Assembly (NCBI GenBank): GCA_905221615.1
Contig: CAJNDT010001011.1
Coordinates: 1-64,000, forward strand
Length of the DNA: 64,000 nucleotides
Reading direction: 5' to 3'
Source: Symbiodinium sp. CCMP2592
Lineage: Eukaryota > Sar > Dinophyceae > Suessiales > Symbiodiniaceae
Made by a program: the position numbers and the translations under genes
Part shown: positions 1 through 64,000 of the stretch, one piece after another
How positions within the stretch are numbered: position 1 is the stretch's first letter
How the letters are laid out: each line of letters opens with the position of its first letter
The notes under the pieces: model-generated
What the model saw: only the letters and a program-made list of their open reading frames with translations
The model's database searches: none
What the model was told of the DNA's origin: nothing

Positions 1-3000
1 CAAAGCTCACCGCAAGATCAGTCCAGAAAGTGAGAGCGACTCCTGCGGGGCTGCGGGCTTCGGGGCCTCGGCAGGGTTTGAAAGGGTGTCGATACAGAAG
101 GCATCGCCAGAGCAACCAGTCCCAGCTTATGCTGATGCTCTGATGCTCCTGGTGCCCGGTACTTGTGCAGGCAATGCAGAGGCCAACCTTAATCGATCCC
201 CGAACAACGACATCGCCTTCGAAAAATCACGTTTTGTTACTCCGCGTGCAGCTTGATCCTTGCAGACGGTGCAAGCATTGGACAAAATAGGCAGACTGAT
301 CTCTCTCGTCAAATTCCAGCCATGTGCTGAACCCTGACTCCCCCAGCCCTGAAACACAATCCAAGTATCTTGGGTGCCTGGTAGTCTAAAGGCGTCACGA
401 GGCACAATTCGAGTCCGATCCAGTCTTCATAGCCCAGTGCCTTGAAAGCTTGAAACGCGACACCCCTTTGATGTCGCATGCGGTTCCTTCTGACCCGGGG
501 ATGTTGCAGGCGCAGTGCTGATGTTTGTGGTAGATCGCTGCTGGCATCATCCCCGTGCAAGCTGATCGGATGGGGTCTGGTAGAACGGGGAGAACTTCTT
601 GTTGCTTGTCCTGTAAAATGCAAAACTGTGAAACATACATCAGATGCTGGAAAAGAAGGAGAAAAAATTGTCCGAAAGAACACACATTTCCGAAAGTGGC
701 GGAACGGATGAGCGCCAGCTGCGACTGATTCGGGAAGCTCTAAAGACAAACTTGCCCCTAAAATTGGCTGCAGCATGGGAAAGCTGATGTAATTGAGATC
801 CGCTGTTTTCAACACCTTGCGTCCGGTGAGAGGGGCAAGTTGCGGTGGCCACAGGGTTCCTGGTCACGCTCGTTATTGCACTAGCCGTTAGACGGTCAAG
901 TCTGTACGATCAGGGAGATCACCCTGCAATGGCCCACTTCTCTTTGTTGCTGGAGGCACAAATGGCAAGGGAGCATGGAATCCTGCGCCCTTCTGTCCCA
1001 ATAAAGGAAACTCACGCTGAAAGGATGGAAAGTGATAACGAAAGAATGAACAGCGACCGTGTAATAAAGAAAAGCCTGCAGGCAGAGATGATTGCTTTCT
1101 GTGGCGGTAGGGGTACGGCCCCAGCCCAGACGGAGGCACACCTCGTGTGTGGTCAAGCGTGTAGCCTGCGTGCTCTCAGCATCTCTGTTGAGCAAAATTT
1201 ACATTTCCCGATGTCAGCGGCAGAGAAGCTCGTCGACACGAGGGCAGAGGACATATGATCCCGGTTCTCGGTTCGCCGACCCCCCCCAATGGTACCCCCA
1301 CCCACCCACTCCCCAAGCCGAATCTCTGTGACTGCTCACACTTTTTGCACATGCAGGCCTCAGAACCGTCATCTGGCACGAGGATCGCGTCCCAAAGACG
1401 CCCGGTCCGTGTGACAGTACAAGTTTTTCCGACACGATTCACACGTGAGGCCGCCAACCGTCAACTGTCACGAGGATCGCGTCCCAAACACGCCAGATCC
1501 TTGTGACTGTGGACACTTCCCACGAAAGACGACTCCAACATGAGGGTCTTAAACAAGGCAACTGTCACGAGGGCCGGGTTCCCTGACAGGCCACCCGCCG
1601 ACCAACCAAGGAGGAAACTTTAAGATGTTTGAGTTTATGATGATGTTGGTGTTCATCGGCATCATTATCATCATAGGGATGAGTATACCAAACACCCGAA
1701 GCGAACCAAAAACGCCGGGGAACCACCGCAAGGAAACCCGAACCCACACCATGCCACGGCGAGGGGGGGTAACCACCCCAAGCAGACCCACCCCACCACC
1801 ACACCACACCAACGGGGGGGACCATTGCGTCGAGGGGGGGGCGGGCCGGCCGAACCGGGATCACATATAGATGCCCTTCTGACCCCTCGAAATACAGAAA
1901 GAAAGAGCAAACCCATCGAAAACAAGCAAAGAGAAGGGTACATTCACAGATGTATCAGCTGCTCCGACTGCTAGCTACTGCTACAAGCACTTTGTGCGAG
2001 CTGGGGGGCTGGAAGGGGTGAGATGGTGATATGGGGGACAGCGGGAGGGATGTGCCAGGAACACCCGCCGTCTCTGTCCCTTGGGGAAGCGAAATTGAAT
2101 CAAGGCAAAAACTCAAGACTCCCAGTACGGTGCAGAACTTGTTCCAGACATCTCAACACTAAGCATCCAAAGTATGGCTGCGTGTTGCCAGGCCCTCGCG
2201 ACGTTCGATGGCAACGATGCGGTGCAGCTAGTCCTGGCCGAGTGGCTCCCCGGGCAATGTGGGAATGATAGCAAGAGCCAATTAAGTTCGCAATCGTCTA
2301 GAGTCTAGAAATCACTGCGAGCACAGTGCGCCATAACCATAGCGGTACCAGTTGCAGTCACTCCTCCCCGTTGTCTTCCGCCAAACCCGGCCGAGTGCGG
2401 AAGGTAGGTTTCACAGGGCGAGTGAGAGTGAGTGGCCACGTTCAGTCTAGGTTGCCAGCTCAGGGTCAAGTTTCTGACATTGGCAGAACTTGGCAATAGG
2501 TCCGCAATTGGAGAGGTGTGTGTGTGTGTGTCGTGTGTCTTCAGGGTTGTAGATTTTGGTGCTTCCAGTGCGGCTTCCAACTTTTCAGCTCGCTCATAGT
2601 CTAGAGATCGGAACTGATCTCCAGAAACGGTGCAAGAGAAGCGAGAAGGTCGTGGATTGGGACAGGTCGATGAGAGATCACAGTTTCAACATCTCTTGAC
2701 CGCCAACAGCAGCAGTATCTACCCATGTTCTGAAAGAGTCCCAATGCACATCCTGCACAGGTTCTGCACATCCTGTTCAGGTTCTAGGCCTTCAAAAGCT
2801 TCATTCATTCATTGTCTGGCTCCTGCTGAACTGAACGTCAAAAAATTGAGCTGCGATTATTTTTTGACAACGCCTGGATTGCAAGGGAATGGCCCGGAGC
2901 CGTGCACGGAGGGAGCCCTACTGTGCGAATGGTTAGCATGAAGAGGCGGCTAGGCGTGTAAACCAATCTGCAACTAGTCTAAACCTGACCTTAAATTCCG

Positions 3001-3154
3001 GTGCTAAATTGCCGATATATGTTCGGCTTTACATTGGCTGTTCATAGATCACAGGCACGATTTAAGTGGCTCCGTAACTTAGGTTGAAGAGATCGTAGGT
3101 CTATTTATATTTGTTCTGTCGAATGTGAAGAACCAAACATACTTATCGTTGGGG
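1..3154. repeat. Left arm of giant inverted repeat
   Basis: This arm is the exact reverse complement of 4605-7758: position n pairs with position 7759-n. Every open frame in this arm has a mirror frame with an identical translation in the other arm, so I see no difference between them. The window starts inside the arm, so the repeat may extend further left. The arm contains no frame that resembles a known protein. It has two 46 bp direct repeats near 1373 and 1465, runs of C and G near 1275 and 1800, a short TG run near 2517, and a CAT/CATT-rich stretch near 1640-1680. Confidence 0.95.
1373..1510. repeat. Two 46 bp direct repeats, period 92
   Basis: Copies at 1373-1418 and 1465-1510 share the core GAGGATCGCGTCCCAAA followed by a GTGAC-rich tail. 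A partial third copy (ACTGTCACGAGG) begins near 1561. The same pair occurs inverted at 6249-6386 in the other arm. Confidence 0.75.
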
Positions 3155-4604
3155 GGTACGAAATAGTGGCAATAAATTAAAAAAATAGAAATATAATCTA
3201 AGAATTCGAACACTTCCCTATAGGGTAAAAATATATTAGTAGCGTAATTAAAAATCTTTCTAATTATAATAATCAATCAATTTATTATTATTTATATCAT
3301 TTCGAAAAGATATCGATTCGGAACATTAATTCGATATTTAATATAATGATATAATACGATCTAAACCAAATCGAATTCCTCCTCCGAGACGTTCCATTAT
3401 CTTAAATTAATAAAATAAAGAAACGACTTAATTTAGATCTTAAACTCAAAAATAGAAGGCCTCACTTTTCGAAAAAAATTATCAATCGTATCTAAGATAT
3501 AGTCTCAATTCAAGAATTTCTTCAAAAAGATAATATATAATTATATTTTTTAATAATTCCCAATATATACTATCCTTTCTATAGAATTATAATAGAATCC
3601 CAACCCTCAGATTTATTAATAGAATATTTTTATAAATCAACCAATTTCATAAATAAAATCAAAATATTTAATTATTAGAAGTGTGTCAAAATACATATAA
3701 CCAAACCGAATATAACGAAATTCCAATCATTCATCATCATACTCATACCTTCAGTTAACTACGCATACTTTTTTATTTATTCGCTATATATTAAATATAT
3801 CCTAGATAACATTCTTTTTTCCTCAATAATATTTTTAAATATAATAAGACCTAAGCCGAGAATTCTTTGTAACGATTACAAACTCTCTAAATATCAATTA
3901 TATCTATATCTATATTAAAGCATTATCATATAAAATATTTCGAAACCACCTCATCCACTCAATTAATAGTACCAATCTACATTCGGTAAATATAATGTTC
4001 TTATCAATAACGATACGAATAAACGAGAAAACCAATGAACGAAACGAAAATATAAAACCATGAGGAAATCATATAAAGAGTAAAGCCAACAGACCTTGAA
4101 TACCGAGAATAGAACCTTCGACTCTTAAAATGCGACCCTACAGATTAATTTCAGAATTTGATTCCGAAGATAGAACCTTAGACCAATGGTACGTTCAATA
4201 ATTTCAATTCCAGAACTCTTATAGACTTTACACTCCAGACTAACGGGGCCCCCCTTGATATGCGCGGATCAATAGGGCGCCGTGAATTTCAAATCATAAC
4301 TCCTCGACCGCTAGACTAAGATGGGGCCATCCTTTCTAGCCTTGTTGAACTTTCCGGGTTCATCGAATATCAAGTTGCAAGAGTTTTCTGGGTTTACGAG
4401 TTTAAAAAAGAGTGTAAGTGCCATTTCTACGTGTAATGACGTACATCATATTCACTACCGGTTTGTTCCCGAATATCTGCACAGTGATCCCGTCGTCCAA
4501 TCAATTTATTCTAGTTACTTCTTGATCGCCCGGAGAGCGATGTGGGCACAAGGGATAGCACTTCACTGCTTTGCCGAAATCGGTTTATGTAGCCAGAATT
4601 TCGA
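3155..4604. other. AT-rich spacer between inverted-repeat arms
   Basis: About 1,450 bp separates the arms. From 3155 to about 4200 the sequence is extremely AT-rich and unlike everything else in the window. From about 4230 to 4604 the composition rises towards normal. No frame matches a protein I know: the 119-residue plus frame at 4321-4680 and the minus frame at 3079-3276 both run from the spacer into an arm and read as chance frames. Possible explanations are an organellar or other foreign insertion, a low-quality or chimeric long-read segment, or genuine unusual nuclear DNA. I cannot choose between them by reading alone. Confidence 0.7.
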
Positions 4605-7600
4605 CCCCAACGATAAGTATGTTTGGTTCTTCACATTCGACAGAACAAATATAAATAGACCTACGATCTCTTCAACCTAAGTTACGGAGCCACTTAAATC
4701 GTGCCTGTGATCTATGAACAGCCAATGTAAAGCCGAACATATATCGGCAATTTAGCACCGGAATTTAAGGTCAGGTTTAGACTAGTTGCAGATTGGTTTA
4801 CACGCCTAGCCGCCTCTTCATGCTAACCATTCGCACAGTAGGGCTCCCTCCGTGCACGGCTCCGGGCCATTCCCTTGCAATCCAGGCGTTGTCAAAAAAT
4901 AATCGCAGCTCAATTTTTTGACGTTCAGTTCAGCAGGAGCCAGACAATGAATGAATGAAGCTTTTGAAGGCCTAGAACCTGAACAGGATGTGCAGAACCT
5001 GTGCAGGATGTGCATTGGGACTCTTTCAGAACATGGGTAGATACTGCTGCTGTTGGCGGTCAAGAGATGTTGAAACTGTGATCTCTCATCGACCTGTCCC
5101 AATCCACGACCTTCTCGCTTCTCTTGCACCGTTTCTGGAGATCAGTTCCGATCTCTAGACTATGAGCGAGCTGAAAAGTTGGAAGCCGCACTGGAAGCAC
5201 CAAAATCTACAACCCTGAAGACACACGACACACACACACACACCTCTCCAATTGCGGACCTATTGCCAAGTTCTGCCAATGTCAGAAACTTGACCCTGAG
5301 CTGGCAACCTAGACTGAACGTGGCCACTCACTCTCACTCGCCCTGTGAAACCTACCTTCCGCACTCGGCCGGGTTTGGCGGAAGACAACGGGGAGGAGTG
5401 ACTGCAACTGGTACCGCTATGGTTATGGCGCACTGTGCTCGCAGTGATTTCTAGACTCTAGACGATTGCGAACTTAATTGGCTCTTGCTATCATTCCCAC
5501 ATTGCCCGGGGAGCCACTCGGCCAGGACTAGCTGCACCGCATCGTTGCCATCGAACGTCGCGAGGGCCTGGCAACACGCAGCCATACTTTGGATGCTTAG
5601 TGTTGAGATGTCTGGAACAAGTTCTGCACCGTACTGGGAGTCTTGAGTTTTTGCCTTGATTCAATTTCGCTTCCCCAAGGGACAGAGACGGCGGGTGTTC
5701 CTGGCACATCCCTCCCGCTGTCCCCCATATCACCATCTCACCCCTTCCAGCCCCCCAGCTCGCACAAAGTGCTTGTAGCAGTAGCTAGCAGTCGGAGCAG
5801 CTGATACATCTGTGAATGTACCCTTCTCTTTGCTTGTTTTCGATGGGTTTGCTCTTTCTTTCTGTATTTCGAGGGGTCAGAAGGGCATCTATATGTGATC
5901 CCGGTTCGGCCGGCCCGCCCCCCCCTCGACGCAATGGTCCCCCCCGTTGGTGTGGTGTGGTGGTGGGGTGGGTCTGCTTGGGGTGGTTACCCCCCCTCGC
6001 CGTGGCATGGTGTGGGTTCGGGTTTCCTTGCGGTGGTTCCCCGGCGTTTTTGGTTCGCTTCGGGTGTTTGGTATACTCATCCCTATGATGATAATGATGC
6101 CGATGAACACCAACATCATCATAAACTCAAACATCTTAAAGTTTCCTCCTTGGTTGGTCGGCGGGTGGCCTGTCAGGGAACCCGGCCCTCGTGACAGTTG
6201 CCTTGTTTAAGACCCTCATGTTGGAGTCGTCTTTCGTGGGAAGTGTCCACAGTCACAAGGATCTGGCGTGTTTGGGACGCGATCCTCGTGACAGTTGACG
6301 GTTGGCGGCCTCACGTGTGAATCGTGTCGGAAAAACTTGTACTGTCACACGGACCGGGCGTCTTTGGGACGCGATCCTCGTGCCAGATGACGGTTCTGAG
6401 GCCTGCATGTGCAAAAAGTGTGAGCAGTCACAGAGATTCGGCTTGGGGAGTGGGTGGGTGGGGGTACCATTGGGGGGGGTCGGCGAACCGAGAACCGGGA
6501 TCATATGTCCTCTGCCCTCGTGTCGACGAGCTTCTCTGCCGCTGACATCGGGAAATGTAAATTTTGCTCAACAGAGATGCTGAGAGCACGCAGGCTACAC
6601 GCTTGACCACACACGAGGTGTGCCTCCGTCTGGGCTGGGGCCGTACCCCTACCGCCACAGAAAGCAATCATCTCTGCCTGCAGGCTTTTCTTTATTACAC
6701 GGTCGCTGTTCATTCTTTCGTTATCACTTTCCATCCTTTCAGCGTGAGTTTCCTTTATTGGGACAGAAGGGCGCAGGATTCCATGCTCCCTTGCCATTTG
6801 TGCCTCCAGCAACAAAGAGAAGTGGGCCATTGCAGGGTGATCTCCCTGATCGTACAGACTTGACCGTCTAACGGCTAGTGCAATAACGAGCGTGACCAGG
6901 AACCCTGTGGCCACCGCAACTTGCCCCTCTCACCGGACGCAAGGTGTTGAAAACAGCGGATCTCAATTACATCAGCTTTCCCATGCTGCAGCCAATTTTA
7001 GGGGCAAGTTTGTCTTTAGAGCTTCCCGAATCAGTCGCAGCTGGCGCTCATCCGTTCCGCCACTTTCGGAAATGTGTGTTCTTTCGGACAATTTTTTCTC
7101 CTTCTTTTCCAGCATCTGATGTATGTTTCACAGTTTTGCATTTTACAGGACAAGCAACAAGAAGTTCTCCCCGTTCTACCAGACCCCATCCGATCAGCTT
7201 GCACGGGGATGATGCCAGCAGCGATCTACCACAAACATCAGCACTGCGCCTGCAACATCCCCGGGTCAGAAGGAACCGCATGCGACATCAAAGGGGTGTC
7301 GCGTTTCAAGCTTTCAAGGCACTGGGCTATGAAGACTGGATCGGACTCGAATTGTGCCTCGTGACGCCTTTAGACTACCAGGCACCCAAGATACTTGGAT
7401 TGTGTTTCAGGGCTGGGGGAGTCAGGGTTCAGCACATGGCTGGAATTTGACGAGAGAGATCAGTCTGCCTATTTTGTCCAATGCTTGCACCGTCTGCAAG
7501 GATCAAGCTGCACGCGGAGTAACAAAACGTGATTTTTCGAAGGCGATGTCGTTGTTCGGGGATCGATTAAGGTTGGCCTCTGCATTGCCTGCACAAGTAC

Positions 7601-7758
7601 CGGGCACCAGGAGCATCAGAGCATCAGCATAAGCTGGGACTGGTTGCTCTGGCGATGCCTTCTGTATCGACACCCTTTCAAACCCTGCCGAGGCCCCGAA
7701 GCCCGCAGCCCCGCAGGAGTCGCTCTCACTTTCTGGACTGATCTTGCGGTGAGCTTTG
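4605..7758. repeat. Right arm of giant inverted repeat
   Basis: Reverse complement of 1-3154. The inner boundary is sharp: pairing stops at 3154/4605, where one side continues with GG and the other with GA. The outer limit cannot be seen because the partner arm is cut by the window start. No gene was recognised in it. Confidence 0.95.
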
Positions 7759-10700
7759 CAAGGATTTTGTGCATCTGAGCGCATGGAAAGCTGGCAATCA
7801 CTACAGCTCAGGAACCGCATGGCAGTGACATTCCCGAAATCCATGTTCACAACTTTTCAAGGGAATTGAACCAAGTCCTCGATCCTACCTTTGCGCAGTG
7901 AGACCCCGAACCACTGCCATTAGTTGCCATTCTCCACCCGGGGTGTAAGCTACCACGAGCTCTTGAAGCTTCGATGGCCTCTCAGCTGCGCTTCACGGCT
8001 TCTCTCGACGCGTCCTGGCTGACAACCTCGGCCCAAGATGGATCATGACGGTCATGCCACAAGCCTGGATCTGCCTGGCTTCACAAAGCGTGGTCCTCAC
8101 CTGGCAATCTGGGATCTCCGGCCACTTCGTCTGCCAGAAGCGCCTTGGCCTCTGCAGGGTTAGGATTGTGCTTCCGGCTTGAGAGAGTGGTCTGAGCTGT
8201 GCCCCAGAAAAGCTTGATACCGTAGGAACTGTGCACATCCTGTGGCAGTAAAGCCCATGAACGAATCCAATGCCCGAAAGTTTGCCTCAGCGGTAAGTTT
8301 CATTGCTCCTGCAGATACGGCTGCAATTGTCCCTTGCCAAGCACTTTTCGGCTGCGAGACTTGTCGCTTGAGCATAGCTCCTCTGCACTGGCTCGAAAGA
8401 ACTAGCTTCAAGAACTTTGCGGCGATGGCACTCCGCGTTTACGAACAGCCGCGCAAGGAAATAAGATATCAAGGCACTAATGCCTGCTCGTCTGGGGATT
8501 TCGAGCTCGAGGGCACTGCATATGTCACAAGTGGCATTTGCCCTGTGCAAGCCTGGCCACCCTTCCAAGCTCGGGCCACCCTTCAAGCTCGGGCGCGGAC
8601 ATCGGCAGTGCAGCAGGCCAGGTCACACTGCTCCAGGCTATCTATGTCCTCCAACAGGCATATGAGCACCGTTGTCTTCCTCTTGCGGAGTTCAAGCGCT
8701 GCCGCCTCAGCCTCGCAAACGATCTCCAGGACCGAAATCTCCTAGCCAAGTGTGTTCGGCTTGCGGTGCATTGCAGTTCGTTCAACGTTGGTGCTTCGAG
8801 AGAGTTCCTTGCTGGTAAGTACGCTTGTCAATAAGCTACCCCACGCTGCATTCTGGAGTGGATGTCCTGCATCTAACGTGCAAAGCTACAGTCGACGTCC
8901 ACCGCGTGAGTGTGCAGGTCGACAAAATCTGACTCCGGGCAATTCAACCGAGCATAGGCTTGCTTTGGACACTCTTGTTGGGACTTGGTCCGACTTGGTG
9001 TCCTGTGCGGTCGGCCGTAAGATGAAGCCCTATGCCCTATGCTACGTTTCGCGAGAAAGAGGACAGCGCAGAGCTTGACTCTGGGAATCCCGTCCCCTAA
9101 TGCTTTGAACCCCTCGGGATGGAACTTTCGAGTCCAACCTTACAGCCCCGGCTCGCCAGATGCAAAGAACGCTCCTTTTGCCGATCCCTTGCAACGTCTG
9201 AAGGTTTCTCGGGGGCGTAGAGACCAGCCTCGGCGAGGCTAAGATCAGGATCAAATCACTCTGTCAGCCTGATTGCATCAAGAGCTGCATCTTTCTACAG
9301 TGTTATTGCACCTTGTCTGCACCGTTGACCAGAAACGCCCATCCGTGATCTCCGGCTTGCAACATGTCCAAACGCCAGTGAAATAATTCTCGATGGCATG
9401 CTCGAACTAAGAGCTTTGCCATGCGAAGGGCACGATAAATGCGCCAACCTCGTGCAGTCAGTCAGGTACGGCGATGATGATGATGCTGATGATGATGATG
9501 GTACTTGGTCTGCAGTCAAAGCCGTCACTGGCCAAGGTTACTTGTCTGTGCTTATGAACCATGAAGTCTATTATGCTAATCGAGAGCTGCATAAGATAGC
9601 AAAGCTTACAAGTTCCGGATGGATCTTGAAACAATCAATGAGAGGCACAGGAGCTTGTGCAACATCGACAAACAACGGAGCTTTCTCAGAAAACTCTTCT
9701 GCACCTGTCAGCGTCTCATCTGAAGGCAGTGGGTAGGAGCCTTACCTCTGCATATCTGAGCGCAGCGCACGAAACACAAAGCGCCAGTTGCAGCGACACG
9801 GATGCCAGAAGCGCCCACTGTGACACGGGAATGCTTAAAGAGACCCTGCTGTTGGATCTAAGGCGATCTTGCTCCAGCACACGGTCTGCTCACAAGCACA
9901 GAAGCAGGAGCCCATGGCACATGTTTTTGCCCTGACTGCAGTGGTCTTGAGTTCGCTTTCAGGGAGACTTGCCCACCTCCCACACGCCAACCATGGCTTC
10001 CAGGACGTCCACCATCCTGGCGACACCACTGTAAACTCGAACGGTTGGGCATGTCTGAACCACTCGTCCCGAATCTCGATCGACTCTGGACACACTCTGT
10101 GCCACGGCTTCGGGTCGGAGTCTGTATAGTTACTCAGGGCGCAATAACGGGATCATACATGTGAGGTAAAAAGCTTCTCGAACAAGGGCCTTATCATGCT
10201 CGCAGTGATCTTATCGAAACTTTTGGGCTGCGCACAGCTTTCGGCAATAGAATGAATGAACCTGGCTTCCCATTGATATGCCAGCTGTACGAGCGGGAGC
10301 CAGGTGCAAGTGGTCGTGGGGTCGCAACCAGCATGTACCTGCATCCGCGGTTGAAAGGATTGAATTTGCCCGACAGCCCATGTCATGCTGTACTGAATGC
10401 ATTTGTTGGTAAGCTCCGAGTGGGATGTGCTGTTCCGGTTGACCTGGTTTCACACATATACACACATAAATAACATCCGTACATGCAGACATGCAACCCT
10501 CATAACTAAATGCGTATATGCGTGCAATCTGTTTACCCTGAACGCTACAACCCAATAGTGTTACCGGAACGTTTTTCCTCGCCAAACAGCACCAGCAAGC
10601 TTTCTTTTGCTGTTACCACTGCTACTAATATTCGAGTTGAAAGTTGAAACTACTGTTCCTATTGCTATTGCTGATCACGACTATCAAGTATTGGTACTTC

Positions 10701-11060
10701 TATCATTACTACTACTAGTAATAATACTGTTGCGATTACCATTTGTATTTCTGCTGCGACAACAGTTTACAGTCCCTGTTCTATTTACTGTGTTTTTTAC
10801 TAAAACGTACTGTTTGCTAATGCCAATGATTTCCCAATAACGAACGGCAAACTGATACTTATTCATTGCTACTGGCTAGTGACCCTTAATAAATATTACT
10901 ATTGAATACGAACTAATGATCAATTACTGTTGGTAATTGCAACATGCTGGTCACTAGCTTATTGGTTGTAAGAATGATATTGCTGTGCACTGGCTACTAC
11001 TGGTTACTGAATGCAAGCTACTATTTCCTGTCTATGAGCCACTGATTAACAAGCTACTAC
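7759..11060. other. Region with exon-like stretches, no nameable gene
   Basis: No long ORF and no family I recognise. Some stretches read like exons flanked by plausible splice signals. On the plus strand, 8622-8750 follows a CAG and gives 43 codons beginning VTLLQAIYVLQQ. On the minus strand there are a piece around 8110-8180 (PAEAKALLADEV), one around 10003-10136 (PWHRVCPESIEIRDEW) and one around 10159-10310 (LAYQWEARFIHSIAES). They may belong to one or two split genes, but function cannot be assigned. Confidence 0.35.
9472..9502. repeat. GAT trinucleotide microsatellite
   Basis: Short run of GAT units interrupted by one GCT, in unassigned sequence. Confidence 0.85.
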
Positions 11061-11094
11061 TACTAATACTAGTGTACTAATCAATAGCTACTCT

Positions 11095-11213
11095 GATGAC
11101 GACGGCTACGACTACTACTACCAACGCCACTACTTCCTCTACTACTACTACTACTACTACTACAACTACTACTACTGCTACTACTACTACTACTAGTACT
11201 ACGACAACTACTA

Positions 11214-11253
<40 letters not shown>

Positions 11254-11393
11254 CGCTACCATCACCCTTGCCAGTACTTTTGCTACATTTGTTGCTCGTA
11301 CCGCTGCTTCGACGACTACAACAACAACTTCTACTGCTACTACTACTTCTTCAACTACTTTTTTCTACTCGTAGTACGACGTAGTATTACTAT

Positions 11394-11437
<44 letters not shown>

Positions 11438-11440
11438 ATA
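11095..11440. repeat. CTA/ACT trinucleotide microsatellite
   Basis: Long imperfect array of ACT/CTA units, densest at 11140-11255 and 11390-11440. It produces spurious poly-Thr and poly-Val frames on the two strands. The sequence just upstream (10600-11090) is a more degraded version of the same composition. Confidence 0.9.
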
Positions 11441-11894
11441 CTACTCATTGCTCCTCTTTTTCATTTGCAGTTCATTGCTTGTACACTGCCGCCATGTACA
11501 GTAGCCACCACCGTCTGCCAGGGTCAGCCTCTTACACTAGCCCGTCGCAGCGTTTCTTTGGTTTTGGGCTTCAGCCAGTGGGCGTGCGGAGCCCGCTGCT
11601 CCCGTGGGCACTCGTGCCAACGCTTCACCTCGCACACGCCTGTGCCTGAGTCGGTCCTTTCAGCCCTGTACTAGTTGTGCTCGCCACATGCTTGCAGCTT
11701 GCCGATTAGCTCTTTGGGCTACTGGTTACGATTTGCCCGCAGGGTGACAGCCTGCACGACTGGCCATGACTGCCTCCGCTGTTGAGCTGCCGGGCCACCT
11801 TTATCTCGCTGCACTTGAGGAACAACTCCTTTTGGGCGCCTACAGGCGTCTGAGTGGGGCTTAGGATATTGACACTTGCCCTCCTGCTGCAACG

Positions 11895-12677
11895 ATGGCC
11901 ACCCGCAACGATCTCATTGCTCTCGCCCACCGGCACCTTAGTGATGTGGAACTCAGACCCTTTCTGCTATACGCTGAGGCGCTTGACACTGCAATCACTG
12001 GACAGGTCATTGTGGATCTTCCTCGACCGATCGGTGCCCTGGACGACACGGCTCCGCCCGCGGAGCAGCTGGCCTGGCACACTCTGAGTGAAGAGCGGGG
12101 CTCAGTTTGGGCAGCAGCACGGTCTGTTGTCCAACTCCTGCGGTGGGACACCGATCCACGGGCTTTTGCCAACGGGCGCTCCTTCACACTGGGACTCTTT
12201 GCCAAAGGCGGTCTACGAGGCCTGACGCGCTCCACGCAGTACCATGCAAATGTCTGTCGACTCTTGAACCACATGGTGAGTGATGTGCTTCCACTGCACG
12301 AGTGGACCAGCCTGACCTTGACCTTGGACGACATGTGTGAGCCGTATGTGGACAGGGGCAACCGTGAAGGCCGCAGCCTGCTCGTGGGACTTTCCAACCA
12401 TGATCAAGGTGGGATCTGGATCGCCAGTCAGGATGGCGGCGGCTTTGCGGAGGTGGGGGACACCATCTATGCTGGGGATGTCTTCCAGACGAGTGCCAAG
12501 GCGGTCACCTTTGACGCCAAGCGCTGCCTACATTCTACATGTAACTGGACCGGAGGCAACCGCATTGTGATGATCGCTTACTGTGTAGCGCACTTTGCAG
12601 CCCTCCCTGCGAACCTTAGGTCCTTAGGTAAACGCCTTCGTGCTTTGGGGTTTGTCGTTCCGACGGCCACGGCCTAG
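11895..12677 (+). CDS. Diverged 2OG/Fe(II) dioxygenase-like protein (YxD variant)
   Basis: Intact 260-residue ORF starting at ATG 11895. Residues about 96-250 align by eye with the domain found in both retrotransposons of this window. Shared features are a TLGLF start, a WTSL motif (about 137-140), the strand pair with GGIW (172-175), and the C-terminal H213...W218...R223 block followed by a hydrophobic strand. In the retrotransposon copies the iron-binding motif is HVD or HLD. Here the equivalent is YVD (Y151, D153), so one metal ligand of the HxD...H triad is replaced, while H213 and the 2OG-binding-type arginine R223 remain. It may be a catalytically altered or inactive relative, or a decaying element fragment. 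A short upstream frame at 11766-11864 ends in a stop and could be debris of the same unit. No reverse transcriptase lies nearby. The homology is my inference from motif order, spacing and flanking strands. Confidence 0.6.
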   Translation: MATRNDLIALAHRHLSDVELRPFLLYAEALDTAITGQVIVDLPRPIGALDDTAPPAEQLAWHTLSEERGSVWAAARSVVQLLRWDTDPRAFANGRSFTLGLFAKGGLRGLTRSTQYHANVCRLLNHMVSDVLPLHEWTSLTLTLDDMCEPYVDRGNREGRSLLVGLSNHDQGGIWIASQDGGGFAEVGDTIYAGDVFQTSAKAVTFDAKRCLHSTCNWTGGNRIVMIAYCVAHFAALPANLRSLGKRLRALGFVVPTATA

Positions 12678-12905
12678 GCCTGTGTCCTGGTTACCTCGGC
12701 TGTTTGATAGGGTTCCCTTGCCTTAGGCATGCACCCTAATGTAGGTTTTGCGGCGCTTTCGCGTCCAGTGGTCGAGCACACTTCCGCTCGATAGTCTGCC
12801 ACATGTGTGTCTTGAAAGACGGGAGGGGGCCGTCTTTTGCCTTCTGCTCCAGAAGTGAGATCAGGTGTGTAGCTTGAGCAAGCAGTCGCAGCTATCTTTG
12901 CAAAC

Positions 12906-13682
12906 ATGCATGAGTCGTGTCACTGCACCTTCTGCCTTGTCTCTCACTGCACTGCACTGCACTGCCATCCCTCGTTGTGCCCAGGCCACATGGCCACAGC
13001 TGGCGGCAGAGGCGACGGAGCGACTCGGTTCCAACCTCTCTCTAGCGCGCCTGGGAACGAGGGCCTTCGTCTGTGCAGCACACCGGGATGCATTTTCCGG
13101 TATCCCTCGCACCATCGGCACTGCTGTGCTGGATGTCGACAAAGAGCGGGCCACACCAGTCGCTGCACTAGACTGCAGAGAGCCCAGCGCCTAGTCGCGC
13201 AGGATGCCACGGCGAATTTCAGTAATCACGTTTTTGTTTGTGGTACTTCGGGCTGTGGTAGGCTAGTTCGGGGATTGCACCTGCACTGCTGCTCGACCTG
13301 TCGTGGATCTTTGGGAGCCCAACATACGGTTCGATGCCATCGCCGAGCTCCACACCCTACGACTGCACCAGTGACCGGACAGTCTGGACAGAGCCTCGCA
13401 GCCACTGCACCCAGCCTTTCTTCTGCAGCTTCTACTGATGCAACAATGCTTTCGGCTACCTCCTCAGTGACGACTCGTACCACCGAGGGTTTTGACTTGC
13501 TTTCTGGAGCAGCTGAAGCTCCTGATGCTGGGGATCGAAGTGAGGGACAGACTGCTTGCACGGCGTTGCTCGACAACGTCATGGAACAGTCTGCCGGGGC
13601 GGATGCTGTATATAGCGCTGTACAGGAGACACGAGGTGAACGCTCTCTTCTTCATGTACCTGATCTGAACACAATGGACTAG
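12906..13682 (+). CDS. Cys/His-rich tandem zinc-binding-type protein
   Basis: 258-residue ORF, ATG at 12906, on the same strand and 228 bp after the dioxygenase-like ORF. Two modules repeat in the middle (about residues 55-95 and 108-150), each with the order C-x3-GC, then HxHCC-x2-C, then H-x2-RC: for instance CSTPGC...HHRHCCAGC and CGTSGC...HLHCCSTC. The N-terminus is also Cys/His-rich. The spacing suggests zinc coordination, by analogy with small Cys-rich repeats common in dinoflagellate proteins. The C-terminal third is Ser/Thr/Ala-rich and probably disordered. The ORF could be a second coding part of the same element or gene. Function is unknown. Confidence 0.5.
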   Translation: MHESCHCTFCLVSHCTALHCHPSLCPGHMATAGGRGDGATRFQPLSSAPGNEGLRLCSTPGCIFRYPSHHRHCCAGCRQRAGHTSRCTRLQRAQRLVAQDATANFSNHVFVCGTSGCGRLVRGLHLHCCSTCRGSLGAQHTVRCHRRAPHPTTAPVTGQSGQSLAATAPSLSSAASTDATMLSATSSVTTRTTEGFDLLSGAAEAPDAGDRSEGQTACTALLDNVMEQSAGADAVYSAVQETRGERSLLHVPDLNTMD

Positions 13683-13829
13683 GTGGCCTTTTCCTGGTGG
13701 CTGTGCGCGCAGTTTCTTTCAATCTTTATGCTTTTTTGTGGAACCATAAACTTATGGTGCGATACCTAATCGCCGGACCACTGGTCTGCCCCCGCAACGT
13801 ATCGACTTGGACGATATGGCAACCGTGAG

Positions 13830-13831
13830 TG

Positions 13832-13906
<75 letters not shown>
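13830..13906. repeat. ACT trinucleotide microsatellite
   Basis: Nearly perfect run of ACT units. It continues in degraded form to about 14040. Confidence 0.95.
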
Positions 13907-13907
<1 letters not shown>

Positions 13908-16900
13908 GCACATGTACTACTACCAGTGAAACTCCTACTCCTAGTGCTACCGATATAGCTACTACTGCTACAGCTACTGCTGCTACTCCTACTGCTGTTA
14001 CTACCACTACCGTCCACTACCACTGCCACTACTATTGCTATGACAGCTTAGAGTTAGCGATTCAATACATTGCCATTTTGTCTAGCAGTGGAATAGAGTT
14101 TACAGTGGGAATGTCGAATAGTGATCTCCTATCTGTGTGCGTATATTTCCTTGTCATTTCTGAAGAAGCCTCATTGTTCCGATGCTCGGACTACAGCTGT
14201 CCACAGTGTCGCACGCGCCGAAAGCGCTGAGATCGACGAGGGACATTGCAAACACCTGGCAAGCTGGCATTGGGGTCTCCACGCAAGCGCAGGATTTTCG
14301 ACCGAGCGCGCGTGCGACTCAACACGCCAGAGTTTCCAATGTCAGCATGGGGCCAAGGCAGCCTTTCTGGACGCAAAGACCTGACATGGATTCCATGGCA
14401 TGCCAGCGGCAGGACACAGATTGTGCCCTTTAGGTCACGTTGACACGATGCCTCGCGTGCCAAGCGCAAACAGCGGCAGGCTGCACAGGACGCAAATCAT
14501 GTCGGACCTGAGCCGCCGAGCTCCAAGAAATCAATCATCTTCTAGGGCCTACGGAACAACCTGGGGCTCGAGCGAGGTCGTCAGAAAATGCATCGCATAA
14601 ACCTGCGCACGTCTTCAGTGTTACGATTATCTACGCGCCTGTGCACAGTTGATGCAGAGTTTACATGTTCAGTCATGCTAAGATCGTCTGGCACAGTGAT
14701 TCCCTAAAATCTTGGATTTCCGAGCATCCTGCAGAATAGCCAGGGATATTTCCCTGGTACGCGGCTGCACTTCGGATCAAGGCCAGCACCTCGGGACTCG
14801 GGCACGGACCGCATCCTACGACCTCGGTGAGTTCGAAGGCTGTCGAGTCTCGGCTCCGGGCACACAGACCCGTAATGGAGCACCTGGCGCTCGTCAGCGT
14901 GCAGGTACGGATGCCGACCACTCAATGCTGCCTTCCGTGTACCAGTGGCCGCTGCGTGAGTGCTGCCACCTCCGTGCCAGAACGTAACAATGGTAGCTCA
15001 GTGAAACCCCTACGGGCCTGGTCATAGTTCACTGATCTTAAGACTCAAAGCCAACTCTTAAGCCTGCAAGAGCATGCGCTGGGAATGAGTCTGAGTACTC
15101 GGGCTTGAAGATTCCCAGCGACACACTAAGACCCAACGTCCAGCTGCAACTTAACAAATTTTACTAAGTAGCTCAAGCCGTATGTACATGGGTACAGTCT
15201 TTTTTCCGCAACTTCAGGCAAGAAGTGGGAAGTGCAGGTCGGAGGTACCCCTTGCTCGGACCTTGGCATGAGCGATGCGCAGCCGGCTCTCCAAAGCACG
15301 ACGCCGGGCTTGGCGATCGGAGGGAAGCTCGCCGACTAGCCTGGGAGATGCAGTGAAGAGATCGCTGCACACTGTGACTGCGTGACAGCCTTGGCAGATT
15401 CTTCGCGGAGCCCTCCGATTCCACGTCCCTCAGTCTGCCAGGCTGCTCATACCACCCTCGCATCCAATCAGCGACACACATCTGGTACACAAGGTTGTGT
15501 CGGTGCAAGACCTTATTATTAGGATCAGTCTCGGGGGAGTTGGGCGGCCTCTTCCATTCGCCTGATGCTTGTGCTTGCCCTAATTGCAGGCATCAAGCAG
15601 ACTGTCAGACTGTCAGGCATCGATGCTCTTGCTTGGAAAGGCGTGAGGCTGCCGCTCATCGTCCACAAGGCCCAACTCTACCCTGGGCAGTGCTTGCATT
15701 CTCCGAACGAACCCCTTCGTAAGCTATGTCATGAGTCAGGAGACACCGCCCAAAGTAAGAACTTCCGACGTCCACCAAAGCTCATTGAGAAGCACTCCCC
15801 GTGACATGCTTCAAGCACCTGCTCGAACAAGCGATCTCAGCTTCACACGTTTTGGTGATCGGGTTGGCACTCTGAGCCTGACATGACAAGACTACCCCCA
15901 GCCGGTTGAAGTGGTGCGGCGCCAGGTTGTTTAATCTCTAATGGCTGAAGCAACGAAGCGGTGGCAGGTTTTGCGCATGCTGCATCTTGGTGCCCAGCCA
16001 CCCGGGAATAGGCCGATTCCTGGACACATGGCAGTGGCTCAAGTTCTGCTGACGTCCTTCGCCCTCTCTCGATTCCCACGCGAAACTGACTGCCAAATGT
16101 AGGTCTTGCACATGCCTGAACTTGCATGGAAGCGGCACGGAGAAGCTCAGACAGGAAGTGTAGGACCAATTACTTGGATTGCTGTCCCAAGGCACCGTCA
16201 TCGATGCGTGAGCACTGCCGCGGACTCTCGCAGATGCTCAAGTTGGTGTCTAGCGAATGCTGCACCGGAAAACGTCAGTCATGTGGTCGGGAGTTGTTTG
16301 GCTTGAGGACACTGCCAAGAGACAAAACTGAGGCAAACAGCTAGATGTCGAGCTCCCTAAACCTGCAAAGTTAGGTTCCACGAATTCAATCAGCATGTGG
16401 CCCAAGCGTGTGGTGAGAATCCTTCGTCCCACCAGTCTGGGGTTGACATAGAGCCAAACGGAATGCAGGAGCGATGCACGTGCCTGGCCCCCCGCAGCTT
16501 ACATCGATCCAAACACGCACACGTTCTCATTGCAGGCTCATGGCAGCTTCCGCCATGCAAAGTGAGTCAACTCGACCTGACATGGCCCGTCTCAGCTCCC
16601 CGGAGCAAGCGACTGTTGTTTGCAGTGAACGGCCATTTTTGTATGCCTGGGCAGCAGTCCTGTATGTCTGACGATGCATACGATGTGCTTTTCGTGAATC
16701 GTCTTGCAGCTGAACGGAACAGAGCTTTGCCATGACATTCGGCAGCATGTCGCGGCTTAGGCTCGAAAAGCACATGCTAAGCAATGGAGCACTGACGCAC
16801 TCAGAAAGTCTTCTCTCTACCGTTGGAGCAGGAGATGTTAGTCTGTAGAGAGCTCGGGAGTCTGCAAGGGCATGTTCCCTAGCACGTCGGATTGCATGTC

Positions 16901-17873
16901 AAGGAAGCAGCTCAGGAAAAGCTCAGAATCGGCAAACGTAGGATGATGACTGCGTCACGTACCTGGCAAAAATGCTTCAGATCAAGTCTTTCGCATGCCA
17001 CTGGGCTGCATTGCTACATTCTCTGACATTCGCTGCTTATTTCCGGCCTGACCCATCTGCATGGGTTGTAGGACTTGTGCCTCTCTGCTATGCGCAGATA
17101 GCGTACCTGCACCGAGACGTCGTGACGTGCTCTTGCGCACCGGGTGATAAGGTCTCTCTGATATCTTCAATTTCAATGGCAGCTGTCCGAAAATTGTGCA
17201 CCCTCGCACAACTCCGCCGTGAGCAGCATCTGTCAAAGCGGAGACTCCGCGTTTTTCAATCCAAGCTTGATCAAAGCTCCAAGTCCATGTTCCCGTGTGC
17301 ACGCTCCGCACCCAAGCAAAGCCTGGCAAACTCAACCCACTTGCAGCTGCATTGCAGCTCCGGATGTCGTAGTAGATCAGATCCCAGGCCAGCATCTTGC
17401 ACTGAAGGTGATCCATGTGCGGACAACTCCAGCGGATGAGCTTGCTCTCACATAAATCTGCATGGGCAAGCTGCCCGCTCTGCAGGGCTCGGCCGCTCTG
17501 CAGCTTCAGCTTCGTGCAGATCAAACCAGAATCTCAGTCACTGGGCAAGGCTTCCCGAGCCATTGCGCCAACTTCTGGGCATCAGCTGCCGAGAAAGACC
17601 TGCTCCGGGAGAGCTTGGGACGCTGCTTGGGCTGCCGGCTAGAACCAGGAAGTGCTAGAATAGTTCTTGCAACTGCATCAGTATGAACCTTAGTCTGTGA
17701 ACCCAAGGGGCGCGTAGACTCTGCGCATGGCTTCGAAGCAATGCTGCGCTCCACCTGAAACACTCAGTAGTCTGTGCAGCCTGCGCATCTCGACCACTCG
17801 GGAAAATGCGCATGATCATGTCAGGGTTACCATCTCAGCCAACTTCAAGCAACCGCTGTGCCGGCAGAATGTT
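13907..17873. other. Unassigned intergenic or split-gene region
   Basis: No recognised gene. The most exon-like piece is on the minus strand around 17350-17455 (LIRWSCPHMDHLQ, followed by DLIYYDIRSCNAA). A plus-strand piece near 14830-14905 ends in a GT donor-like site. These could be exons of a further minus-strand gene downstream of the sulfatase, but I cannot name a product. Confidence 0.3.
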
Positions 17874-20800
17874 TCAGCAGTGCCAGCCTGTTGCATGGTA
17901 CCAGAATTGCGAGAACATCTCTTTATCAAACATCTTCTTGGCCGCATCTGCCGCTTGCATGTCAAGCTCTTGGTCGAGCAGCTCCATGAGCCTGTTGACA
18001 TCCGACGGAGACTTCCTCGGCACCGGACTGCCGCATGAGAAGCGTGCGAATGCACCGCTTCAAACTGCTGCCTGCATGCCAGCACCTAGCTCGCGCGGGC
18101 CTTTTTGCTTGCATCACCCAGAGCCGCGTGCTGCGGTAAAGGTGGTTAACTCGCATCTGAAACTACACGCTATGCAGCACCGAAGGTCACAGGCACATGT
18201 CAACAGGTCAGGCAAGCTACTGCACTTTCACACCGGTGTAACCCTCTCTCTGACCTGTTGACTTGACTGTACTTGCCCGTTTCTTAAGTGCTTTCTCGTG
18301 AAACAACAATCCGGCGCCGAGCTGTTCTCTCAAGTCAGAGCCCCTATGAGCCTTCGTCAAACCGTCCGCAAGCTGACACCTAGTAGGAACCCATAACAGT
18401 CTCGCCTTACCCGGTTGCTCATGCTGACTCCTTGTTGTCAGCAACTGGCGAAGCAGCACGGCGTGCACAATATTTCCTTTCTCCCCGACGTGTTGGCCAT
18501 CTTTGTGAATAGTATCGTAGATACTCTTACAGTCGGTGACCATGGTAAGCGGAACCAGTTGCTGCCATCCATCATCTTCGACAGCGGACATCACTCTTGA
18601 CCCATACTTCAATTCACACAACAGGACTTGGGCAAATCGCGACATGTTGTGTCCCATGATAGCAGCATGGGTCTCGGCAGCGAACGAGGACTCAATGACG
18701 CGACGATTGGTAGCGCTCTTCCAGTCGATGAGATTCAGATGAACTCTACCCTCTTGCTCAATGGCTCCTTTCTTCACGAAACCAATACAGGCACCCTTTT
18801 GAGAATAGATCAATCGTTTCTCAGTATGACTCTGAAGTATATCTTCGCTCTGTTTCTCGTCAATCTCAACGCCGACGCTACTATAGAGACCCGCGTCATG
18901 ATAAGTCACAAGCTCAGCATCATGCCCCAATGGCCTGAAGAGGATTTCAGTCCTATGTCGTGACACCTCCCGAACGGCCTTGTTGGCCCTGATCAGATCG
19001 GAGACTCGAAGATCCGATATCCTCTTCTGGAGCTGGTTGCATTCGAAAGCAATGTCCGGCCTCGACTGAACTGCTAGCCACTGCAGACTTCCCGTGATTG
19101 ACCTGTAATCAGTCACCTCAGTCGAATTGGCCCGGGCATCTGGCTCACGAAGTCGCGACGGATCAATCTTCGTTGTCTGAAGGCGACCATCAATGAAAGC
19201 ATTCTGAGCTAATGTGACACACGTTTCACCATCTTTCTCGATGACCTTGATCTCTTTACCACAGTACGTCACTCCACTCTTCTGCTCACTGACCTTCATC
19301 CAGGTCCCGAAAGGAAAACGATCCGTCAACTTCTTTTCAACCTGCCTCCCAGCCTCGCCTCCATTGTGGCAAAACATCACATCGTCAACGTGCACCACCA
19401 TCAACCCTTGAAGATTTCCTTGCTGGTCTCGCAAAGCAAACGTCGCGGGATCAGTCTTGCACTTACTGAACCCCATCTCTTCTTCAAGGATCCTGGCGAG
19501 CTCGTTGTACCAAGCTCGTGGAGCGTCCGGTCTGCCGTAGACAGGTTTGAGTAGTTTAAGAATTTGCCCTGGATTCATTCCGCTCAAACCCTGTTTAGGC
19601 TGTCTCATGTACATGTCTGGTTTCCCTGACAGAGGAGCTCCCTGAAGAAAAGCGTTCGAGATGTCACCGATGAACCACTCACCTGTCCAGCCTAGGCTCG
19701 TAACCATGTGAAGGAACACCATGGTAGATACTCGCTCAATGGTGGGGCTGTCAACCTGGACTTGTCCTGTCCGGCTGTCTGGACACAAATGTCCCTGCAA
19801 GCACAGCCGAGCCTTTGCTTTGACAGGTAACTCTTTTCCGCTAGCGTCAAGCAACCCGGCATTCTTGTTGCGAAACACATAACGGCTGGGAAGGATCCTA
19901 TCCGGTCTCTCATTCTCAATGCGCTGACTCTCTTCAAGACTCAATATTTCGCAACTCTCGTAGTCCTGCCACGATTTCCATTCCTTCTCTTCTGCCTGTC
20001 TGTACAGCTCTCGATCTTTTTCAGGAATGTTGGCATACGGAATCTCCTTCTCAAGCATGCGCTTGAGTTTCGTCTTACTCTGGCTACCCGCATTCGCGAC
20101 ATGTACCTGTTGAGGAGGGGACTGCTGTTTCCTTCGCTTGACGCTCAGTGGCACGTCGTCAAGAACCACATCCTTTCGAGTGCGGTTTCGGAAGATCGTG
20201 ATCAGGCCAGCTACAGGAGCCTGAGGAATGAACTGATGTTGATCCTCGAGCTCCATCCATTTCACTTCATTCTCCACACACTCCCAATGGCCATTCACAT
20301 GAACCCATGACGTGCGAAACGGAAAACGCTCACCTGGATACCTTGGCTCGGGAGTCCTGAACGCCCAAGCCTTGTATGAAACCAACACCGGACTGCCGCT
20401 GCTATCAACGTGCCATCCAACCTGTCCTGACATCTGGGCATGTTCGTCACTCAAACCATCGGTGTCCAGGCTTCTCTCATCTGTCATGAGTTCGTCTGCA
20501 ACCTCCTGACACAATGGCTGCTGTTCAAGGTCCATAGGCTCTCCCTCGGGATCTGGTTGGCCGACAAGGTCCTCATACGTAGCCTCTTTAGGAACCTTTC
20601 TAAACAAAGCAATGGCCTTCTGAACCTCAGGATTCCCGTAGTGCTTTTCGTCGCCAACGGCTTCCCGAAGATGTTCTCCCGCCACCAGAAAACACCTTCC
20701 GCCTACCGCGACCCAAGCATTGCCATCCTGAAGCCCAACCACATAACCCGGACCGACCCACTTACTCTGACTGTCACCTTTCTTACTCTTCTCAGCTCGC

Positions 20801-23800
20801 CAGAAGAACACCATCTGTCCTATTTTCGGGATTGGCAACCTACGAGTCCTATTGTGGGCAGTTCGGAGAAGCATCTGTCTCGCCTGGCTTCGAACAAACT
20901 CCATCTTGGCATGGTACCGAAACCTCATTCGGCTGGCAACATCACTGCCGGCCTCTCCTACCGAAGGATGATATGCCGTAGGATTGCCCTGATGATACAT
21001 CTCACCGAAGACTCGAGGTTCCCTTCCGAACACCAAAGCGACTGGCGCCCAGCCATGCTCTCTCACAAGAGAATTCTTGGCACACGCAACTTCCCTGGCA
21101 AGCTTCCGCATGTCTTCTCGACCAACAGTAGCCGTCTGCCTGATAGTGGCAAACAGCATGTCCTTTATGGTGGAATTGTGCCGTTCTATCTTGCCGGCCT
21201 GGAAATGCGCGGTGCCAGCTATCGAAACGAGACTGCTGCCGGACTGTGAGACTTTCGTCCAGAAATCAGGTCCAATGAAGCCTCCTTCAAGATCGGTAGT
21301 CACACGCGAAGGAACACCTGCCCACTTGCTCCAGCCCCTATCGAAAGCTCGATGAAGTTCTAAAGGAGAATGATCCCGCAACATTTCCAAAACATGGTAT
21401 GACGTGGCTCGATCAAGAATGGACAGAAACCAGAAATTCTCCTTGTTGGCATCCCTGATGCACAGACAATCCAACTGGACCTCGTCTCCAAACTCCAGCT
21501 GGCATGGGGGCATATTCGTGGTGCGGTGTGTACTGGGACGCCTAGCATGAGCACATGTAACACACTTCATCCAATTGACCGCTTCGACAACTTCTTTGCG
21601 TGCGCCACCTAACTTCAGGAATCTCGCGAGGTCTTCTTTGCTAGGGTGTCCCAAGTTACAATGAGCTTTGATCAGCCCGTGGCGTATCGCCTCACTGAGG
21701 CGCCTTCCAGCTGGAACCTCAAACGTGATCCCACCCGAAGCAAGCTTCGGACGCACTCTCTGATTAGGCTCCTGAGATCCGCGTGCCTGTTCTTCCCCAG
21801 CCGCTTCCGCCTGTTCACTTCTAGGCTCCTGCGGATCGGGGATCATCTCTTCATCACCGTCATCATCGCTCATCTCATCCCCTTGCGCATAGACGACGTT
21901 CCACTGTTTGAGAGCACGCAGAATATTTTTCTCATTCCATCTGAGCTCAGACACGCCCTCCTCGTCATGATGAACCTTTCTACGGATCCTGGCTGAGAGG
22001 CTTCGGAGCATCCGTCGAACCCTTCCAGGCTCGGCGCTCTTCAAATAATGTGTGTATCCTCGACATACGGCCTGCGCAAATCTCCGACGCCACACATCAA
22101 CCTGACGGTCCGAACTACGACATGTGCTCATATCACACTTCCCGATTTCCTCAGCTATGGGTTCGCACGTGGTGGCCCACTTCTTCACACTGCCGTCATG
22201 ATGATCGCATTGCACACACTGAACTTTCGGATGCCTACATATGACTTCAAGAAAGTGTTGAGCACTACCGTCGCATCGCACCGGCATGTCCATGAGAACA
22301 TGATCTCCTCGCCCCACCTGTCCATCAATCAAGCGATGTATAAACTGATACCTCTGTTCCAAGTCGTGTCTCTTCTGTCTCTCACGTCGCCTGTCTTGTG
22401 AACTACTGCATTGCGACCGACACGACCGACCGACGGTGGGACAACAATCATTCAATATGACGAGCCGAGGACAGACGCCTGGTCAACCCAGTTCATTACA
22501 GCTTCCCGGTTGTCCGCTTGGGCCAGGTCACCCGCTAAGTGCTCACACCGTTGTGACCGCCAACCCCAACGAGAGAAAGATTGCTGGAAATGAGTCTCGG
22601 TCATACCGACCTCAACCACATCGGGCCGAATCCGGGAAGCATATGGTACCGCCTCCGCCGCTGCACCGGCCAGGGCAGCGGTTGCGATGAACACCCCAGC
22701 CACTATGGCCCGAGCGTTTCCCAGGAGCCTCTTAGCCACGCCTTTCTTCAACCGACGCCTACGCTCAACACCTTCATGAATCCTATCGCGAACCTCATGA
22801 GGGCTTAGAGGCTCCCGCGGAGAATCTGCTACGTCATCACTCGCAGCAGGCTGAAGCTCAGCTGGCATCGGCATATGCTTCACTTCTCGTCGGAACTGTT
22901 TCCATGTCCCTTGCCCTTCACATTGCCGGCCTTCTTCTTCCGCATCTCCATCACGAGCTCCACTTCCTCTTCCGTGAGATTCGTGTTCACCAGCTGGTTG
23001 GGCTCGTCGTTGTCGGAAGACTCGATGTCCACGGGGCCCGTCTTGTGCCAAGAGTGATCGGACGAAGCTGTCGCGCCGCCCTGTGGTGGGCTCCGGCGAT
23101 TCTTGGGCCTCTCCTTCGGCAGGAAGTTCTTCTCCTCCTTGATCTTGACCATCGCAGCCGCCCTCAACTCCTTCTGCACCTCCTTGGTCGGACGATTGTC
23201 GTAGGTGTACGGCAACGTGGTGCGACATGCTGGGAATCGCCTGCATCCCCAAAAGTGCTCGTGAGTCAGACGATTGTTGCGTTGCACCATCGGTATCCCG
23301 CACACGGTGCAGAGGGGACCCGGATCTGCCATCTCGAGGTCCCGATCGAGATTCAAAGCAGCATTGGCCTCCACCGCCCACATTTCGAGCTCCATGATGA
23401 GCTGGCTCCGGGACCAGCGGCCCCAGTGATTGTCGTGGTTTCGACCCACGTCTTCCACGACATGGCTCGCGTAGACCTCCTTGAGAGTCTCGAGGTCCAT
23501 CTTGCGCCACCCTGCTGGGAGGCATGATCCCTTCCGGGGCGGCTTGACCACCGCCCACAATTCCTTCAACCGATCGAGGGTGTGAGCCCTCAGTTCTTCC
23601 GGCTTCACCTTGCACCGGCCGGACACTGCGATGACATAGTCCTCCTTCCTCTTCGGGGCAAGGGTCGACATGTTGAGACCCGCACTCGGCCCTCACAGAG
23701 TACTCAATCCCCGGACTTGTCGATCTTGAAAGCTTCAGCTGCGGAGTTGCATTGAGCTCATCACACACATCCACATCATCAGCATCTCTAAGCGGCTCTG

Positions 23801-26800
23801 GGTGATTTGATGACATGTATGTGTGACCCTGCTGCTCCCCAAAGGTCCTGGTCACTTCTTTCCTCGGAAGAGGAAACTTCATCTTCTTCATTGCTTTTCT
23901 CATCTGGTCATCGACCTGGGCCGCCGTTCGCACTGAGTAACACGACAAACACCACCTCTCGCCCTTCCAATCGTGGGTTGCATGTGGAACATGAGGATCA
24001 AACTGAAGTGGTCGACGATAAGTGTCACAAAGCCGGCCACGTATCCATTCACCCTGATTCCCCTGCTTCCACGTGCACTCGGAGTCGCTAACCTCTTCAT
24101 CCGCAACCCACAGCTGGCCTCCTTCAAAATCACCGAAGGTGACCGTCGTGGCGAGGGCCTGCTTATCATTGTGACGATCCACATGAACTTCAGTCGAAAC
24201 ATTCTTCATCAAGGTGAAAGATGACCACTCTCCATCTGCATGCGATCTCATGAACATGTTCACATAGCGAACAACATTCGGATACCGCAATGTTCTCTTA
24301 GTCACCCCGGTCCATGCTCCGTGACTGTATATCCCGGCAACCCAAGCTTCATATCCCTTGCCTTTGCCGCCGTTGATGGCGCGATGCCGCTTCGAGGTGT
24401 GGAAAGGGAGCATCCTGACCAATCGTGTTATGGCTTCAAAGGAATAGTCTTGGGCATGATAAAGTTTGCGGGCTTCATCTTCACACCGTTGAACATTCTG
24501 ATATGTGGCTCGAACCTTGTCGTGGGGCCCGTCGTTCTCCACTGGATTGCCCGCCATGCATACCTGATCACTGCCCGCTTCACCTATGACGATCTCGTGG
24601 TCATCCTCTACCAGTTGTCGTGGAGGGACCTCCCACCTGGTTCTAGAAGGCCTTGTGTTGATCTGGAAGCCGCAGAGCCCAGCTTTCGTCTCCCTGAGTG
24701 GAACTTCCGCTTTCATCTCTCGAAACAGGATCTTACCCTTTTCCAAGTCCATGACCATCCCTAGGCCCTTCAGAGTCGACTTGCTGAGCAACAATGGGAC
24801 TTCCTGGTCGACGACACTCACTCTCACCCGTGCTGTCTTAGAAGCTCCCGCCAGGTGTAACGGCATAATCACCGCATATGATGACATAATCCTGGGTCCT
24901 CCCCCGAATCGGAAAGGCCTGGCCTCGTCGACGATATGCACGTCTTCCCCGTGCTTCCGGAGGAGCTTCAAATGTCGCTGCATCCATTTGATCCCGGCCA
25001 CCGTCCTGGCGCAACATGTGTCGCTGAGAGCAAGATTATCCCGATCAGGTTCCTGTCCAGTCTGCATAACAACGTTAGTGCACACCTCCTGTGGATCGTC
25101 ATGATGCTCGTCATCGGTCTCGCCGGTGGTGGCGAGGTATATGGCCGCCAGTTCATCACCTTCATCGGAGTCGCTTAACTCCTCGGCGACCACGGCGAGC
25201 ACAGGCTTGTCTTTCTTGGCATCCCGTTTGGAACTGTCCTGTCCACTGGTCCGGTAAGGACAGGCGGCATCACTGTGCCAGTGGCCGTAGACGGTAAGGC
25301 CGTGCGCCTTACACGCACTGCACGGCATTTTGGCTTTCATGCTGCGGATCCTCTCTTCACGTGCCTCACTGGTTTCACCTCGTGAGAACCCGCGTGCCCG
25401 TTCAATTTCGGCACGTTTCCGAGCTGCCTGCGTGAGAAGCACTTCCAATTCGCCTTCAAGCTCATCGGGATGTGCCTCATCGTGATCTTCGGCTTCTCCG
25501 TGGTCCGACTCGTGGTTTTCCTCGGTCGTGGCATTCACTTGTCTCGCTCCACCCTTTGTCTTCCACTGTCTATACGGAGTCCTTGTGTGGCTCGTCGAGG
25601 ATTCCTCGTCCCGCTTCACCTTCGGGACGATCGCCATCAGGGCTTTCCTCAATCGACTGTAATCATATTCACCGCCGGCAGCCGAAATCACTTGCTTCCT
25701 CAACTCGTCTGACAAGCTTGCCTTCTCCAAGAACCAATAGGCCTTGTTCAAGCCATCGATCTTCGCACCAATCTCCTCCAGGCGCTTCAAGTGGGTGCGA
25801 AACTCCATGTCGTAGGCAATAAACTCTTGGCCCGATGTCCTCTTGAAGCCACGGTAGAACTCGGTCAGCGTCGAGAAGACTCTCAAGTGCTCGAGGGGCT
25901 CCAACTCCTGGTACAGGTGACTTAGAAGCCGCTTAACTCCATCCTCATGCTTGAGCTCCTGTAGATCGATGCCCTCGGTCGCGGTCCAAGCATGGCCGGT
26001 CAGCCTCTCCATCAGCTTCTGAGCACGATAGCTGGGGTCAATCCCTGTGGCACTCTCAAACAAGCGAACTCTGCGTTCATAATCTCGCATCGGGGTTTTG
26101 CCATCATACTCAGGTACATGATCTTTGCCCGTCTTCGGGGAGTTCTTAGCCTGACTCCCTGCATCGCTTGCTTCCTTCACTTCTTCTGAAACATCTGCTG
26201 AGAACTCCTCAGTAACCGTTGTGGACTGCATTGAAGCCCTCCGCCCGCCTTGATCTGCAGATTGGTTCGCGCTGGCGTTCCATCCCGACCAGTAGGTGCG
26301 GTCGCTGTCATTCCATCGATAGCCTGGCCAGTTGGACCTCCTACCATAGTAGCCTTCATCCCAGCTACTCGCAGGCTGTCTCTCCCATTGGCCTTGCCAC
26401 CAAGCATTCTCCCAAGCGCTACTGCTCCACTGAGGGCCTGCCGACCCATACTGCTCTGCTGAAGTTCGGGCATCCCAAGATGTCCACGGACGAGCGCCTC
26501 CCCATCCGTCACTAGCTTGCGCCCCATCCCGAGGAGCACCATCGCCGCCGTTGCCATCCACCTCCTGAGGAGGCGTCGCTGTGCCGCCTGACATCGCTTA
26601 GCCCTGCTCCGCACAACCAATGCGAATGCACCGCTTCAAACTGCTGCCTGCATGCCAGCACCTAGCTCGCGCGGGCCTTTTTGCTTGCATCACCCAGAGC
26701 CGCGTGCTGCGGTAAAGGTGGTTAACTCGCATCTGAAACTACACGCTATGCAGCACCGAAGGTCACAGGCACATGTCAACAGGTCAGGCAAGCTACTGCA

Positions 26801-29800
26801 CTTTCACAAAGCGAACATTCAAACCGGCTACGAAGATTCTTTGAGACAAGCTTCGGTGCAATGTTGTGCTTCTCCCACGGATCAGCATGCAGATCAAAGA
26901 GCTGCGGCGGCCAAGCAGCTGAGCCCGGCATGAGTGGGGCGTATGCAATCAACTTGAGGTGTCCTTGGCGGATCATGAAGCTGCCTGTAGCGGAAAACAC
27001 CTCGGGATGCCATCCCAAACGGACAGGTTTTGGTGTTTTGATGCAAGCGGAAATCTTCAACAGGACTTTGCATTCTTGAAATTGAGCCACAGAGTGGTAC
27101 TCGGCCACAACGAAATCTGCCTTCTTCTTCCGATGTTCTTTAGCCACGGGCAGGAGGGACTCCTGGCTTCGCACATCTGAAAACGTAGACAATGTAGTTT
27201 ACCTGCAGTGCCAGCTTACTGCTTGTAGCCGGGACGCCCCCACCGGCTGAATCGATGACTCGACGCCAGCCATATCCAACACAGTTGGAAAGATATCCTC
27301 AAATTATGATGCATGCGACCGTCCCCTATGAGTGCGTAAATTAGGTATCTCAACCCCATCGCCAGGACCGTCGTACACGCAAAGCCAAGGTTTCTGCGAA
27401 GGCAATGCAAAGACTGTTGGGCTTCCAGCTTTCAAGCAGCTGAGCTTACCCCTCATTTTCTCAGCGATCTTCGATAATCTTGTAACTGCTGATGCCTGTC
27501 AGACCGTGCCATTGACTATTTCCGATGGGTCCGTTGACAACAGCTAACTGTGTGTCTATTTGGGCAAAAACTGACTGTCTTCCGAAGATCGTCTCGGTGA
27601 GTCTTTCTGTGCTCACACTGAAAAACCAACACTCAGGCACAAGCACTGAATCGTCAAACTCTCACCCAAACTCTGACCATAAAAACCCCAAAACCAACCT
27701 TCAAATCTACAGGAGTCAGTCGACTCTCGATTCCTGTTCCTAAACCGTAAAGCTCCCAAATGCTGCAGCCCTAAAGCCCGTTCAAGTGATTTGAGTGTCT
27801 GATCTCCTCCGAACCAACATGGATCGATTTCCGAAAGCTCACGTGTAAGACACTGCCAAGGCTCATACAGTGAGGTAAGATCCTGGATGACCTGCCCCTT
27901 TGCAATTCCTGGACCCGCAATCATGAGTGGCACCCGTGCTGCTGCCTCGAAAAAGGAATTCCTTGGCGGCCAGCGTGCTCCGATCACCGTGGCATGCAAC
28001 CAGGAGCTAAAACAGCGCAACTTTTTCGAAACGGTGTATCAACCACTGACCACCACGAGCAAGGACCTGGTTCCATGATTGAATTACTGTAGCTCCAGCA
28101 TCACGACCGAGGTTCGTCCGGCTTCAGCAGATCTCATGTACTTGTGGTTCAAGGATCGCAGTCGTTTTTTCCACTACTTTCGAAGCTGCCGAGTATGTCC
28201 GCTTTTGCCCAACTAAAAGCCAAACTCCAAAACCTCCTTTCCGCGCTTGGGATTAAAATTTGCACTCAACTTCGACCAAGACTTCATCCACTTTTCTCAG
28301 AGTCTTAGAGGCCAGGATGAGTCACACACTTCATTGCGCCCGCAGCCGAAGTCTTGCTTTTGCTGCCAATGCGATGACAAGTGCCCGTTAGCAGACCCTT
28401 CTCCAGCTGATGTTCGGGGCCCGTGCACTGCAGCAACTGAGTGTGTTCTGAGAAAATGCTTCGGCATGCTTCTGAGCTTTTGCGTCGTTTGGTTTGTTTC
28501 GGTTGGCTCGTCAATCAGCATAAGCCCATAGCATGAGGCTCGCCTGACATCGACTGGACTAGCCACTTGAAACATGAGGGCTGGCATCATCGTTCGAATC
28601 TTTGTCAAAGGCACTTGCCCAGCATGCGATTCTCCGTTGCGTGCTCGCCATGGTCTCCAAGCATTATGACCTGATGGCATGCTCAGTCATGCTGCCATCC
28701 GCCGGCTAAAAGCACGAACAGGAGGATTTGCCTGCCAAGAAGCGTAAGCATCATCAAAGCTGCTGCTGCGTCGGAAGGCGTCAATGATGCTTCCAAGGAG
28801 CTGATCTGCCTCTATGCACATGGAGAAGTAAACCTTTCGGAGGTGCGCCACCTGCAAAATGAACACACCTGCGACCCGACTGCTTATATCGCTATCGCAG
28901 CCGCATCAGGCCTTTTCAGGTGAAGCCTCATCCATGCGCCAAAGCTTTTTGGCTTTGGAGGTATATTCATCTGCCGGGTGCACCTCCATCTTGGGAGGCC
29001 ACTTGGGCAAGCTGTAGTTCCCCAGGTCAGGCACCTCAAATCGGCGGCCCTGCTCCACAGCTTCTCCTAGACAGTAGCCTGACTGCCCGGCAAAGAAAAC
29101 CTTCATGCACTTTAGCACCTTTTTCCTAATTACTTCTTCATTACATCACATCACGACAAGCTGGTTGCGAGTCAGGCGCCTGAGCCAGGTACGTCGCATT
29201 GGTCCAGAAGGGACTGTGAGGCACTAGGAGTGAACAATAGAGAAATTGGGGTGTGGAGGACTTGAAGAGACCGGCATCGAGGAGCTCTGTGCAGCTTCGG
29301 CTAGCTGCATAGTCAAGGGGCCCCGTGGCCGGCCTTTGCAGATCATCCTCTGTCGGGAGGCCTGGTATGTTTTGGGTGGGTGTAAGGCCAAGGGCCCTGG
29401 TCCATTCCATGGCTGCCTTCGGAAGCCGCTTCCCACCCCAAGGCCAAGCGTCGATCTTGCCCGAGTAGCGCTGAAGCCCTGCGCCTGCGTGCATCTTGCC
29501 CCAGAGAGTGACATTGTATCCCGATGTAGCTAACGCATCAACGAAAGTGCCCTTCACCTTCTGCTCAAGGGCAAATCTGCGACACGTCTCCCCCGAAAAG
29601 GTCTTGGCACAGTGCGAATCGATGTCGTCCAGGCTACCATTCACGCTGGCAATTCCAACCCAGTTGTCCCAAACCTGAAAAGGGCCAAAGGTGATAGAAA
29701 CGTTATTCAGTGTGCCCGTGCTTGGCTCTGCGGCAGTCCGCGCCTTGATCTGCGAGGGGTAGCGCCCGACCAACATTGAAGATCGGGCGGGAACACACTG

Positions 29801-30207
29801 GGGAGATGATGAATATGCCTGCAGCTCAAGTGGGTCTTACAAGTTCTTTGCAGTAGACCAGCACTTCGACTTCACTTCACTGCCTGGGGAAAGTACGCGC
29901 CGTCGGCAGCTAGTGCCCGCAAATTTGGGAGTGGTGGCTTGAACTGCGGCGCGGTATCATCCAAGAGTCGCCCATCCATTTGCTCAGATTGGTGATTGGT
30001 GCAGGAGAGACACAGCAAACCCAAGCCGACCATCAAGCAAGAGGGTCTTGCAAACAAGCGACATCGACCATCAGAAAGAGGATGTGAGGTCGCCTATCAG
30101 CTGCGCCTGTTTCCACTTCCAAAGCGAGAATAGACTCCTAGTCTGAGTTACACACCCGCACCATCACAGGCGAAGCCAAGAGCGAGAAGACAGAAGAGGC
30201 GGCCCAT
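17874..30207 (-). CDS. Arylsulfatase (formylglycine-dependent sulfatase), 12 exons
   Basis: Secreted or lysosomal-type sulfate-ester hydrolase of about 537 residues, rebuilt exon by exon (higher coordinate first): 30207-30156, 30106-30063, 29982-29881, 29797-29180, 29034-28927, 28851-28744, 28670-28615, 27961-27865, 27297-27236, 27166-27091, 27000-26852, 18015-17874. All junctions are phase-consistent. Visible motifs are an N-terminal signal peptide (MGRLFCLLALGFA), a metal-site strand ILFLMVDQMDGR, the modification motif CVPARSS whose Cys would become formylglycine, GYNVTLWGKMH, PHSPFW, a second metal site MLGDHGEH, FFEAAARVPLMI, DIFPTVLDMAG, VVAEYHS and PQLFDLHADPWE. Introns start with GT, GC (four or more) or GA and end in AG. 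The last intron carries element A. The choices of exon 1 and of the exon 9/10 junction are the least certain. The family resembles ARSK/choline-sulfatase-like enzymes. The substrate is unknown. Confidence 0.9.
18040..18044. repeat. Target site duplication, element A (left)
   Basis: AAGCG, repeated at 26809-26813 on the other side of the element. Confidence 0.92.
18045..18232 (-). repeat. 3' LTR of element A
   Basis: 188 bp, apparently identical to 26621-26808. On the minus strand it begins TGTGAAAGTGCAG and ends TTCGCA. The pol stop codon lies inside it (ORF end 18217). Confidence 0.93.
18217..22455 (-). CDS. Pol: copia integrase, reverse transcriptase, RNase H
   Basis: 1,412-codon open frame in the -1 frame relative to gag. 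The first codon of the reported frame is TTG, not ATG, and the frame is already open about 36 nt upstream, so it is probably expressed by frameshifting or readthrough near 22455-22490. Integrase zinc-binding H265-x4-H270 and C298-x2-C301 are followed by the catalytic triad D329, D388, E424 with the classic 35-residue spacing between the last two. The copia-type reverse transcriptase (RVT_2) has FIGDISNAFLQG with D931 and HVDD at 1022-1025 (usual YVDD). RNase H shows TDCKSIYDTI, SSFAAETHAAI and the C-terminal VPTRCQLADGLTK. No internal stop or frameshift was seen, so the enzyme set looks functional. The stop lies within the 3' LTR. Confidence 0.93.
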   Translation of the reverse strand: MNDCCPTVGRSCRSQCSSSQDRRRERQKRHDLEQRYQFIHRLIDGQVGRGDHVLMDMPVRCDGSAQHFLEVICRHPKVQCVQCDHHDGSVKKWATTCEPIAEEIGKCDMSTCRSSDRQVDVWRRRFAQAVCRGYTHYLKSAEPGRVRRMLRSLSARIRRKVHHDEEGVSELRWNEKNILRALKQWNVVYAQGDEMSDDDGDEEMIPDPQEPRSEQAEAAGEEQARGSQEPNQRVRPKLASGGITFEVPAGRRLSEAIRHGLIKAHCNLGHPSKEDLARFLKLGGARKEVVEAVNWMKCVTCAHARRPSTHRTTNMPPCQLEFGDEVQLDCLCIRDANKENFWFLSILDRATSYHVLEMLRDHSPLELHRAFDRGWSKWAGVPSRVTTDLEGGFIGPDFWTKVSQSGSSLVSIAGTAHFQAGKIERHNSTIKDMLFATIRQTATVGREDMRKLAREVACAKNSLVREHGWAPVALVFGREPRVFGEMYHQGNPTAYHPSVGEAGSDVASRMRFRYHAKMEFVRSQARQMLLRTAHNRTRRLPIPKIGQMVFFWRAEKSKKGDSQSKWVGPGYVVGLQDGNAWVAVGGRCFLVAGEHLREAVGDEKHYGNPEVQKAIALFRKVPKEATYEDLVGQPDPEGEPMDLEQQPLCQEVADELMTDERSLDTDGLSDEHAQMSGQVGWHVDSSGSPVLVSYKAWAFRTPEPRYPGERFPFRTSWVHVNGHWECVENEVKWMELEDQHQFIPQAPVAGLITIFRNRTRKDVVLDDVPLSVKRRKQQSPPQQVHVANAGSQSKTKLKRMLEKEIPYANIPEKDRELYRQAEEKEWKSWQDYESCEILSLEESQRIENERPDRILPSRYVFRNKNAGLLDASGKELPVKAKARLCLQGHLCPDSRTGQVQVDSPTIERVSTMVFLHMVTSLGWTGEWFIGDISNAFLQGAPLSGKPDMYMRQPKQGLSGMNPGQILKLLKPVYGRPDAPRAWYNELARILEEEMGFSKCKTDPATFALRDQQGNLQGLMVVHVDDVMFCHNGGEAGRQVEKKLTDRFPFGTWMKVSEQKSGVTYCGKEIKVIEKDGETCVTLAQNAFIDGRLQTTKIDPSRLREPDARANSTEVTDYRSITGSLQWLAVQSRPDIAFECNQLQKRISDLRVSDLIRANKAVREVSRHRTEILFRPLGHDAELVTYHDAGLYSSVGVEIDEKQSEDILQSHTEKRLIYSQKGACIGFVKKGAIEQEGRVHLNLIDWKSATNRRVIESSFAAETHAAIMGHNMSRFAQVLLCELKYGSRVMSAVEDDGWQQLVPLTMVTDCKSIYDTIHKDGQHVGEKGNIVHAVLLRQLLTTRSQHEQPGKARLLWVPTRCQLADGLTKAHRGSDLREQLGAGLLFHEKALKKRASTVKSTGQREGYTGVKVQ
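22452..26594 (-). CDS. Gag-protease polyprotein with 2OG/Fe(II) dioxygenase-like domain
   Basis: 1,380 residues starting at ATG 26594, 26 bp inside the 5' LTR. The N-terminal 130 residues are Trp/Ser-rich. A Gag-like helical region follows (about 165-370), then a Cys/His cluster CSACKAHG...GHWHSDAACP, then an aspartic-protease-like segment (LSDTCCARTVAG, with DTC instead of the usual DTG/DSG). Residues about 720-910 form a domain with H804-V-D806, then GDFEGGQLW, H871, W876, R880 and a hydrophobic strand. This is the order HxD, H, R expected of 2-oxoglutarate/Fe(II) dioxygenases. From about 975 to 1240 the frame is low-complexity Gly/Arg/Glu/Ser because another ORF (23671-22880) occupies the same DNA. 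The C-terminus contains an Ala-rich hydrophobic stretch (ARAIVAGVFIATAALAGAAA). Pol probably follows by frameshifting. The dioxygenase call is inference from motifs; no enzyme activity can be deduced. Confidence 0.8.
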   Translation of the reverse strand: MSGGTATPPQEVDGNGGDGAPRDGAQASDGWGGARPWTSWDARTSAEQYGSAGPQWSSSAWENAWWQGQWERQPASSWDEGYYGRRSNWPGYRWNDSDRTYWSGWNASANQSADQGGRRASMQSTTVTEEFSADVSEEVKEASDAGSQAKNSPKTGKDHVPEYDGKTPMRDYERRVRLFESATGIDPSYRAQKLMERLTGHAWTATEGIDLQELKHEDGVKRLLSHLYQELEPLEHLRVFSTLTEFYRGFKRTSGQEFIAYDMEFRTHLKRLEEIGAKIDGLNKAYWFLEKASLSDELRKQVISAAGGEYDYSRLRKALMAIVPKVKRDEESSTSHTRTPYRQWKTKGGARQVNATTEENHESDHGEAEDHDEAHPDELEGELEVLLTQAARKRAEIERARGFSRGETSEAREERIRSMKAKMPCSACKAHGLTVYGHWHSDAACPYRTSGQDSSKRDAKKDKPVLAVVAEELSDSDEGDELAAIYLATTGETDDEHHDDPQEVCTNVVMQTGQEPDRDNLALSDTCCARTVAGIKWMQRHLKLLRKHGEDVHIVDEARPFRFGGGPRIMSSYAVIMPLHLAGASKTARVRVSVVDQEVPLLLSKSTLKGLGMVMDLEKGKILFREMKAEVPLRETKAGLCGFQINTRPSRTRWEVPPRQLVEDDHEIVIGEAGSDQVCMAGNPVENDGPHDKVRATYQNVQRCEDEARKLYHAQDYSFEAITRLVRMLPFHTSKRHRAINGGKGKGYEAWVAGIYSHGAWTGVTKRTLRYPNVVRYVNMFMRSHADGEWSSFTLMKNVSTEVHVDRHNDKQALATTVTFGDFEGGQLWVADEEVSDSECTWKQGNQGEWIRGRLCDTYRRPLQFDPHVPHATHDWKGERWCLSCYSVRTAAQVDDQMRKAMKKMKFPLPRKEVTRTFGEQQGHTYMSSNHPEPLRDADDVDVCDELNATPQLKLSRSTSPGIEYSVRAECGSQHVDPCPEEEGGLCHRSVRPVQGEAGRTEGSHPRSVEGIVGGGQAAPEGIMPPSRVAQDGPRDSQGGLREPCRGRRGSKPRQSLGPLVPEPAHHGARNVGGGGQCCFESRSGPRDGRSGSPLHRVRDTDGATQQSSDSRALLGMQAIPSMSHHVAVHLRQSSDQGGAEGVEGGCDGQDQGGEELPAEGEAQESPEPTTGRRDSFVRSLLAQDGPRGHRVFRQRRAQPAGEHESHGRGSGARDGDAEEEGRQCEGQGTWKQFRREVKHMPMPAELQPAASDDVADSPREPLSPHEVRDRIHEGVERRRRLKKGVAKRLLGNARAIVAGVFIATAALAGAAAEAVPYASRIRPDVVEVGMTETHFQQSFSRWGWRSQRCEHLAGDLAQADNREAVMNWVDQASVLGSSY
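22880..23671 (-). CDS. Nested ORF with topoisomerase-type zinc ribbon
   Basis: 263 residues, ATG at 23671, entirely inside the gag ORF but in the +1 frame relative to it. Residues 121-155 contain C121-x2-C124, FWGC143 and FPAC149-R-T, the pattern of the C4 zinc ribbon in topoisomerase I tails and related nucleic-acid-binding proteins. The N-terminal 100 residues have helical SAP-like character (LRAHTLDRLKELW, MDLETLKEVY, WSRSQLIMELEMW). The tail is Lys/Glu-rich. Protein-like composition here, against low complexity in the overlapping gag frame, suggests this is the constrained frame. It may be a separate accessory protein or a frameshifted domain of the polyprotein. A role in binding nucleic acid is inferred. 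Confidence 0.65.
   Translation of the reverse strand: MSTLAPKRKEDYVIAVSGRCKVKPEELRAHTLDRLKELWAVVKPPRKGSCLPAGWRKMDLETLKEVYASHVVEDVGRNHDNHWGRWSRSQLIMELEMWAVEANAALNLDRDLEMADPGPLCTVCGIPMVQRNNRLTHEHFWGCRRFPACRTTLPYTYDNRPTKEVQKELRAAAMVKIKEEKNFLPKERPKNRRSPPQGGATASSDHSWHKTGPVDIESSDNDEPNQLVNTNLTEEEVELVMEMRKKKAGNVKGKGHGNSSDEK
26602..26619 (-). other. Primer binding site of element A
   Basis: One base inside the 5' LTR the minus strand reads TGGTTGTGCGGAGCAGGG. It begins with TGG, as expected for pairing with the CCA end of a tRNA. The tRNA would end CTCCGCACAACCA. I cannot name it. Confidence 0.65.
26621..26808 (-). repeat. 5' LTR of element A
   Basis: 188 bp, apparently identical to the 3' LTR at 18045-18232. 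It is expected to hold the element promoter. No clear TATA box was seen, which is common in dinoflagellates. Confidence 0.93.
26809..26813. repeat. Target site duplication, element A (right)
   Basis: AAGCG, matching 18040-18044. Confidence 0.92.
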
Positions 30208-30367
30208 GGCGAGGCGGCGCTTCCGTGGTTTCGGATCTCACTTGCCTTGAGCAGGCTGCGAGCAGTTGCACACCTGTTGGCAGGCAGCTGGCAGCTGGCA
30301 GCTGGCGGGGGCGCTGCTGTGCACCCCTCGAATTCTCTCTGCAACGGCAAGTCGTGGCAAGTCGCGC

Positions 30368-33300
30368 CTGCAGGTTCGAGACGTTGTACATCGGGATCTC
30401 ATATGTTAGCGACACGGGGCCCACCTGCACAAGCAACATCAAAGGAAGCGCCGATTTGGTTCCTACGCCGACCTCCTTCTTAATGTTCTGGACATTGGAG
30501 ACAGGTGCGGAAAGTGTCACGCGACACTTGATGGCAGCCTTCAGCACATGGACATAGGATCTCAACCCCAGACCCTCGAGTCGGTCGCTTCGGCCTCTGT
30601 CCCGCCCTGGAACTTCTTGATGTTCCACAACAATCGATGCTCGCTGGCAAGGTACCTGATCTGTTGTTTTGAGGACGCTTCAATCATGTGAACATCTCCC
30701 ATGTACCCGGAAGATGAATATATGGTGACGCGCTCCGCGGCCCCCACCCATAGGTCAATGGTCCGGATACAGGGTGGGGCCCCCCCTCCCCTGTGGTGTG
30801 GGGTGTGGGGTCCCTCTTCCCCCTGTGCGGTGGTTGTGAGCTTTTGGGGTTGAGCTCAAGCTTTTGAGTTTTGGGTTTACGGTTAAAAAGGTAAAAGGCT
30901 CCGAGTCGACAAGGGCTTAAGGGGGATTTGCGGTGTATGTTCTGCTTCGGGCTTAGAGCCTGCATTTAGGCGGGCTTTGGGGTTGGGCGCAAGGTTTAAA
31001 GTACAGGTTAGGTAAGGACAAGCAAAACAGGAGCACGAACTACGTTATAGGGTTTACGGCTTGCGAAGGGCTTGCGTGTGAGCCCTGGCGGCCCCCCAGC
31101 ACCACCCCACCATTGGCCCCCGCCCTTTTCGCACACACCAGCCCCCTCCCCCACCTCGGCCTAGTCACGAACCTACATGTTCGGGCATCGAGACAGCAAG
31201 CAGGCCCGCCTAAGAACGTACTCGAAGCATCCCCAAACATCACTCGAGACATCCGAAACAACTTCAAGGGCACTGATGGTTTCGGTAAGGTTGGTAGCAT
31301 CAACCCAAGCGCACACACACATCATGCACAGAAAGGTCCCATCGCAAAAAATGAGTAGCTTCGGTTCGTTTTCGATCCCTGCATTGTGCAAACATGTCTC
31401 GATCCTGAGCCTGCTGCTCTGCCGACTGCCCCGTCGTCACGGCAAGCTCGGTTGAGACCGATGCGGATGTCTCGCGAGCAAAGCAAGCCAACACGTTCGG
31501 ACAAATTCCATGCGATGCACTGCGTGTCACTACAAAGAAGACCGGCCAACACCGTCTGGTGAAGTTTCTCTCAGCAGCGACGATATCGGCTTCGCCTTAG
31601 GCAGCATGCAAGAGATCTGCACGTTGCCGCCGTAGTTCGACTCGGGGATGTCGGCTCGGACCTGTGCCGCAGAAAACTTTGTCAGAACGGCTCTGGAAAC
31701 CTCGCTTTTGCTTTCGCTGGGCTGCACTTTTAAGCCAGCGTGTTAAGACTTTATAGACTTTATGCGACTGCCCTGCGCAGTGCTGCTTGCTCTTGCAAGC
31801 AATCTGTGCTTTCCAACGCCTTGATGGTGATCTCGAGCTTGTGTGGTGTCTGTTGTTCTGCGAAAGGAAATATCCTGCAGCAGATCATCAGGCTCTCGAA
31901 AAAACGCCCAGACGGGCAGCTGGCGACTGGCGAATGCTCGCAACAAGTCTCGTTAACTTCGGGGCTCGAGTCAAACACTCCTGAAGGGCACGCGGAAATC
32001 GCCAGTGATGCGGTAGTTCATGACCTCTGCCAGCAACTGCTGGCGCGCAAGTGAGGGACAGAGAGATAGAGGAAACCAAGGGCACAGCTGCAAACTCGCC
32101 GTCCGGCGGGTAGAAGGAAAGTGTTCGAAGATCGGAGAAGTCCTGACTTCAAGTCTAAGACCGAAGCGGGACAGGTCTCCCGGGAACTATCACTATCACG
32201 AATCTCTTCTGCATGTGGAAGGAATGCCGAAGCTGAAGCCGTCCTGCAAGTCCACACACTCATGGAAGTTGCAGTCATCCAGGATCACGGAACCATATCC
32301 TGGCCCCATGCAGACACACACCACGGCACAAGTGCAGAGGCTGGAGTCATCACGCATCACATCTGCATTAACTTGCCAACTAGTTAACAAACCGAACTGT
32401 TCACTCCCGATTCCGCTGGCCATTCAGCGAGGAGCTCGTAACCAGGAGAAACTTAGCTTCGGCTTGAGAACCTCCGTGGCTGCCACCCAAATCCATATTC
32501 TTGACCACGATGTCCTTCTGCTGTTGCGACGCACGACCGAGCACGCAAACACCACTTGTGCAGCCTCGTTTAGGGCCAGCTTGAGTTCTGGATTGCCCAT
32601 CAAATACGACCTGAAGGCACTTTCAGGCACCGAAGCTGTGCAGTTTGAAGCGGCATGTCCACGAAAACGGGTCGTGCGTTTTTTTCGGTATTTTTTTTCC
32701 GTTTTTTTTGGTATTTTTTTTCTGCTTGCCTGTTCCTATAGGGGTACTACAATTCTCGAACCGCAGGCTTTGCAGCGCCTCTCTCACAAATCCTGCCAGG
32801 CTTTGCCCTTCGGGCTCGTGGAAGTCTTTCCTCGGCAGCGGTTTCGTCCCTGGCGCGCCTTGCCGACTTCATACCTCAGGCGAGCCGGGAGCGAGAGACA
32901 GAGAGAGACACTTATATGTATCTTTATACATACGCATGTTATATATGCATATCAACAAATGTACATACATACGTACATACATACATACATACATATGTTT
33001 ACATGTATATATATATATATATACATGTATGCAGATAAACGCCCAAGCACACATGTACTTCTTGACAGTAATTGCGTATACCCTGCTTGCATGATTACAT
33101 ACATATATATATCCTTTTGTTATGAAATTCACACACGCCCCTCATTTGGCGATTCCGGCTATCATATACCTTAAACACGGCACGCCAGACCAGCGGGGTT
33201 CATCAAATATCTTCAACACCCCCCCATTGGGTTCAGCATATGTATATATATATATACATACATACATATATATGTGTATATATTATTTATCTATATAAAC

Positions 33301-34063
33301 ACGCCCCTCATCTCGCGATTCCGCCTATCATATACTTTCAACACGGCAGACCAGTGAGGTTCGTCACATATAAAAAAAGTCTATGCGTATATGAGCAACT
33401 CTGCCTGCATAACACGATTGGTTTAAAGCTGCGGCGTTTCACCGCCCAATCCCAACTGATAAAAGCACACTATGGATGTATTATGATCTTGTGCATCGGC
33501 TGATTGCACATCCATGCCTGGTCGGCTGCAATGGAATTTACACGTGTCCTTTGAAACCTTCCCTCTTCCAGACTTCCAGTGGCCGGGCCTTGAAAATGTC
33601 ATTTTGGAGTACAAACTCAGCACGCGGAACGCTCTTCCAGTGGCCGGACTTGGAAATTGCTTGCTTGGAGTACAAACTCGGTACGCGGAACCCTCTTCCG
33701 GTGGCGGGGCCTTGATACTGCTCTTTTGGAGTACAAACTGAGTACGCGGAACGCTCTTCCAGTGGCCGGGCTTGGAAACTGCTCTTTTGAAGTACAAACT
33801 GAGTACGCGGAACGCTCCTCCGGCGGCTGGCCCTTGTGAAATTATAAATATAAATATATATATATATATATATATAAATATAAATATAAATATAAATATA
33901 AATATGCACAAGATCATAATACATCCATAGTGTGCTTTTATCAGTTGGGATTGGGCGGTGAAACGCCGCAGCTTTAAACCAATCGTGTTATGTAGGCAGA
34001 CTTGCTCATATACGCATAGACATTCAGCTACTTGTTACATATACATTTGTGCGCAAGTATGTG

Positions 34064-34106
<43 letters not shown>

Positions 34107-34786
34107 ATGCGTATGTGTGTGTGTGTGTGCGTGTGTGTATGTGTGTGTGTATGTGTGTATGTGTCGATATGCAAGTAATATATACATATATATACATATA
34201 TGTATATCACAGTCTACAGATACGCTTCTGATGCTTCTGCTCTACAGGCATGCGCTGCGAAGCTTGGTTGCTTGCTTCCTTCCTCGATTCCTTCCTTGCT
34301 TCCTTCTTTGCCTGCTAACTTCTTTGCTTGCTTGCTTGCTTGCTTGCCTTTGCTTCCTTCCTTCCTTCCTTGCTTCCATTCTTGCTTGCTTACTTGCTTG
34401 CCTTTGCTTCCTTCCTTCCTTCCTTGCTTGCTGGCTTCCTCGCTTCCTCGCTTCCGTGCTTGCTTCCTCGCTTCCTCGGTTCCTCGCTTCCTTGCCTGCT
34501 TGCTTGCTTGCTTGCCTTTGCTTCCTTCCTTACTTGCTTCCTTTCTTGCTTGCTTGCTTGCCTTTGCTTCCTTCCTTCCTTCCTTGCTTCCTTTCTTGCT
34601 TGCTTGCTTGCTTGCCTTTGCTTCCTTTCTTCCTTGCTTGCTTCTTTTCTTGCGCGCTTCCTTTCTTGCTTGCTTGCTTGCCTTTCCTTGCTTGCTTCCT
34701 TGCTTGCTTGCTTGCTTGCTGCCCTCCTTGCTTGCTTGCTTGCTTGCTTGCTTGCTACCTTGCTTGCTTCCTTGCTTCCTTGCTTC

Positions 34787-34818
<32 letters not shown>

Positions 34819-36611
34819 GGCAGGAGACCGGAAAAAAAATACCAGAAAAAACGGTAAAAAAATACCGAAAAAATAGGGCCACCACGAAAACTGAGCTAAA
34901 GGCTTCATTTGGATGCTGCCGTCAATCGCACTATTGATGACAAAACCGTTCGAGCTCATCAGAACCTCCATAACGGCTACGAACATCGACTGGACTTCAA
35001 GTGCGGCATTTATCCCATCCAATGCCCCTCTTGTGATGGTGGCGCGCACCGAGATTCTCTCCAAGATGTCTACGAAGATCTCATTCTTCTTGTTCTTGGC
35101 ATCATGCGTCGGACCGACCTGAAATCACGAAGGCGAAGGCCCACGGACAGTATGCAAATGACGAGGCCTGAACCCTGTCCCTGCCCTTTGAGGTCCGCGC
35201 TGGCCTGTGGACGGCATTGCTGGGCACCGTGCGTGGATTCCACTGGGGCAGATTGAGGCCAAGCCTGAGAGCCAATAGGGTATCTGAAATTCTGCCGTCG
35301 AAGAACAGAGAGCTCAAGGGTCTGGTGCTCTTTGGGCAGCACTGGCTTCATCTTTGAAGCCCAGTTATGCGGCTACGAGTATCAAGGGATTCCGACGACC
35401 TGATAAGGCCAAGCTTTCTTTTATTGCTTCATGCAACTGGTGGTTAGGCACCTGGCGTGCGTTTGCGCTTAACAGACCGCAAAACTTCATCGAATCGAGG
35501 GGAATGGGCTGAAGTTGGGTGTCGCAGCCCCGTTAGTCGTGAGAAGGGCAGGCTCGGCAGCAGAGACCAACGCCGCAACGGCCGAGGGCTCTGCTTTGGC
35601 GCCTCTATGACGACTGCCTCATTATGGATGCAGGACCTGGCGAGGCAGAGTGAGCTGCACTTCTGATCTCATGTTCCGTTCCTGTGCCTTCCTTACTTGA
35701 TGCTGTTTGCTGTCCTGCTCCCCTGCTCATGGGGTTTCGAGGCTGATCCAACTCCTAGATGGCGTGCATGCAATCTGCCGGAAATGCTTCAGGTGCTCCG
35801 TGTTCGTCGTCTGCGGATAGCCTGTGCAAGGACGCACCGACTCGCTGCGTTCCCGGTCATTTGAACATCGAAATTGCCAATGTCTTCAGTGCTGCTGTTG
35901 GCTGCGGACTGCACTACAGATGTTCTCTCAGGTACCGACCGAAATCCACCATCTCATCGAGAAGCTCATACACGAGCACAAAGTTTTTCCTGTATTTCGA
36001 CAACTTTGCCCGAAACTTTTCTCACGACATCTCGTGGGCGGCTCTGCAGACTCGCCCGTCCTTATGCTCTCTTCGTTGAGCATCCCACAAAAGTCCTTAA
36101 AGACCTGGCACTTCGAGTCCCTGGTGCAGCCGATCCTACCCGGTTCGCCAGTCCGCAAGGGCCTTCGCCATCTTCGTGAGGAGCTCCACCACGGCAGCCG
36201 GGGAGATGTTATGACATGTAGTTGCCACGAAGTACCTGAAAGAAAATCGAATGCACACCTTGTAGCCAAGCTTCCCAACTCGCTCCACATTTCATGAACC
36301 AAAGACGATGCAGCAGTGGGATGCAATCCATTCTTCTTGATGAAGACATAGGTGACCTTGTGCCATGATGTCTAATCGCTAGTTCTTTGGCATCTGGACT
36401 CTCTTATCTAAGCTGCAGGCACCATCCAAGTTGAAGATTGGAGGAGCGTCGCCGTGCCAGAATTTTACCTGCTCAATCTGGACCCTCTTCTGCTCCCTAG
36501 AATCTTCCAGGGAGAGCCTTTCTGAAGAAAATCTCCGCAGTGCCCTTCACGACATCACCGCGGAAGTCTCGCGTGATGATGGTGTCGCCGCGCAGGGACA
36601 GAATGTAAAAC
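30368..36611 (-). CDS. AP4M1: Adaptor-complex mu subunit, AP-4-like (AP4M)
   Basis: Clathrin-adaptor-type mu chain that recognises tyrosine-based sorting signals on trans-Golgi membranes. It was rebuilt from small exons, including 36611-36518 (FYILSLRGDTIITRDFRGD...FFRK), 36468-36421 (VKFWHGDAPPIFNLDG), 36356-36325 (VTYVFIKKNGL), 36235-36157 (YFVATTCHNISPAAVVELL), 36104-36061 and 35989-35940 (NFVLVYELLDEMVDFG), 35821-35779 (YPQTTNTEHLKHF), 35636-35595, about 35247-35185, 35104-35050 (NEIFVDILERIS), 34965-34904 (GFVINSAIDGSIQMK), 32610-32565 (SYLMGNPELKLALNE), about 32310-32263 (VILDDCNFHECVDL), about 32149-32100 (SFYPPDGEF), 32018-31976 (VMNYRITGDFRVPF), about 31880-31821 and 31662-31597, then 30690-30600 (LLWNIKKFQGGTE) and 30530-30368 (TYEIPMYNVSNLQ). 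Donors are GT, GC or GA. FFRKVKFW and the IPMYN..LQ ending favour AP-4. The start exon and the final 30 or so residues were not found. Confidence 0.88.
33130..33370. repeat. Pair of diverged ~70 bp direct repeats
   Basis: Segments at about 33130-33200 and 33299-33370 share ACGCCCCTCAT, CGATTCCG, CTATCATATAC and ACACGGCA in the same order, separated by a TATA-rich microsatellite. Confidence 0.7.
33379..33496 (+). repeat. 118 bp inverted repeat, left copy
   Basis: Reverse complement of 33904-34021 with two mismatches. The inner ends face a 407 bp loop that contains the 61 bp tandem array. Confidence 0.93.
33573..33835. repeat. 61 bp tandem repeat, four full units
   Basis: Units start at 33573, 33634, 33695, 33756 and a partial fifth at 33817. 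Each begins CTTCCAGTGGCCGGG or close and ends ACGCGGAACGCT. The 61 bp length is not a multiple of three, so the array shifts frame each unit and is unlikely to encode protein. Confidence 0.9.
33904..34021 (-). repeat. 118 bp inverted repeat, right copy
   Basis: Pairs with 33379-33496; 116 of 118 positions complementary by eye. Confidence 0.93.
34040..34205. repeat. TA and TG dinucleotide microsatellite
   Basis: Alternating TA runs followed by TG runs with interruptions. Similar AT-rich runs occur at 32990-33030, 33240-33290 and 33840-33905. Confidence 0.9.
34262..34822. repeat. CTTG/CT TCC microsatellite tract
   Basis: About 560 bp of imperfect CTTG, CTTC and CCTT units. It gives long spurious Leu/Ala/Cys-rich plus frames and Lys/Ser/Gln-rich minus frames (34214-34885), which are not genes. 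Confidence 0.93.
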
Positions 36612-37770
36612 CTTCGCCACGCAGCAGCAAATTAATATTGAAATTTGCCTCCGAGTCTGCCTGATATGACATGATATGACACTGGCTCTCCTAACAGAGT
36701 TTCATGCACTGTGGTCCGGATCTGTGGCTTTGGCTGTAACTGTGGCACAGCACCGGAGCTGAGGTGTCGGCTGCGAGATCATCCGGAGCACGCCGCGCAA
36801 ACGCACGAGGTGACTTTACCGGGGAAGCTCAAGCTCTAGCAACAAAACCTCTCTTCCCACTTCGCTGGCTTACGTAAGCATGTTCGCACAGTTGCAGAAG
36901 TTAGCCGACTTGGCAGCCAAGCTGGACTCTGGACTGCGAAATTCCTGCTTTGGTTTGCCCGCGACTTCACTTTTTGACAGGACCCAATGTCCCTGGTGTC
37001 CGCTGGAACGGTGAAGCAGGGTGAATGATGCGGTTCATGTCACGCCACAAACTCGCAAGGCACGAGCCAAAACAGGTTTCCGACACGATGCAAATGGAAT
37101 GTTCGAGATTGCTGCAAGTCATCCACTGCACTGCCGGCTGTGTCAGCTAGGTTCTCACAACACGAGCTTTGTTTTGCACCTGGGTAAGTGTCGCCCTCTC
37201 AGCATCACCCCCACAGGCAGTTGCTGGCAACAGCCCCGTCACCTCTGACAAGTTTCTGACAGCCGCGTCAAGCACCACAACGTCCGAAGTGGAAAGGCAC
37301 TACGACAAAGTCAGCAAAGTCTCCCACAGCAAAGGTCCGCAGCCTGCACGTTGGAAGAGTTGCAAGGGATAGGTGGAGCCACGAGTATGATGAGTGGAGT
37401 GAGAATGCTACAACCTGAGCACCAATTCGACGGCGAGAGCAGGGGGCGGTGGCCTCGTGCAGCCGGAATTCTCTCAGTAGATGAAGGGCAACAGCGCTTT
37501 CCGGTCCTGCAATTTTTTCTAGCTGCTGTCTTCGAGACTTTCTGCTTATTGCCCTGTTGCAATCGCTTATTGACAGTATACCGTATGTACAGGCAAACGC
37601 TTATGTCACGCCTATGTCATGCCTGGAGGCTTTCCGCCATCTAACCGCAGCAAAACGAAAGTCACGCCTAAGTCATGCCTTTTGCTTTTCCCCCATCTAG
37701 ACGCATGTGCAACGAATTCGAAATATACCCGAAACAATTGGACTAAATCAACCCCTTCTCTGGTGATAAG
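36612..37770. other. Intergenic sequence
   Basis: Nothing recognised. It should contain the AP-4 mu start codon and leader, which I could not place. Two 39 bp imperfect direct repeats with 56 bp period occur at 37605-37643 and 37661-37700 (core GTCACGCCTA.GTCATGCC). Confidence 0.4.
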
Positions 37771-38208
37771 TCATAAATAGATACAGACAGCAAGCACTTT
37801 TGGCAGTGAAGCCCCAAGTAAACGCAAGGTTTTAGGCGGACACAAACAGCGATTAGAGCAAAGCCCCTCGCGTTCGAACGTACTCCAAAAATAAAGCAGA
37901 CATCGAAGCCCATGCCTTGAAACTTGCAGCAAAGCACGACATCTCCCGCGTTTTGGCTTGCTCTTCGGAAGGAACGTCTTGCCACGCTGCGCTCTCCAGG
38001 CGTGGAGCCATGCGGCACGAGAAGCCTTTGTCTTCAACATGCCACAGCTCAACACCTCCTTCGTGAACCAGTGGGCTAATCCGCCCTTTCGGGCTCGCAA
38101 CTCTCCCAAGAAGCTTACGATGCGACCGAACCCTTCCACGCTCACGCCGGCAGCAGCGGCCTCGCTGGCCGGAAAGTGTTCCTCTAGGTATTGCTGGCAA
38201 TGGGCCAT
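37771..38208 (-). CDS. ORF downstream of transposase-like gene
   Basis: 145 codons, ATG at 38208 directly after the stop of the preceding frame (38209). The first 85 residues look protein-like and well ordered (MAHCQQYLEEHFPASEA, FGRIVSFLGELRARKG, GGLAHWFTKEVLSCG). The rest is doubtful. It probably belongs to the same transposon-derived unit. Function unknown. Confidence 0.4.
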   Translation of the reverse strand: MAHCQQYLEEHFPASEAAAAGVSVEGFGRIVSFLGELRARKGGLAHWFTKEVLSCGMLKTKASRAAWLHAWRAQRGKTFLPKSKPKRGRCRALLQVSRHGLRCLLYFWSTFEREGLCSNRCLCPPKTLRLLGASLPKVLAVCIYL

Positions 38209-38658
38209 CTAGCTTAGATCCCATTCTGGCTCGACGGATGCCTCCATGTCCTCATCCTCGTCGTCTGCAGCTGGTGGCAAGGGCTCTGTCTTGCTTTTCT
38301 TGAGGGCGGGTGCAGCTGCAGGTGGCAAGGGCTCAGGCTTGAGGAACGCTTGTTGTTGATGAATCTGGGATTCTTTTCCGGATCGCATCCAGCAAATCAC
38401 CAACTCCACGTGCAAGTTGACGCTCTGCCTCCGGGACGATCTGCGCCTTGGCTGCTTTATGCCATCCAGCTTTTCGCCCAGATTGGAAAAGCTGCGCGGT
38501 CTCTGCATCATACGAGCTGTTTGGTGCTCCACACTTCGAGCAGAACCATGCGCTTGCATCCATCCACGTCGCATCGGGACCTGCTTGGCGAGACCACGTC
38601 GAGCAGTTCCAAAGCGACAGCTGCCTTGCTTTTTGGAAAGCCTATGTTGCCTGCACAA
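38209..38658 (-). pseudogene. C-terminal tail of transposase-like unit, frame-disrupted
   Basis: Between the DDE domain and the next ORF the coding signal switches frame. One frame (38333-38563) carries a CxxC pair and basic helix (WFCSKCGAPNSSY, LLDAIRKRIPDSS). Another (ending 38209) carries a Pro/Ala/Glu-rich acidic tail with two LPPAA repeats, ending EWDLS. Either small introns or indels separate them. I see no stop-free single frame through the whole segment. Confidence 0.4.
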
Positions 38659-39368
38659 GACCGCTTTGACTGGAAGACTTCTGCAAAACGGTCTTCAAGC
38701 ACTTTGTGCCGCTGCAAACACAGTCCTGGCACAAATCCGCAATGTGCCCATCCGGCAAGGCGGTTCGGGGCAGACAAAGCCTCCGCAACTATGCGGCGGA
38801 TGCCTGCGCAAGCCTCCCAGACATTCATGTCACGGCCTCTCCATTCCGCCCACGATTTCTTGAATGCCGACCAACGCCTCCCCATTAGGGAATGGGGAAG
38901 CTGGTCTAACGGGCATAAAGCCTTGGTGGAATAAGCCGGTAATACGTACGCATGTGCATTGTAGCGAGAAAGCAGGAGTGCTACTGCCACGCTGATGTGC
39001 GGAGCGGTCCCCCCGCCGGAATCCATCAGCAGTAGAAACGGTTTGTCGCCATGCTTTTGGCGCATGGGGCGCAAACAGCACTGCTCCAGCATGTCAGGGA
39101 AGCTCTCGGCGGTTTGTGAGCCACTCTCATGTGACCAAAAGAGCGCTTCGGGCCAGATCTTGCCGAAATCCTCGTGGACGTTGCGGAATGGTACGATAAC
39201 AACCACTGGCGAAACCGCATCGTCAGAGCCTCCTACAGGCATGAAACTCGTGACCGAAATATGCTGGAAGGTCGTCGCCGCTGCAGCCGTAGCAGCCGTA
39301 CATCGGCCCTCCCTCGTCGTGATGCCACGAACGATCTGGTCGGCCCTGCAAGGGACAACCATGGACAA
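38508..39368 (-). CDS. DDE-superfamily (pogo/Tigger-like) transposase-derived protein
   Basis: 286-codon frame. Residues 110-175 show the strand-catalytic Asp FLLLMDSGGG (D116), a hydrophobic strand, then LPAYSTKALCPLDQ (D155) and a downstream basic helix (GRRWSAFKKSW). This matches the DDE_1 fold of pogo-type transposases, where D-x(about 38)-D and the lP..T..lCPLD motif are typical. The first catalytic Asp is not evident in this frame, so the N-terminal part may lie in another exon (39448-39666 is a candidate, with a helical helix-turn-helix-like stretch). No terminal inverted repeats were found. It could be a decaying element or a domesticated gene. Confidence 0.6.
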   Translation of the reverse strand: MSMVVPCRADQIVRGITTREGRCTAATAAAATTFQHISVTSFMPVGGSDDAVSPVVVIVPFRNVHEDFGKIWPEALFWSHESGSQTAESFPDMLEQCCLRPMRQKHGDKPFLLLMDSGGGTAPHISVAVALLLSRYNAHAYVLPAYSTKALCPLDQLPHSLMGRRWSAFKKSWAEWRGRDMNVWEACAGIRRIVAEALSAPNRLAGWAHCGFVPGLCLQRHKVLEDRFAEVFQSKRSCAGNIGFPKSKAAVALELLDVVSPSRSRCDVDGCKRMVLLEVWSTKQLV

Positions 39369-39447
39369 ATATGCTGTTTCGGGTTAATTAAGGGTTCTGT
39401 TTGGAGAACGTACTATGTACTGAGCCCACCTCGCAGAAAAACCCTTT

Positions 39448-39666
39448 TCATCCGTCACAAGGAGTCGGTCGGCGGCAGCTGTCAAGAGGACTGGCTCCCT
39501 TCTCAATCAGCCCCAGCTTCCGACAAAGCGCTTCAATCGCATCGAAAGCACGCTGTATCACCCAGGGCTCACAGCCGGTGATTTCCTGGACTATCTTGGT
39601 TTTCACGACGTTGAAAGCCACGTGATCCCTTTGCGGCTTGGCATTTCTCACCCACGCACGAAACAA
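39448..39666 (-). CDS. Possible N-terminal exon of the transposase-like gene
   Basis: 72-codon frame with a helical DNA-binding-like segment (VVKTKIVQEITGCEPWVI, AFDAIEALCRKLGL) just upstream of the DDE domain on the same strand. No clear family match; linkage is by position only. Confidence 0.35.
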   Translation of the reverse strand: MFRAWVRNAKPQRDHVAFNVVKTKIVQEITGCEPWVIQRAFDAIEALCRKLGLIEKGASPLDSCRRPTPCDG

Positions 39667-40164
39667 TCTCCATATGTGATGGTCCTTTGGCCGGCTGTCC
39701 TGCAGATCGGATTGAGGGTCGCCTGAACATAAAGCGCTGGAGTATCTAACTTAACTCGTGCAGAATCCACAGCCGTCTAGCAGACCAACCAATTCCTTTG
39801 TTCATGGCCCACCTGACGGCTTGGTACAAGAGCCTCAAGCACAACCGAATCTCAATCGCGATCCAAACGTGGACTCTTGAATTCGTGAAGATTTCCGGCA
39901 TAAGACTATGGCAAGGAACCTGCTGCATCATCAACTCCTGCATGGACTGTGCCTCCCCAGAGACCTGACACCGAGAAATGGCCGTCACTACACAAAAAGC
40001 CGCAAGCGCTCCCCCGAATCCCACGACAACTTGAACAAGAACAAATTGCACGGAATCCCATTTTACTGTATCCCAATCCCCGCTCCTTGGGAGGGTGCAT
40101 CGCACGCGCCAACTGCGCTCTAATGTCAAGCAGCTCATCCTGCTCGCTCGGCGGAGGAAGCTTG
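39667..40164. other. Flank between transposase unit and element B
   Basis: No gene recognised. A minus frame beginning in the element B 3' LTR runs out to 39746 and includes a hydrophobic stretch (FVLVQVVVGFGGALAAF), but this is probably accidental read-through. Confidence 0.35.
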
Positions 40165-40169
40165 TCGCA
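40165..40169. repeat. Target site duplication, element B (left)
   Basis: TCGCA, repeated at 51515-51519. Confidence 0.85.
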
Positions 40170-40320
40170 AGTCCGAAAATCATGAGCCCTATCAGCACGC
40201 AAACGAAAGGAGGTCTGACTGACATGTTGGGCTGAACCTCAATGGGCCTTTTCTAACTCTGACTGCTGAGCTCACAGTGCTGCCGGGAACTGTACATGTC
40301 TTGTGAGGTACCCTGCTAGT
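40170..40320 (-). repeat. 3' LTR of element B
   Basis: 151 bp, identical to 51364-51514 except for T/C at 40301. It contains an ATG (40225) that opens MSVRPPFVCVLIGLMIF in both LTR copies. Confidence 0.9.
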
Positions 40321-40363
40321 CGGGTGTGCTCGTCAGGTTACTGTCGTTGTTTGATTGAACTCT

Positions 40364-42487
40364 TCATGCGGTGCCCTGCTGGCTACAATCCTCTTTAGAG
40401 GATGAGCTGCTTGCAGTTGGCACTGGCTTGCGGTAGCGCTTGGCTTCGTGAACTTGGGAAAACATGCCCTGCATCACTTCGAATAAGGCGTCTCTTGACA
40501 CCTTTCCTTTCGTCAGGGCATCCGCGATCATGTCTCGTGTGTCACACCAGGTTACGATGTTGGGAATGTGACGACACATCAAGTCGCGCAGCCATGCAAG
40601 GTGGGAATACAGCGTTTTCTCCGCCGGTGTTTTCGGGCTTATGGCTGTCAGTGCATGGAAGAGGTTCATCGCGTCTACCACCAACTCTGACTCCATGGAA
40701 AAACCACCGTGCTCGCGTAATCGGCGAGCTTCGTCGCTGGTTAGAGGTCCTGTCTGCACCTCGTGAAATGTATACAGCCATGGCACGAGGTTGTCGACCG
40801 TACCAACAGCTGCTAATGTTTCTGAAGAAAAGGTGCTCCTCGTCACCAGGCGAAGGCTCTGCGACTGGGCTTCCAAGAGGTGGCAAACAGTCTTGCCTTC
40901 TCGCACTCCTAACCGTAGCACTGCGGTCCCTCTCATTCCGTAGCCTTTGCTGTCGCTCTCTTTATCAAAGGAGGCATCAGAGTATGCCACAAGGCGACGG
41001 CTGCACTTCATGGCTGGGAATCGCAGTTTACACTTTTGCTTCTGCAGTGCAGCCAACAACAAGTTGAGTCGGCGCACATGCAGATTCAAGGGGTTAGAGG
41101 TGCGGCGCTGCAGCGCTATGACAAAGACTGACGCCCCAGCTTGGGACATCAAGGCATATGCAACTGCCCCCAGTAGGCTCTGGTAGAGCCCTTTCACGGC
41201 TTCACTGCAGGGCTCGTCGCTTCTCCTTCCAGTCAACTCGGGGTGTCGAATTGCTTTCATTGAATCAACATATTCGTGCTGATCCATTTCGATAGATCCG
41301 TCTGGCAATCGTGTGTGCCTGAGCCCACAGTTGGTGAAGCAGTTCTCGCTGAACGTCAACTTTCCGAAGCCTGATTCAAGATGGGCCACCAGAGCTTCGA
41401 CCTCATGGGGTTCGCCAGCGACTTTCAAGTCATCGACATGCTTCGCCAACATTAACACGATCTTGCCATTCTTGAACTTGATCTCGAGTTCACTATCAAA
41501 TAGCGTCGGAGTCAGTCCAATCTTCGGATGCCTGGTATATTTCGCCAGTTTGAGAGCAAAGGCTCTCGGTGCATCTTTGCAGCCAGTTCCTGGCTTCACG
41601 CACCTGAGCACTTCTGTTCTTTCATCAAAGTCCTCGTAACCAGGAAGTCGGCGCAACAAGGCCCCACTGCCGGGAGGAAGTGTGAAGCATACATCACGCT
41701 CTTCTTCACCTGTAAGTTCATGTATCTCACGATACGTGAGACCCTGCAGGAAAGCCTTGTTGATGTCCAACGCTATGAATCTCCAGGTGGGGTGCAGCGC
41801 GGCTTCGCTGCATAGGCACCGCTGCGATTGACGCGAGGCCGTGGCCGCGTGAGATTCCAGTTCGTGGGCCTGGAGGTCTTTAAATCCCCGGAGCGCCAAC
41901 CTCATACGAATGATTCGTTTGTCAGCTCCAGAGTCATCTTTCAAGACCTTCCATTTTGCAACGAACTTTGAGGCCATCACGTTGTGTGCGCCTTTTCGCG
42001 GAGTCCTTTCGAAGCATCGGTATCCTTCCCAGATCTTCAGTTCTTCAAGTATTGCCGCCTTGACTGCTTCGTCATGCCCTCGTAGTTCCTGTTCGGTAAG
42101 CAGATCGCTTTCACGTTGGATTACTGCATTACGAAAACCTGAAGCATACATACGAAGGACATAGGTCTCGGCCGGCTTTAGGAGGCTATCATCCCCTAAA
42201 ACTTTAGAGAACTCTCTGGTAAACCAGAGCTCCGTGAAACCGTTCCCTGATTCATCATGCTCATTCAAGCGGGCGTACAAGCTGGGGCTGATGTTTAAGT
42301 TACGATATTGAATGTAGACATCTTCCGCAGGTTCCAGCTCTACTGGTGGCATGTACAGGGTGTCTCGGAGGTTGTGGGAAGGTTCGCTAGACTGCTCTAG
42401 GGTTTCGACCTTATCTAGCTGAAAGAACACTCCTTGCTTCTTTGGCTTCTTCAGACATATCAGGTGCTGATTCGAGGAGCTTGGCAT
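40364..42487 (-). CDS. Copia reverse transcriptase and RNase H of element B
   Basis: 707 codons, overlapping the previous frame at 42411-42487 (+1 shift in an AAGAAGCC-rich stretch near 42450). RVT_2 motifs are FIALDINKAFLQG, CKDAPRAFALKL and the catalytic AKHVDDLKV (HVDD instead of YVDD, as in element A). RNase H shows VAYSDASFDKES, STFSSETLAAVG, VDAMNLFHAL and TWCDTRDMIADALTKG. No stops within either domain. A Ser-rich tail ends just before the 3' LTR. Confidence 0.9.
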   Translation of the reverse strand: MPSSSNQHLICLKKPKKQGVFFQLDKVETLEQSSEPSHNLRDTLYMPPVELEPAEDVYIQYRNLNISPSLYARLNEHDESGNGFTELWFTREFSKVLGDDSLLKPAETYVLRMYASGFRNAVIQRESDLLTEQELRGHDEAVKAAILEELKIWEGYRCFERTPRKGAHNVMASKFVAKWKVLKDDSGADKRIIRMRLALRGFKDLQAHELESHAATASRQSQRCLCSEAALHPTWRFIALDINKAFLQGLTYREIHELTGEEERDVCFTLPPGSGALLRRLPGYEDFDERTEVLRCVKPGTGCKDAPRAFALKLAKYTRHPKIGLTPTLFDSELEIKFKNGKIVLMLAKHVDDLKVAGEPHEVEALVAHLESGFGKLTFSENCFTNCGLRHTRLPDGSIEMDQHEYVDSMKAIRHPELTGRRSDEPCSEAVKGLYQSLLGAVAYALMSQAGASVFVIALQRRTSNPLNLHVRRLNLLLAALQKQKCKLRFPAMKCSRRLVAYSDASFDKESDSKGYGMRGTAVLRLGVREGKTVCHLLEAQSQSLRLVTRSTFSSETLAAVGTVDNLVPWLYTFHEVQTGPLTSDEARRLREHGGFSMESELVVDAMNLFHALTAISPKTPAEKTLYSHLAWLRDLMCRHIPNIVTWCDTRDMIADALTKGKVSRDALFEVMQGMFSQVHEAKRYRKPVPTASSSSSKEDCSQQGTA

Positions 42488-43142
42488 AAGCTACCTCCTC
42501 AGGTTCCTCAGCGATTACTGACAGCGGTCCATCTGGTGTGTGCACAGAAGGGGCTGACTCACGTTCGTCTTGGTCAGCATCGGGTACAAAATCTTCTGAC
42601 AAAGACTCGTGAGTGTCTTCGGCAGCATTTTCGGCAGCTTCAGCGAGCGTGACTTCGTGCTCAGCTACATGGATTGCTTGGATCACCATGACACGCGGGT
42701 AATCCTTTCCGAATAAGTCACTGCAGTCTACCTTAGTCCCGTCTAAACTAAGATCCTGAAGATCTTGTTCAGTGGAATGCATCCACCACAGGATTGTGGA
42801 ATGTGAAGCACCTGGCACTGCTGAAAGGCTTTTGGCGCCACGGGCGAGGCGGGCACCGCTGCACTCGTCGAGTCGCCATACACTCGAAAACAAATATTCA
42901 AGGGCATGAAGAATCTGTGGTCTTTTCTTGGTGGCTGCAGTGAGTTCCCACTGGCCGAGGGGCGAGACAGCAAAACCGAAAAGCTGAGACTGTCCGGGCG
43001 TGATTCGTTGAATTTCTTGTTCTATCAAGGTCAGGCATTCACTGCTGTTGCTGCTTGTACCAGCCGTGAGGAAAACAAGAAGGGAGTGTCTCACGTCTTG
43101 TGCTCGGTAGGTGCGGTCTACCCCTTTTATACTAACAACCAC
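42411..43142 (-). CDS. Integrase C-terminus and acidic linker of element B
   Basis: 243-codon frame opening at a GTG, so a continuation, not an independent start. It holds the end of the integrase (VVSIKGVDRTYRAQDVR), then a Thr/Ser-rich region and a strongly acidic linker before the reverse transcriptase. Frame is +1 relative to the preceding ORF. Confidence 0.6.
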   Translation of the reverse strand: MVVSIKGVDRTYRAQDVRHSLLVFLTAGTSSNSSECLTLIEQEIQRITPGQSQLFGFAVSPLGQWELTAATKKRPQILHALEYLFSSVWRLDECSGARLARGAKSLSAVPGASHSTILWWMHSTEQDLQDLSLDGTKVDCSDLFGKDYPRVMVIQAIHVAEHEVTLAEAAENAAEDTHESLSEDFVPDADQDERESAPSVHTPDGPLSVIAEEPEEVAYAKLLESAPDMSEEAKEARSVLSAR

Positions 43143-43158
43143 TTGCCCCGGCTCTACT

Positions 43159-46100
43159 CTAAACTATCCTGTGGGGCCCCGACCAACCGGACGCATCCTT
43201 GCTGCTAGGTTTGCGGTGGATGTCAATCAGCTCACCCTCTCGGAACAGATGTTCTGTAGGATGCGAAGTGCGAGTCCTAGACGCACGGTTCAACTTGGCT
43301 ATTGTCGTGGCTTGGATCATCGCTTGAAGGGCTGCCGCGCGAACGCGAGCTCTTTGGAGTTCGCCCCTCTCGGAACTTTCGTCCAAATTAGGAAGGTCTG
43401 GAGCATCCAGTGGTGGCAGGAAAGCAGGCTGCCTTCCAAACACTGCCTGGTAGGGGGTGGAGCCTCCTACGTGGGTGCATGTGTTTCCGGCGAACACAGC
43501 CTCGGACAAAGTGGTCGCAAATGGATACACCAACTCCTCACGTTCCAGCTGCTCTTCTATGAGATGCAATGTCCCACGCAGAATCGCCCCTCTCCGCTCA
43601 ACATAGCGGGCGTGCTGTTCGGGTGCCCGCAATTTTGGTTCCGTGCCCATGCGGCGGATCCTGGCCATTATCTCCGGTCTCCATAGTCCGCCTTCGCCGT
43701 CACAGACAAGGAACTTCGGCGGCCCAAAGGTGTTGAGCCAACATGTGCTGAGTGCTTCGAAGAGGGCTTCGCCTTCTTTGGAGTTGACCACCGTGGCGGC
43801 ATGCCAACGGGTGGCTCGATCCACTCCATGGAAGATTATACGTTCACGGTAGAACAACAGATCCACCTCCAAGTGTTCGTTAAAGGTCAAACTTACACTT
43901 AGGGAGTGTTGTGTGCTAGGTTTAGGGGGCTGCCAGTTCCTGCACTCGCGGCATGTATCGATGACATTGGGAATAAGGTCCAGTACTTTATTGCTTAAGC
44001 CGGCAGCTCTCAAGATTGCTGTCATCGACTGGCGGCCCGCATGCCACAGACGCAGATGAAGTTTACGTAATTCCACGAGCACAGCTCGATCACTGCCTGT
44101 TCGGAGGACTTTAAGCGATCGGCTGATGTCGTACCTCGTCCAGTCCGCTGGGTTCTCGGGGCCGGAACCTGCGTCCCTGAAGGCTCGACGTGATCTCGGG
44201 CCTCGTGGGGCGGAGGTATCACCATCAGCTGCTGAGCTTGCATTGTCTGCCGGCACAGATGAGGGGAGTATTACGTCGTCTTCTTCCCTGCCTTGTGGCA
44301 GATTAACCTCAGCAGGAGACCTGAGCATGTCGGCTATGTCGGCTGCCACCACAGGATCGAGTCCTGCGAGCCCCGGGTGTCCGGGTGGATGTGCGGGGGC
44401 TGCACTTTGTCGGTCGGCTTCCGCCTCCTCGGCCTCTCCAAGGTCTCCTCCTCCAGGTAGCTGGGCTTGCAAGTCTGCAGCTGGCGCATCGGACGCCTGC
44501 CTGGCTGGAGCACGGGGATGCCTTCCCTTGCGCCTGGCTCCTTCACGACCTTCCACGATGGCATGTTTACAGTCCGGCCCAAAGCTGTGAGAAGAATGTG
44601 TGAGGGGCCTGTGGTATTTGCAACCTGGGCAGGTCCAAGTATGCGGCTCATCGTCTGGAAACTTGCATTGTCCTCGAACACGGGTGTGTCTGTCATCGTA
44701 GCGCGCTTGTCGGCCTCTGCATCCAGGGCACTTTCGCCACTGTTCTTCAGTGGGCGCAGGTGTTGCCTCTTCAGCGTGAGGGGGTCCTGGGCCAACTGCT
44801 GCCGATGGAAATGCCTTCTGCTGTTGGCCAGTAGTCGTCATGAGGTGAATGCAGGTTCGGAGAAGACTCACCCCATCGCTGAGGCATTCTGACACCTTCG
44901 ATGAGAGTTGTGAGGGACTGCAAGTAAACGAAGGGTTGTCCGCAAGGAAAGCTCTCAGGGGGGAGAGCAATGCCGCATGATTGGCGCATACACGGCGGTC
45001 TGCATGTTTGGGACCAGGCACCGTTACTTGCACGGTGGAAGGTAGCTGCAGGAAAGATTTCCACGGAGGGCACTGGTAGAGGAAGCTGTCTAACAGCTGT
45101 TCGCAGACTAGAAAGTTGCAAGACTTGAGTTGATAGGCTGCTGCAAAGCTGGACATCCGACTAGCTGTAGGGTCTTCGAGATCTGGTGCTACTATAACCA
45201 CGAGAGGGTTGTGGTGGTTGAGGTAAACCCCTAGATGTCCTTGGTCATGGAGGGACCCGCTTGCAATCTGCGTGATCGTCTGGCTAGCATGAAACGGTGC
45301 ATGCACACGATGCACGGCTACAGTGACGTGAGCTTGCCGTCCTCCACCGATGTACAGTGTGTCGCTTCCACCTGTGGGCCAAAGGGCTACATGGGATACG
45401 AGGTCCGCGAGGCCAGAAGCAATGTAGCATGTGCATGGCTGCTGTGCGAGGTCGGGAGCAGCACACGATCCGAGTATCCACTCGGGCGGTGGTGCATCGG
45501 CACATAAGTACAGGGCAGAATGCTGTTGTACGTCCACTGCAGGCGGGCCATTGTTCAAGTAGGGGGCCAAACTCTCTAAGCTTGTACCGCAATCATCGTG
45601 GTGGTCTTCAACGTGGGTTGGACGTTTGCGCGGCTCGAGGCCAGTGGCTTTAAGGAGTTTGGCACGCTCCTTTTGCTGGATCCTTGCCTCTGTTGGATAG
45701 CATTGGTTTGATGTCTCGGAGATTTGACTTTCAGTTGCTGGGTGGGATGGTGCCATCGCCAGCATTGGTGAGTTTGGAGCTGCAGCCTTTGGCATTGCTG
45801 GGTGGCATGGTGCCATCGCCAGCGTGTTTGGAGCTGCAGCTTGGACCGGTGCAAAAGGTGGTGCAACCGTCGGTCCAGGGAATTTTAAGTCACCTAAGTC
45901 ACTCCGGGCAGGGAAAAGATCGAAGGACGAGGAGTCCTTCGCGGCCGCAAATGCGGGAATGGCAGTTGCGGTCGGGCAGTCGGGTGTGCTTCGTCGAGGA
46001 ACTGCGTTGGCGATCCAACGGGCCGCAATGCTTTGCACCATAGAGGCATGTGCTTGACTGCGTAGGCGGCGGCTGCGCGGATTAGTGTTCCAATCCAGAA

Positions 46101-46278
46101 CATGGTCACGCTGCGGCTGCACGCGCTGGCAATTGTGGGAATGCATGGCGGGGAAAGAGGCACAGACAAAGCAGGCTTTGGAAGGCTGACTCATGCTAGG
46201 ATCAACGCGAAGGTTAAAGTGGCACATGCGATGATAGGACTTGGCGAGCACGCGACAGCTTGTCGGAACCACGTGCAC
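43159..46278 (-). CDS. Linker and copia integrase of element B
   Basis: 1,039 codons. Residues 1-190 are a Pro/Ala/His-rich linker with repeated AMAPxHPA units. About 230-440 form a mixed alpha/beta region of unknown type (PLVVIVAPDLEDP) that might be a decayed methyltransferase-like domain. A Cys-rich cluster follows (CPGCRGRQ, CPGCKYHRP). The integrase begins with the HHCC zinc site (HLRLWH, CREC), then catalytic Asp in EVDLLFY, Asp in FLVCDGEGGLW and Glu in YVERRGAIL. The frame ends just after GPHRIV at a TAG created by one extra base in the AAA run at 43161-43163; the sequence resumes in the next frame. Confidence 0.8.
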   Translation of the reverse strand: MHVVPTSCRVLAKSYHRMCHFNLRVDPSMSQPSKACFVCASFPAMHSHNCQRVQPQRDHVLDWNTNPRSRRLRSQAHASMVQSIAARWIANAVPRRSTPDCPTATAIPAFAAAKDSSSFDLFPARSDLGDLKFPGPTVAPPFAPVQAAAPNTLAMAPCHPAMPKAAAPNSPMLAMAPSHPATESQISETSNQCYPTEARIQQKERAKLLKATGLEPRKRPTHVEDHHDDCGTSLESLAPYLNNGPPAVDVQQHSALYLCADAPPPEWILGSCAAPDLAQQPCTCYIASGLADLVSHVALWPTGGSDTLYIGGGRQAHVTVAVHRVHAPFHASQTITQIASGSLHDQGHLGVYLNHHNPLVVIVAPDLEDPTASRMSSFAAAYQLKSCNFLVCEQLLDSFLYQCPPWKSFLQLPSTVQVTVPGPKHADRRVCANHAALLSPLRAFLADNPSFTCSPSQLSSKVSECLSDGVSLLRTCIHLMTTTGQQQKAFPSAAVGPGPPHAEEATPAPTEEQWRKCPGCRGRQARYDDRHTRVRGQCKFPDDEPHTWTCPGCKYHRPLTHSSHSFGPDCKHAIVEGREGARRKGRHPRAPARQASDAPAADLQAQLPGGGDLGEAEEAEADRQSAAPAHPPGHPGLAGLDPVVAADIADMLRSPAEVNLPQGREEDDVILPSSVPADNASSAADGDTSAPRGPRSRRAFRDAGSGPENPADWTRYDISRSLKVLRTGSDRAVLVELRKLHLRLWHAGRQSMTAILRAAGLSNKVLDLIPNVIDTCRECRNWQPPKPSTQHSLSVSLTFNEHLEVDLLFYRERIIFHGVDRATRWHAATVVNSKEGEALFEALSTCWLNTFGPPKFLVCDGEGGLWRPEIMARIRRMGTEPKLRAPEQHARYVERRGAILRGTLHLIEEQLEREELVYPFATTLSEAVFAGNTCTHVGGSTPYQAVFGRQPAFLPPLDAPDLPNLDESSERGELQRARVRAAALQAMIQATTIAKLNRASRTRTSHPTEHLFREGELIDIHRKPSSKDASGWSGPHRIV

Positions 46279-47363
46279 GTTTGCACCAAAGCTGAGTGCA
46301 TCCGGTCGGCGCGGATGTGACGGCCCTTGTTCGGCAGGTCAAGCCAAAGCGCGTGAATTTGCAGATTGCGAATGCGCTGCGACACATGCACGGCCGCGGG
46401 GCCCAAGAGATGGTTGTGGTGAATCTGAAGGTGCTCAACATGCCAGCCCGCGTTTTGCAACACGGAGGCAGCAGACGGCATCTCTTCAATAACAAGGGCA
46501 AGCCAAAGGTCAGTCGCTGGTTTAGGGGATATGATATCTGAGATTGTGCTGCTCGGCTGCGCAGGCAACGAGGAAGCGGGACAACTGTCACAGGGCCCAG
46601 CGGGACCGATTTTGCTGGCGAAGCCTGCGTGGCCACTGTAGTCGCAGCTCTGAACCGCCTCTCTCAAACCTTGAACCGGAAAACCTAAATTTTGCAATTT
46701 CTGCTCAAGATCCCTTGGTAGATGTGGGGCGCTGCGACCTACAAACGCAGTGATGGAGGTGCGCGAACCCTGCCAAGGGTGCGTGGCATGGTACCTTTTA
46801 GGACTGAAGGAACGCACCTTATGATGGGTAGACATCAAAATACCCTTAACTCTGGTCCCATTAGGTTTGACCTTTGGCACAATTTGATTAAAGAACGGTT
46901 TGGATGGTTCAGCATCTTGAGGACGTAGTTCAAGCCACAGTTCGCCTCCCGTAAAATCTCCCAGACTCAACGTTATGTTGCGGGACTGGCCTAAATTATG
47001 CGCGTCTAGGTGTGGTCTTATGGGAAGGTTTCTGCTTATTGACAGTGATGTCCACACGGGGTGCTGGAGAGCTTCATCGCTGTCGCGGTGACAGTGGTAC
47101 AAGAGGAACTGACTCAAGTATCTGCACGGCTGTGGGTGCTGACTACTGAAAACCGTTATCCCTGCCATCGGTCCATAATTATACAACCCTAGGGTCAATG
47201 AATCCCCGGAGCTCTGATGTGACTTTTGCGTAGCAATCCTGAGGCGACGGTGTTGCGACGGAGCGCCTGCAATCAGGGCTTCAGCAGTCGCAAAACCGTA
47301 ATCTTTGGCTGCCAAGCATGCTGCTGCCTGTTCTTCGATGGAGTTACTACCTCGTGGGATCAC
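46191..47363 (-). CDS. 2OG/Fe(II) dioxygenase-like domain of element B
   Basis: 390 codons (first codon GTG, so not an independent eukaryotic start; presumably part of the polyprotein). Residues about 60-215 carry LTLGLYNYG, WTSLSISRN, H118-L-D120-A-H-N, GDFTGGELW, then H192-A-T-H, W197, R201 and a hydrophobic strand, ending PRDLEQKLQNLGFPV. The same motif order and neighbouring strands occur in element A (H804, D806, H871, R880) and in the free ORF at 11895. HxD...H...R is the facial-triad plus 2OG-arginine pattern of the dioxygenase superfamily. The C-terminal 150 residues are a separate domain (VLQNAGWHVEHL, IHALWLDLP) of unknown type. Confidence 0.7.
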   Translation of the reverse strand: MIPRGSNSIEEQAAACLAAKDYGFATAEALIAGAPSQHRRLRIATQKSHQSSGDSLTLGLYNYGPMAGITVFSSQHPQPCRYLSQFLLYHCHRDSDEALQHPVWTSLSISRNLPIRPHLDAHNLGQSRNITLSLGDFTGGELWLELRPQDAEPSKPFFNQIVPKVKPNGTRVKGILMSTHHKVRSFSPKRYHATHPWQGSRTSITAFVGRSAPHLPRDLEQKLQNLGFPVQGLREAVQSCDYSGHAGFASKIGPAGPCDSCPASSLPAQPSSTISDIISPKPATDLWLALVIEEMPSAASVLQNAGWHVEHLQIHHNHLLGPAAVHVSQRIRNLQIHALWLDLPNKGRHIRADRMHSALVQTCTWFRQAVACSPSPIIACATLTFALILA

Positions 47364-47424
47364 GGCAGCAACTAGCGTGGGTCAGGGGACTGAAACTTAG
47401 TCTCACGGGGTATGCGATGGCGGA

Positions 47425-50010
47425 TCACGGCAGACGGTGGCCGTACTTCATCGCCTTGCACAGGGAGTCCATGCACGAACGCTGCTTCAGCATCAAGGGA
47501 GGCATCAGGAACTGTTGTGAAGACCTGACTCTCGGGTCGCCGGTTGGTTTGCACTGGGGTTCTCTCTCGAAACAATCGCATTTGAGCAGCAGATGCCCAC
47601 TTGGGGCTGTGATCAGTGGATACGAAATGCTCCCAGGCTCCAAGCCGATCGTTACCCCGGCCGGTCCAGGCACAATGAGCTTCAACTCTGTGTCATCTGG
47701 TGACATGATGAGAACCGCGGCTTTCTCTCTCAGGCTCTTAAGTCCCAAGAGCGCTGGAAGATGACGACCGCCTTGTGAGATCACAGGCGCTTCAAAATGA
47801 TGGCTCGCCACCGTCTCCACACCGTCCTGCTCACATGTGAGCGAAATTGGCATCGTGATGGAGTATTCGGCCTTTTGAGAGCCGTGACCCACTCCTTGCA
47901 CATGCAGTGGTGTCGCCAACCGCTTTTGCGCGGGACAGAGTTTGTGTGATGAACATTTTTCGGCCATCTTGCGCACCCAATCTTCACCGACAAGGTTGGT
48001 ATATGCACCTGGGTCAACTAAGATGGCGCTACACTGATCTGCTTTTGGCAGGACCGAGTATGTCCACCAAGGGAAGCTTTCGAAATTATTGTAAGGAGAT
48101 GGTGTGTCCCCAGCGTCGGGATTGCTCGCGCGAGGAGGGGTGGACACATCGAAATCTTCTGGCCGAGAGCTGCGAGCTCCTGGAGTCTGTGCTCGAACCT
48201 GGGGCTCCTCAGAAGGGGCCCTTGACTGGGGAACAATTGCTTCACCTTCAGACACAGCAACCTCACATCCTTCAATGTATGAGAACCTTGCAACGATACG
48301 GGCACTGCCGCGGCAAATGGGGCAGCACAGGAAGCCGTGCTCATGCATCAAGAACTCAGTCCAACAGTTTGCGTGGAAGACATGTCGGCACGCCAGACGG
48401 AACACCGTCTCTCGAGGTTGGTACTCCTCCTGGCACAGCACACACTTGCCTTCCACAGCTTCGTAGGTCTGGTTGTCAGCAAGTTTGGGCAGATCGAACG
48501 TTCGCTTTTGAAGCCTCTTCGCTTCCTTGCGGCGTGCTTGAACAGCAACTTGCGCTGATCTGAATTGATCCACGAAAGTGGCACTGCTGCTGCTGGGTTC
48601 CAGACTTGACGTGTGTGCAATGGATGGAGCATCTTGCGTGGGCCTTCCGAGCCACCGCTTGGCTACTGCCTCGTTTACTTGGAATATGCCTTCTATCAGC
48701 GGGGTCTGAGTGGCATCAACTTGGGACACTCCTGGGTCTCCAGACCCCGGCAGTCCTGGAAACAAAGGCATGTGCGGTGGGTCACGGTAGAGCAAGGGCT
48801 GTGTCACAAATCCCAACTCAGGCAGCTCGGCCCACGCAGGCAATGTGGGAGGTTCGCTGAGCCAAGCAGTTGTTGTAGGTCGGCCAGCGGTCTGCCACGG
48901 GGTGCTGGCCAGATTCCACATGCTTGCTTGTCCACCGTCGCTCGGTGTCGGTCCCGATTCTGGCGGATTCGGCATTGTGCGATTCTGGCCTCCGGAATGC
49001 ACATGGTTCCTCGGAGGCTGCGGATTCGGGATAGTTGTGTTGGGGCCTCCGGAAGTTACACGGGTCCTCGGAGGGATCGGCTCATGCTCGGGGCTGAAAT
49101 TAAAAACACCGTCTTGGCGCAAGTACTCGGCCCATGGGTCAGCGGGCCGTTGAGAACCTTGACTTGAGGCACTTGGGTATGTCCAAGAGCTCTCGGTTGC
49201 ACTGGGCGGTACTTCATCGGGAGCTGGGGCAGCCATGAAGATAAGGCCAGCCAGTGGACCTTCATTGTACACCGACTGTGCCTGCGGCTGAATGCCGTCA
49301 GGCTGCTGCACCCAGAAGTTGGATGGTTGACCACCGCTGTGCGCAGGAGCACTGCCTCGCTGCGGGCAGACGCGGCTCAAGTGCTGTTCGCTTCCGCACT
49401 TGAAGCAACGCATGCGCTTCCCGTCTTTGCCAATGGGGTTCTCTCTACGACCTTTGCCTTTGCCAGAGCTGCGCTTCCCTGATCCTTTTCGGAAGCCTTT
49501 GAACACCTGCTCCACCTCATGTTCCTCCAGTGAGGCTAGGAACGCACCGACATTCGGACGGCCTTTGCCTGGGAAGCCTTTGCTTGGGAAGCCTTTGCCT
49601 TGCCCCTGGCCTTTGCCTTTGGTGCGAATGTATCGGCGGGTGAAGCGTCGCACTGCTCGCGTGGGTTTCTGCATGTGTCTCCGCCATTGAGACTTTGCAT
49701 GTTGATATGCCCAAAACAGCTGCTCAGTGACATCCTCCTCACCTTCAGGCAGGGGCTCTGGGAAAGGCATGCCACTCGAGGACGCTGTGTCAGTGTCGGT
49801 GCCGGCATCCGATTCATTGATATCCGGTTCATCAGCTGGCATAGCGGCACCTGCCCACCCGTAGCCAGAAGGCTCGGACTGTTGGTCGTGTCCTTGGCCT
49901 TCATTTGGCTCTGATTCGGGATTCAACAGGAATGCTCGTTGTCCTCTTGCATTGTTGTCTCTCAGACTAGATGCTATGTTACCTGGGGCATGCTCCAGCA
50001 CGTGCCCCAT
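47425..50010 (-). CDS. Gag C-terminus, zinc knuckle, RING-H2 finger, aspartic protease
   Basis: 861 codons. Near the start is a Gag remnant (MGHVLEHAPGN). A Lys/Gly-rich basic tract (GKGFPSKGFPGKG) precedes the CCHC zinc knuckle C202-x2-C205-x4-H210-x4-C215. A long Pro/Ser-rich linker follows, then a RING-H2 finger at about 523-567 (CVLCQEEY, CRHVFHANC, CCPICRG), complete with eight ligands. The retropepsin-like protease has ILVDPGAYTNLVG around D666 (DPG in place of DTG/DSG) and a second strand LPALLGLKSL. A RING in this position suggests a ubiquitin-ligase activity carried by the retroelement. The last about 50 codons look out of frame. Confidence 0.75.
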   Translation of the reverse strand: MGHVLEHAPGNIASSLRDNNARGQRAFLLNPESEPNEGQGHDQQSEPSGYGWAGAAMPADEPDINESDAGTDTDTASSSGMPFPEPLPEGEEDVTEQLFWAYQHAKSQWRRHMQKPTRAVRRFTRRYIRTKGKGQGQGKGFPSKGFPGKGRPNVGAFLASLEEHEVEQVFKGFRKGSGKRSSGKGKGRRENPIGKDGKRMRCFKCGSEQHLSRVCPQRGSAPAHSGGQPSNFWVQQPDGIQPQAQSVYNEGPLAGLIFMAAPAPDEVPPSATESSWTYPSASSQGSQRPADPWAEYLRQDGVFNFSPEHEPIPPRTRVTSGGPNTTIPNPQPPRNHVHSGGQNRTMPNPPESGPTPSDGGQASMWNLASTPWQTAGRPTTTAWLSEPPTLPAWAELPELGFVTQPLLYRDPPHMPLFPGLPGSGDPGVSQVDATQTPLIEGIFQVNEAVAKRWLGRPTQDAPSIAHTSSLEPSSSSATFVDQFRSAQVAVQARRKEAKRLQKRTFDLPKLADNQTYEAVEGKCVLCQEEYQPRETVFRLACRHVFHANCWTEFLMHEHGFLCCPICRGSARIVARFSYIEGCEVAVSEGEAIVPQSRAPSEEPQVRAQTPGARSSRPEDFDVSTPPRASNPDAGDTPSPYNNFESFPWWTYSVLPKADQCSAILVDPGAYTNLVGEDWVRKMAEKCSSHKLCPAQKRLATPLHVQGVGHGSQKAEYSITMPISLTCEQDGVETVASHHFEAPVISQGGRHLPALLGLKSLREKAAVLIMSPDDTELKLIVPGPAGVTIGLEPGSISYPLITAPSGHLLLKCDCFEREPQCKPTGDPRVRSSQQFLMPPLMLKQRSCMDSLCKAMKYGHRLP

Positions 50011-50015
50011 GCGTC

Positions 50016-50903
50016 TCAGCTGGACACGCAGTGCTTGAAGGTTTGCGGCACGCGCCCTTGGAACGGCTGCAGTAGCTGTATAAGCTGTGTATCATTCACC
50101 CCAACGGCACGGAGCAGGAGCCATACAAGACCTGTGATGCTCATGGTGCGCTGCCCCTGATCGTATGCACGTTGTCGGAGAATGTCAAATCTGGCAAGTA
50201 GGTCATCTACGGTTTCATACGAGCTACGTCTGCCAAAACACAACAGCTCAGTAATAGCCCCAAGTCTTACTTCATCGCCTAAGGCTGCAAACCGCTCAGA
50301 CAATGCATGAAGTAAGAATGTCAGAGGGTCCACTTGAGCACCGTTGACAAAGCCTCCATTAATGAGCGCTGCGGGCGGAATCGTTCTGAAGAGCTCCTGA
50401 GCACTTCCACGAAGTTGCATGCCCACTAATGCCGCTTTCCTAGATGCATCCATGTCTGTGGCGATGGACCATACAAGTAAATCTTGAGCCCACTGCCTGA
50501 AGGGATATTGTGATTGGCGAGAGGGGTCCCAGGAAGGGGGCAGTCGCTGGCTACTGGTGCCGGGCATCATTAAGCATAAGTAACCAACGACAGCCGTAAA
50601 GGTGAGGACTAAACCGAATCCTAGAACCAGAGGGGTCTTAGGGATTGGGAAGTGCAGTGCTGGCACTCGCAGCCCATCGATGACCTGCATAAGCGATGAG
50701 CGTCCTTCGCTCATTCCTTGCACAGGCAAAGTTGGCGTTTTCAGGCCAGAGGATGACGCTGCATCATCTGCTGTGCTTGCAACTTCGATGAGCATGCACA
50801 ACACGATGAACACTCCAAGCCACTGCTTCAAGACTCCTGGCGGCAGACGCGTCGTTGAGGCAACACGGCCGGCCACTGCTCGTCTGGCTTGTGTCACACT
50901 CAT
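50016..50903 (-). CDS. Gag N-terminal part with two predicted membrane segments
   Basis: 295 codons, ATG at 50903. Hydrophobic segments at about 25-43 (WLGVFIVLCMLIEV) and 91-113 (LVLGFGLVLTFTAVVGYL) precede a Gag-like domain (residues about 120-290) with helices such as FRQWAQDLLVWSIAT and VDDLLARFDILRQRAYDQG. The frame ends at 50016, but the coding signal continues in the -1 frame from about 50045 into the next ORF. Gag is therefore split by one indel or a programmed shift. Membrane-anchored Gag is unusual for copia elements. Confidence 0.65.
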   Translation of the reverse strand: MSVTQARRAVAGRVASTTRLPPGVLKQWLGVFIVLCMLIEVASTADDAASSSGLKTPTLPVQGMSEGRSSLMQVIDGLRVPALHFPIPKTPLVLGFGLVLTFTAVVGYLCLMMPGTSSQRLPPSWDPSRQSQYPFRQWAQDLLVWSIATDMDASRKAALVGMQLRGSAQELFRTIPPAALINGGFVNGAQVDPLTFLLHALSERFAALGDEVRLGAITELLCFGRRSSYETVDDLLARFDILRQRAYDQGQRTMSITGLVWLLLRAVGVNDTQLIQLLQPFQGRVPQTFKHCVSS

Positions 50904-50927
50904 GCTGCGTCGTGCTCTGCTGCGATG

Positions 50928-51419
50928 TCAACGCCAAAAAGTATTCGTCTGCAACGTCAGCGGCGGCTCCGTGCAAGTCAATGTACGTCGCGTCGTGTTC
51001 CGCTCGTCCGTTGAAGTCGTAGCTATCGCATCCCAGTCCGGTGTGTCGCGTGCCATTCGTCGTGTCGCGTCCCAGTCCGGTGTGTCGCGTGCCAAAGCAC
51101 CACCACAACAAAAGTGAACCTTGCGGTAGTTCATCTCGCAACAGCCTCCACGGCACTGTCCGTACCTTCCAGGCTTGCTCCGGGTAGCTGTCGTCAATGT
51201 ACCACCCCTGGCTTTAGACCAATGCCTGCGGGTCTCCGATGCGAAACGTCTCCACGAAGATCGCAAGATTCTCCGTGGAAACGTCTCCCAGCGAGGGCCT
51301 GCTAGCAATGGCACAAACGGGGCCTCGGTACGCGGATCACCGGTTAAACCGGCTCCGCTACCAAGTCCGAAAATCATGAGCCCTATCAGCACGCAAACGA
51401 AAGGAGGTCTGACTGACAT
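50928..51419 (-). CDS. Leader ORF of element B starting inside the LTR
   Basis: 163 codons from an ATG in the 5' LTR. It starts with a signal-peptide-like stretch (PPFVCVLIGLMIFGL). The remainder is Arg/Thr-rich and includes two copies of ARDTPDWDA caused by a 30 bp direct repeat at 51026-51055 and 51065-51094. It may be a chance frame across the leader and primer site. No homology recognised. Confidence 0.25.
   Translation of the reverse strand: MSVRPPFVCVLIGLMIFGLGSGAGLTGDPRTEAPFVPLLAGPRWETFPRRILRSSWRRFASETRRHWSKARGGTLTTATRSKPGRYGQCRGGCCEMNYRKVHFCCGGALARDTPDWDATRRMARDTPDWDAIATTSTDERNTTRRTLTCTEPPLTLQTNTFWR
51345..51363 (-). other. Primer binding site of element B
   Basis: Directly inside the 5' LTR the minus strand reads TGGTAGCGGAGCCGG. 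Its first bases fit the initiator-methionine tRNA 3' end (CTCCGCTACCA type) used by many copia elements. The match beyond about 11 nt was not verified. Confidence 0.7.
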
Positions 51420-51514
51420 GTTGGGCTGAACCTCAATGGGCCTTTTCTAACTCTGACTGCTGAGCTCACAGTGCTGCCGGGAACTGTACATGTCCTGTGA
51501 GGTACCCTGCTAGT
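51364..51514 (-). repeat. 5' LTR of element B
   Basis: 151 bp. Its inner edge is fixed by the adjacent primer site and its outer edge by the TCGCA duplication. It is unusually short for an 11 kb element. Confidence 0.9.
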
Positions 51515-51519
51515 TCGCA
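51515..51519. repeat. Target site duplication, element B (right)
   Basis: TCGCA, matching 40165-40169. Confidence 0.85.
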
Positions 51520-51747
51520 GACGCCTCAGGCTTTGCAGTGCACGCCCAAATCGAAATACGACAGACGAATGATTTGCGAAGCTGATAGCTTCGCCTTCGG
51601 TGCCATTACGAGGCCAAGTCCTATTGTTGCATGGTAATTGCATTGTAACTAACCATCGAAGCGGAATCATCTAGGTTTAGGGCCTGGGGGCTTGGGAATC
51701 CATCCAAGATGAAGTTCAAAAACAAAGCTTTCGGCAACAGCAAGTGG

Positions 51748-51807
51748 CGTTTAGGGTTGGGTTTGGGGTTGAGTGCTGGGTTTGGGGTTGGGTTGAGGAT
51801 TCCATTT
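51748..51807. repeat. Degenerate telomere-like GGGTT repeats
   Basis: Imperfect TTTAGGG/TTGGGTT/TTGGGG units. Similar composition appears at about 30835-31010. Resembles decayed plant-type telomeric repeats but too imperfect to call a telomere. Confidence 0.45.
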
Positions 51808-54800
51808 AGGAACAAAGCCAAAATGGCTTCCAGGCAGCAGAGCTTGGCGGAGGAAGCAGCTTCTCCAGAGTCGAGGGCTTGGAAGTGTCTTAATAGGATG
51901 ACCCTCGCCTAGCTCAACGATTTTTACGAAACAGTAAGTGCTGGCAAGGATTTACGACGCCTTGATACGGTAGCATGCTCATTTCCACAAGGTGTGTGCC
52001 ATGCGACGCTGCGTAAGTAAGCAACGCATCGCCTTTCACAGTCCAGAGTGAGATTCATACGTCCGTCTCTGCGCGCTTCCGGCGCAGCTCGAGCCAACCT
52101 TGCCTCCAGAAAAACACCATCTAAACGCAAGCACCGCAGCCCGCTTGAACGTTTGGGTCCTCCACCCGCCACAGCACAAACCCCATCTAAACGCAGTCAA
52201 ATATGGAATATCGAGGTCTGTAGGTCTGTATGTGGGATGGGCGAATCACCATGTAGCGGCTTGAAAGGCACGACTTCCAAGAATCGTTTCCCCGAAGGCT
52301 TGCAAGCAATCAAGCAAACCGGGCACGACTTAAGCAAGTCCCTGTCGCGGATGCTCTCAACACTCATTCTCTCGGTTGGCCACTTGGGATCGGCTGTTTG
52401 ATGTTCAACCGCATGCAACCCAGTCCTTGGGGTACTGATCCTTGAACTTTTGCAAGTACCTATTCTGACACAAAGCATGTCATGAATCAGATGCAGAAGA
52501 ACGGAAGCTGACCCCGCAACTACTAGTACAAAAAGCAATGAATATCCTCGGAGAGGTTCGCACAGCACCAGTCACGATTCACTAGCAGGTTCGGAGTGAT
52601 GGGCTCTGCAGACCCATCATGAACGGATCGACTGCTTGGTGATGGCTTCTCTTGTGAGTGTATGAGCTTCCTCATGGCCCGTGAGGTCTCAGGCGTGTCT
52701 CATCGTGATGACTTCGCAAGATCCACGGCGCGCACCAGTTGTGATGAGCGATGGCCTCGGGTTTGTTGGAAGGGCTTAGGACAAGGATGTTACCTGTTGG
52801 AAACTATCGATGCAGCCAAAGAGCTCTTGGCCCGATATTGGCAGCCTGTCACACCGCTTTCACGACAGAGAGAAGGGTTTGTCTGCGTGTATGTTGATGG
52901 TTGCCGTTGCTCCCGGCTTGGAGCCGCTCTTCCACGACTGTTTGAAGTTGTTGCTCTGCACGTGGGCAGGCTGGCAACATTGCAAAGTTTTGCAGCAGCT
53001 CGTAGGACTGCTTTTCGTGGCGCTGGTCGCAATCTACTGCCATGATCTGCGAGACCCTGAATACAGGCTGAAATTGCCCCCATGCTGAGTCCGTGACGGT
53101 GCACAGCGCAAAAGTTAGCCCTGGCAGGGCGAAGCCCATCGCCTCGATTGCGCCGCAAAGCGGCAGCTGGGCATGGGTAGAGGAAGTCCCAGAGCCGGAC
53201 CAGAGCATAGCCAGTCCACTCAACGATCTCCCCAAAGAAGTTGGCACCTGGTAACATCTGTGAAGCGCAGAGTCTTACTCTGCCGATATGCCGAGCCCTG
53301 CAGCCAAACAAAGCCTACACACCGAAGGCATTCCACACGCGCTCGCGCGGTCCTGGCCTGAGATGTACTCAAACATTCCCCCACGAGGCACTTTGTACCT
53401 GGTTCAAACACCGTACGCACCATGCTTCTCACCTCACTATGTCCGACAACGGCTTGGTGCACCCCGTCTCGCCAGGCTTCCTGTGGTGCAGTCACTTCGA
53501 TGTCTGCATGCTCTCCAGGCATGAAGCATCTGAATGTGGCCTCAGGCTTCTCAACCTGTGATCTGCATCCAAGTTGATGCACCTGAGTTGTGCCAATGTT
53601 GGATCGTATCTTGAGGCTCCTGAGAGTCTCTGCAATGCTACATGAGCTCGGCACAGTCCTGTGGCCCAAAGCACGATGCCGGCCAAAGTCCTGCCCACAG
53701 AGAAAAAGCACCGGCTGCTGTCGTGACCGCAATCGCAAGAGTGCGCCTCCATGACATTGGTATCACTAGGAACCTGCGCTGCCACTCTCCGCCGACTTGC
53801 CGCAACTGTTGAACCCTGGCCTTGTCAGGCTTCTGCACTGGATATAACCATTGGTGGCACAGAACCTGGACAATTGCCAACTCGGGAAGAATGTTGGCGC
53901 AACCACGAACCAGGAACAAGATCCGCCGACACAGAAATCGATCCGAGCCGTCAGAAAGCAAAACTTTTCTCACGCGACTCATGTCTTCTCTTGGATCTTT
54001 CGCGAACAAAACAATACACCACTGCGGGACAGAGGCGTGAGCCTTGAAGTACATCAACCGAGATGTCTGGAACTCGCAAAGCAGTTGCGTGTTCTCTCCG
54101 AACAGCTCAGGATGATTTGTTCGATGCTCAGTTGCAAACCGTAGTACACCCATCCAAACACGCAGGGGGCTCGACGAAGGCACTTCAAACGACTTGTCTG
54201 GTCCAGGGTGTCAAGGCTGTGGATATATGTACATATTACATATCTGCACGAACTGAGCTCCTGACATCATGGCCATCAGCATGACGGGCAATGGCACAGG
54301 CTTGGAGCCTTTCCTTGCTCTGTTACTGTTGGTTGCACTTCAGAATTGTCTATTCGCTCCAACTCTGCCGGGCCGAGTTTCATCCGCAAAGGGTAGATGA
54401 CGGAGCGATTTACCTCGTCACTGTGCGCAAACCACGTCGCGCATAACGCTGCTCTATCGCAGTCACAAGTCAAGGCTCGGGCATAATGGATAACGAAGCA
54501 CAACAGCACTGCACAATTGCCCAAGCCTGAGCTCAAGTTGAGTTCAACGGCATAACGCAGGATTTCTGTCGGTGATAGGTGTGATCCATCCTCGGCATCC
54601 AACGGCCCGCGGATGCCTGCATGGTCGGTAATGTAGCGACAAGGTGAGAGTTTGATTCAAGAACAGCACGACAAGCAGCGAATGTCGTGTACCAAGCTCT
54701 GGCACATTGTCACTGCTGTTGACTTGTTCGGTACGATGCCATTCGCAACCCGAAGTTCGAGACCTCGTCTCCGGTGGCCCAGCACAGGCCAGCCGCGATC

Positions 54801-55979
54801 AGAGTGGGGCCTGGCGCTTCGATTCAACACACGAGCACTGTTCAATGGCTGCGCGACACACTGAGGTGGTGACACTCCTGCAAGATCCAGGCCTTGTGAA
54901 ATGACAAAGGGTTTGAGCCCGGCTACAAAAAACAGTCGGCAACTTTTTTCGTGTTGCCTGACGAGCATGACGCCGACGCAAAAGTGCGCTGAGAACGGCT
55001 CTGTCCGCGCGCTTATGTCGCAGGAAGCCAGCGCCTGGATAAGCCGGCCTGGAGCTCAGAAATCCGCACAGACGCGGCACAGACGCGAGTTCGAGTTCCA
55101 GCAAACATCGGTGCCTTGCTGGCCAGCGGTGCCTGAGGTAAGCCAAAGTCGAACCGTGACAGCGGCATACCATGGCATACCGAACACGACGCAGCATGCC
55201 CCGGACCGCCAGCACCCCCGTATGCTTCACTGACCATTGCCGTCCGTTTCACGTGGTCCGGGTTGCATTTGCTCGCAGTTGAATTTTTTTGTCAGCCCAG
55301 TTGCTGTGATATCTGCCATAGGGAGCCGCTACCTGTCCAAACCGTCAGCACAAGCTGGCATGCTCTGTGCGCGATCTGACTCGTCGCCACGTCGCTTCTT
55401 TTTGATGCGTCCTCTGCTGCACAACCAGATTTGGGAAAAGAAAGCCTGCAGCAGTTGCTTGAAGAAGGGAGTCGCTCGCCACGATGACACGAGTCAGTCG
55501 AGGCTGGTCTAGGCAGCAGCAACATACTCGAACATGTTCGATATCTGCAGCTTTGACCTGTGCTTTGTCTGTCCGTCTCTCTGTGCTTCAGGGCCAGGGG
55601 TTAGCGACTGGAAAACTCGCGGTGAGATAAGAGCCACTTTGGCTACTTTGTCTGCACAGGAGTGCAGTGTGCTGCAATCACAAGCTTGAAGCAACCTTAG
55701 AGATTAGAGAGTGTTGAAGACCCCTCGAAGTGCTCGCACCTGAGTGCCCCTGTGTCGGCCTGCTGCATGCTCGGATTGCAACCATGCAAGATTAACGGAC
55801 CGAAGCTTGCCTGCCAAAACAGGTCTGGGACTTATGACTTACGGTTACATCGCACCAACGCTAGGACACAAGAGAGAGATGGACTTGTGGACATGTTGTT
55901 AGCGGCACATGCTGGCTCGGTCCAGTCGTAAGGCCGCCTTTGCTTCCAAAGGTGGCACGGTGTTTGTTGCAGGTCAAAC

Positions 55980-58900
55980 CTAGCAATCTATGTCAGCAAA
56001 ACGACTCGGCCCCGAGGCACCGAAGTGATCAAACGGTCTGCCCAGTCTTGGAGCTCCCCAGGTACCAAGGAGCCAAAGCCAAAGCCTCTCAAATCGCGGA
56101 GGTGCCCTGCGCAGATGACGATGCCGGCCGCCCGAACATGCCTCAAAAGCAGCTTCAGGAGCAGCCACAAAGCACGATTGCAAACTTGGGGTGAAAACTG
56201 GGACTGCTTGGGAATGATGTCGCCCACCAAGCCGCCAGTGCGTAGCCAGTCGCTTGCAACAGACCAGCGATTTCGGCTGGAGAACAGCTTGCCTTGAAAG
56301 GCGAGCACAAGCATGCAGCGGCTGCAGCACTTCAGCACTTCGTCTCGAATAAGTCCGTGCCAGGCGCTGAAATAGGTGGACCGCCAAATCGCAAATCCTG
56401 CGGGTCCCATGACTCTCAGTTGGTCCTGGCACGGCAAGGCTGCTCTGCATTGCCCTGCAACGAGGGGTGAGGCTCAGGAGGATCAGTCCGTGTCACCATA
56501 GAGGGATCGCCACCACATGTGGTCTGTGACAGAGGAGCGACCCAGCCTAGGAAATCAAAGCTGAGCAGGTGCCTTGTTTGCTAGTTGAAATTAGAAGGAC
56601 CGAGGAGCTTGATGAAGGCGTTCGGGTCAATCTCTGCCGCACCCTGGGAGTCCCCGATGTAGGCCATTGTGCCCTGATGACCTCACATTGCAAGCACGTG
56701 GAAGCAGCATGTCGCTCTGCTGCACCGGTTCTCTGCTGCATCCGTGGAGGCCGCGACAGTATTTGAAAGGCGCCGCTTCCTCGGTTGGTTGTAGTCGTGA
56801 GCAACGAAGCTTGTGCATAAGCTGCAACGAACCGAACACTTTGTTTGGCTTTGCCTTTCTGACAAGTCTATCACTATCAAGTCCCGAGATATACGATCCT
56901 ACAGTAGTGCTTGTTATCTCATGTACCTGTTGTAGTTTCTTCCGTGTTGTGGTGTGTTCTATTACGTTTATTGTATTATTTATTCCTAGGTTGATACGAA
57001 ACTTGCCTGGCTAATGCACAATTAGTGCGCTTATGCGCGGCCTTCCATAAAGGGCTGGAGCATCGTTCCGATCTGTAAAGCTTGCCTGCTAACACCACTT
57101 CTGTGCAGGCAACTACTCCAGTTGTTGAGCCGTGTCGCTGGGTCAGAGATGAGATGTTCCTTGCCCAGGCGGAACATGCGCCCCAGGTACTTGCCTTACA
57201 CGAACTCATCCGCAAATCATTGAAGGGTCGCCGTGCCGTGTCCGCTGTGATGCAAACAAGAGGCCTTGCTGATACGCCACCTTCAAGTAAGGCCACGTTC
57301 CCGCCACAACTTCTTGTTATGAAGGGGGCAAACAACACTCCGAACGCTGAGACCGGCAGCCTGTGCAGTTGGTGGCTTTCCGCTAACGGCGCAGTCACCA
57401 ATCGCGAATACCTGGACCAGAACGCGAGCGAACCGACATGGAGATGTGGAAAGTTGCCAATACCGTGTCCGGAACTCGAAGCAGAACTATGCGAGCCTCA
57501 CCGAGCTTCGTGCCCTTTACTCGCAAGCACTCGTCCACCAACAACCTGGAGTAGCCGCCCAATTCGGGCAATGTCTAAAACCCATATAGACTATCGTTGC
57601 CGGCTTGAGGGCACATATAACCCAAAGACAAAGACACCTTGTCCGGCCGGCGCAGAAAACAAAGGAAACAGCCACACAAACGAGTCGAAATCTTCAGGCA
57701 GCTTGCTGCAGGCAGGTAGAGTTGAGCGACAAGGTGGATTCAAGCATAGCGAAACTGCGTGTTTTCATCATCGTTCCGTGGACAAAGCGGGCTGGTGGTG
57801 CAGAATTTGCGCCCTGAAGTGACAGCCCAGTGGCCCACGTCGATCTGTCTGTCCATTCTCCTTCCGTCACCCATTAAACTCAACATACCAAGACCGCACA
57901 AACATGCAGAGGGTGTACGAGCCACGTGCCAGAGTTCAGCCCTGCTTCACTTGTTGCAGGCTGGAAGAGAACGTCTGCACGAGAAAGCTTGTTCTGAACG
58001 GGAAGGTGCATAGGAGTCCTTGCCAATCTTCTCGCACACCGACCGGGTGAAGGGCCTTTCTGTTGCACAGTTGTTTTTGCCATGCTTTGCTCTGTGCCCA
58101 TGCGACATCACATCTTGCGGGAACAGACTCACTTCCACGACTCAACTTTCAAGCACGTCCCACCTCATGCCGACACCTGCCACCCACACGAGGATGCCAT
58201 AGTCCATGTCGATGACACCTTCCTCTCCGCGTTCTCACGTGTTTGGATGTCGTGGGTAACGTTCGCGGTTGGTCGTGAGGGTTGCGAACCGGCAGCTTCA
58301 ACGGCTGTCACTGACAGAGCGGAATGACCACTAAATCAGGTGGCGAGTCGATAAATCATGCCGTGTAGACTCTCGGTCGGTGCCCGAAGCTCTTTCACGT
58401 CGTGCCTTGGTCTTCAAGTGGACCTTCTCTGGCTCCACCTCTTTGACCATGGCATTCCTAAGATGACCAAAGCTGCGTTTCTTGTGCCGAAGCTCGAAGG
58501 CTTTCAGGTCAGGACACGAAGTTACAGCACCGTTTGTAACGCCGAGATCATGCAGCCACGCTAGCTGCAAAACTTGCCGCCAAAGTTCAACTTCACGTCC
58601 ACGCCCTGGATCAGGACAGCGTAGAAAATTGGAAAAAGCCAGAAACATATATGAATCCTCATGTAGGACCTGCCTACTCACTTTGCTTTGCCATGGACAT
58701 GGGCCGTGAGCAGTCCTCACGACCCTCGACTTCGTGCAACCCCGTCCTTCATATTGAGGGATAAGCTCCGCTGTGCAAAATCACTCTCCGTCTCGACATT
58801 ATCTTCACGAAGACCTAACGTCCCCCCGTCGAGCAAGTGTAGACAGGTGAGGCACAGGAGGTTAAACGAAAACCTTGTCTTCCCACAATCCGTCAACCAG

Positions 58901-61856
58901 GTTGTAAGCTCGTCATTGCAAAGCACAGGTCCAGTTCGGGAAGGCTGCAATGATCCAATTGGCAAATGCGCTACCAAAGTCATTCTTTCCGCGAGCTAGT
59001 TGGACCCGCGCCTTAGGTGCCCCTCCCTTTCCAGAGAAGGAGACATGTGGCCCTCAGCAAAGGAGTTCGTCTACTCCGCGGCGCGGTGCAACTCCGACCC
59101 TTCACACTATCTCACATCCCTGCCTCGTCCCCGTGCCCTCTATGGCACTATCCTGCGCCCCTTCGACAGCCAAGTCCCCTTTGAATTTGCAGTGATGCTT
59201 GTCTGCTGCCGCTCCCTCAACACCGTTGAATTCACCACTAGTATAGGTCTGCTACGCCAAACTCAACAACTTCTCAAGGCAGGGCCTGGCTGGCAAGGTG
59301 GTCTTGCACATAGTTGCCTTGGCGCAACACAACGTCTAACAGTCTGATTTCAGATTTCCGCAGCATGCAGGGCCGCAGGGCTCGTCGACATCATGGCACC
59401 GTCTTGTGATGCACAGCAAGGGGCCAACAGACTTGTGGAACATGGTAAGGAGGCCTGGGAGAGCCTCCACAAGCGTGACCTGCTGCTCCGATCAAAGTCA
59501 GTCGAAAGCTGCAGGCTAGAACACTTCAAATTTGCGTGACGCTGGCCTGGAAGTGTTCTGCGATCTTGGGATACCGACCTGGTTGGGTTAACGTGTCGCG
59601 TTAAAGACATGAAAACAGAAGCGTTGTCCGGCATCTAAGTTCGATCGTGCTGCGCTTGATATCCTGTTTGATGAAGTCCGAGAGCTCACCGCAAAATTCG
59701 ACACCTTAGACACATGTTCGATGCTCCAGCCCACGAGAAGCACGACAAAAGCACCGCGACTCACATGCGTCTCAGTTGCCTGTCGGTCCTCCACCGACGA
59801 CTACGAAGTTCAAGAGTCTCTTCACCTCGGGCTTCTAGAACAGTTGGGAGCAGAAGCATGGTGCTGGAGAGTTCAGAAGCCGAGACCCTGGCGGTGGCCA
59901 AATCTCCGGAGGCATTGGCGACCTCGGCCTTTTCGATGATGTCCAACATCTCCTCGCAGAATGCATGCCTTGCATGCAGCCGGGGGCGGCAGCAAAGGAA
60001 AGGGGAAACCGTTAAAGCCCCGCGTTGTCCTTTCGCAGTGCTCGCCCGTGCTCGATTTCTTTCAGAAACCTTTCGGCGACTGACTTGGGTAAGGCAATGC
60101 AGCACTCACAGCTGCACACCTGAAAGGACTAAACTGATGATTCAAACTGCAGCTGCGCGTTGTCCTGGGTTAAGCCGATACTTGTCTGCAAAGGATTTCT
60201 GGATTCTGCGGAAACGTTGAGTGTCGAGTTTTGCCCGGATCGGCCCTGTTCAGAGTAGTGGCAATGTCGCTTGTATCCTCGGAAAGGATTTGTGTCACTG
60301 CCATTGGCCAGCCTGGTGCCTTTTTATTTCTACCTCTCTGCGATGCTGCGATAGAGGTACTGACAAGAAGCACATCCTTGTAATATACTGTCGCCGAGCC
60401 TGCCGTACTTGTCGACCCCAGGGATGCCGAAGGTGTTTGGCTGCGCGCCAACCTGGGTAAACGAAGCAGCTGCCGAGCGACGGCAGCGCTTAGCTGGTGA
60501 AGTTTCATCTGACAAGAGCCTGGGTCCTAGGAGCCCTGGCAGCCTTGATCTTGAACTCTTGGCGGCTCAGCTCCTTGCGGCGACCACGAGGTGATCGTAG
60601 TCCAAGGTGAGGCCGGTGTCACAGTGCACCTAATGTTAACATATACTGAACGAATTCGGCATTGTCGTCTGTTCACGGCAGCACGAGGGACGAAGACTGC
60701 CGGGAGCTGAAAACTTGTCGGTCCAGCCTTCTTCTCCTCTAGGTCTACGTCCTGGTGCAACGAACCGTCCCCAGGCTCACAGTTTCAGCGTGCTGCAGCT
60801 TGTAGCATCATGCCATGACAGAACTTTCCTCAACTGTTGATTCGCCCGACTCACCTCCGACTTTCTCACTCGGCCGTCAGTCCTTGCAGTGCACTCGCAA
60901 GAAGTCGCAGTTGGGGACGTTGTCGCGGATCGGCTCGATGATGGCACCTGAGAGCTGCACATGCCCTCCCGGAGCATCTTGAGTCTGAACACCGTCACAG
61001 GAAGCACGTGGAATCGGGAACATTGATGGAGTCTTACCATGAAGCTTTTCCCTGTGCAGTTTGAGGTTTGAACTAGCAGGTTTAAAGGTACAACGGCCAG
61101 ATTTGTGAGAATGAGGGGCCCGCGTTCAAATTTGGTCTGGAAGGCGATGAAAGCAACAGTCTACAAACTGAAATGTTCCTTGGCTTTTCCTTCAGGTCTT
61201 GTGTGCCTTGACCCTGGATGGTAACTCGGCGCAAGGGGTTGCTGCTTGAATTTCTGATGAAGTCTTTCTTGATGCAGCAATCCCGATGACCGCCGAGTCG
61301 AGTCTGCGCACGACTACGCATCGAAACACGGCTAGCGTCTAGGGTTGCCCGGGTATTCAAGGCAATATAGACCGCCACTGTACCATTTCCGACTTTCCAA
61401 CCACAGCGACTCACAGGTCCTTGCAGGATCTCTTGGATCACCTGCCTTCTCAATCGTGTGGAAATAGGCTGGTGTTTCAAGGCTATTCTGGGAGTGTTCG
61501 GAGACCATGCATCAGTTCGATTGCAAGGGAAGCTTGCCCGTCGAAGCTGCGATCTGCCTTGGCCCCTGACCAGGCGAAACGACACCAGTGGTGCTGCCGA
61601 CCAGCAATGGTGTGTAGAAGAAGAAAGGCCGAGGGGAGACCACGGTCACCTTTGCCGGAGCTGTGGTGCACCAGCTCAGGCGCGACGCGACAACTCCTGA
61701 TGTACACCGTCCCAGAGATCCCGCTGCCATCTCAGACTTTCTTGAGGACACCCTCAATTCCCAAACCCTTGTCAAGGGGCATCGAACTGCGACGGATCGA
61801 GCTTCCTCACGAAGGACAGCGCACCCCAGCCGGAGCCCAAGACCACCACCTTCCTT
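55980..61856 (-). CDS. Type II NADH:quinone oxidoreductase (alternative NADH dehydrogenase)
   Basis: Rotenone-insensitive, non-pumping FAD enzyme of the mitochondrial inner membrane, in many small exons. In order: about 61856-61790 VVVLGSGWGALSFVRKL (FAD dinucleotide fold); 61652-61573 VTVVSPRPFFFYTPLLVGS; 60960-60886 AIIEPIRDNVPNCDFLRV; 60622-60575 LTLDYDHLVVAA; about 60460-60405 NTFGIPGVDKYG; about 59970-59935 EEMLDIIEKAE; 59842-59789 LLNFVVVGGGPTG (NADH fold); 59702-59640 VEFCGELSDFIKQD; 59482-59430 VTLVEALPGLLTMF; 58462-58412 VKEVEPEKVHL; 57411-57361 VFAIGDCAVSGKPPTAQ; about 57290 VAYQQG; 56796-56760 APFKYC; 56680-56610 GTMAYIGDSQGAAEI; 56402-56372 FAIWRSTYFS; 56293-56235 RNRWSVASDWLRTG; end near 55980. 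The order matches the family throughout. The N-terminal targeting exon, the PYG.LVWSTG exon and the exact terminus are not placed. No EF-hand seen. Confidence 0.88.
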
Positions 61857-62839
61857 AATGCAGTGCTTGGGGCATCTTCTGACGGACATGAGCTGTCGAG
61901 GCCTCTCTTCCCTGCAAGCCCAAAAAGCCAGTGAAGGCAAAGACTTTAGCAAAAGGCTCTTCAAGCTCGGAGACTAGCTACCCTCTGTATCTTCAACACC
62001 TGGAGCCTGCTAAAACTGTGCATGTCCATCGATGTCATGAGCTGTTAAGGCTACATTCACATCCACAATGTGTTTGCTTGCCATGGCCAACTCACTTCTC
62101 GTTTCTCTGTCGCTTGGCAAGCTGCCGACGCTCCTGCTCCTTCTTGGCAAAGTGGTAAAAGACTCGATCCACCTCGTACCTGTTGAAATGTGCAGATTTC
62201 AGACTTCCAATGCCAGACGAATACACGTTATACCAAACAGTTTCGTCGATGAATAATTGTACAGCCCTGACTGCGGGTGCTTTATGTCATCCAGGTCGTC
62301 GTTGATCCACATGTGTCCAATCTTGACCTTCAGCGGTGTCCAAACAGGTGATGGTTTCACCACTCCTCCCAAGCGTAGTGTACAGTCTCATAAGCTCCCA
62401 GCACCGGCGAACGCAGTGGCGCCCAGGGCGCCCAGCTTCACCGTCCTGCGCAAGTATAGCACTCTCACTCATCCAAACGAGGCTGTTTGGATGACTGCGA
62501 AGCAACAAGATTCTTGACCCTAGCATCCCCCATGCGACAGCCGACAATGAAATGCACACGTGCTCGCGCCTGCGAGCAAGTCGGCGGAACATGGTGTTGG
62601 TGTTCTGATTGCACCGAACTGCTAGTTCCTACTCGAACCAAAGGTTCTGCGAAGCATGAGCACCAATGGCTCTTCTGAAGACAGGATCAGGCACAAGCTT
62701 CTTGGTACCACGCAGCTGTAGCATGCATGACCAAATGATGCAGACGTAACTGTATTGGATCATTTGCAAGTCCCGGAAATCGGGGCTGAGGCCGATGCCC
62801 CGCTTAAAAGGACGACTCCAGCAAGGAAGAAGTTGAGGA

Positions 62840-63295
62840 TCAAGGCCTTGGCAGCGAGCTGGGGAGGCCCTTTACGAAAATACTGATTAGCAATCGACTC
62901 AAGAACTCCTTCCCAACACCTAGCTCGGGCTCCCCGTGCTGAAGGCTGCTGGCCCTCAGAACCGGACCGTACAAAGCCAAAAGATCAGTTTCTCCTTCGC
63001 ATGAAGAGCTTAAGCAGCTTAGCGGAACGAATGCAAGGTCTTCCCACCATGGCGCATGCTTTCTGTCTGGCAAACATCTGGAAAGATTCATAGTACGTTC
63101 TATCCATGAGAAGGGCGTGGCCTCAAAGCTGCCCTCGCGCCATGAGAAGGAGTCGAGAGGCTGCATCGCTTCGGGCAAACGTGGGTCTTCGCAGCGATCT
63201 GTGGCGTCGCTTGGAGTTTCTGGGGCTTCATGCGCTTGCTCCTCGTGCTGAGCAGGTACGGCTGGGACGTCAGGATACCAGGTTGGTGGCTGCAT
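62840..63295 (-). CDS. Unidentified ORF or large exon
   Basis: 151-codon minus frame with protein-like composition in its central part (MQPLDSFSWREGSFEATPF, FVPLSCLSSSCEGETDLL) and a Pro/Glu-rich start. No family recognised; it may be one exon of a gene extending either way. Confidence 0.35.
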   Translation of the reverse strand: MQPPTWYPDVPAVPAQHEEQAHEAPETPSDATDRCEDPRLPEAMQPLDSFSWREGSFEATPFSWIERTMNLSRCLPDRKHAPWWEDLAFVPLSCLSSSCEGETDLLALYGPVLRASSLQHGEPELGVGKEFLSRLLISIFVKGLPSSLPRP

Positions 63296-63615
63296 TAAAG
63301 CAACCTGTCTTGGCTGTCAACACGCTTGGGCTCAAATAGCTGCCAAGAATGATCACTTAGTATCACTTATGTGCCGGGACCTTTTCCATTGCCACATGTC
63401 AGGGCATCTACATGGGTATCAGCCAGCCTCATGTCGACGACGTGGGCAGTCTGGTGTACGATGGATGGCAACAAAAGGCTGTCCTCAAAACTGGCTGCAG
63501 CTTTTTTGTATCTTTTTGGATGCAGGCGCTGTGTGGCTTTCCAATCCCATCACACATTCATCGAAGCTTCTCGGAAACCTGCGTGCTGGCAATGCCATAC
63601 CGTGCCGTACTCTCC

Positions 63616-63617
<2 letters not shown>

Positions 63618-63656
<39 letters not shown>

Positions 63657-63745
63657 TAGAAATAGTCTGAGATAGAGATAGACAGGGAGGGAAGGGAGGG
63701 AGCGACAGAGCGGGAGCGAGACGGTGAGCGAGAGATGGAGCGCGA
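63618..63745. repeat. GA-rich microsatellite
   Basis: Runs of AGAG interspersed with GATAGA and GGGA units. Confidence 0.93.
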
Positions 63746-64000
63746 GCACATCAACGAATCGCCAGTGTCTTGATGAACCGTGTTGGCCCGACTTGCCGCG
63801 CCTGGCCTCATGTTGTTTTGGGCTTCCGGAAGTCGGGTCAACGCGTGTAGCGAAAACCCGTCGACCCAAAAACCAAAACAAACCCTTCGACAGCCCACTT
63901 TCCCCGCCTTGCTGACCGTGTCCAGGTAAGCCCCGGACCAGTTTTCTACCGTCGCGCGGTACCTGCGCAACAGTTTGCCAAAACAGAAACCTTTGGCTCA

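Follow-up and report, generated by a model that had tools for sequence, protein, structure and literature searches.

Two retrotransposons share a homologous domain

The window, the whole 64,000-nucleotide stretch that was analysed, contains two LTR retrotransposons, elements A and B. An earlier note had proposed a retrotransposon-encoded 2OG/Fe(II) dioxygenase-like domain in each, and both proved to be real. Their ORFs are read from the minus strand and lie inside LTR-to-LTR elements. Plus-strand readings of the two domain stretches contain many stops; the minus strand is open. The features of element A are as follows.

18045..26808, minus strand: element A, LTR-to-LTR, Ty1/copia-type, 8764 bp
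22452..26597, minus strand: gag, protease-like region (by eye) and dioxygenase-like domain in a single open frame
23805..24539, minus strand: dioxygenase-like domain A, residues 686-930, aligned with 29 other sequences
24168..24185, minus strand: HxDxHN codons of domain A, H804-V-D806-R-H808-N809
23982..23984, minus strand: codon of the distal H871 of domain A
23955..23957, minus strand: codon of R880, the presumed 2-oxoglutarate-binding Arg
23210..23311, minus strand: topoisomerase-type zinc ribbon (Zn_ribbon_Top1), 3' of domain A in a different frame (ORF 22880-23692)
18217..22482, minus strand: pol ORF with integrase (by eye), reverse transcriptase (RVT_2) and RNase H (by eye)

The LTRs of element A (18045-18232 and 26621-26808) are identical at 188 of 188 positions and, in the sense orientation, start with TG and end with CA; the 5-bp direct repeat AAGCG flanks the element on both sides. 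Residues 859-1065 of the pol product match the Pfam family RVT_2 (E = 1.5e-13, above the cut-off), and element A thus has the LTRs, 5-bp target-site repeats and copia-type reverse transcriptase of a Ty1/copia element. Codon usage supports the 22452..26597 frame down to about position 23750 and is coding-like in the zinc-ribbon frame at 23210..23311, where the zinc-ribbon match itself (E = 1.3e-5, 25.3 bits) falls below its Pfam cut-off of 32. Translation of 22452-26594 on the minus strand reproduced the reported H804-V-D806, GDFEGGQLW, H871, W876 and R880, residue for residue.

40168..51514, minus strand: element B, LTR-to-LTR, Ty1/copia-type, about 11.3 kb
47425..50091, minus strand: gag/protease ORF with CCHC knuckle and RING finger (Pfam)
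46602..47366, minus strand: dioxygenase-like domain B, with HLDAHN at 46995-47012, H at 46788-46790 and R at 46761-46763
43159..46338, minus strand: ORF with integrase similarity to A
40364..42490, minus strand: reverse transcriptase ORF (RVT_2; BLASTP similarity to the A reverse transcriptase)

Element B has LTRs (40168-40320 and 51362-51514) identical at 152 of 153 positions, a 5-bp direct repeat, TCGCA, once the LTR is trimmed by 2 bases, and a coding region of several overlapping frames. Pfam analysis of the gag/protease ORF returned zf-RING_2 (1.8e-7, above the cut-off) and zf-CCHC (0.0083, below it); the reverse transcriptase ORF matched RVT_2 only at E = 0.018, below the cut-off, and the 43159..46338 ORF had no Pfam match. 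The residues previously described in domain B are present, with numbering shifted: H118, D120, H192, W197 and R201 are residues 119, 121, 193, 198 and 202 of 46602-47366 on the minus strand.

Comparison of the two elements by BLASTP showed the domains to be homologous (97.8 bits, E = 1e-25, 25% identity over 279 columns) and to be the best-conserved part between A and B. The elements are otherwise clearly different, as had been claimed: identity is 22% in the integrase region (56.6 bits, E = 3e-11, A pol against the 43159..46338 ORF) and 24% in the reverse transcriptase (47.8 bits, E = 1e-8), and gag and protease gave no match. The placement of the domain between protease and integrase is based on motif reading, and for the integrase, putatively ahead of the reverse transcriptase in both elements, also on the A–B similarity; in Pfam searches of A and B, neither protease nor integrase was recognised, the reverse transcriptase being the only part of pol that was.

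A third homologue lies elsewhere in the window.

11895..12674, plus strand: homologue C, stand-alone ORF of 260 aa (BLASTP to B, 5e-14; to A, 1e-9)

In C, YVDRGN replaces HxDxHN (Y151, D153, N156), and H213 and R223 are retained. By BLASTP at E <= 1e-3, nothing resembling the pol of A or of B was found outside the two elements, and so none around C. Homologue C was absent from the earlier note, as were the element ends, their strand and the genome-wide spread of the domain. Rfam and tRNA searches returned nothing useful, and a spliced-leader pattern found no relic in the window. A dinoflagellate host is plausible.

The domain is widespread and conserved

A search with domain A found at least 150 relatives in the 1.1-Gb source genome, and 147 of the 150 listed have no internal stop. 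We aligned 30 sequences, comprising A, B, C and 27 relatives picked from the 150 listed (the seven top matches other than A, and 20 more distributed over the remainder of the list), a non-random sample. The Asp, the Asn three residues after it, the distal His and the Arg are present in 30/30 and the first His in 29/30, C being the sole row with another residue there. Loss of such residues among homologues had been named beforehand as a possible refutation; all four catalytic-type residues were found in 29 of the 30 sequences, whose median pairwise identity is 31%, with C the exception. It is very improbable that a non-catalytic role, in structure or binding, is what keeps the fold: C lacks the first His and yet has an open 260-aa frame, as such a role would allow, but the four residues persist at this divergence in every other sequence, and no element was recognised around C.

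Substitution rates indicate that the domain is under purifying selection. dN/dS was 0.03-0.27 in the 12 pairs with dS < 0.7, which belong to the 18 of 435 pairs with pS of 0.02-0.65, the only ones tabulated; the pairs are non-independent. These values rule out drift to loss of function.

At seven further loci, chosen non-randomly and analysed for their longest open frames only (with the upstream pieces L039 and L041 left out), RVT_2 was found at all seven, above the cut-off at six. One locus encodes a reverse transcriptase, then the dioxygenase-like domain, then a Tpt1/KptA RNA 2'-phosphotransferase.

The frame change in codon usage after domain A, and the division of the B coding region over several frames, are what a chance ORF, a chimera or a host-gene fragment in a dead element might leave. 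Near-identical LTRs, homologues in two elements, the genomic relatives and purifying selection argue against such an origin, to which we give almost no credence. A chance ORF is ruled out by the A–B homology, and a dead chimera by the LTR identity, the direct repeats and the relatives, at least 150 in number.

Family assignment by sequence and predicted structure

When the 30 members were compared with Pfam, the only families matched at E <= 0.1 were Tet_JBP (PF12851; 4/30, with no match in the other 26) and 2OG-FeII_Oxy_3 (2/30, best E = 0.005); AlkB (PF13532) was matched by none. The best Tet_JBP match, from relative L011, had E = 5.1e-4 and 19.8 bits. A, B and C matched no 2OG model in Pfam, and domain A alone gave a single chance-level row (PaaX_C, 0.16). 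Against PDB sequences, neither A, B and C nor the 30-row profile found a solved dioxygenase.

Synthetic consensus and profile-sample queries built from A, B and C were also run against Pfam. Tet_JBP was matched by the first consensus (E = 0.039), by one of three others (0.031) and by three of six profile samples (best 5.1e-4). Of the controls for the consensus queries, three shuffles and one reversal gave no match, and in a second set one of four shuffles matched an unrelated family at 0.024; an E near 0.03 is therefore by itself at chance level, and the natural members are the better evidence. Searches for relatives elsewhere were unproductive: domain and reverse transcriptase queries of viral contigs in seven of eight scans, two scans of prokaryote genomes, one phage search without a match and another with just two rows, at E = 1, both of them records of the same phage, and searches of PHROGs and NCBIfam.

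The description of the domain as 2OG/Fe(II) dioxygenase-like is supported by conservation of the HxD...H...R pattern across the 30 sequences, by purifying selection, by the restriction of Pfam matches at E <= 0.1 to 2OG families and by one of two poor structural models, whose fold lists have AlkB/FTO-type enzymes at the top. For its more specific assignment as TET/JBP-type, Tet_JBP is the best curated match, but the score is far under the 34.9-bit gathering cut-off. The HxDxHN motif is that of TET2 (4nm6), and the Tet_JBP model spans the core in some members; the domains differ from the TET/JBP family (TET2, NgTet1, CcTet, JBP1) in scoring below the family cut-off, and no TET-type Cys-rich part was noticed in them. 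The Asn invariant here is shared with TET2 (HRDLHN), the corresponding residue of CcTet being Gly331. PHD2 also has an Asn at that position, so this residue is not specific to TET/JBP. TET/JBP is the favoured lead for the domain, short of proof.

AlphaFold models of A and B, made before the genome relatives were at hand, were poor (pLDDT 39 and 37). For model A, the Foldseek and VIA-align lists were headed by ALKBH3, ABH8, ABH2 and FTO, with no Foldseek match reaching E = 0.001; they also include CcTet (Foldseek) and thymine-7-hydroxylase (VIA-align), with PHD2 and a bacterial P4H at VIA-align ranks 44-45. The fold search with model B gave no dioxygenase among 21 matches, all at E >= 2.2.

The head of these lists is weakly consistent with an AlkB-like RNA (or alkylated-DNA) demethylase, which would strip methyl groups from the element's RNA or cDNA. 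In AlkB the first Arg comes 17 residues after the distal His, against 9 in domain A. AlkB is also matched by none of the 30 members against four for Tet_JBP, and CcTet and thymine-7-hydroxylase appear in the same structural lists. We consider an AlkB-like activity rather unlikely, even with the union of the domain with Tpt1/KptA in one lineage and the precedent from orchids, whose LTR elements include a functional m6A demethylase domain according to the title of PMC9289625.

A protein hydroxylase of the prolyl-4-hydroxylase or PHD type, acting on Gag, the polyprotein or a host protein, would account for the two 2OG-FeII_Oxy_3 matches and for PHD2 and P4H in the VIA-align list. PHD2 shares both HxDxxN and the H-to-R spacing of 9. 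Tet_JBP, however, is matched by more members and with a better score, the model A lists are headed by nucleic-acid enzymes, and the neighbours are a zinc ribbon and Tpt1; this activity seems to us distinctly improbable.

A probable nucleic-acid dioxygenase

We think it probable that the domain is a double-stranded-beta-helix 2OG/Fe(II) dioxygenase, a standard module of many families of Ty1/copia-type elements here, with nucleic acid as its most likely substrate. Iron would be held by H804, D806 and H871, and 2-oxoglutarate by R880. Since it is made within the polyprotein, the enzyme would be freed alongside reverse transcriptase and integrase and be co-packaged with these two. As a first guess, its target may be a base methyl group, oxidised either in the cDNA of the element or in chromatin where a new copy has inserted; the element could gain by evading silencing that relies on methylation or hydroxymethyluracil, or by having its new copy accepted by the host. 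A more specific version is possible and held only tentatively: that copia-type elements of a presumed dinoflagellate encode a TET/JBP-type base hydroxylase, present in at least 150 copies, that writes hydroxymethyluracil or oxidises 5mC on cDNA or insertion sites, one lineage being partnered with a Tpt1-type RNA phosphotransferase.

Relation to known mobile elements

Mobile elements with base-modifying enzymes are already known. The nearest precedent is the AlkB-type 2-ODD ORF of orchid (Phalaenopsis) Ty3/gypsy elements, a functional m6A RNA demethylase according to the title of its report (PMC9289625). As described there, these too are LTR retrotransposons carrying a 2OG/Fe(II) dioxygenase whose metal and 2OG ligands are conserved, but they are gypsy elements with a separate ORF2 matching pfam13532 (AlkB), recently acquired and detected in the genomes of two Phalaenopsis. 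Here the elements are copia-type, the domain lies within the polyprotein and in some members matches Tet_JBP (below the cut-off), and the copies are diverged over many families. In fungi, TET/JBP dioxygenases are carried by DNA transposons (Kyakuja, Zisupton and others) and by some Helitrons, and have moved between element types (PMC12730594); the carriers here are retrotransposons. Symbiodinium LINE and DIRS elements encode DNA methyltransferases (PMC5890265), also DNA-modifying enzymes borne by retrotransposons, but of another activity and in other element classes; the main text of that paper contains no occurrence of dioxygenase, TET or JBP. In the literature searched, we did not find a copia-type polyprotein with a TET/JBP-like dioxygenase among its long-retained parts.

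These elements raise the testable question of whether retrotransposons supply or erase oxidised bases. Hydroxymethyluracil is reported to be abundant in dinoflagellate DNA (PMC11071213), and in a dinoflagellate host the answer would bear on a puzzle of long standing in that group: if the TET/JBP-type activity is real, retrotransposons would make or remove part of their host's unusual base-modified DNA.

Copies of the domain in the window

An earlier note had claimed that a retrotransposon carries a 2OG/Fe(II) domain, a candidate TET/JBP-type DNA base hydroxylase. The coordinates that it gave for element A hold a minus-strand ORF of 1381 residues, whose translation shows every motif residue in position, including the presumed iron ligands H804, D806 and H871 and the presumed 2-oxoglutarate ligand R880; the counterpart in element B (46191-47363) was confirmed as well. 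BLASTP aligned the two domains with 97.8 bits (E=1e-25, 25% identity, 279 columns). A third homologue, C, absent from that note, was also found (28% identity to B, E=5e-14; 25% to A, E=1e-9); it has Tyr at the position expected for the first iron-binding His.

Features of the window
18045-26808 (-): element A, Ty1/copia-type, LTR to LTR
23805-24539 (-): dioxygenase-like domain of A
40168-51514 (-): element B, Ty1/copia-type, LTR to LTR
46602-47366 (-): dioxygenase-like domain of B
11895-12674 (+): stand-alone homologue C
12873-13682 (+): Cys/His-rich ORF directly 3' of C, in which a C..GC...HCC..C...H...C-like pattern can be read twice by eye; Pfam returned nothing at E<=5
1-3176 and 4584-7758: two inverted copies, each about 3.2 kb long, with 99.8% identity in self-comparison and a 1.4-kb spacer
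33931-34937 (+): long open frames of low complexity, covering a region of internal repeats (34262-34818)
38508-39383 (-): ORF that on visual reading resembles a DDE-type transposase; Pfam returned nothing at E<=5

Structure of elements A and B

Self-comparison of the window showed that the direct repeats of A (18045-18232 and 26621-26808) are identical at 188 of 188 positions and those of B (40168-40320 and 51362-51514) at 99.35% over 153. In the sense orientation the LTR of A starts with TG and ends with CA. AAGCG lies on either side of A, and TCGCA on either side of B if its LTR is taken as 2 bases shorter. Because of these near-identical repeats and flanking 5-bp duplicates, A and B look like recent LTR-to-LTR insertions. 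Pfam detected RVT_2 in the pol ORF of A (E=1.5e-13) and only at 0.018 in B; integrase and protease were assigned by eye, the integrase additionally by similarity between the elements. Outside the domain, which scored 97.8 bits, BLASTP between A and B aligned the integrases with 56.6 bits over 417 columns and the reverse transcriptases (RT) with 47.8 over 472, and gave no similarity between the gag/protease regions. The domain may be either the most constrained part of the elements or a part that moved between lineages after their split.

Codon usage in A favours frame 0 across gag, the protease region and the dioxygenase to about 23750, a different frame to about 23000, then frame 0 again and finally the pol frame; it changes frame twice, and the two LTRs of this copy are identical. 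Open frames 22880-23692 (-, 270 aa) and 22452-26597 (-, 1381 aa) overlap. The alternate frame between about 23750 and about 23000 holds a topoisomerase-type zinc ribbon (Pfam 1.3e-5, below cut-off). The coding region of B comprises at least six overlapping frames, and its gag/protease ORF (47425-50091, -) contains a RING finger (zf-RING_2, 1.8e-7), unexpected in a copia-type element.

Relatives in the genome

The 1.098-Gb assembly from which the window derives (5383 contigs) was searched and 150 of 4845 first-look candidates were scored; all counts are minimum values. At least 150 relatives are present, all 150 scored at E<=2.9e-31; three contain an internal stop, and 24 belong to open frames that are 3186-3192 residues long. 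We aligned 27 of them with A, B and C (30 rows, median pairwise identity 31%). The first His is kept in 29 rows, the exception being C; the HxD Asp, the Asn three residues after it, the Trp of GG.LW, the distal His and the Arg are kept in all 30. Nei-Gojobori dN/dS was 0.03-0.27 in the 12 pairs with dS <0.7; six pairs with dS 1.2-1.5 gave unreliable estimates of 0.41-0.65.

The flanks of seven further loci were searched piecewise for Pfam domains. RVT_2 turned up at every one of them, above cut-off at six and with 0.011 at C1757. The domain follows RT at C1757 and precedes it at the other six (C4545, C258, C347, C5109, C175 and C569). The C1757 frame, of 3187 residues, runs RT, domain, Tpt1/KptA RNA 2'-phosphotransferase (PTS_2-RNA, L031:118-681, 9.5e-9, above cut-off), all in one open frame. 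The module is thus not bound to one place and in at least one case is in frame with an RNA-processing enzyme.

Family assignment

Membership of the 2OG/Fe(II) superfamily, as the earlier note proposed, is well supported at the sequence level, with the ligands kept across the alignment. At E<=0.1, Tet_JBP matched 4 of the 30 members (best 5.1e-4) and 2OG-FeII_Oxy_3 matched 2 (best 0.005), with no other family at that threshold. A second scan of 10 of the 30 (E<=0.5) returned Tet_JBP in two relatives, L011 (19.8 bits) and L009 (17.3 bits), both below the cut-off of 34.9 bits, and the unrelated DUF6087 at 0.16. The Tet_JBP alignments run from profile position 72 or 77 to 162 of 164, spanning the HxD-to-Arg core. 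A, B and C individually matched no 2OG model in Pfam, which counts for little because Pfam also gave no match to the integrases of A and B. The TET/JBP type, judged from these profile matches, is the best family lead, with scores under the formal cut-off.

The Asn at position 3 after the HxD Asp of TET2 contacts the base. The motif segments compared were HRDLHNMQNGSTLVCTL in TET2 (4nm6), HVDRHNDKQALATTVTF in A and HLDAHNLGQSRNITLSL in B. The counterpart of this position in CcTet, Gly331, influences base recognition according to PMC12730594.

Proposed mechanism and substrate

Among the papers listed by the literature searches, at most 20 for each, none described a 2OG dioxygenase within copia elements from dinoflagellates or from any other protist. 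PMC12730594, which describes TET/JBP dioxygenases in DNA transposons, surveys fungi; orchid gypsy elements are reported to carry an AlkB domain (PMC9289625); and an account of Symbiodinium retrotransposons describes methyltransferases and leaves dioxygenases unmentioned in its main text (PMC5890265). A look for residue names in PMC10415333 and PMC11065319 gave no match.

We propose that the domain would be an active dioxygenase, synthesised within the polyprotein and, because it is made there, present in the element's particle. The family matches, the zinc ribbon and the Tpt1 neighbour favour nucleic acid as the putative substrate. Our guess at the reaction would place DNA base oxidation first, RNA demethylation second and protein hydroxylation third.
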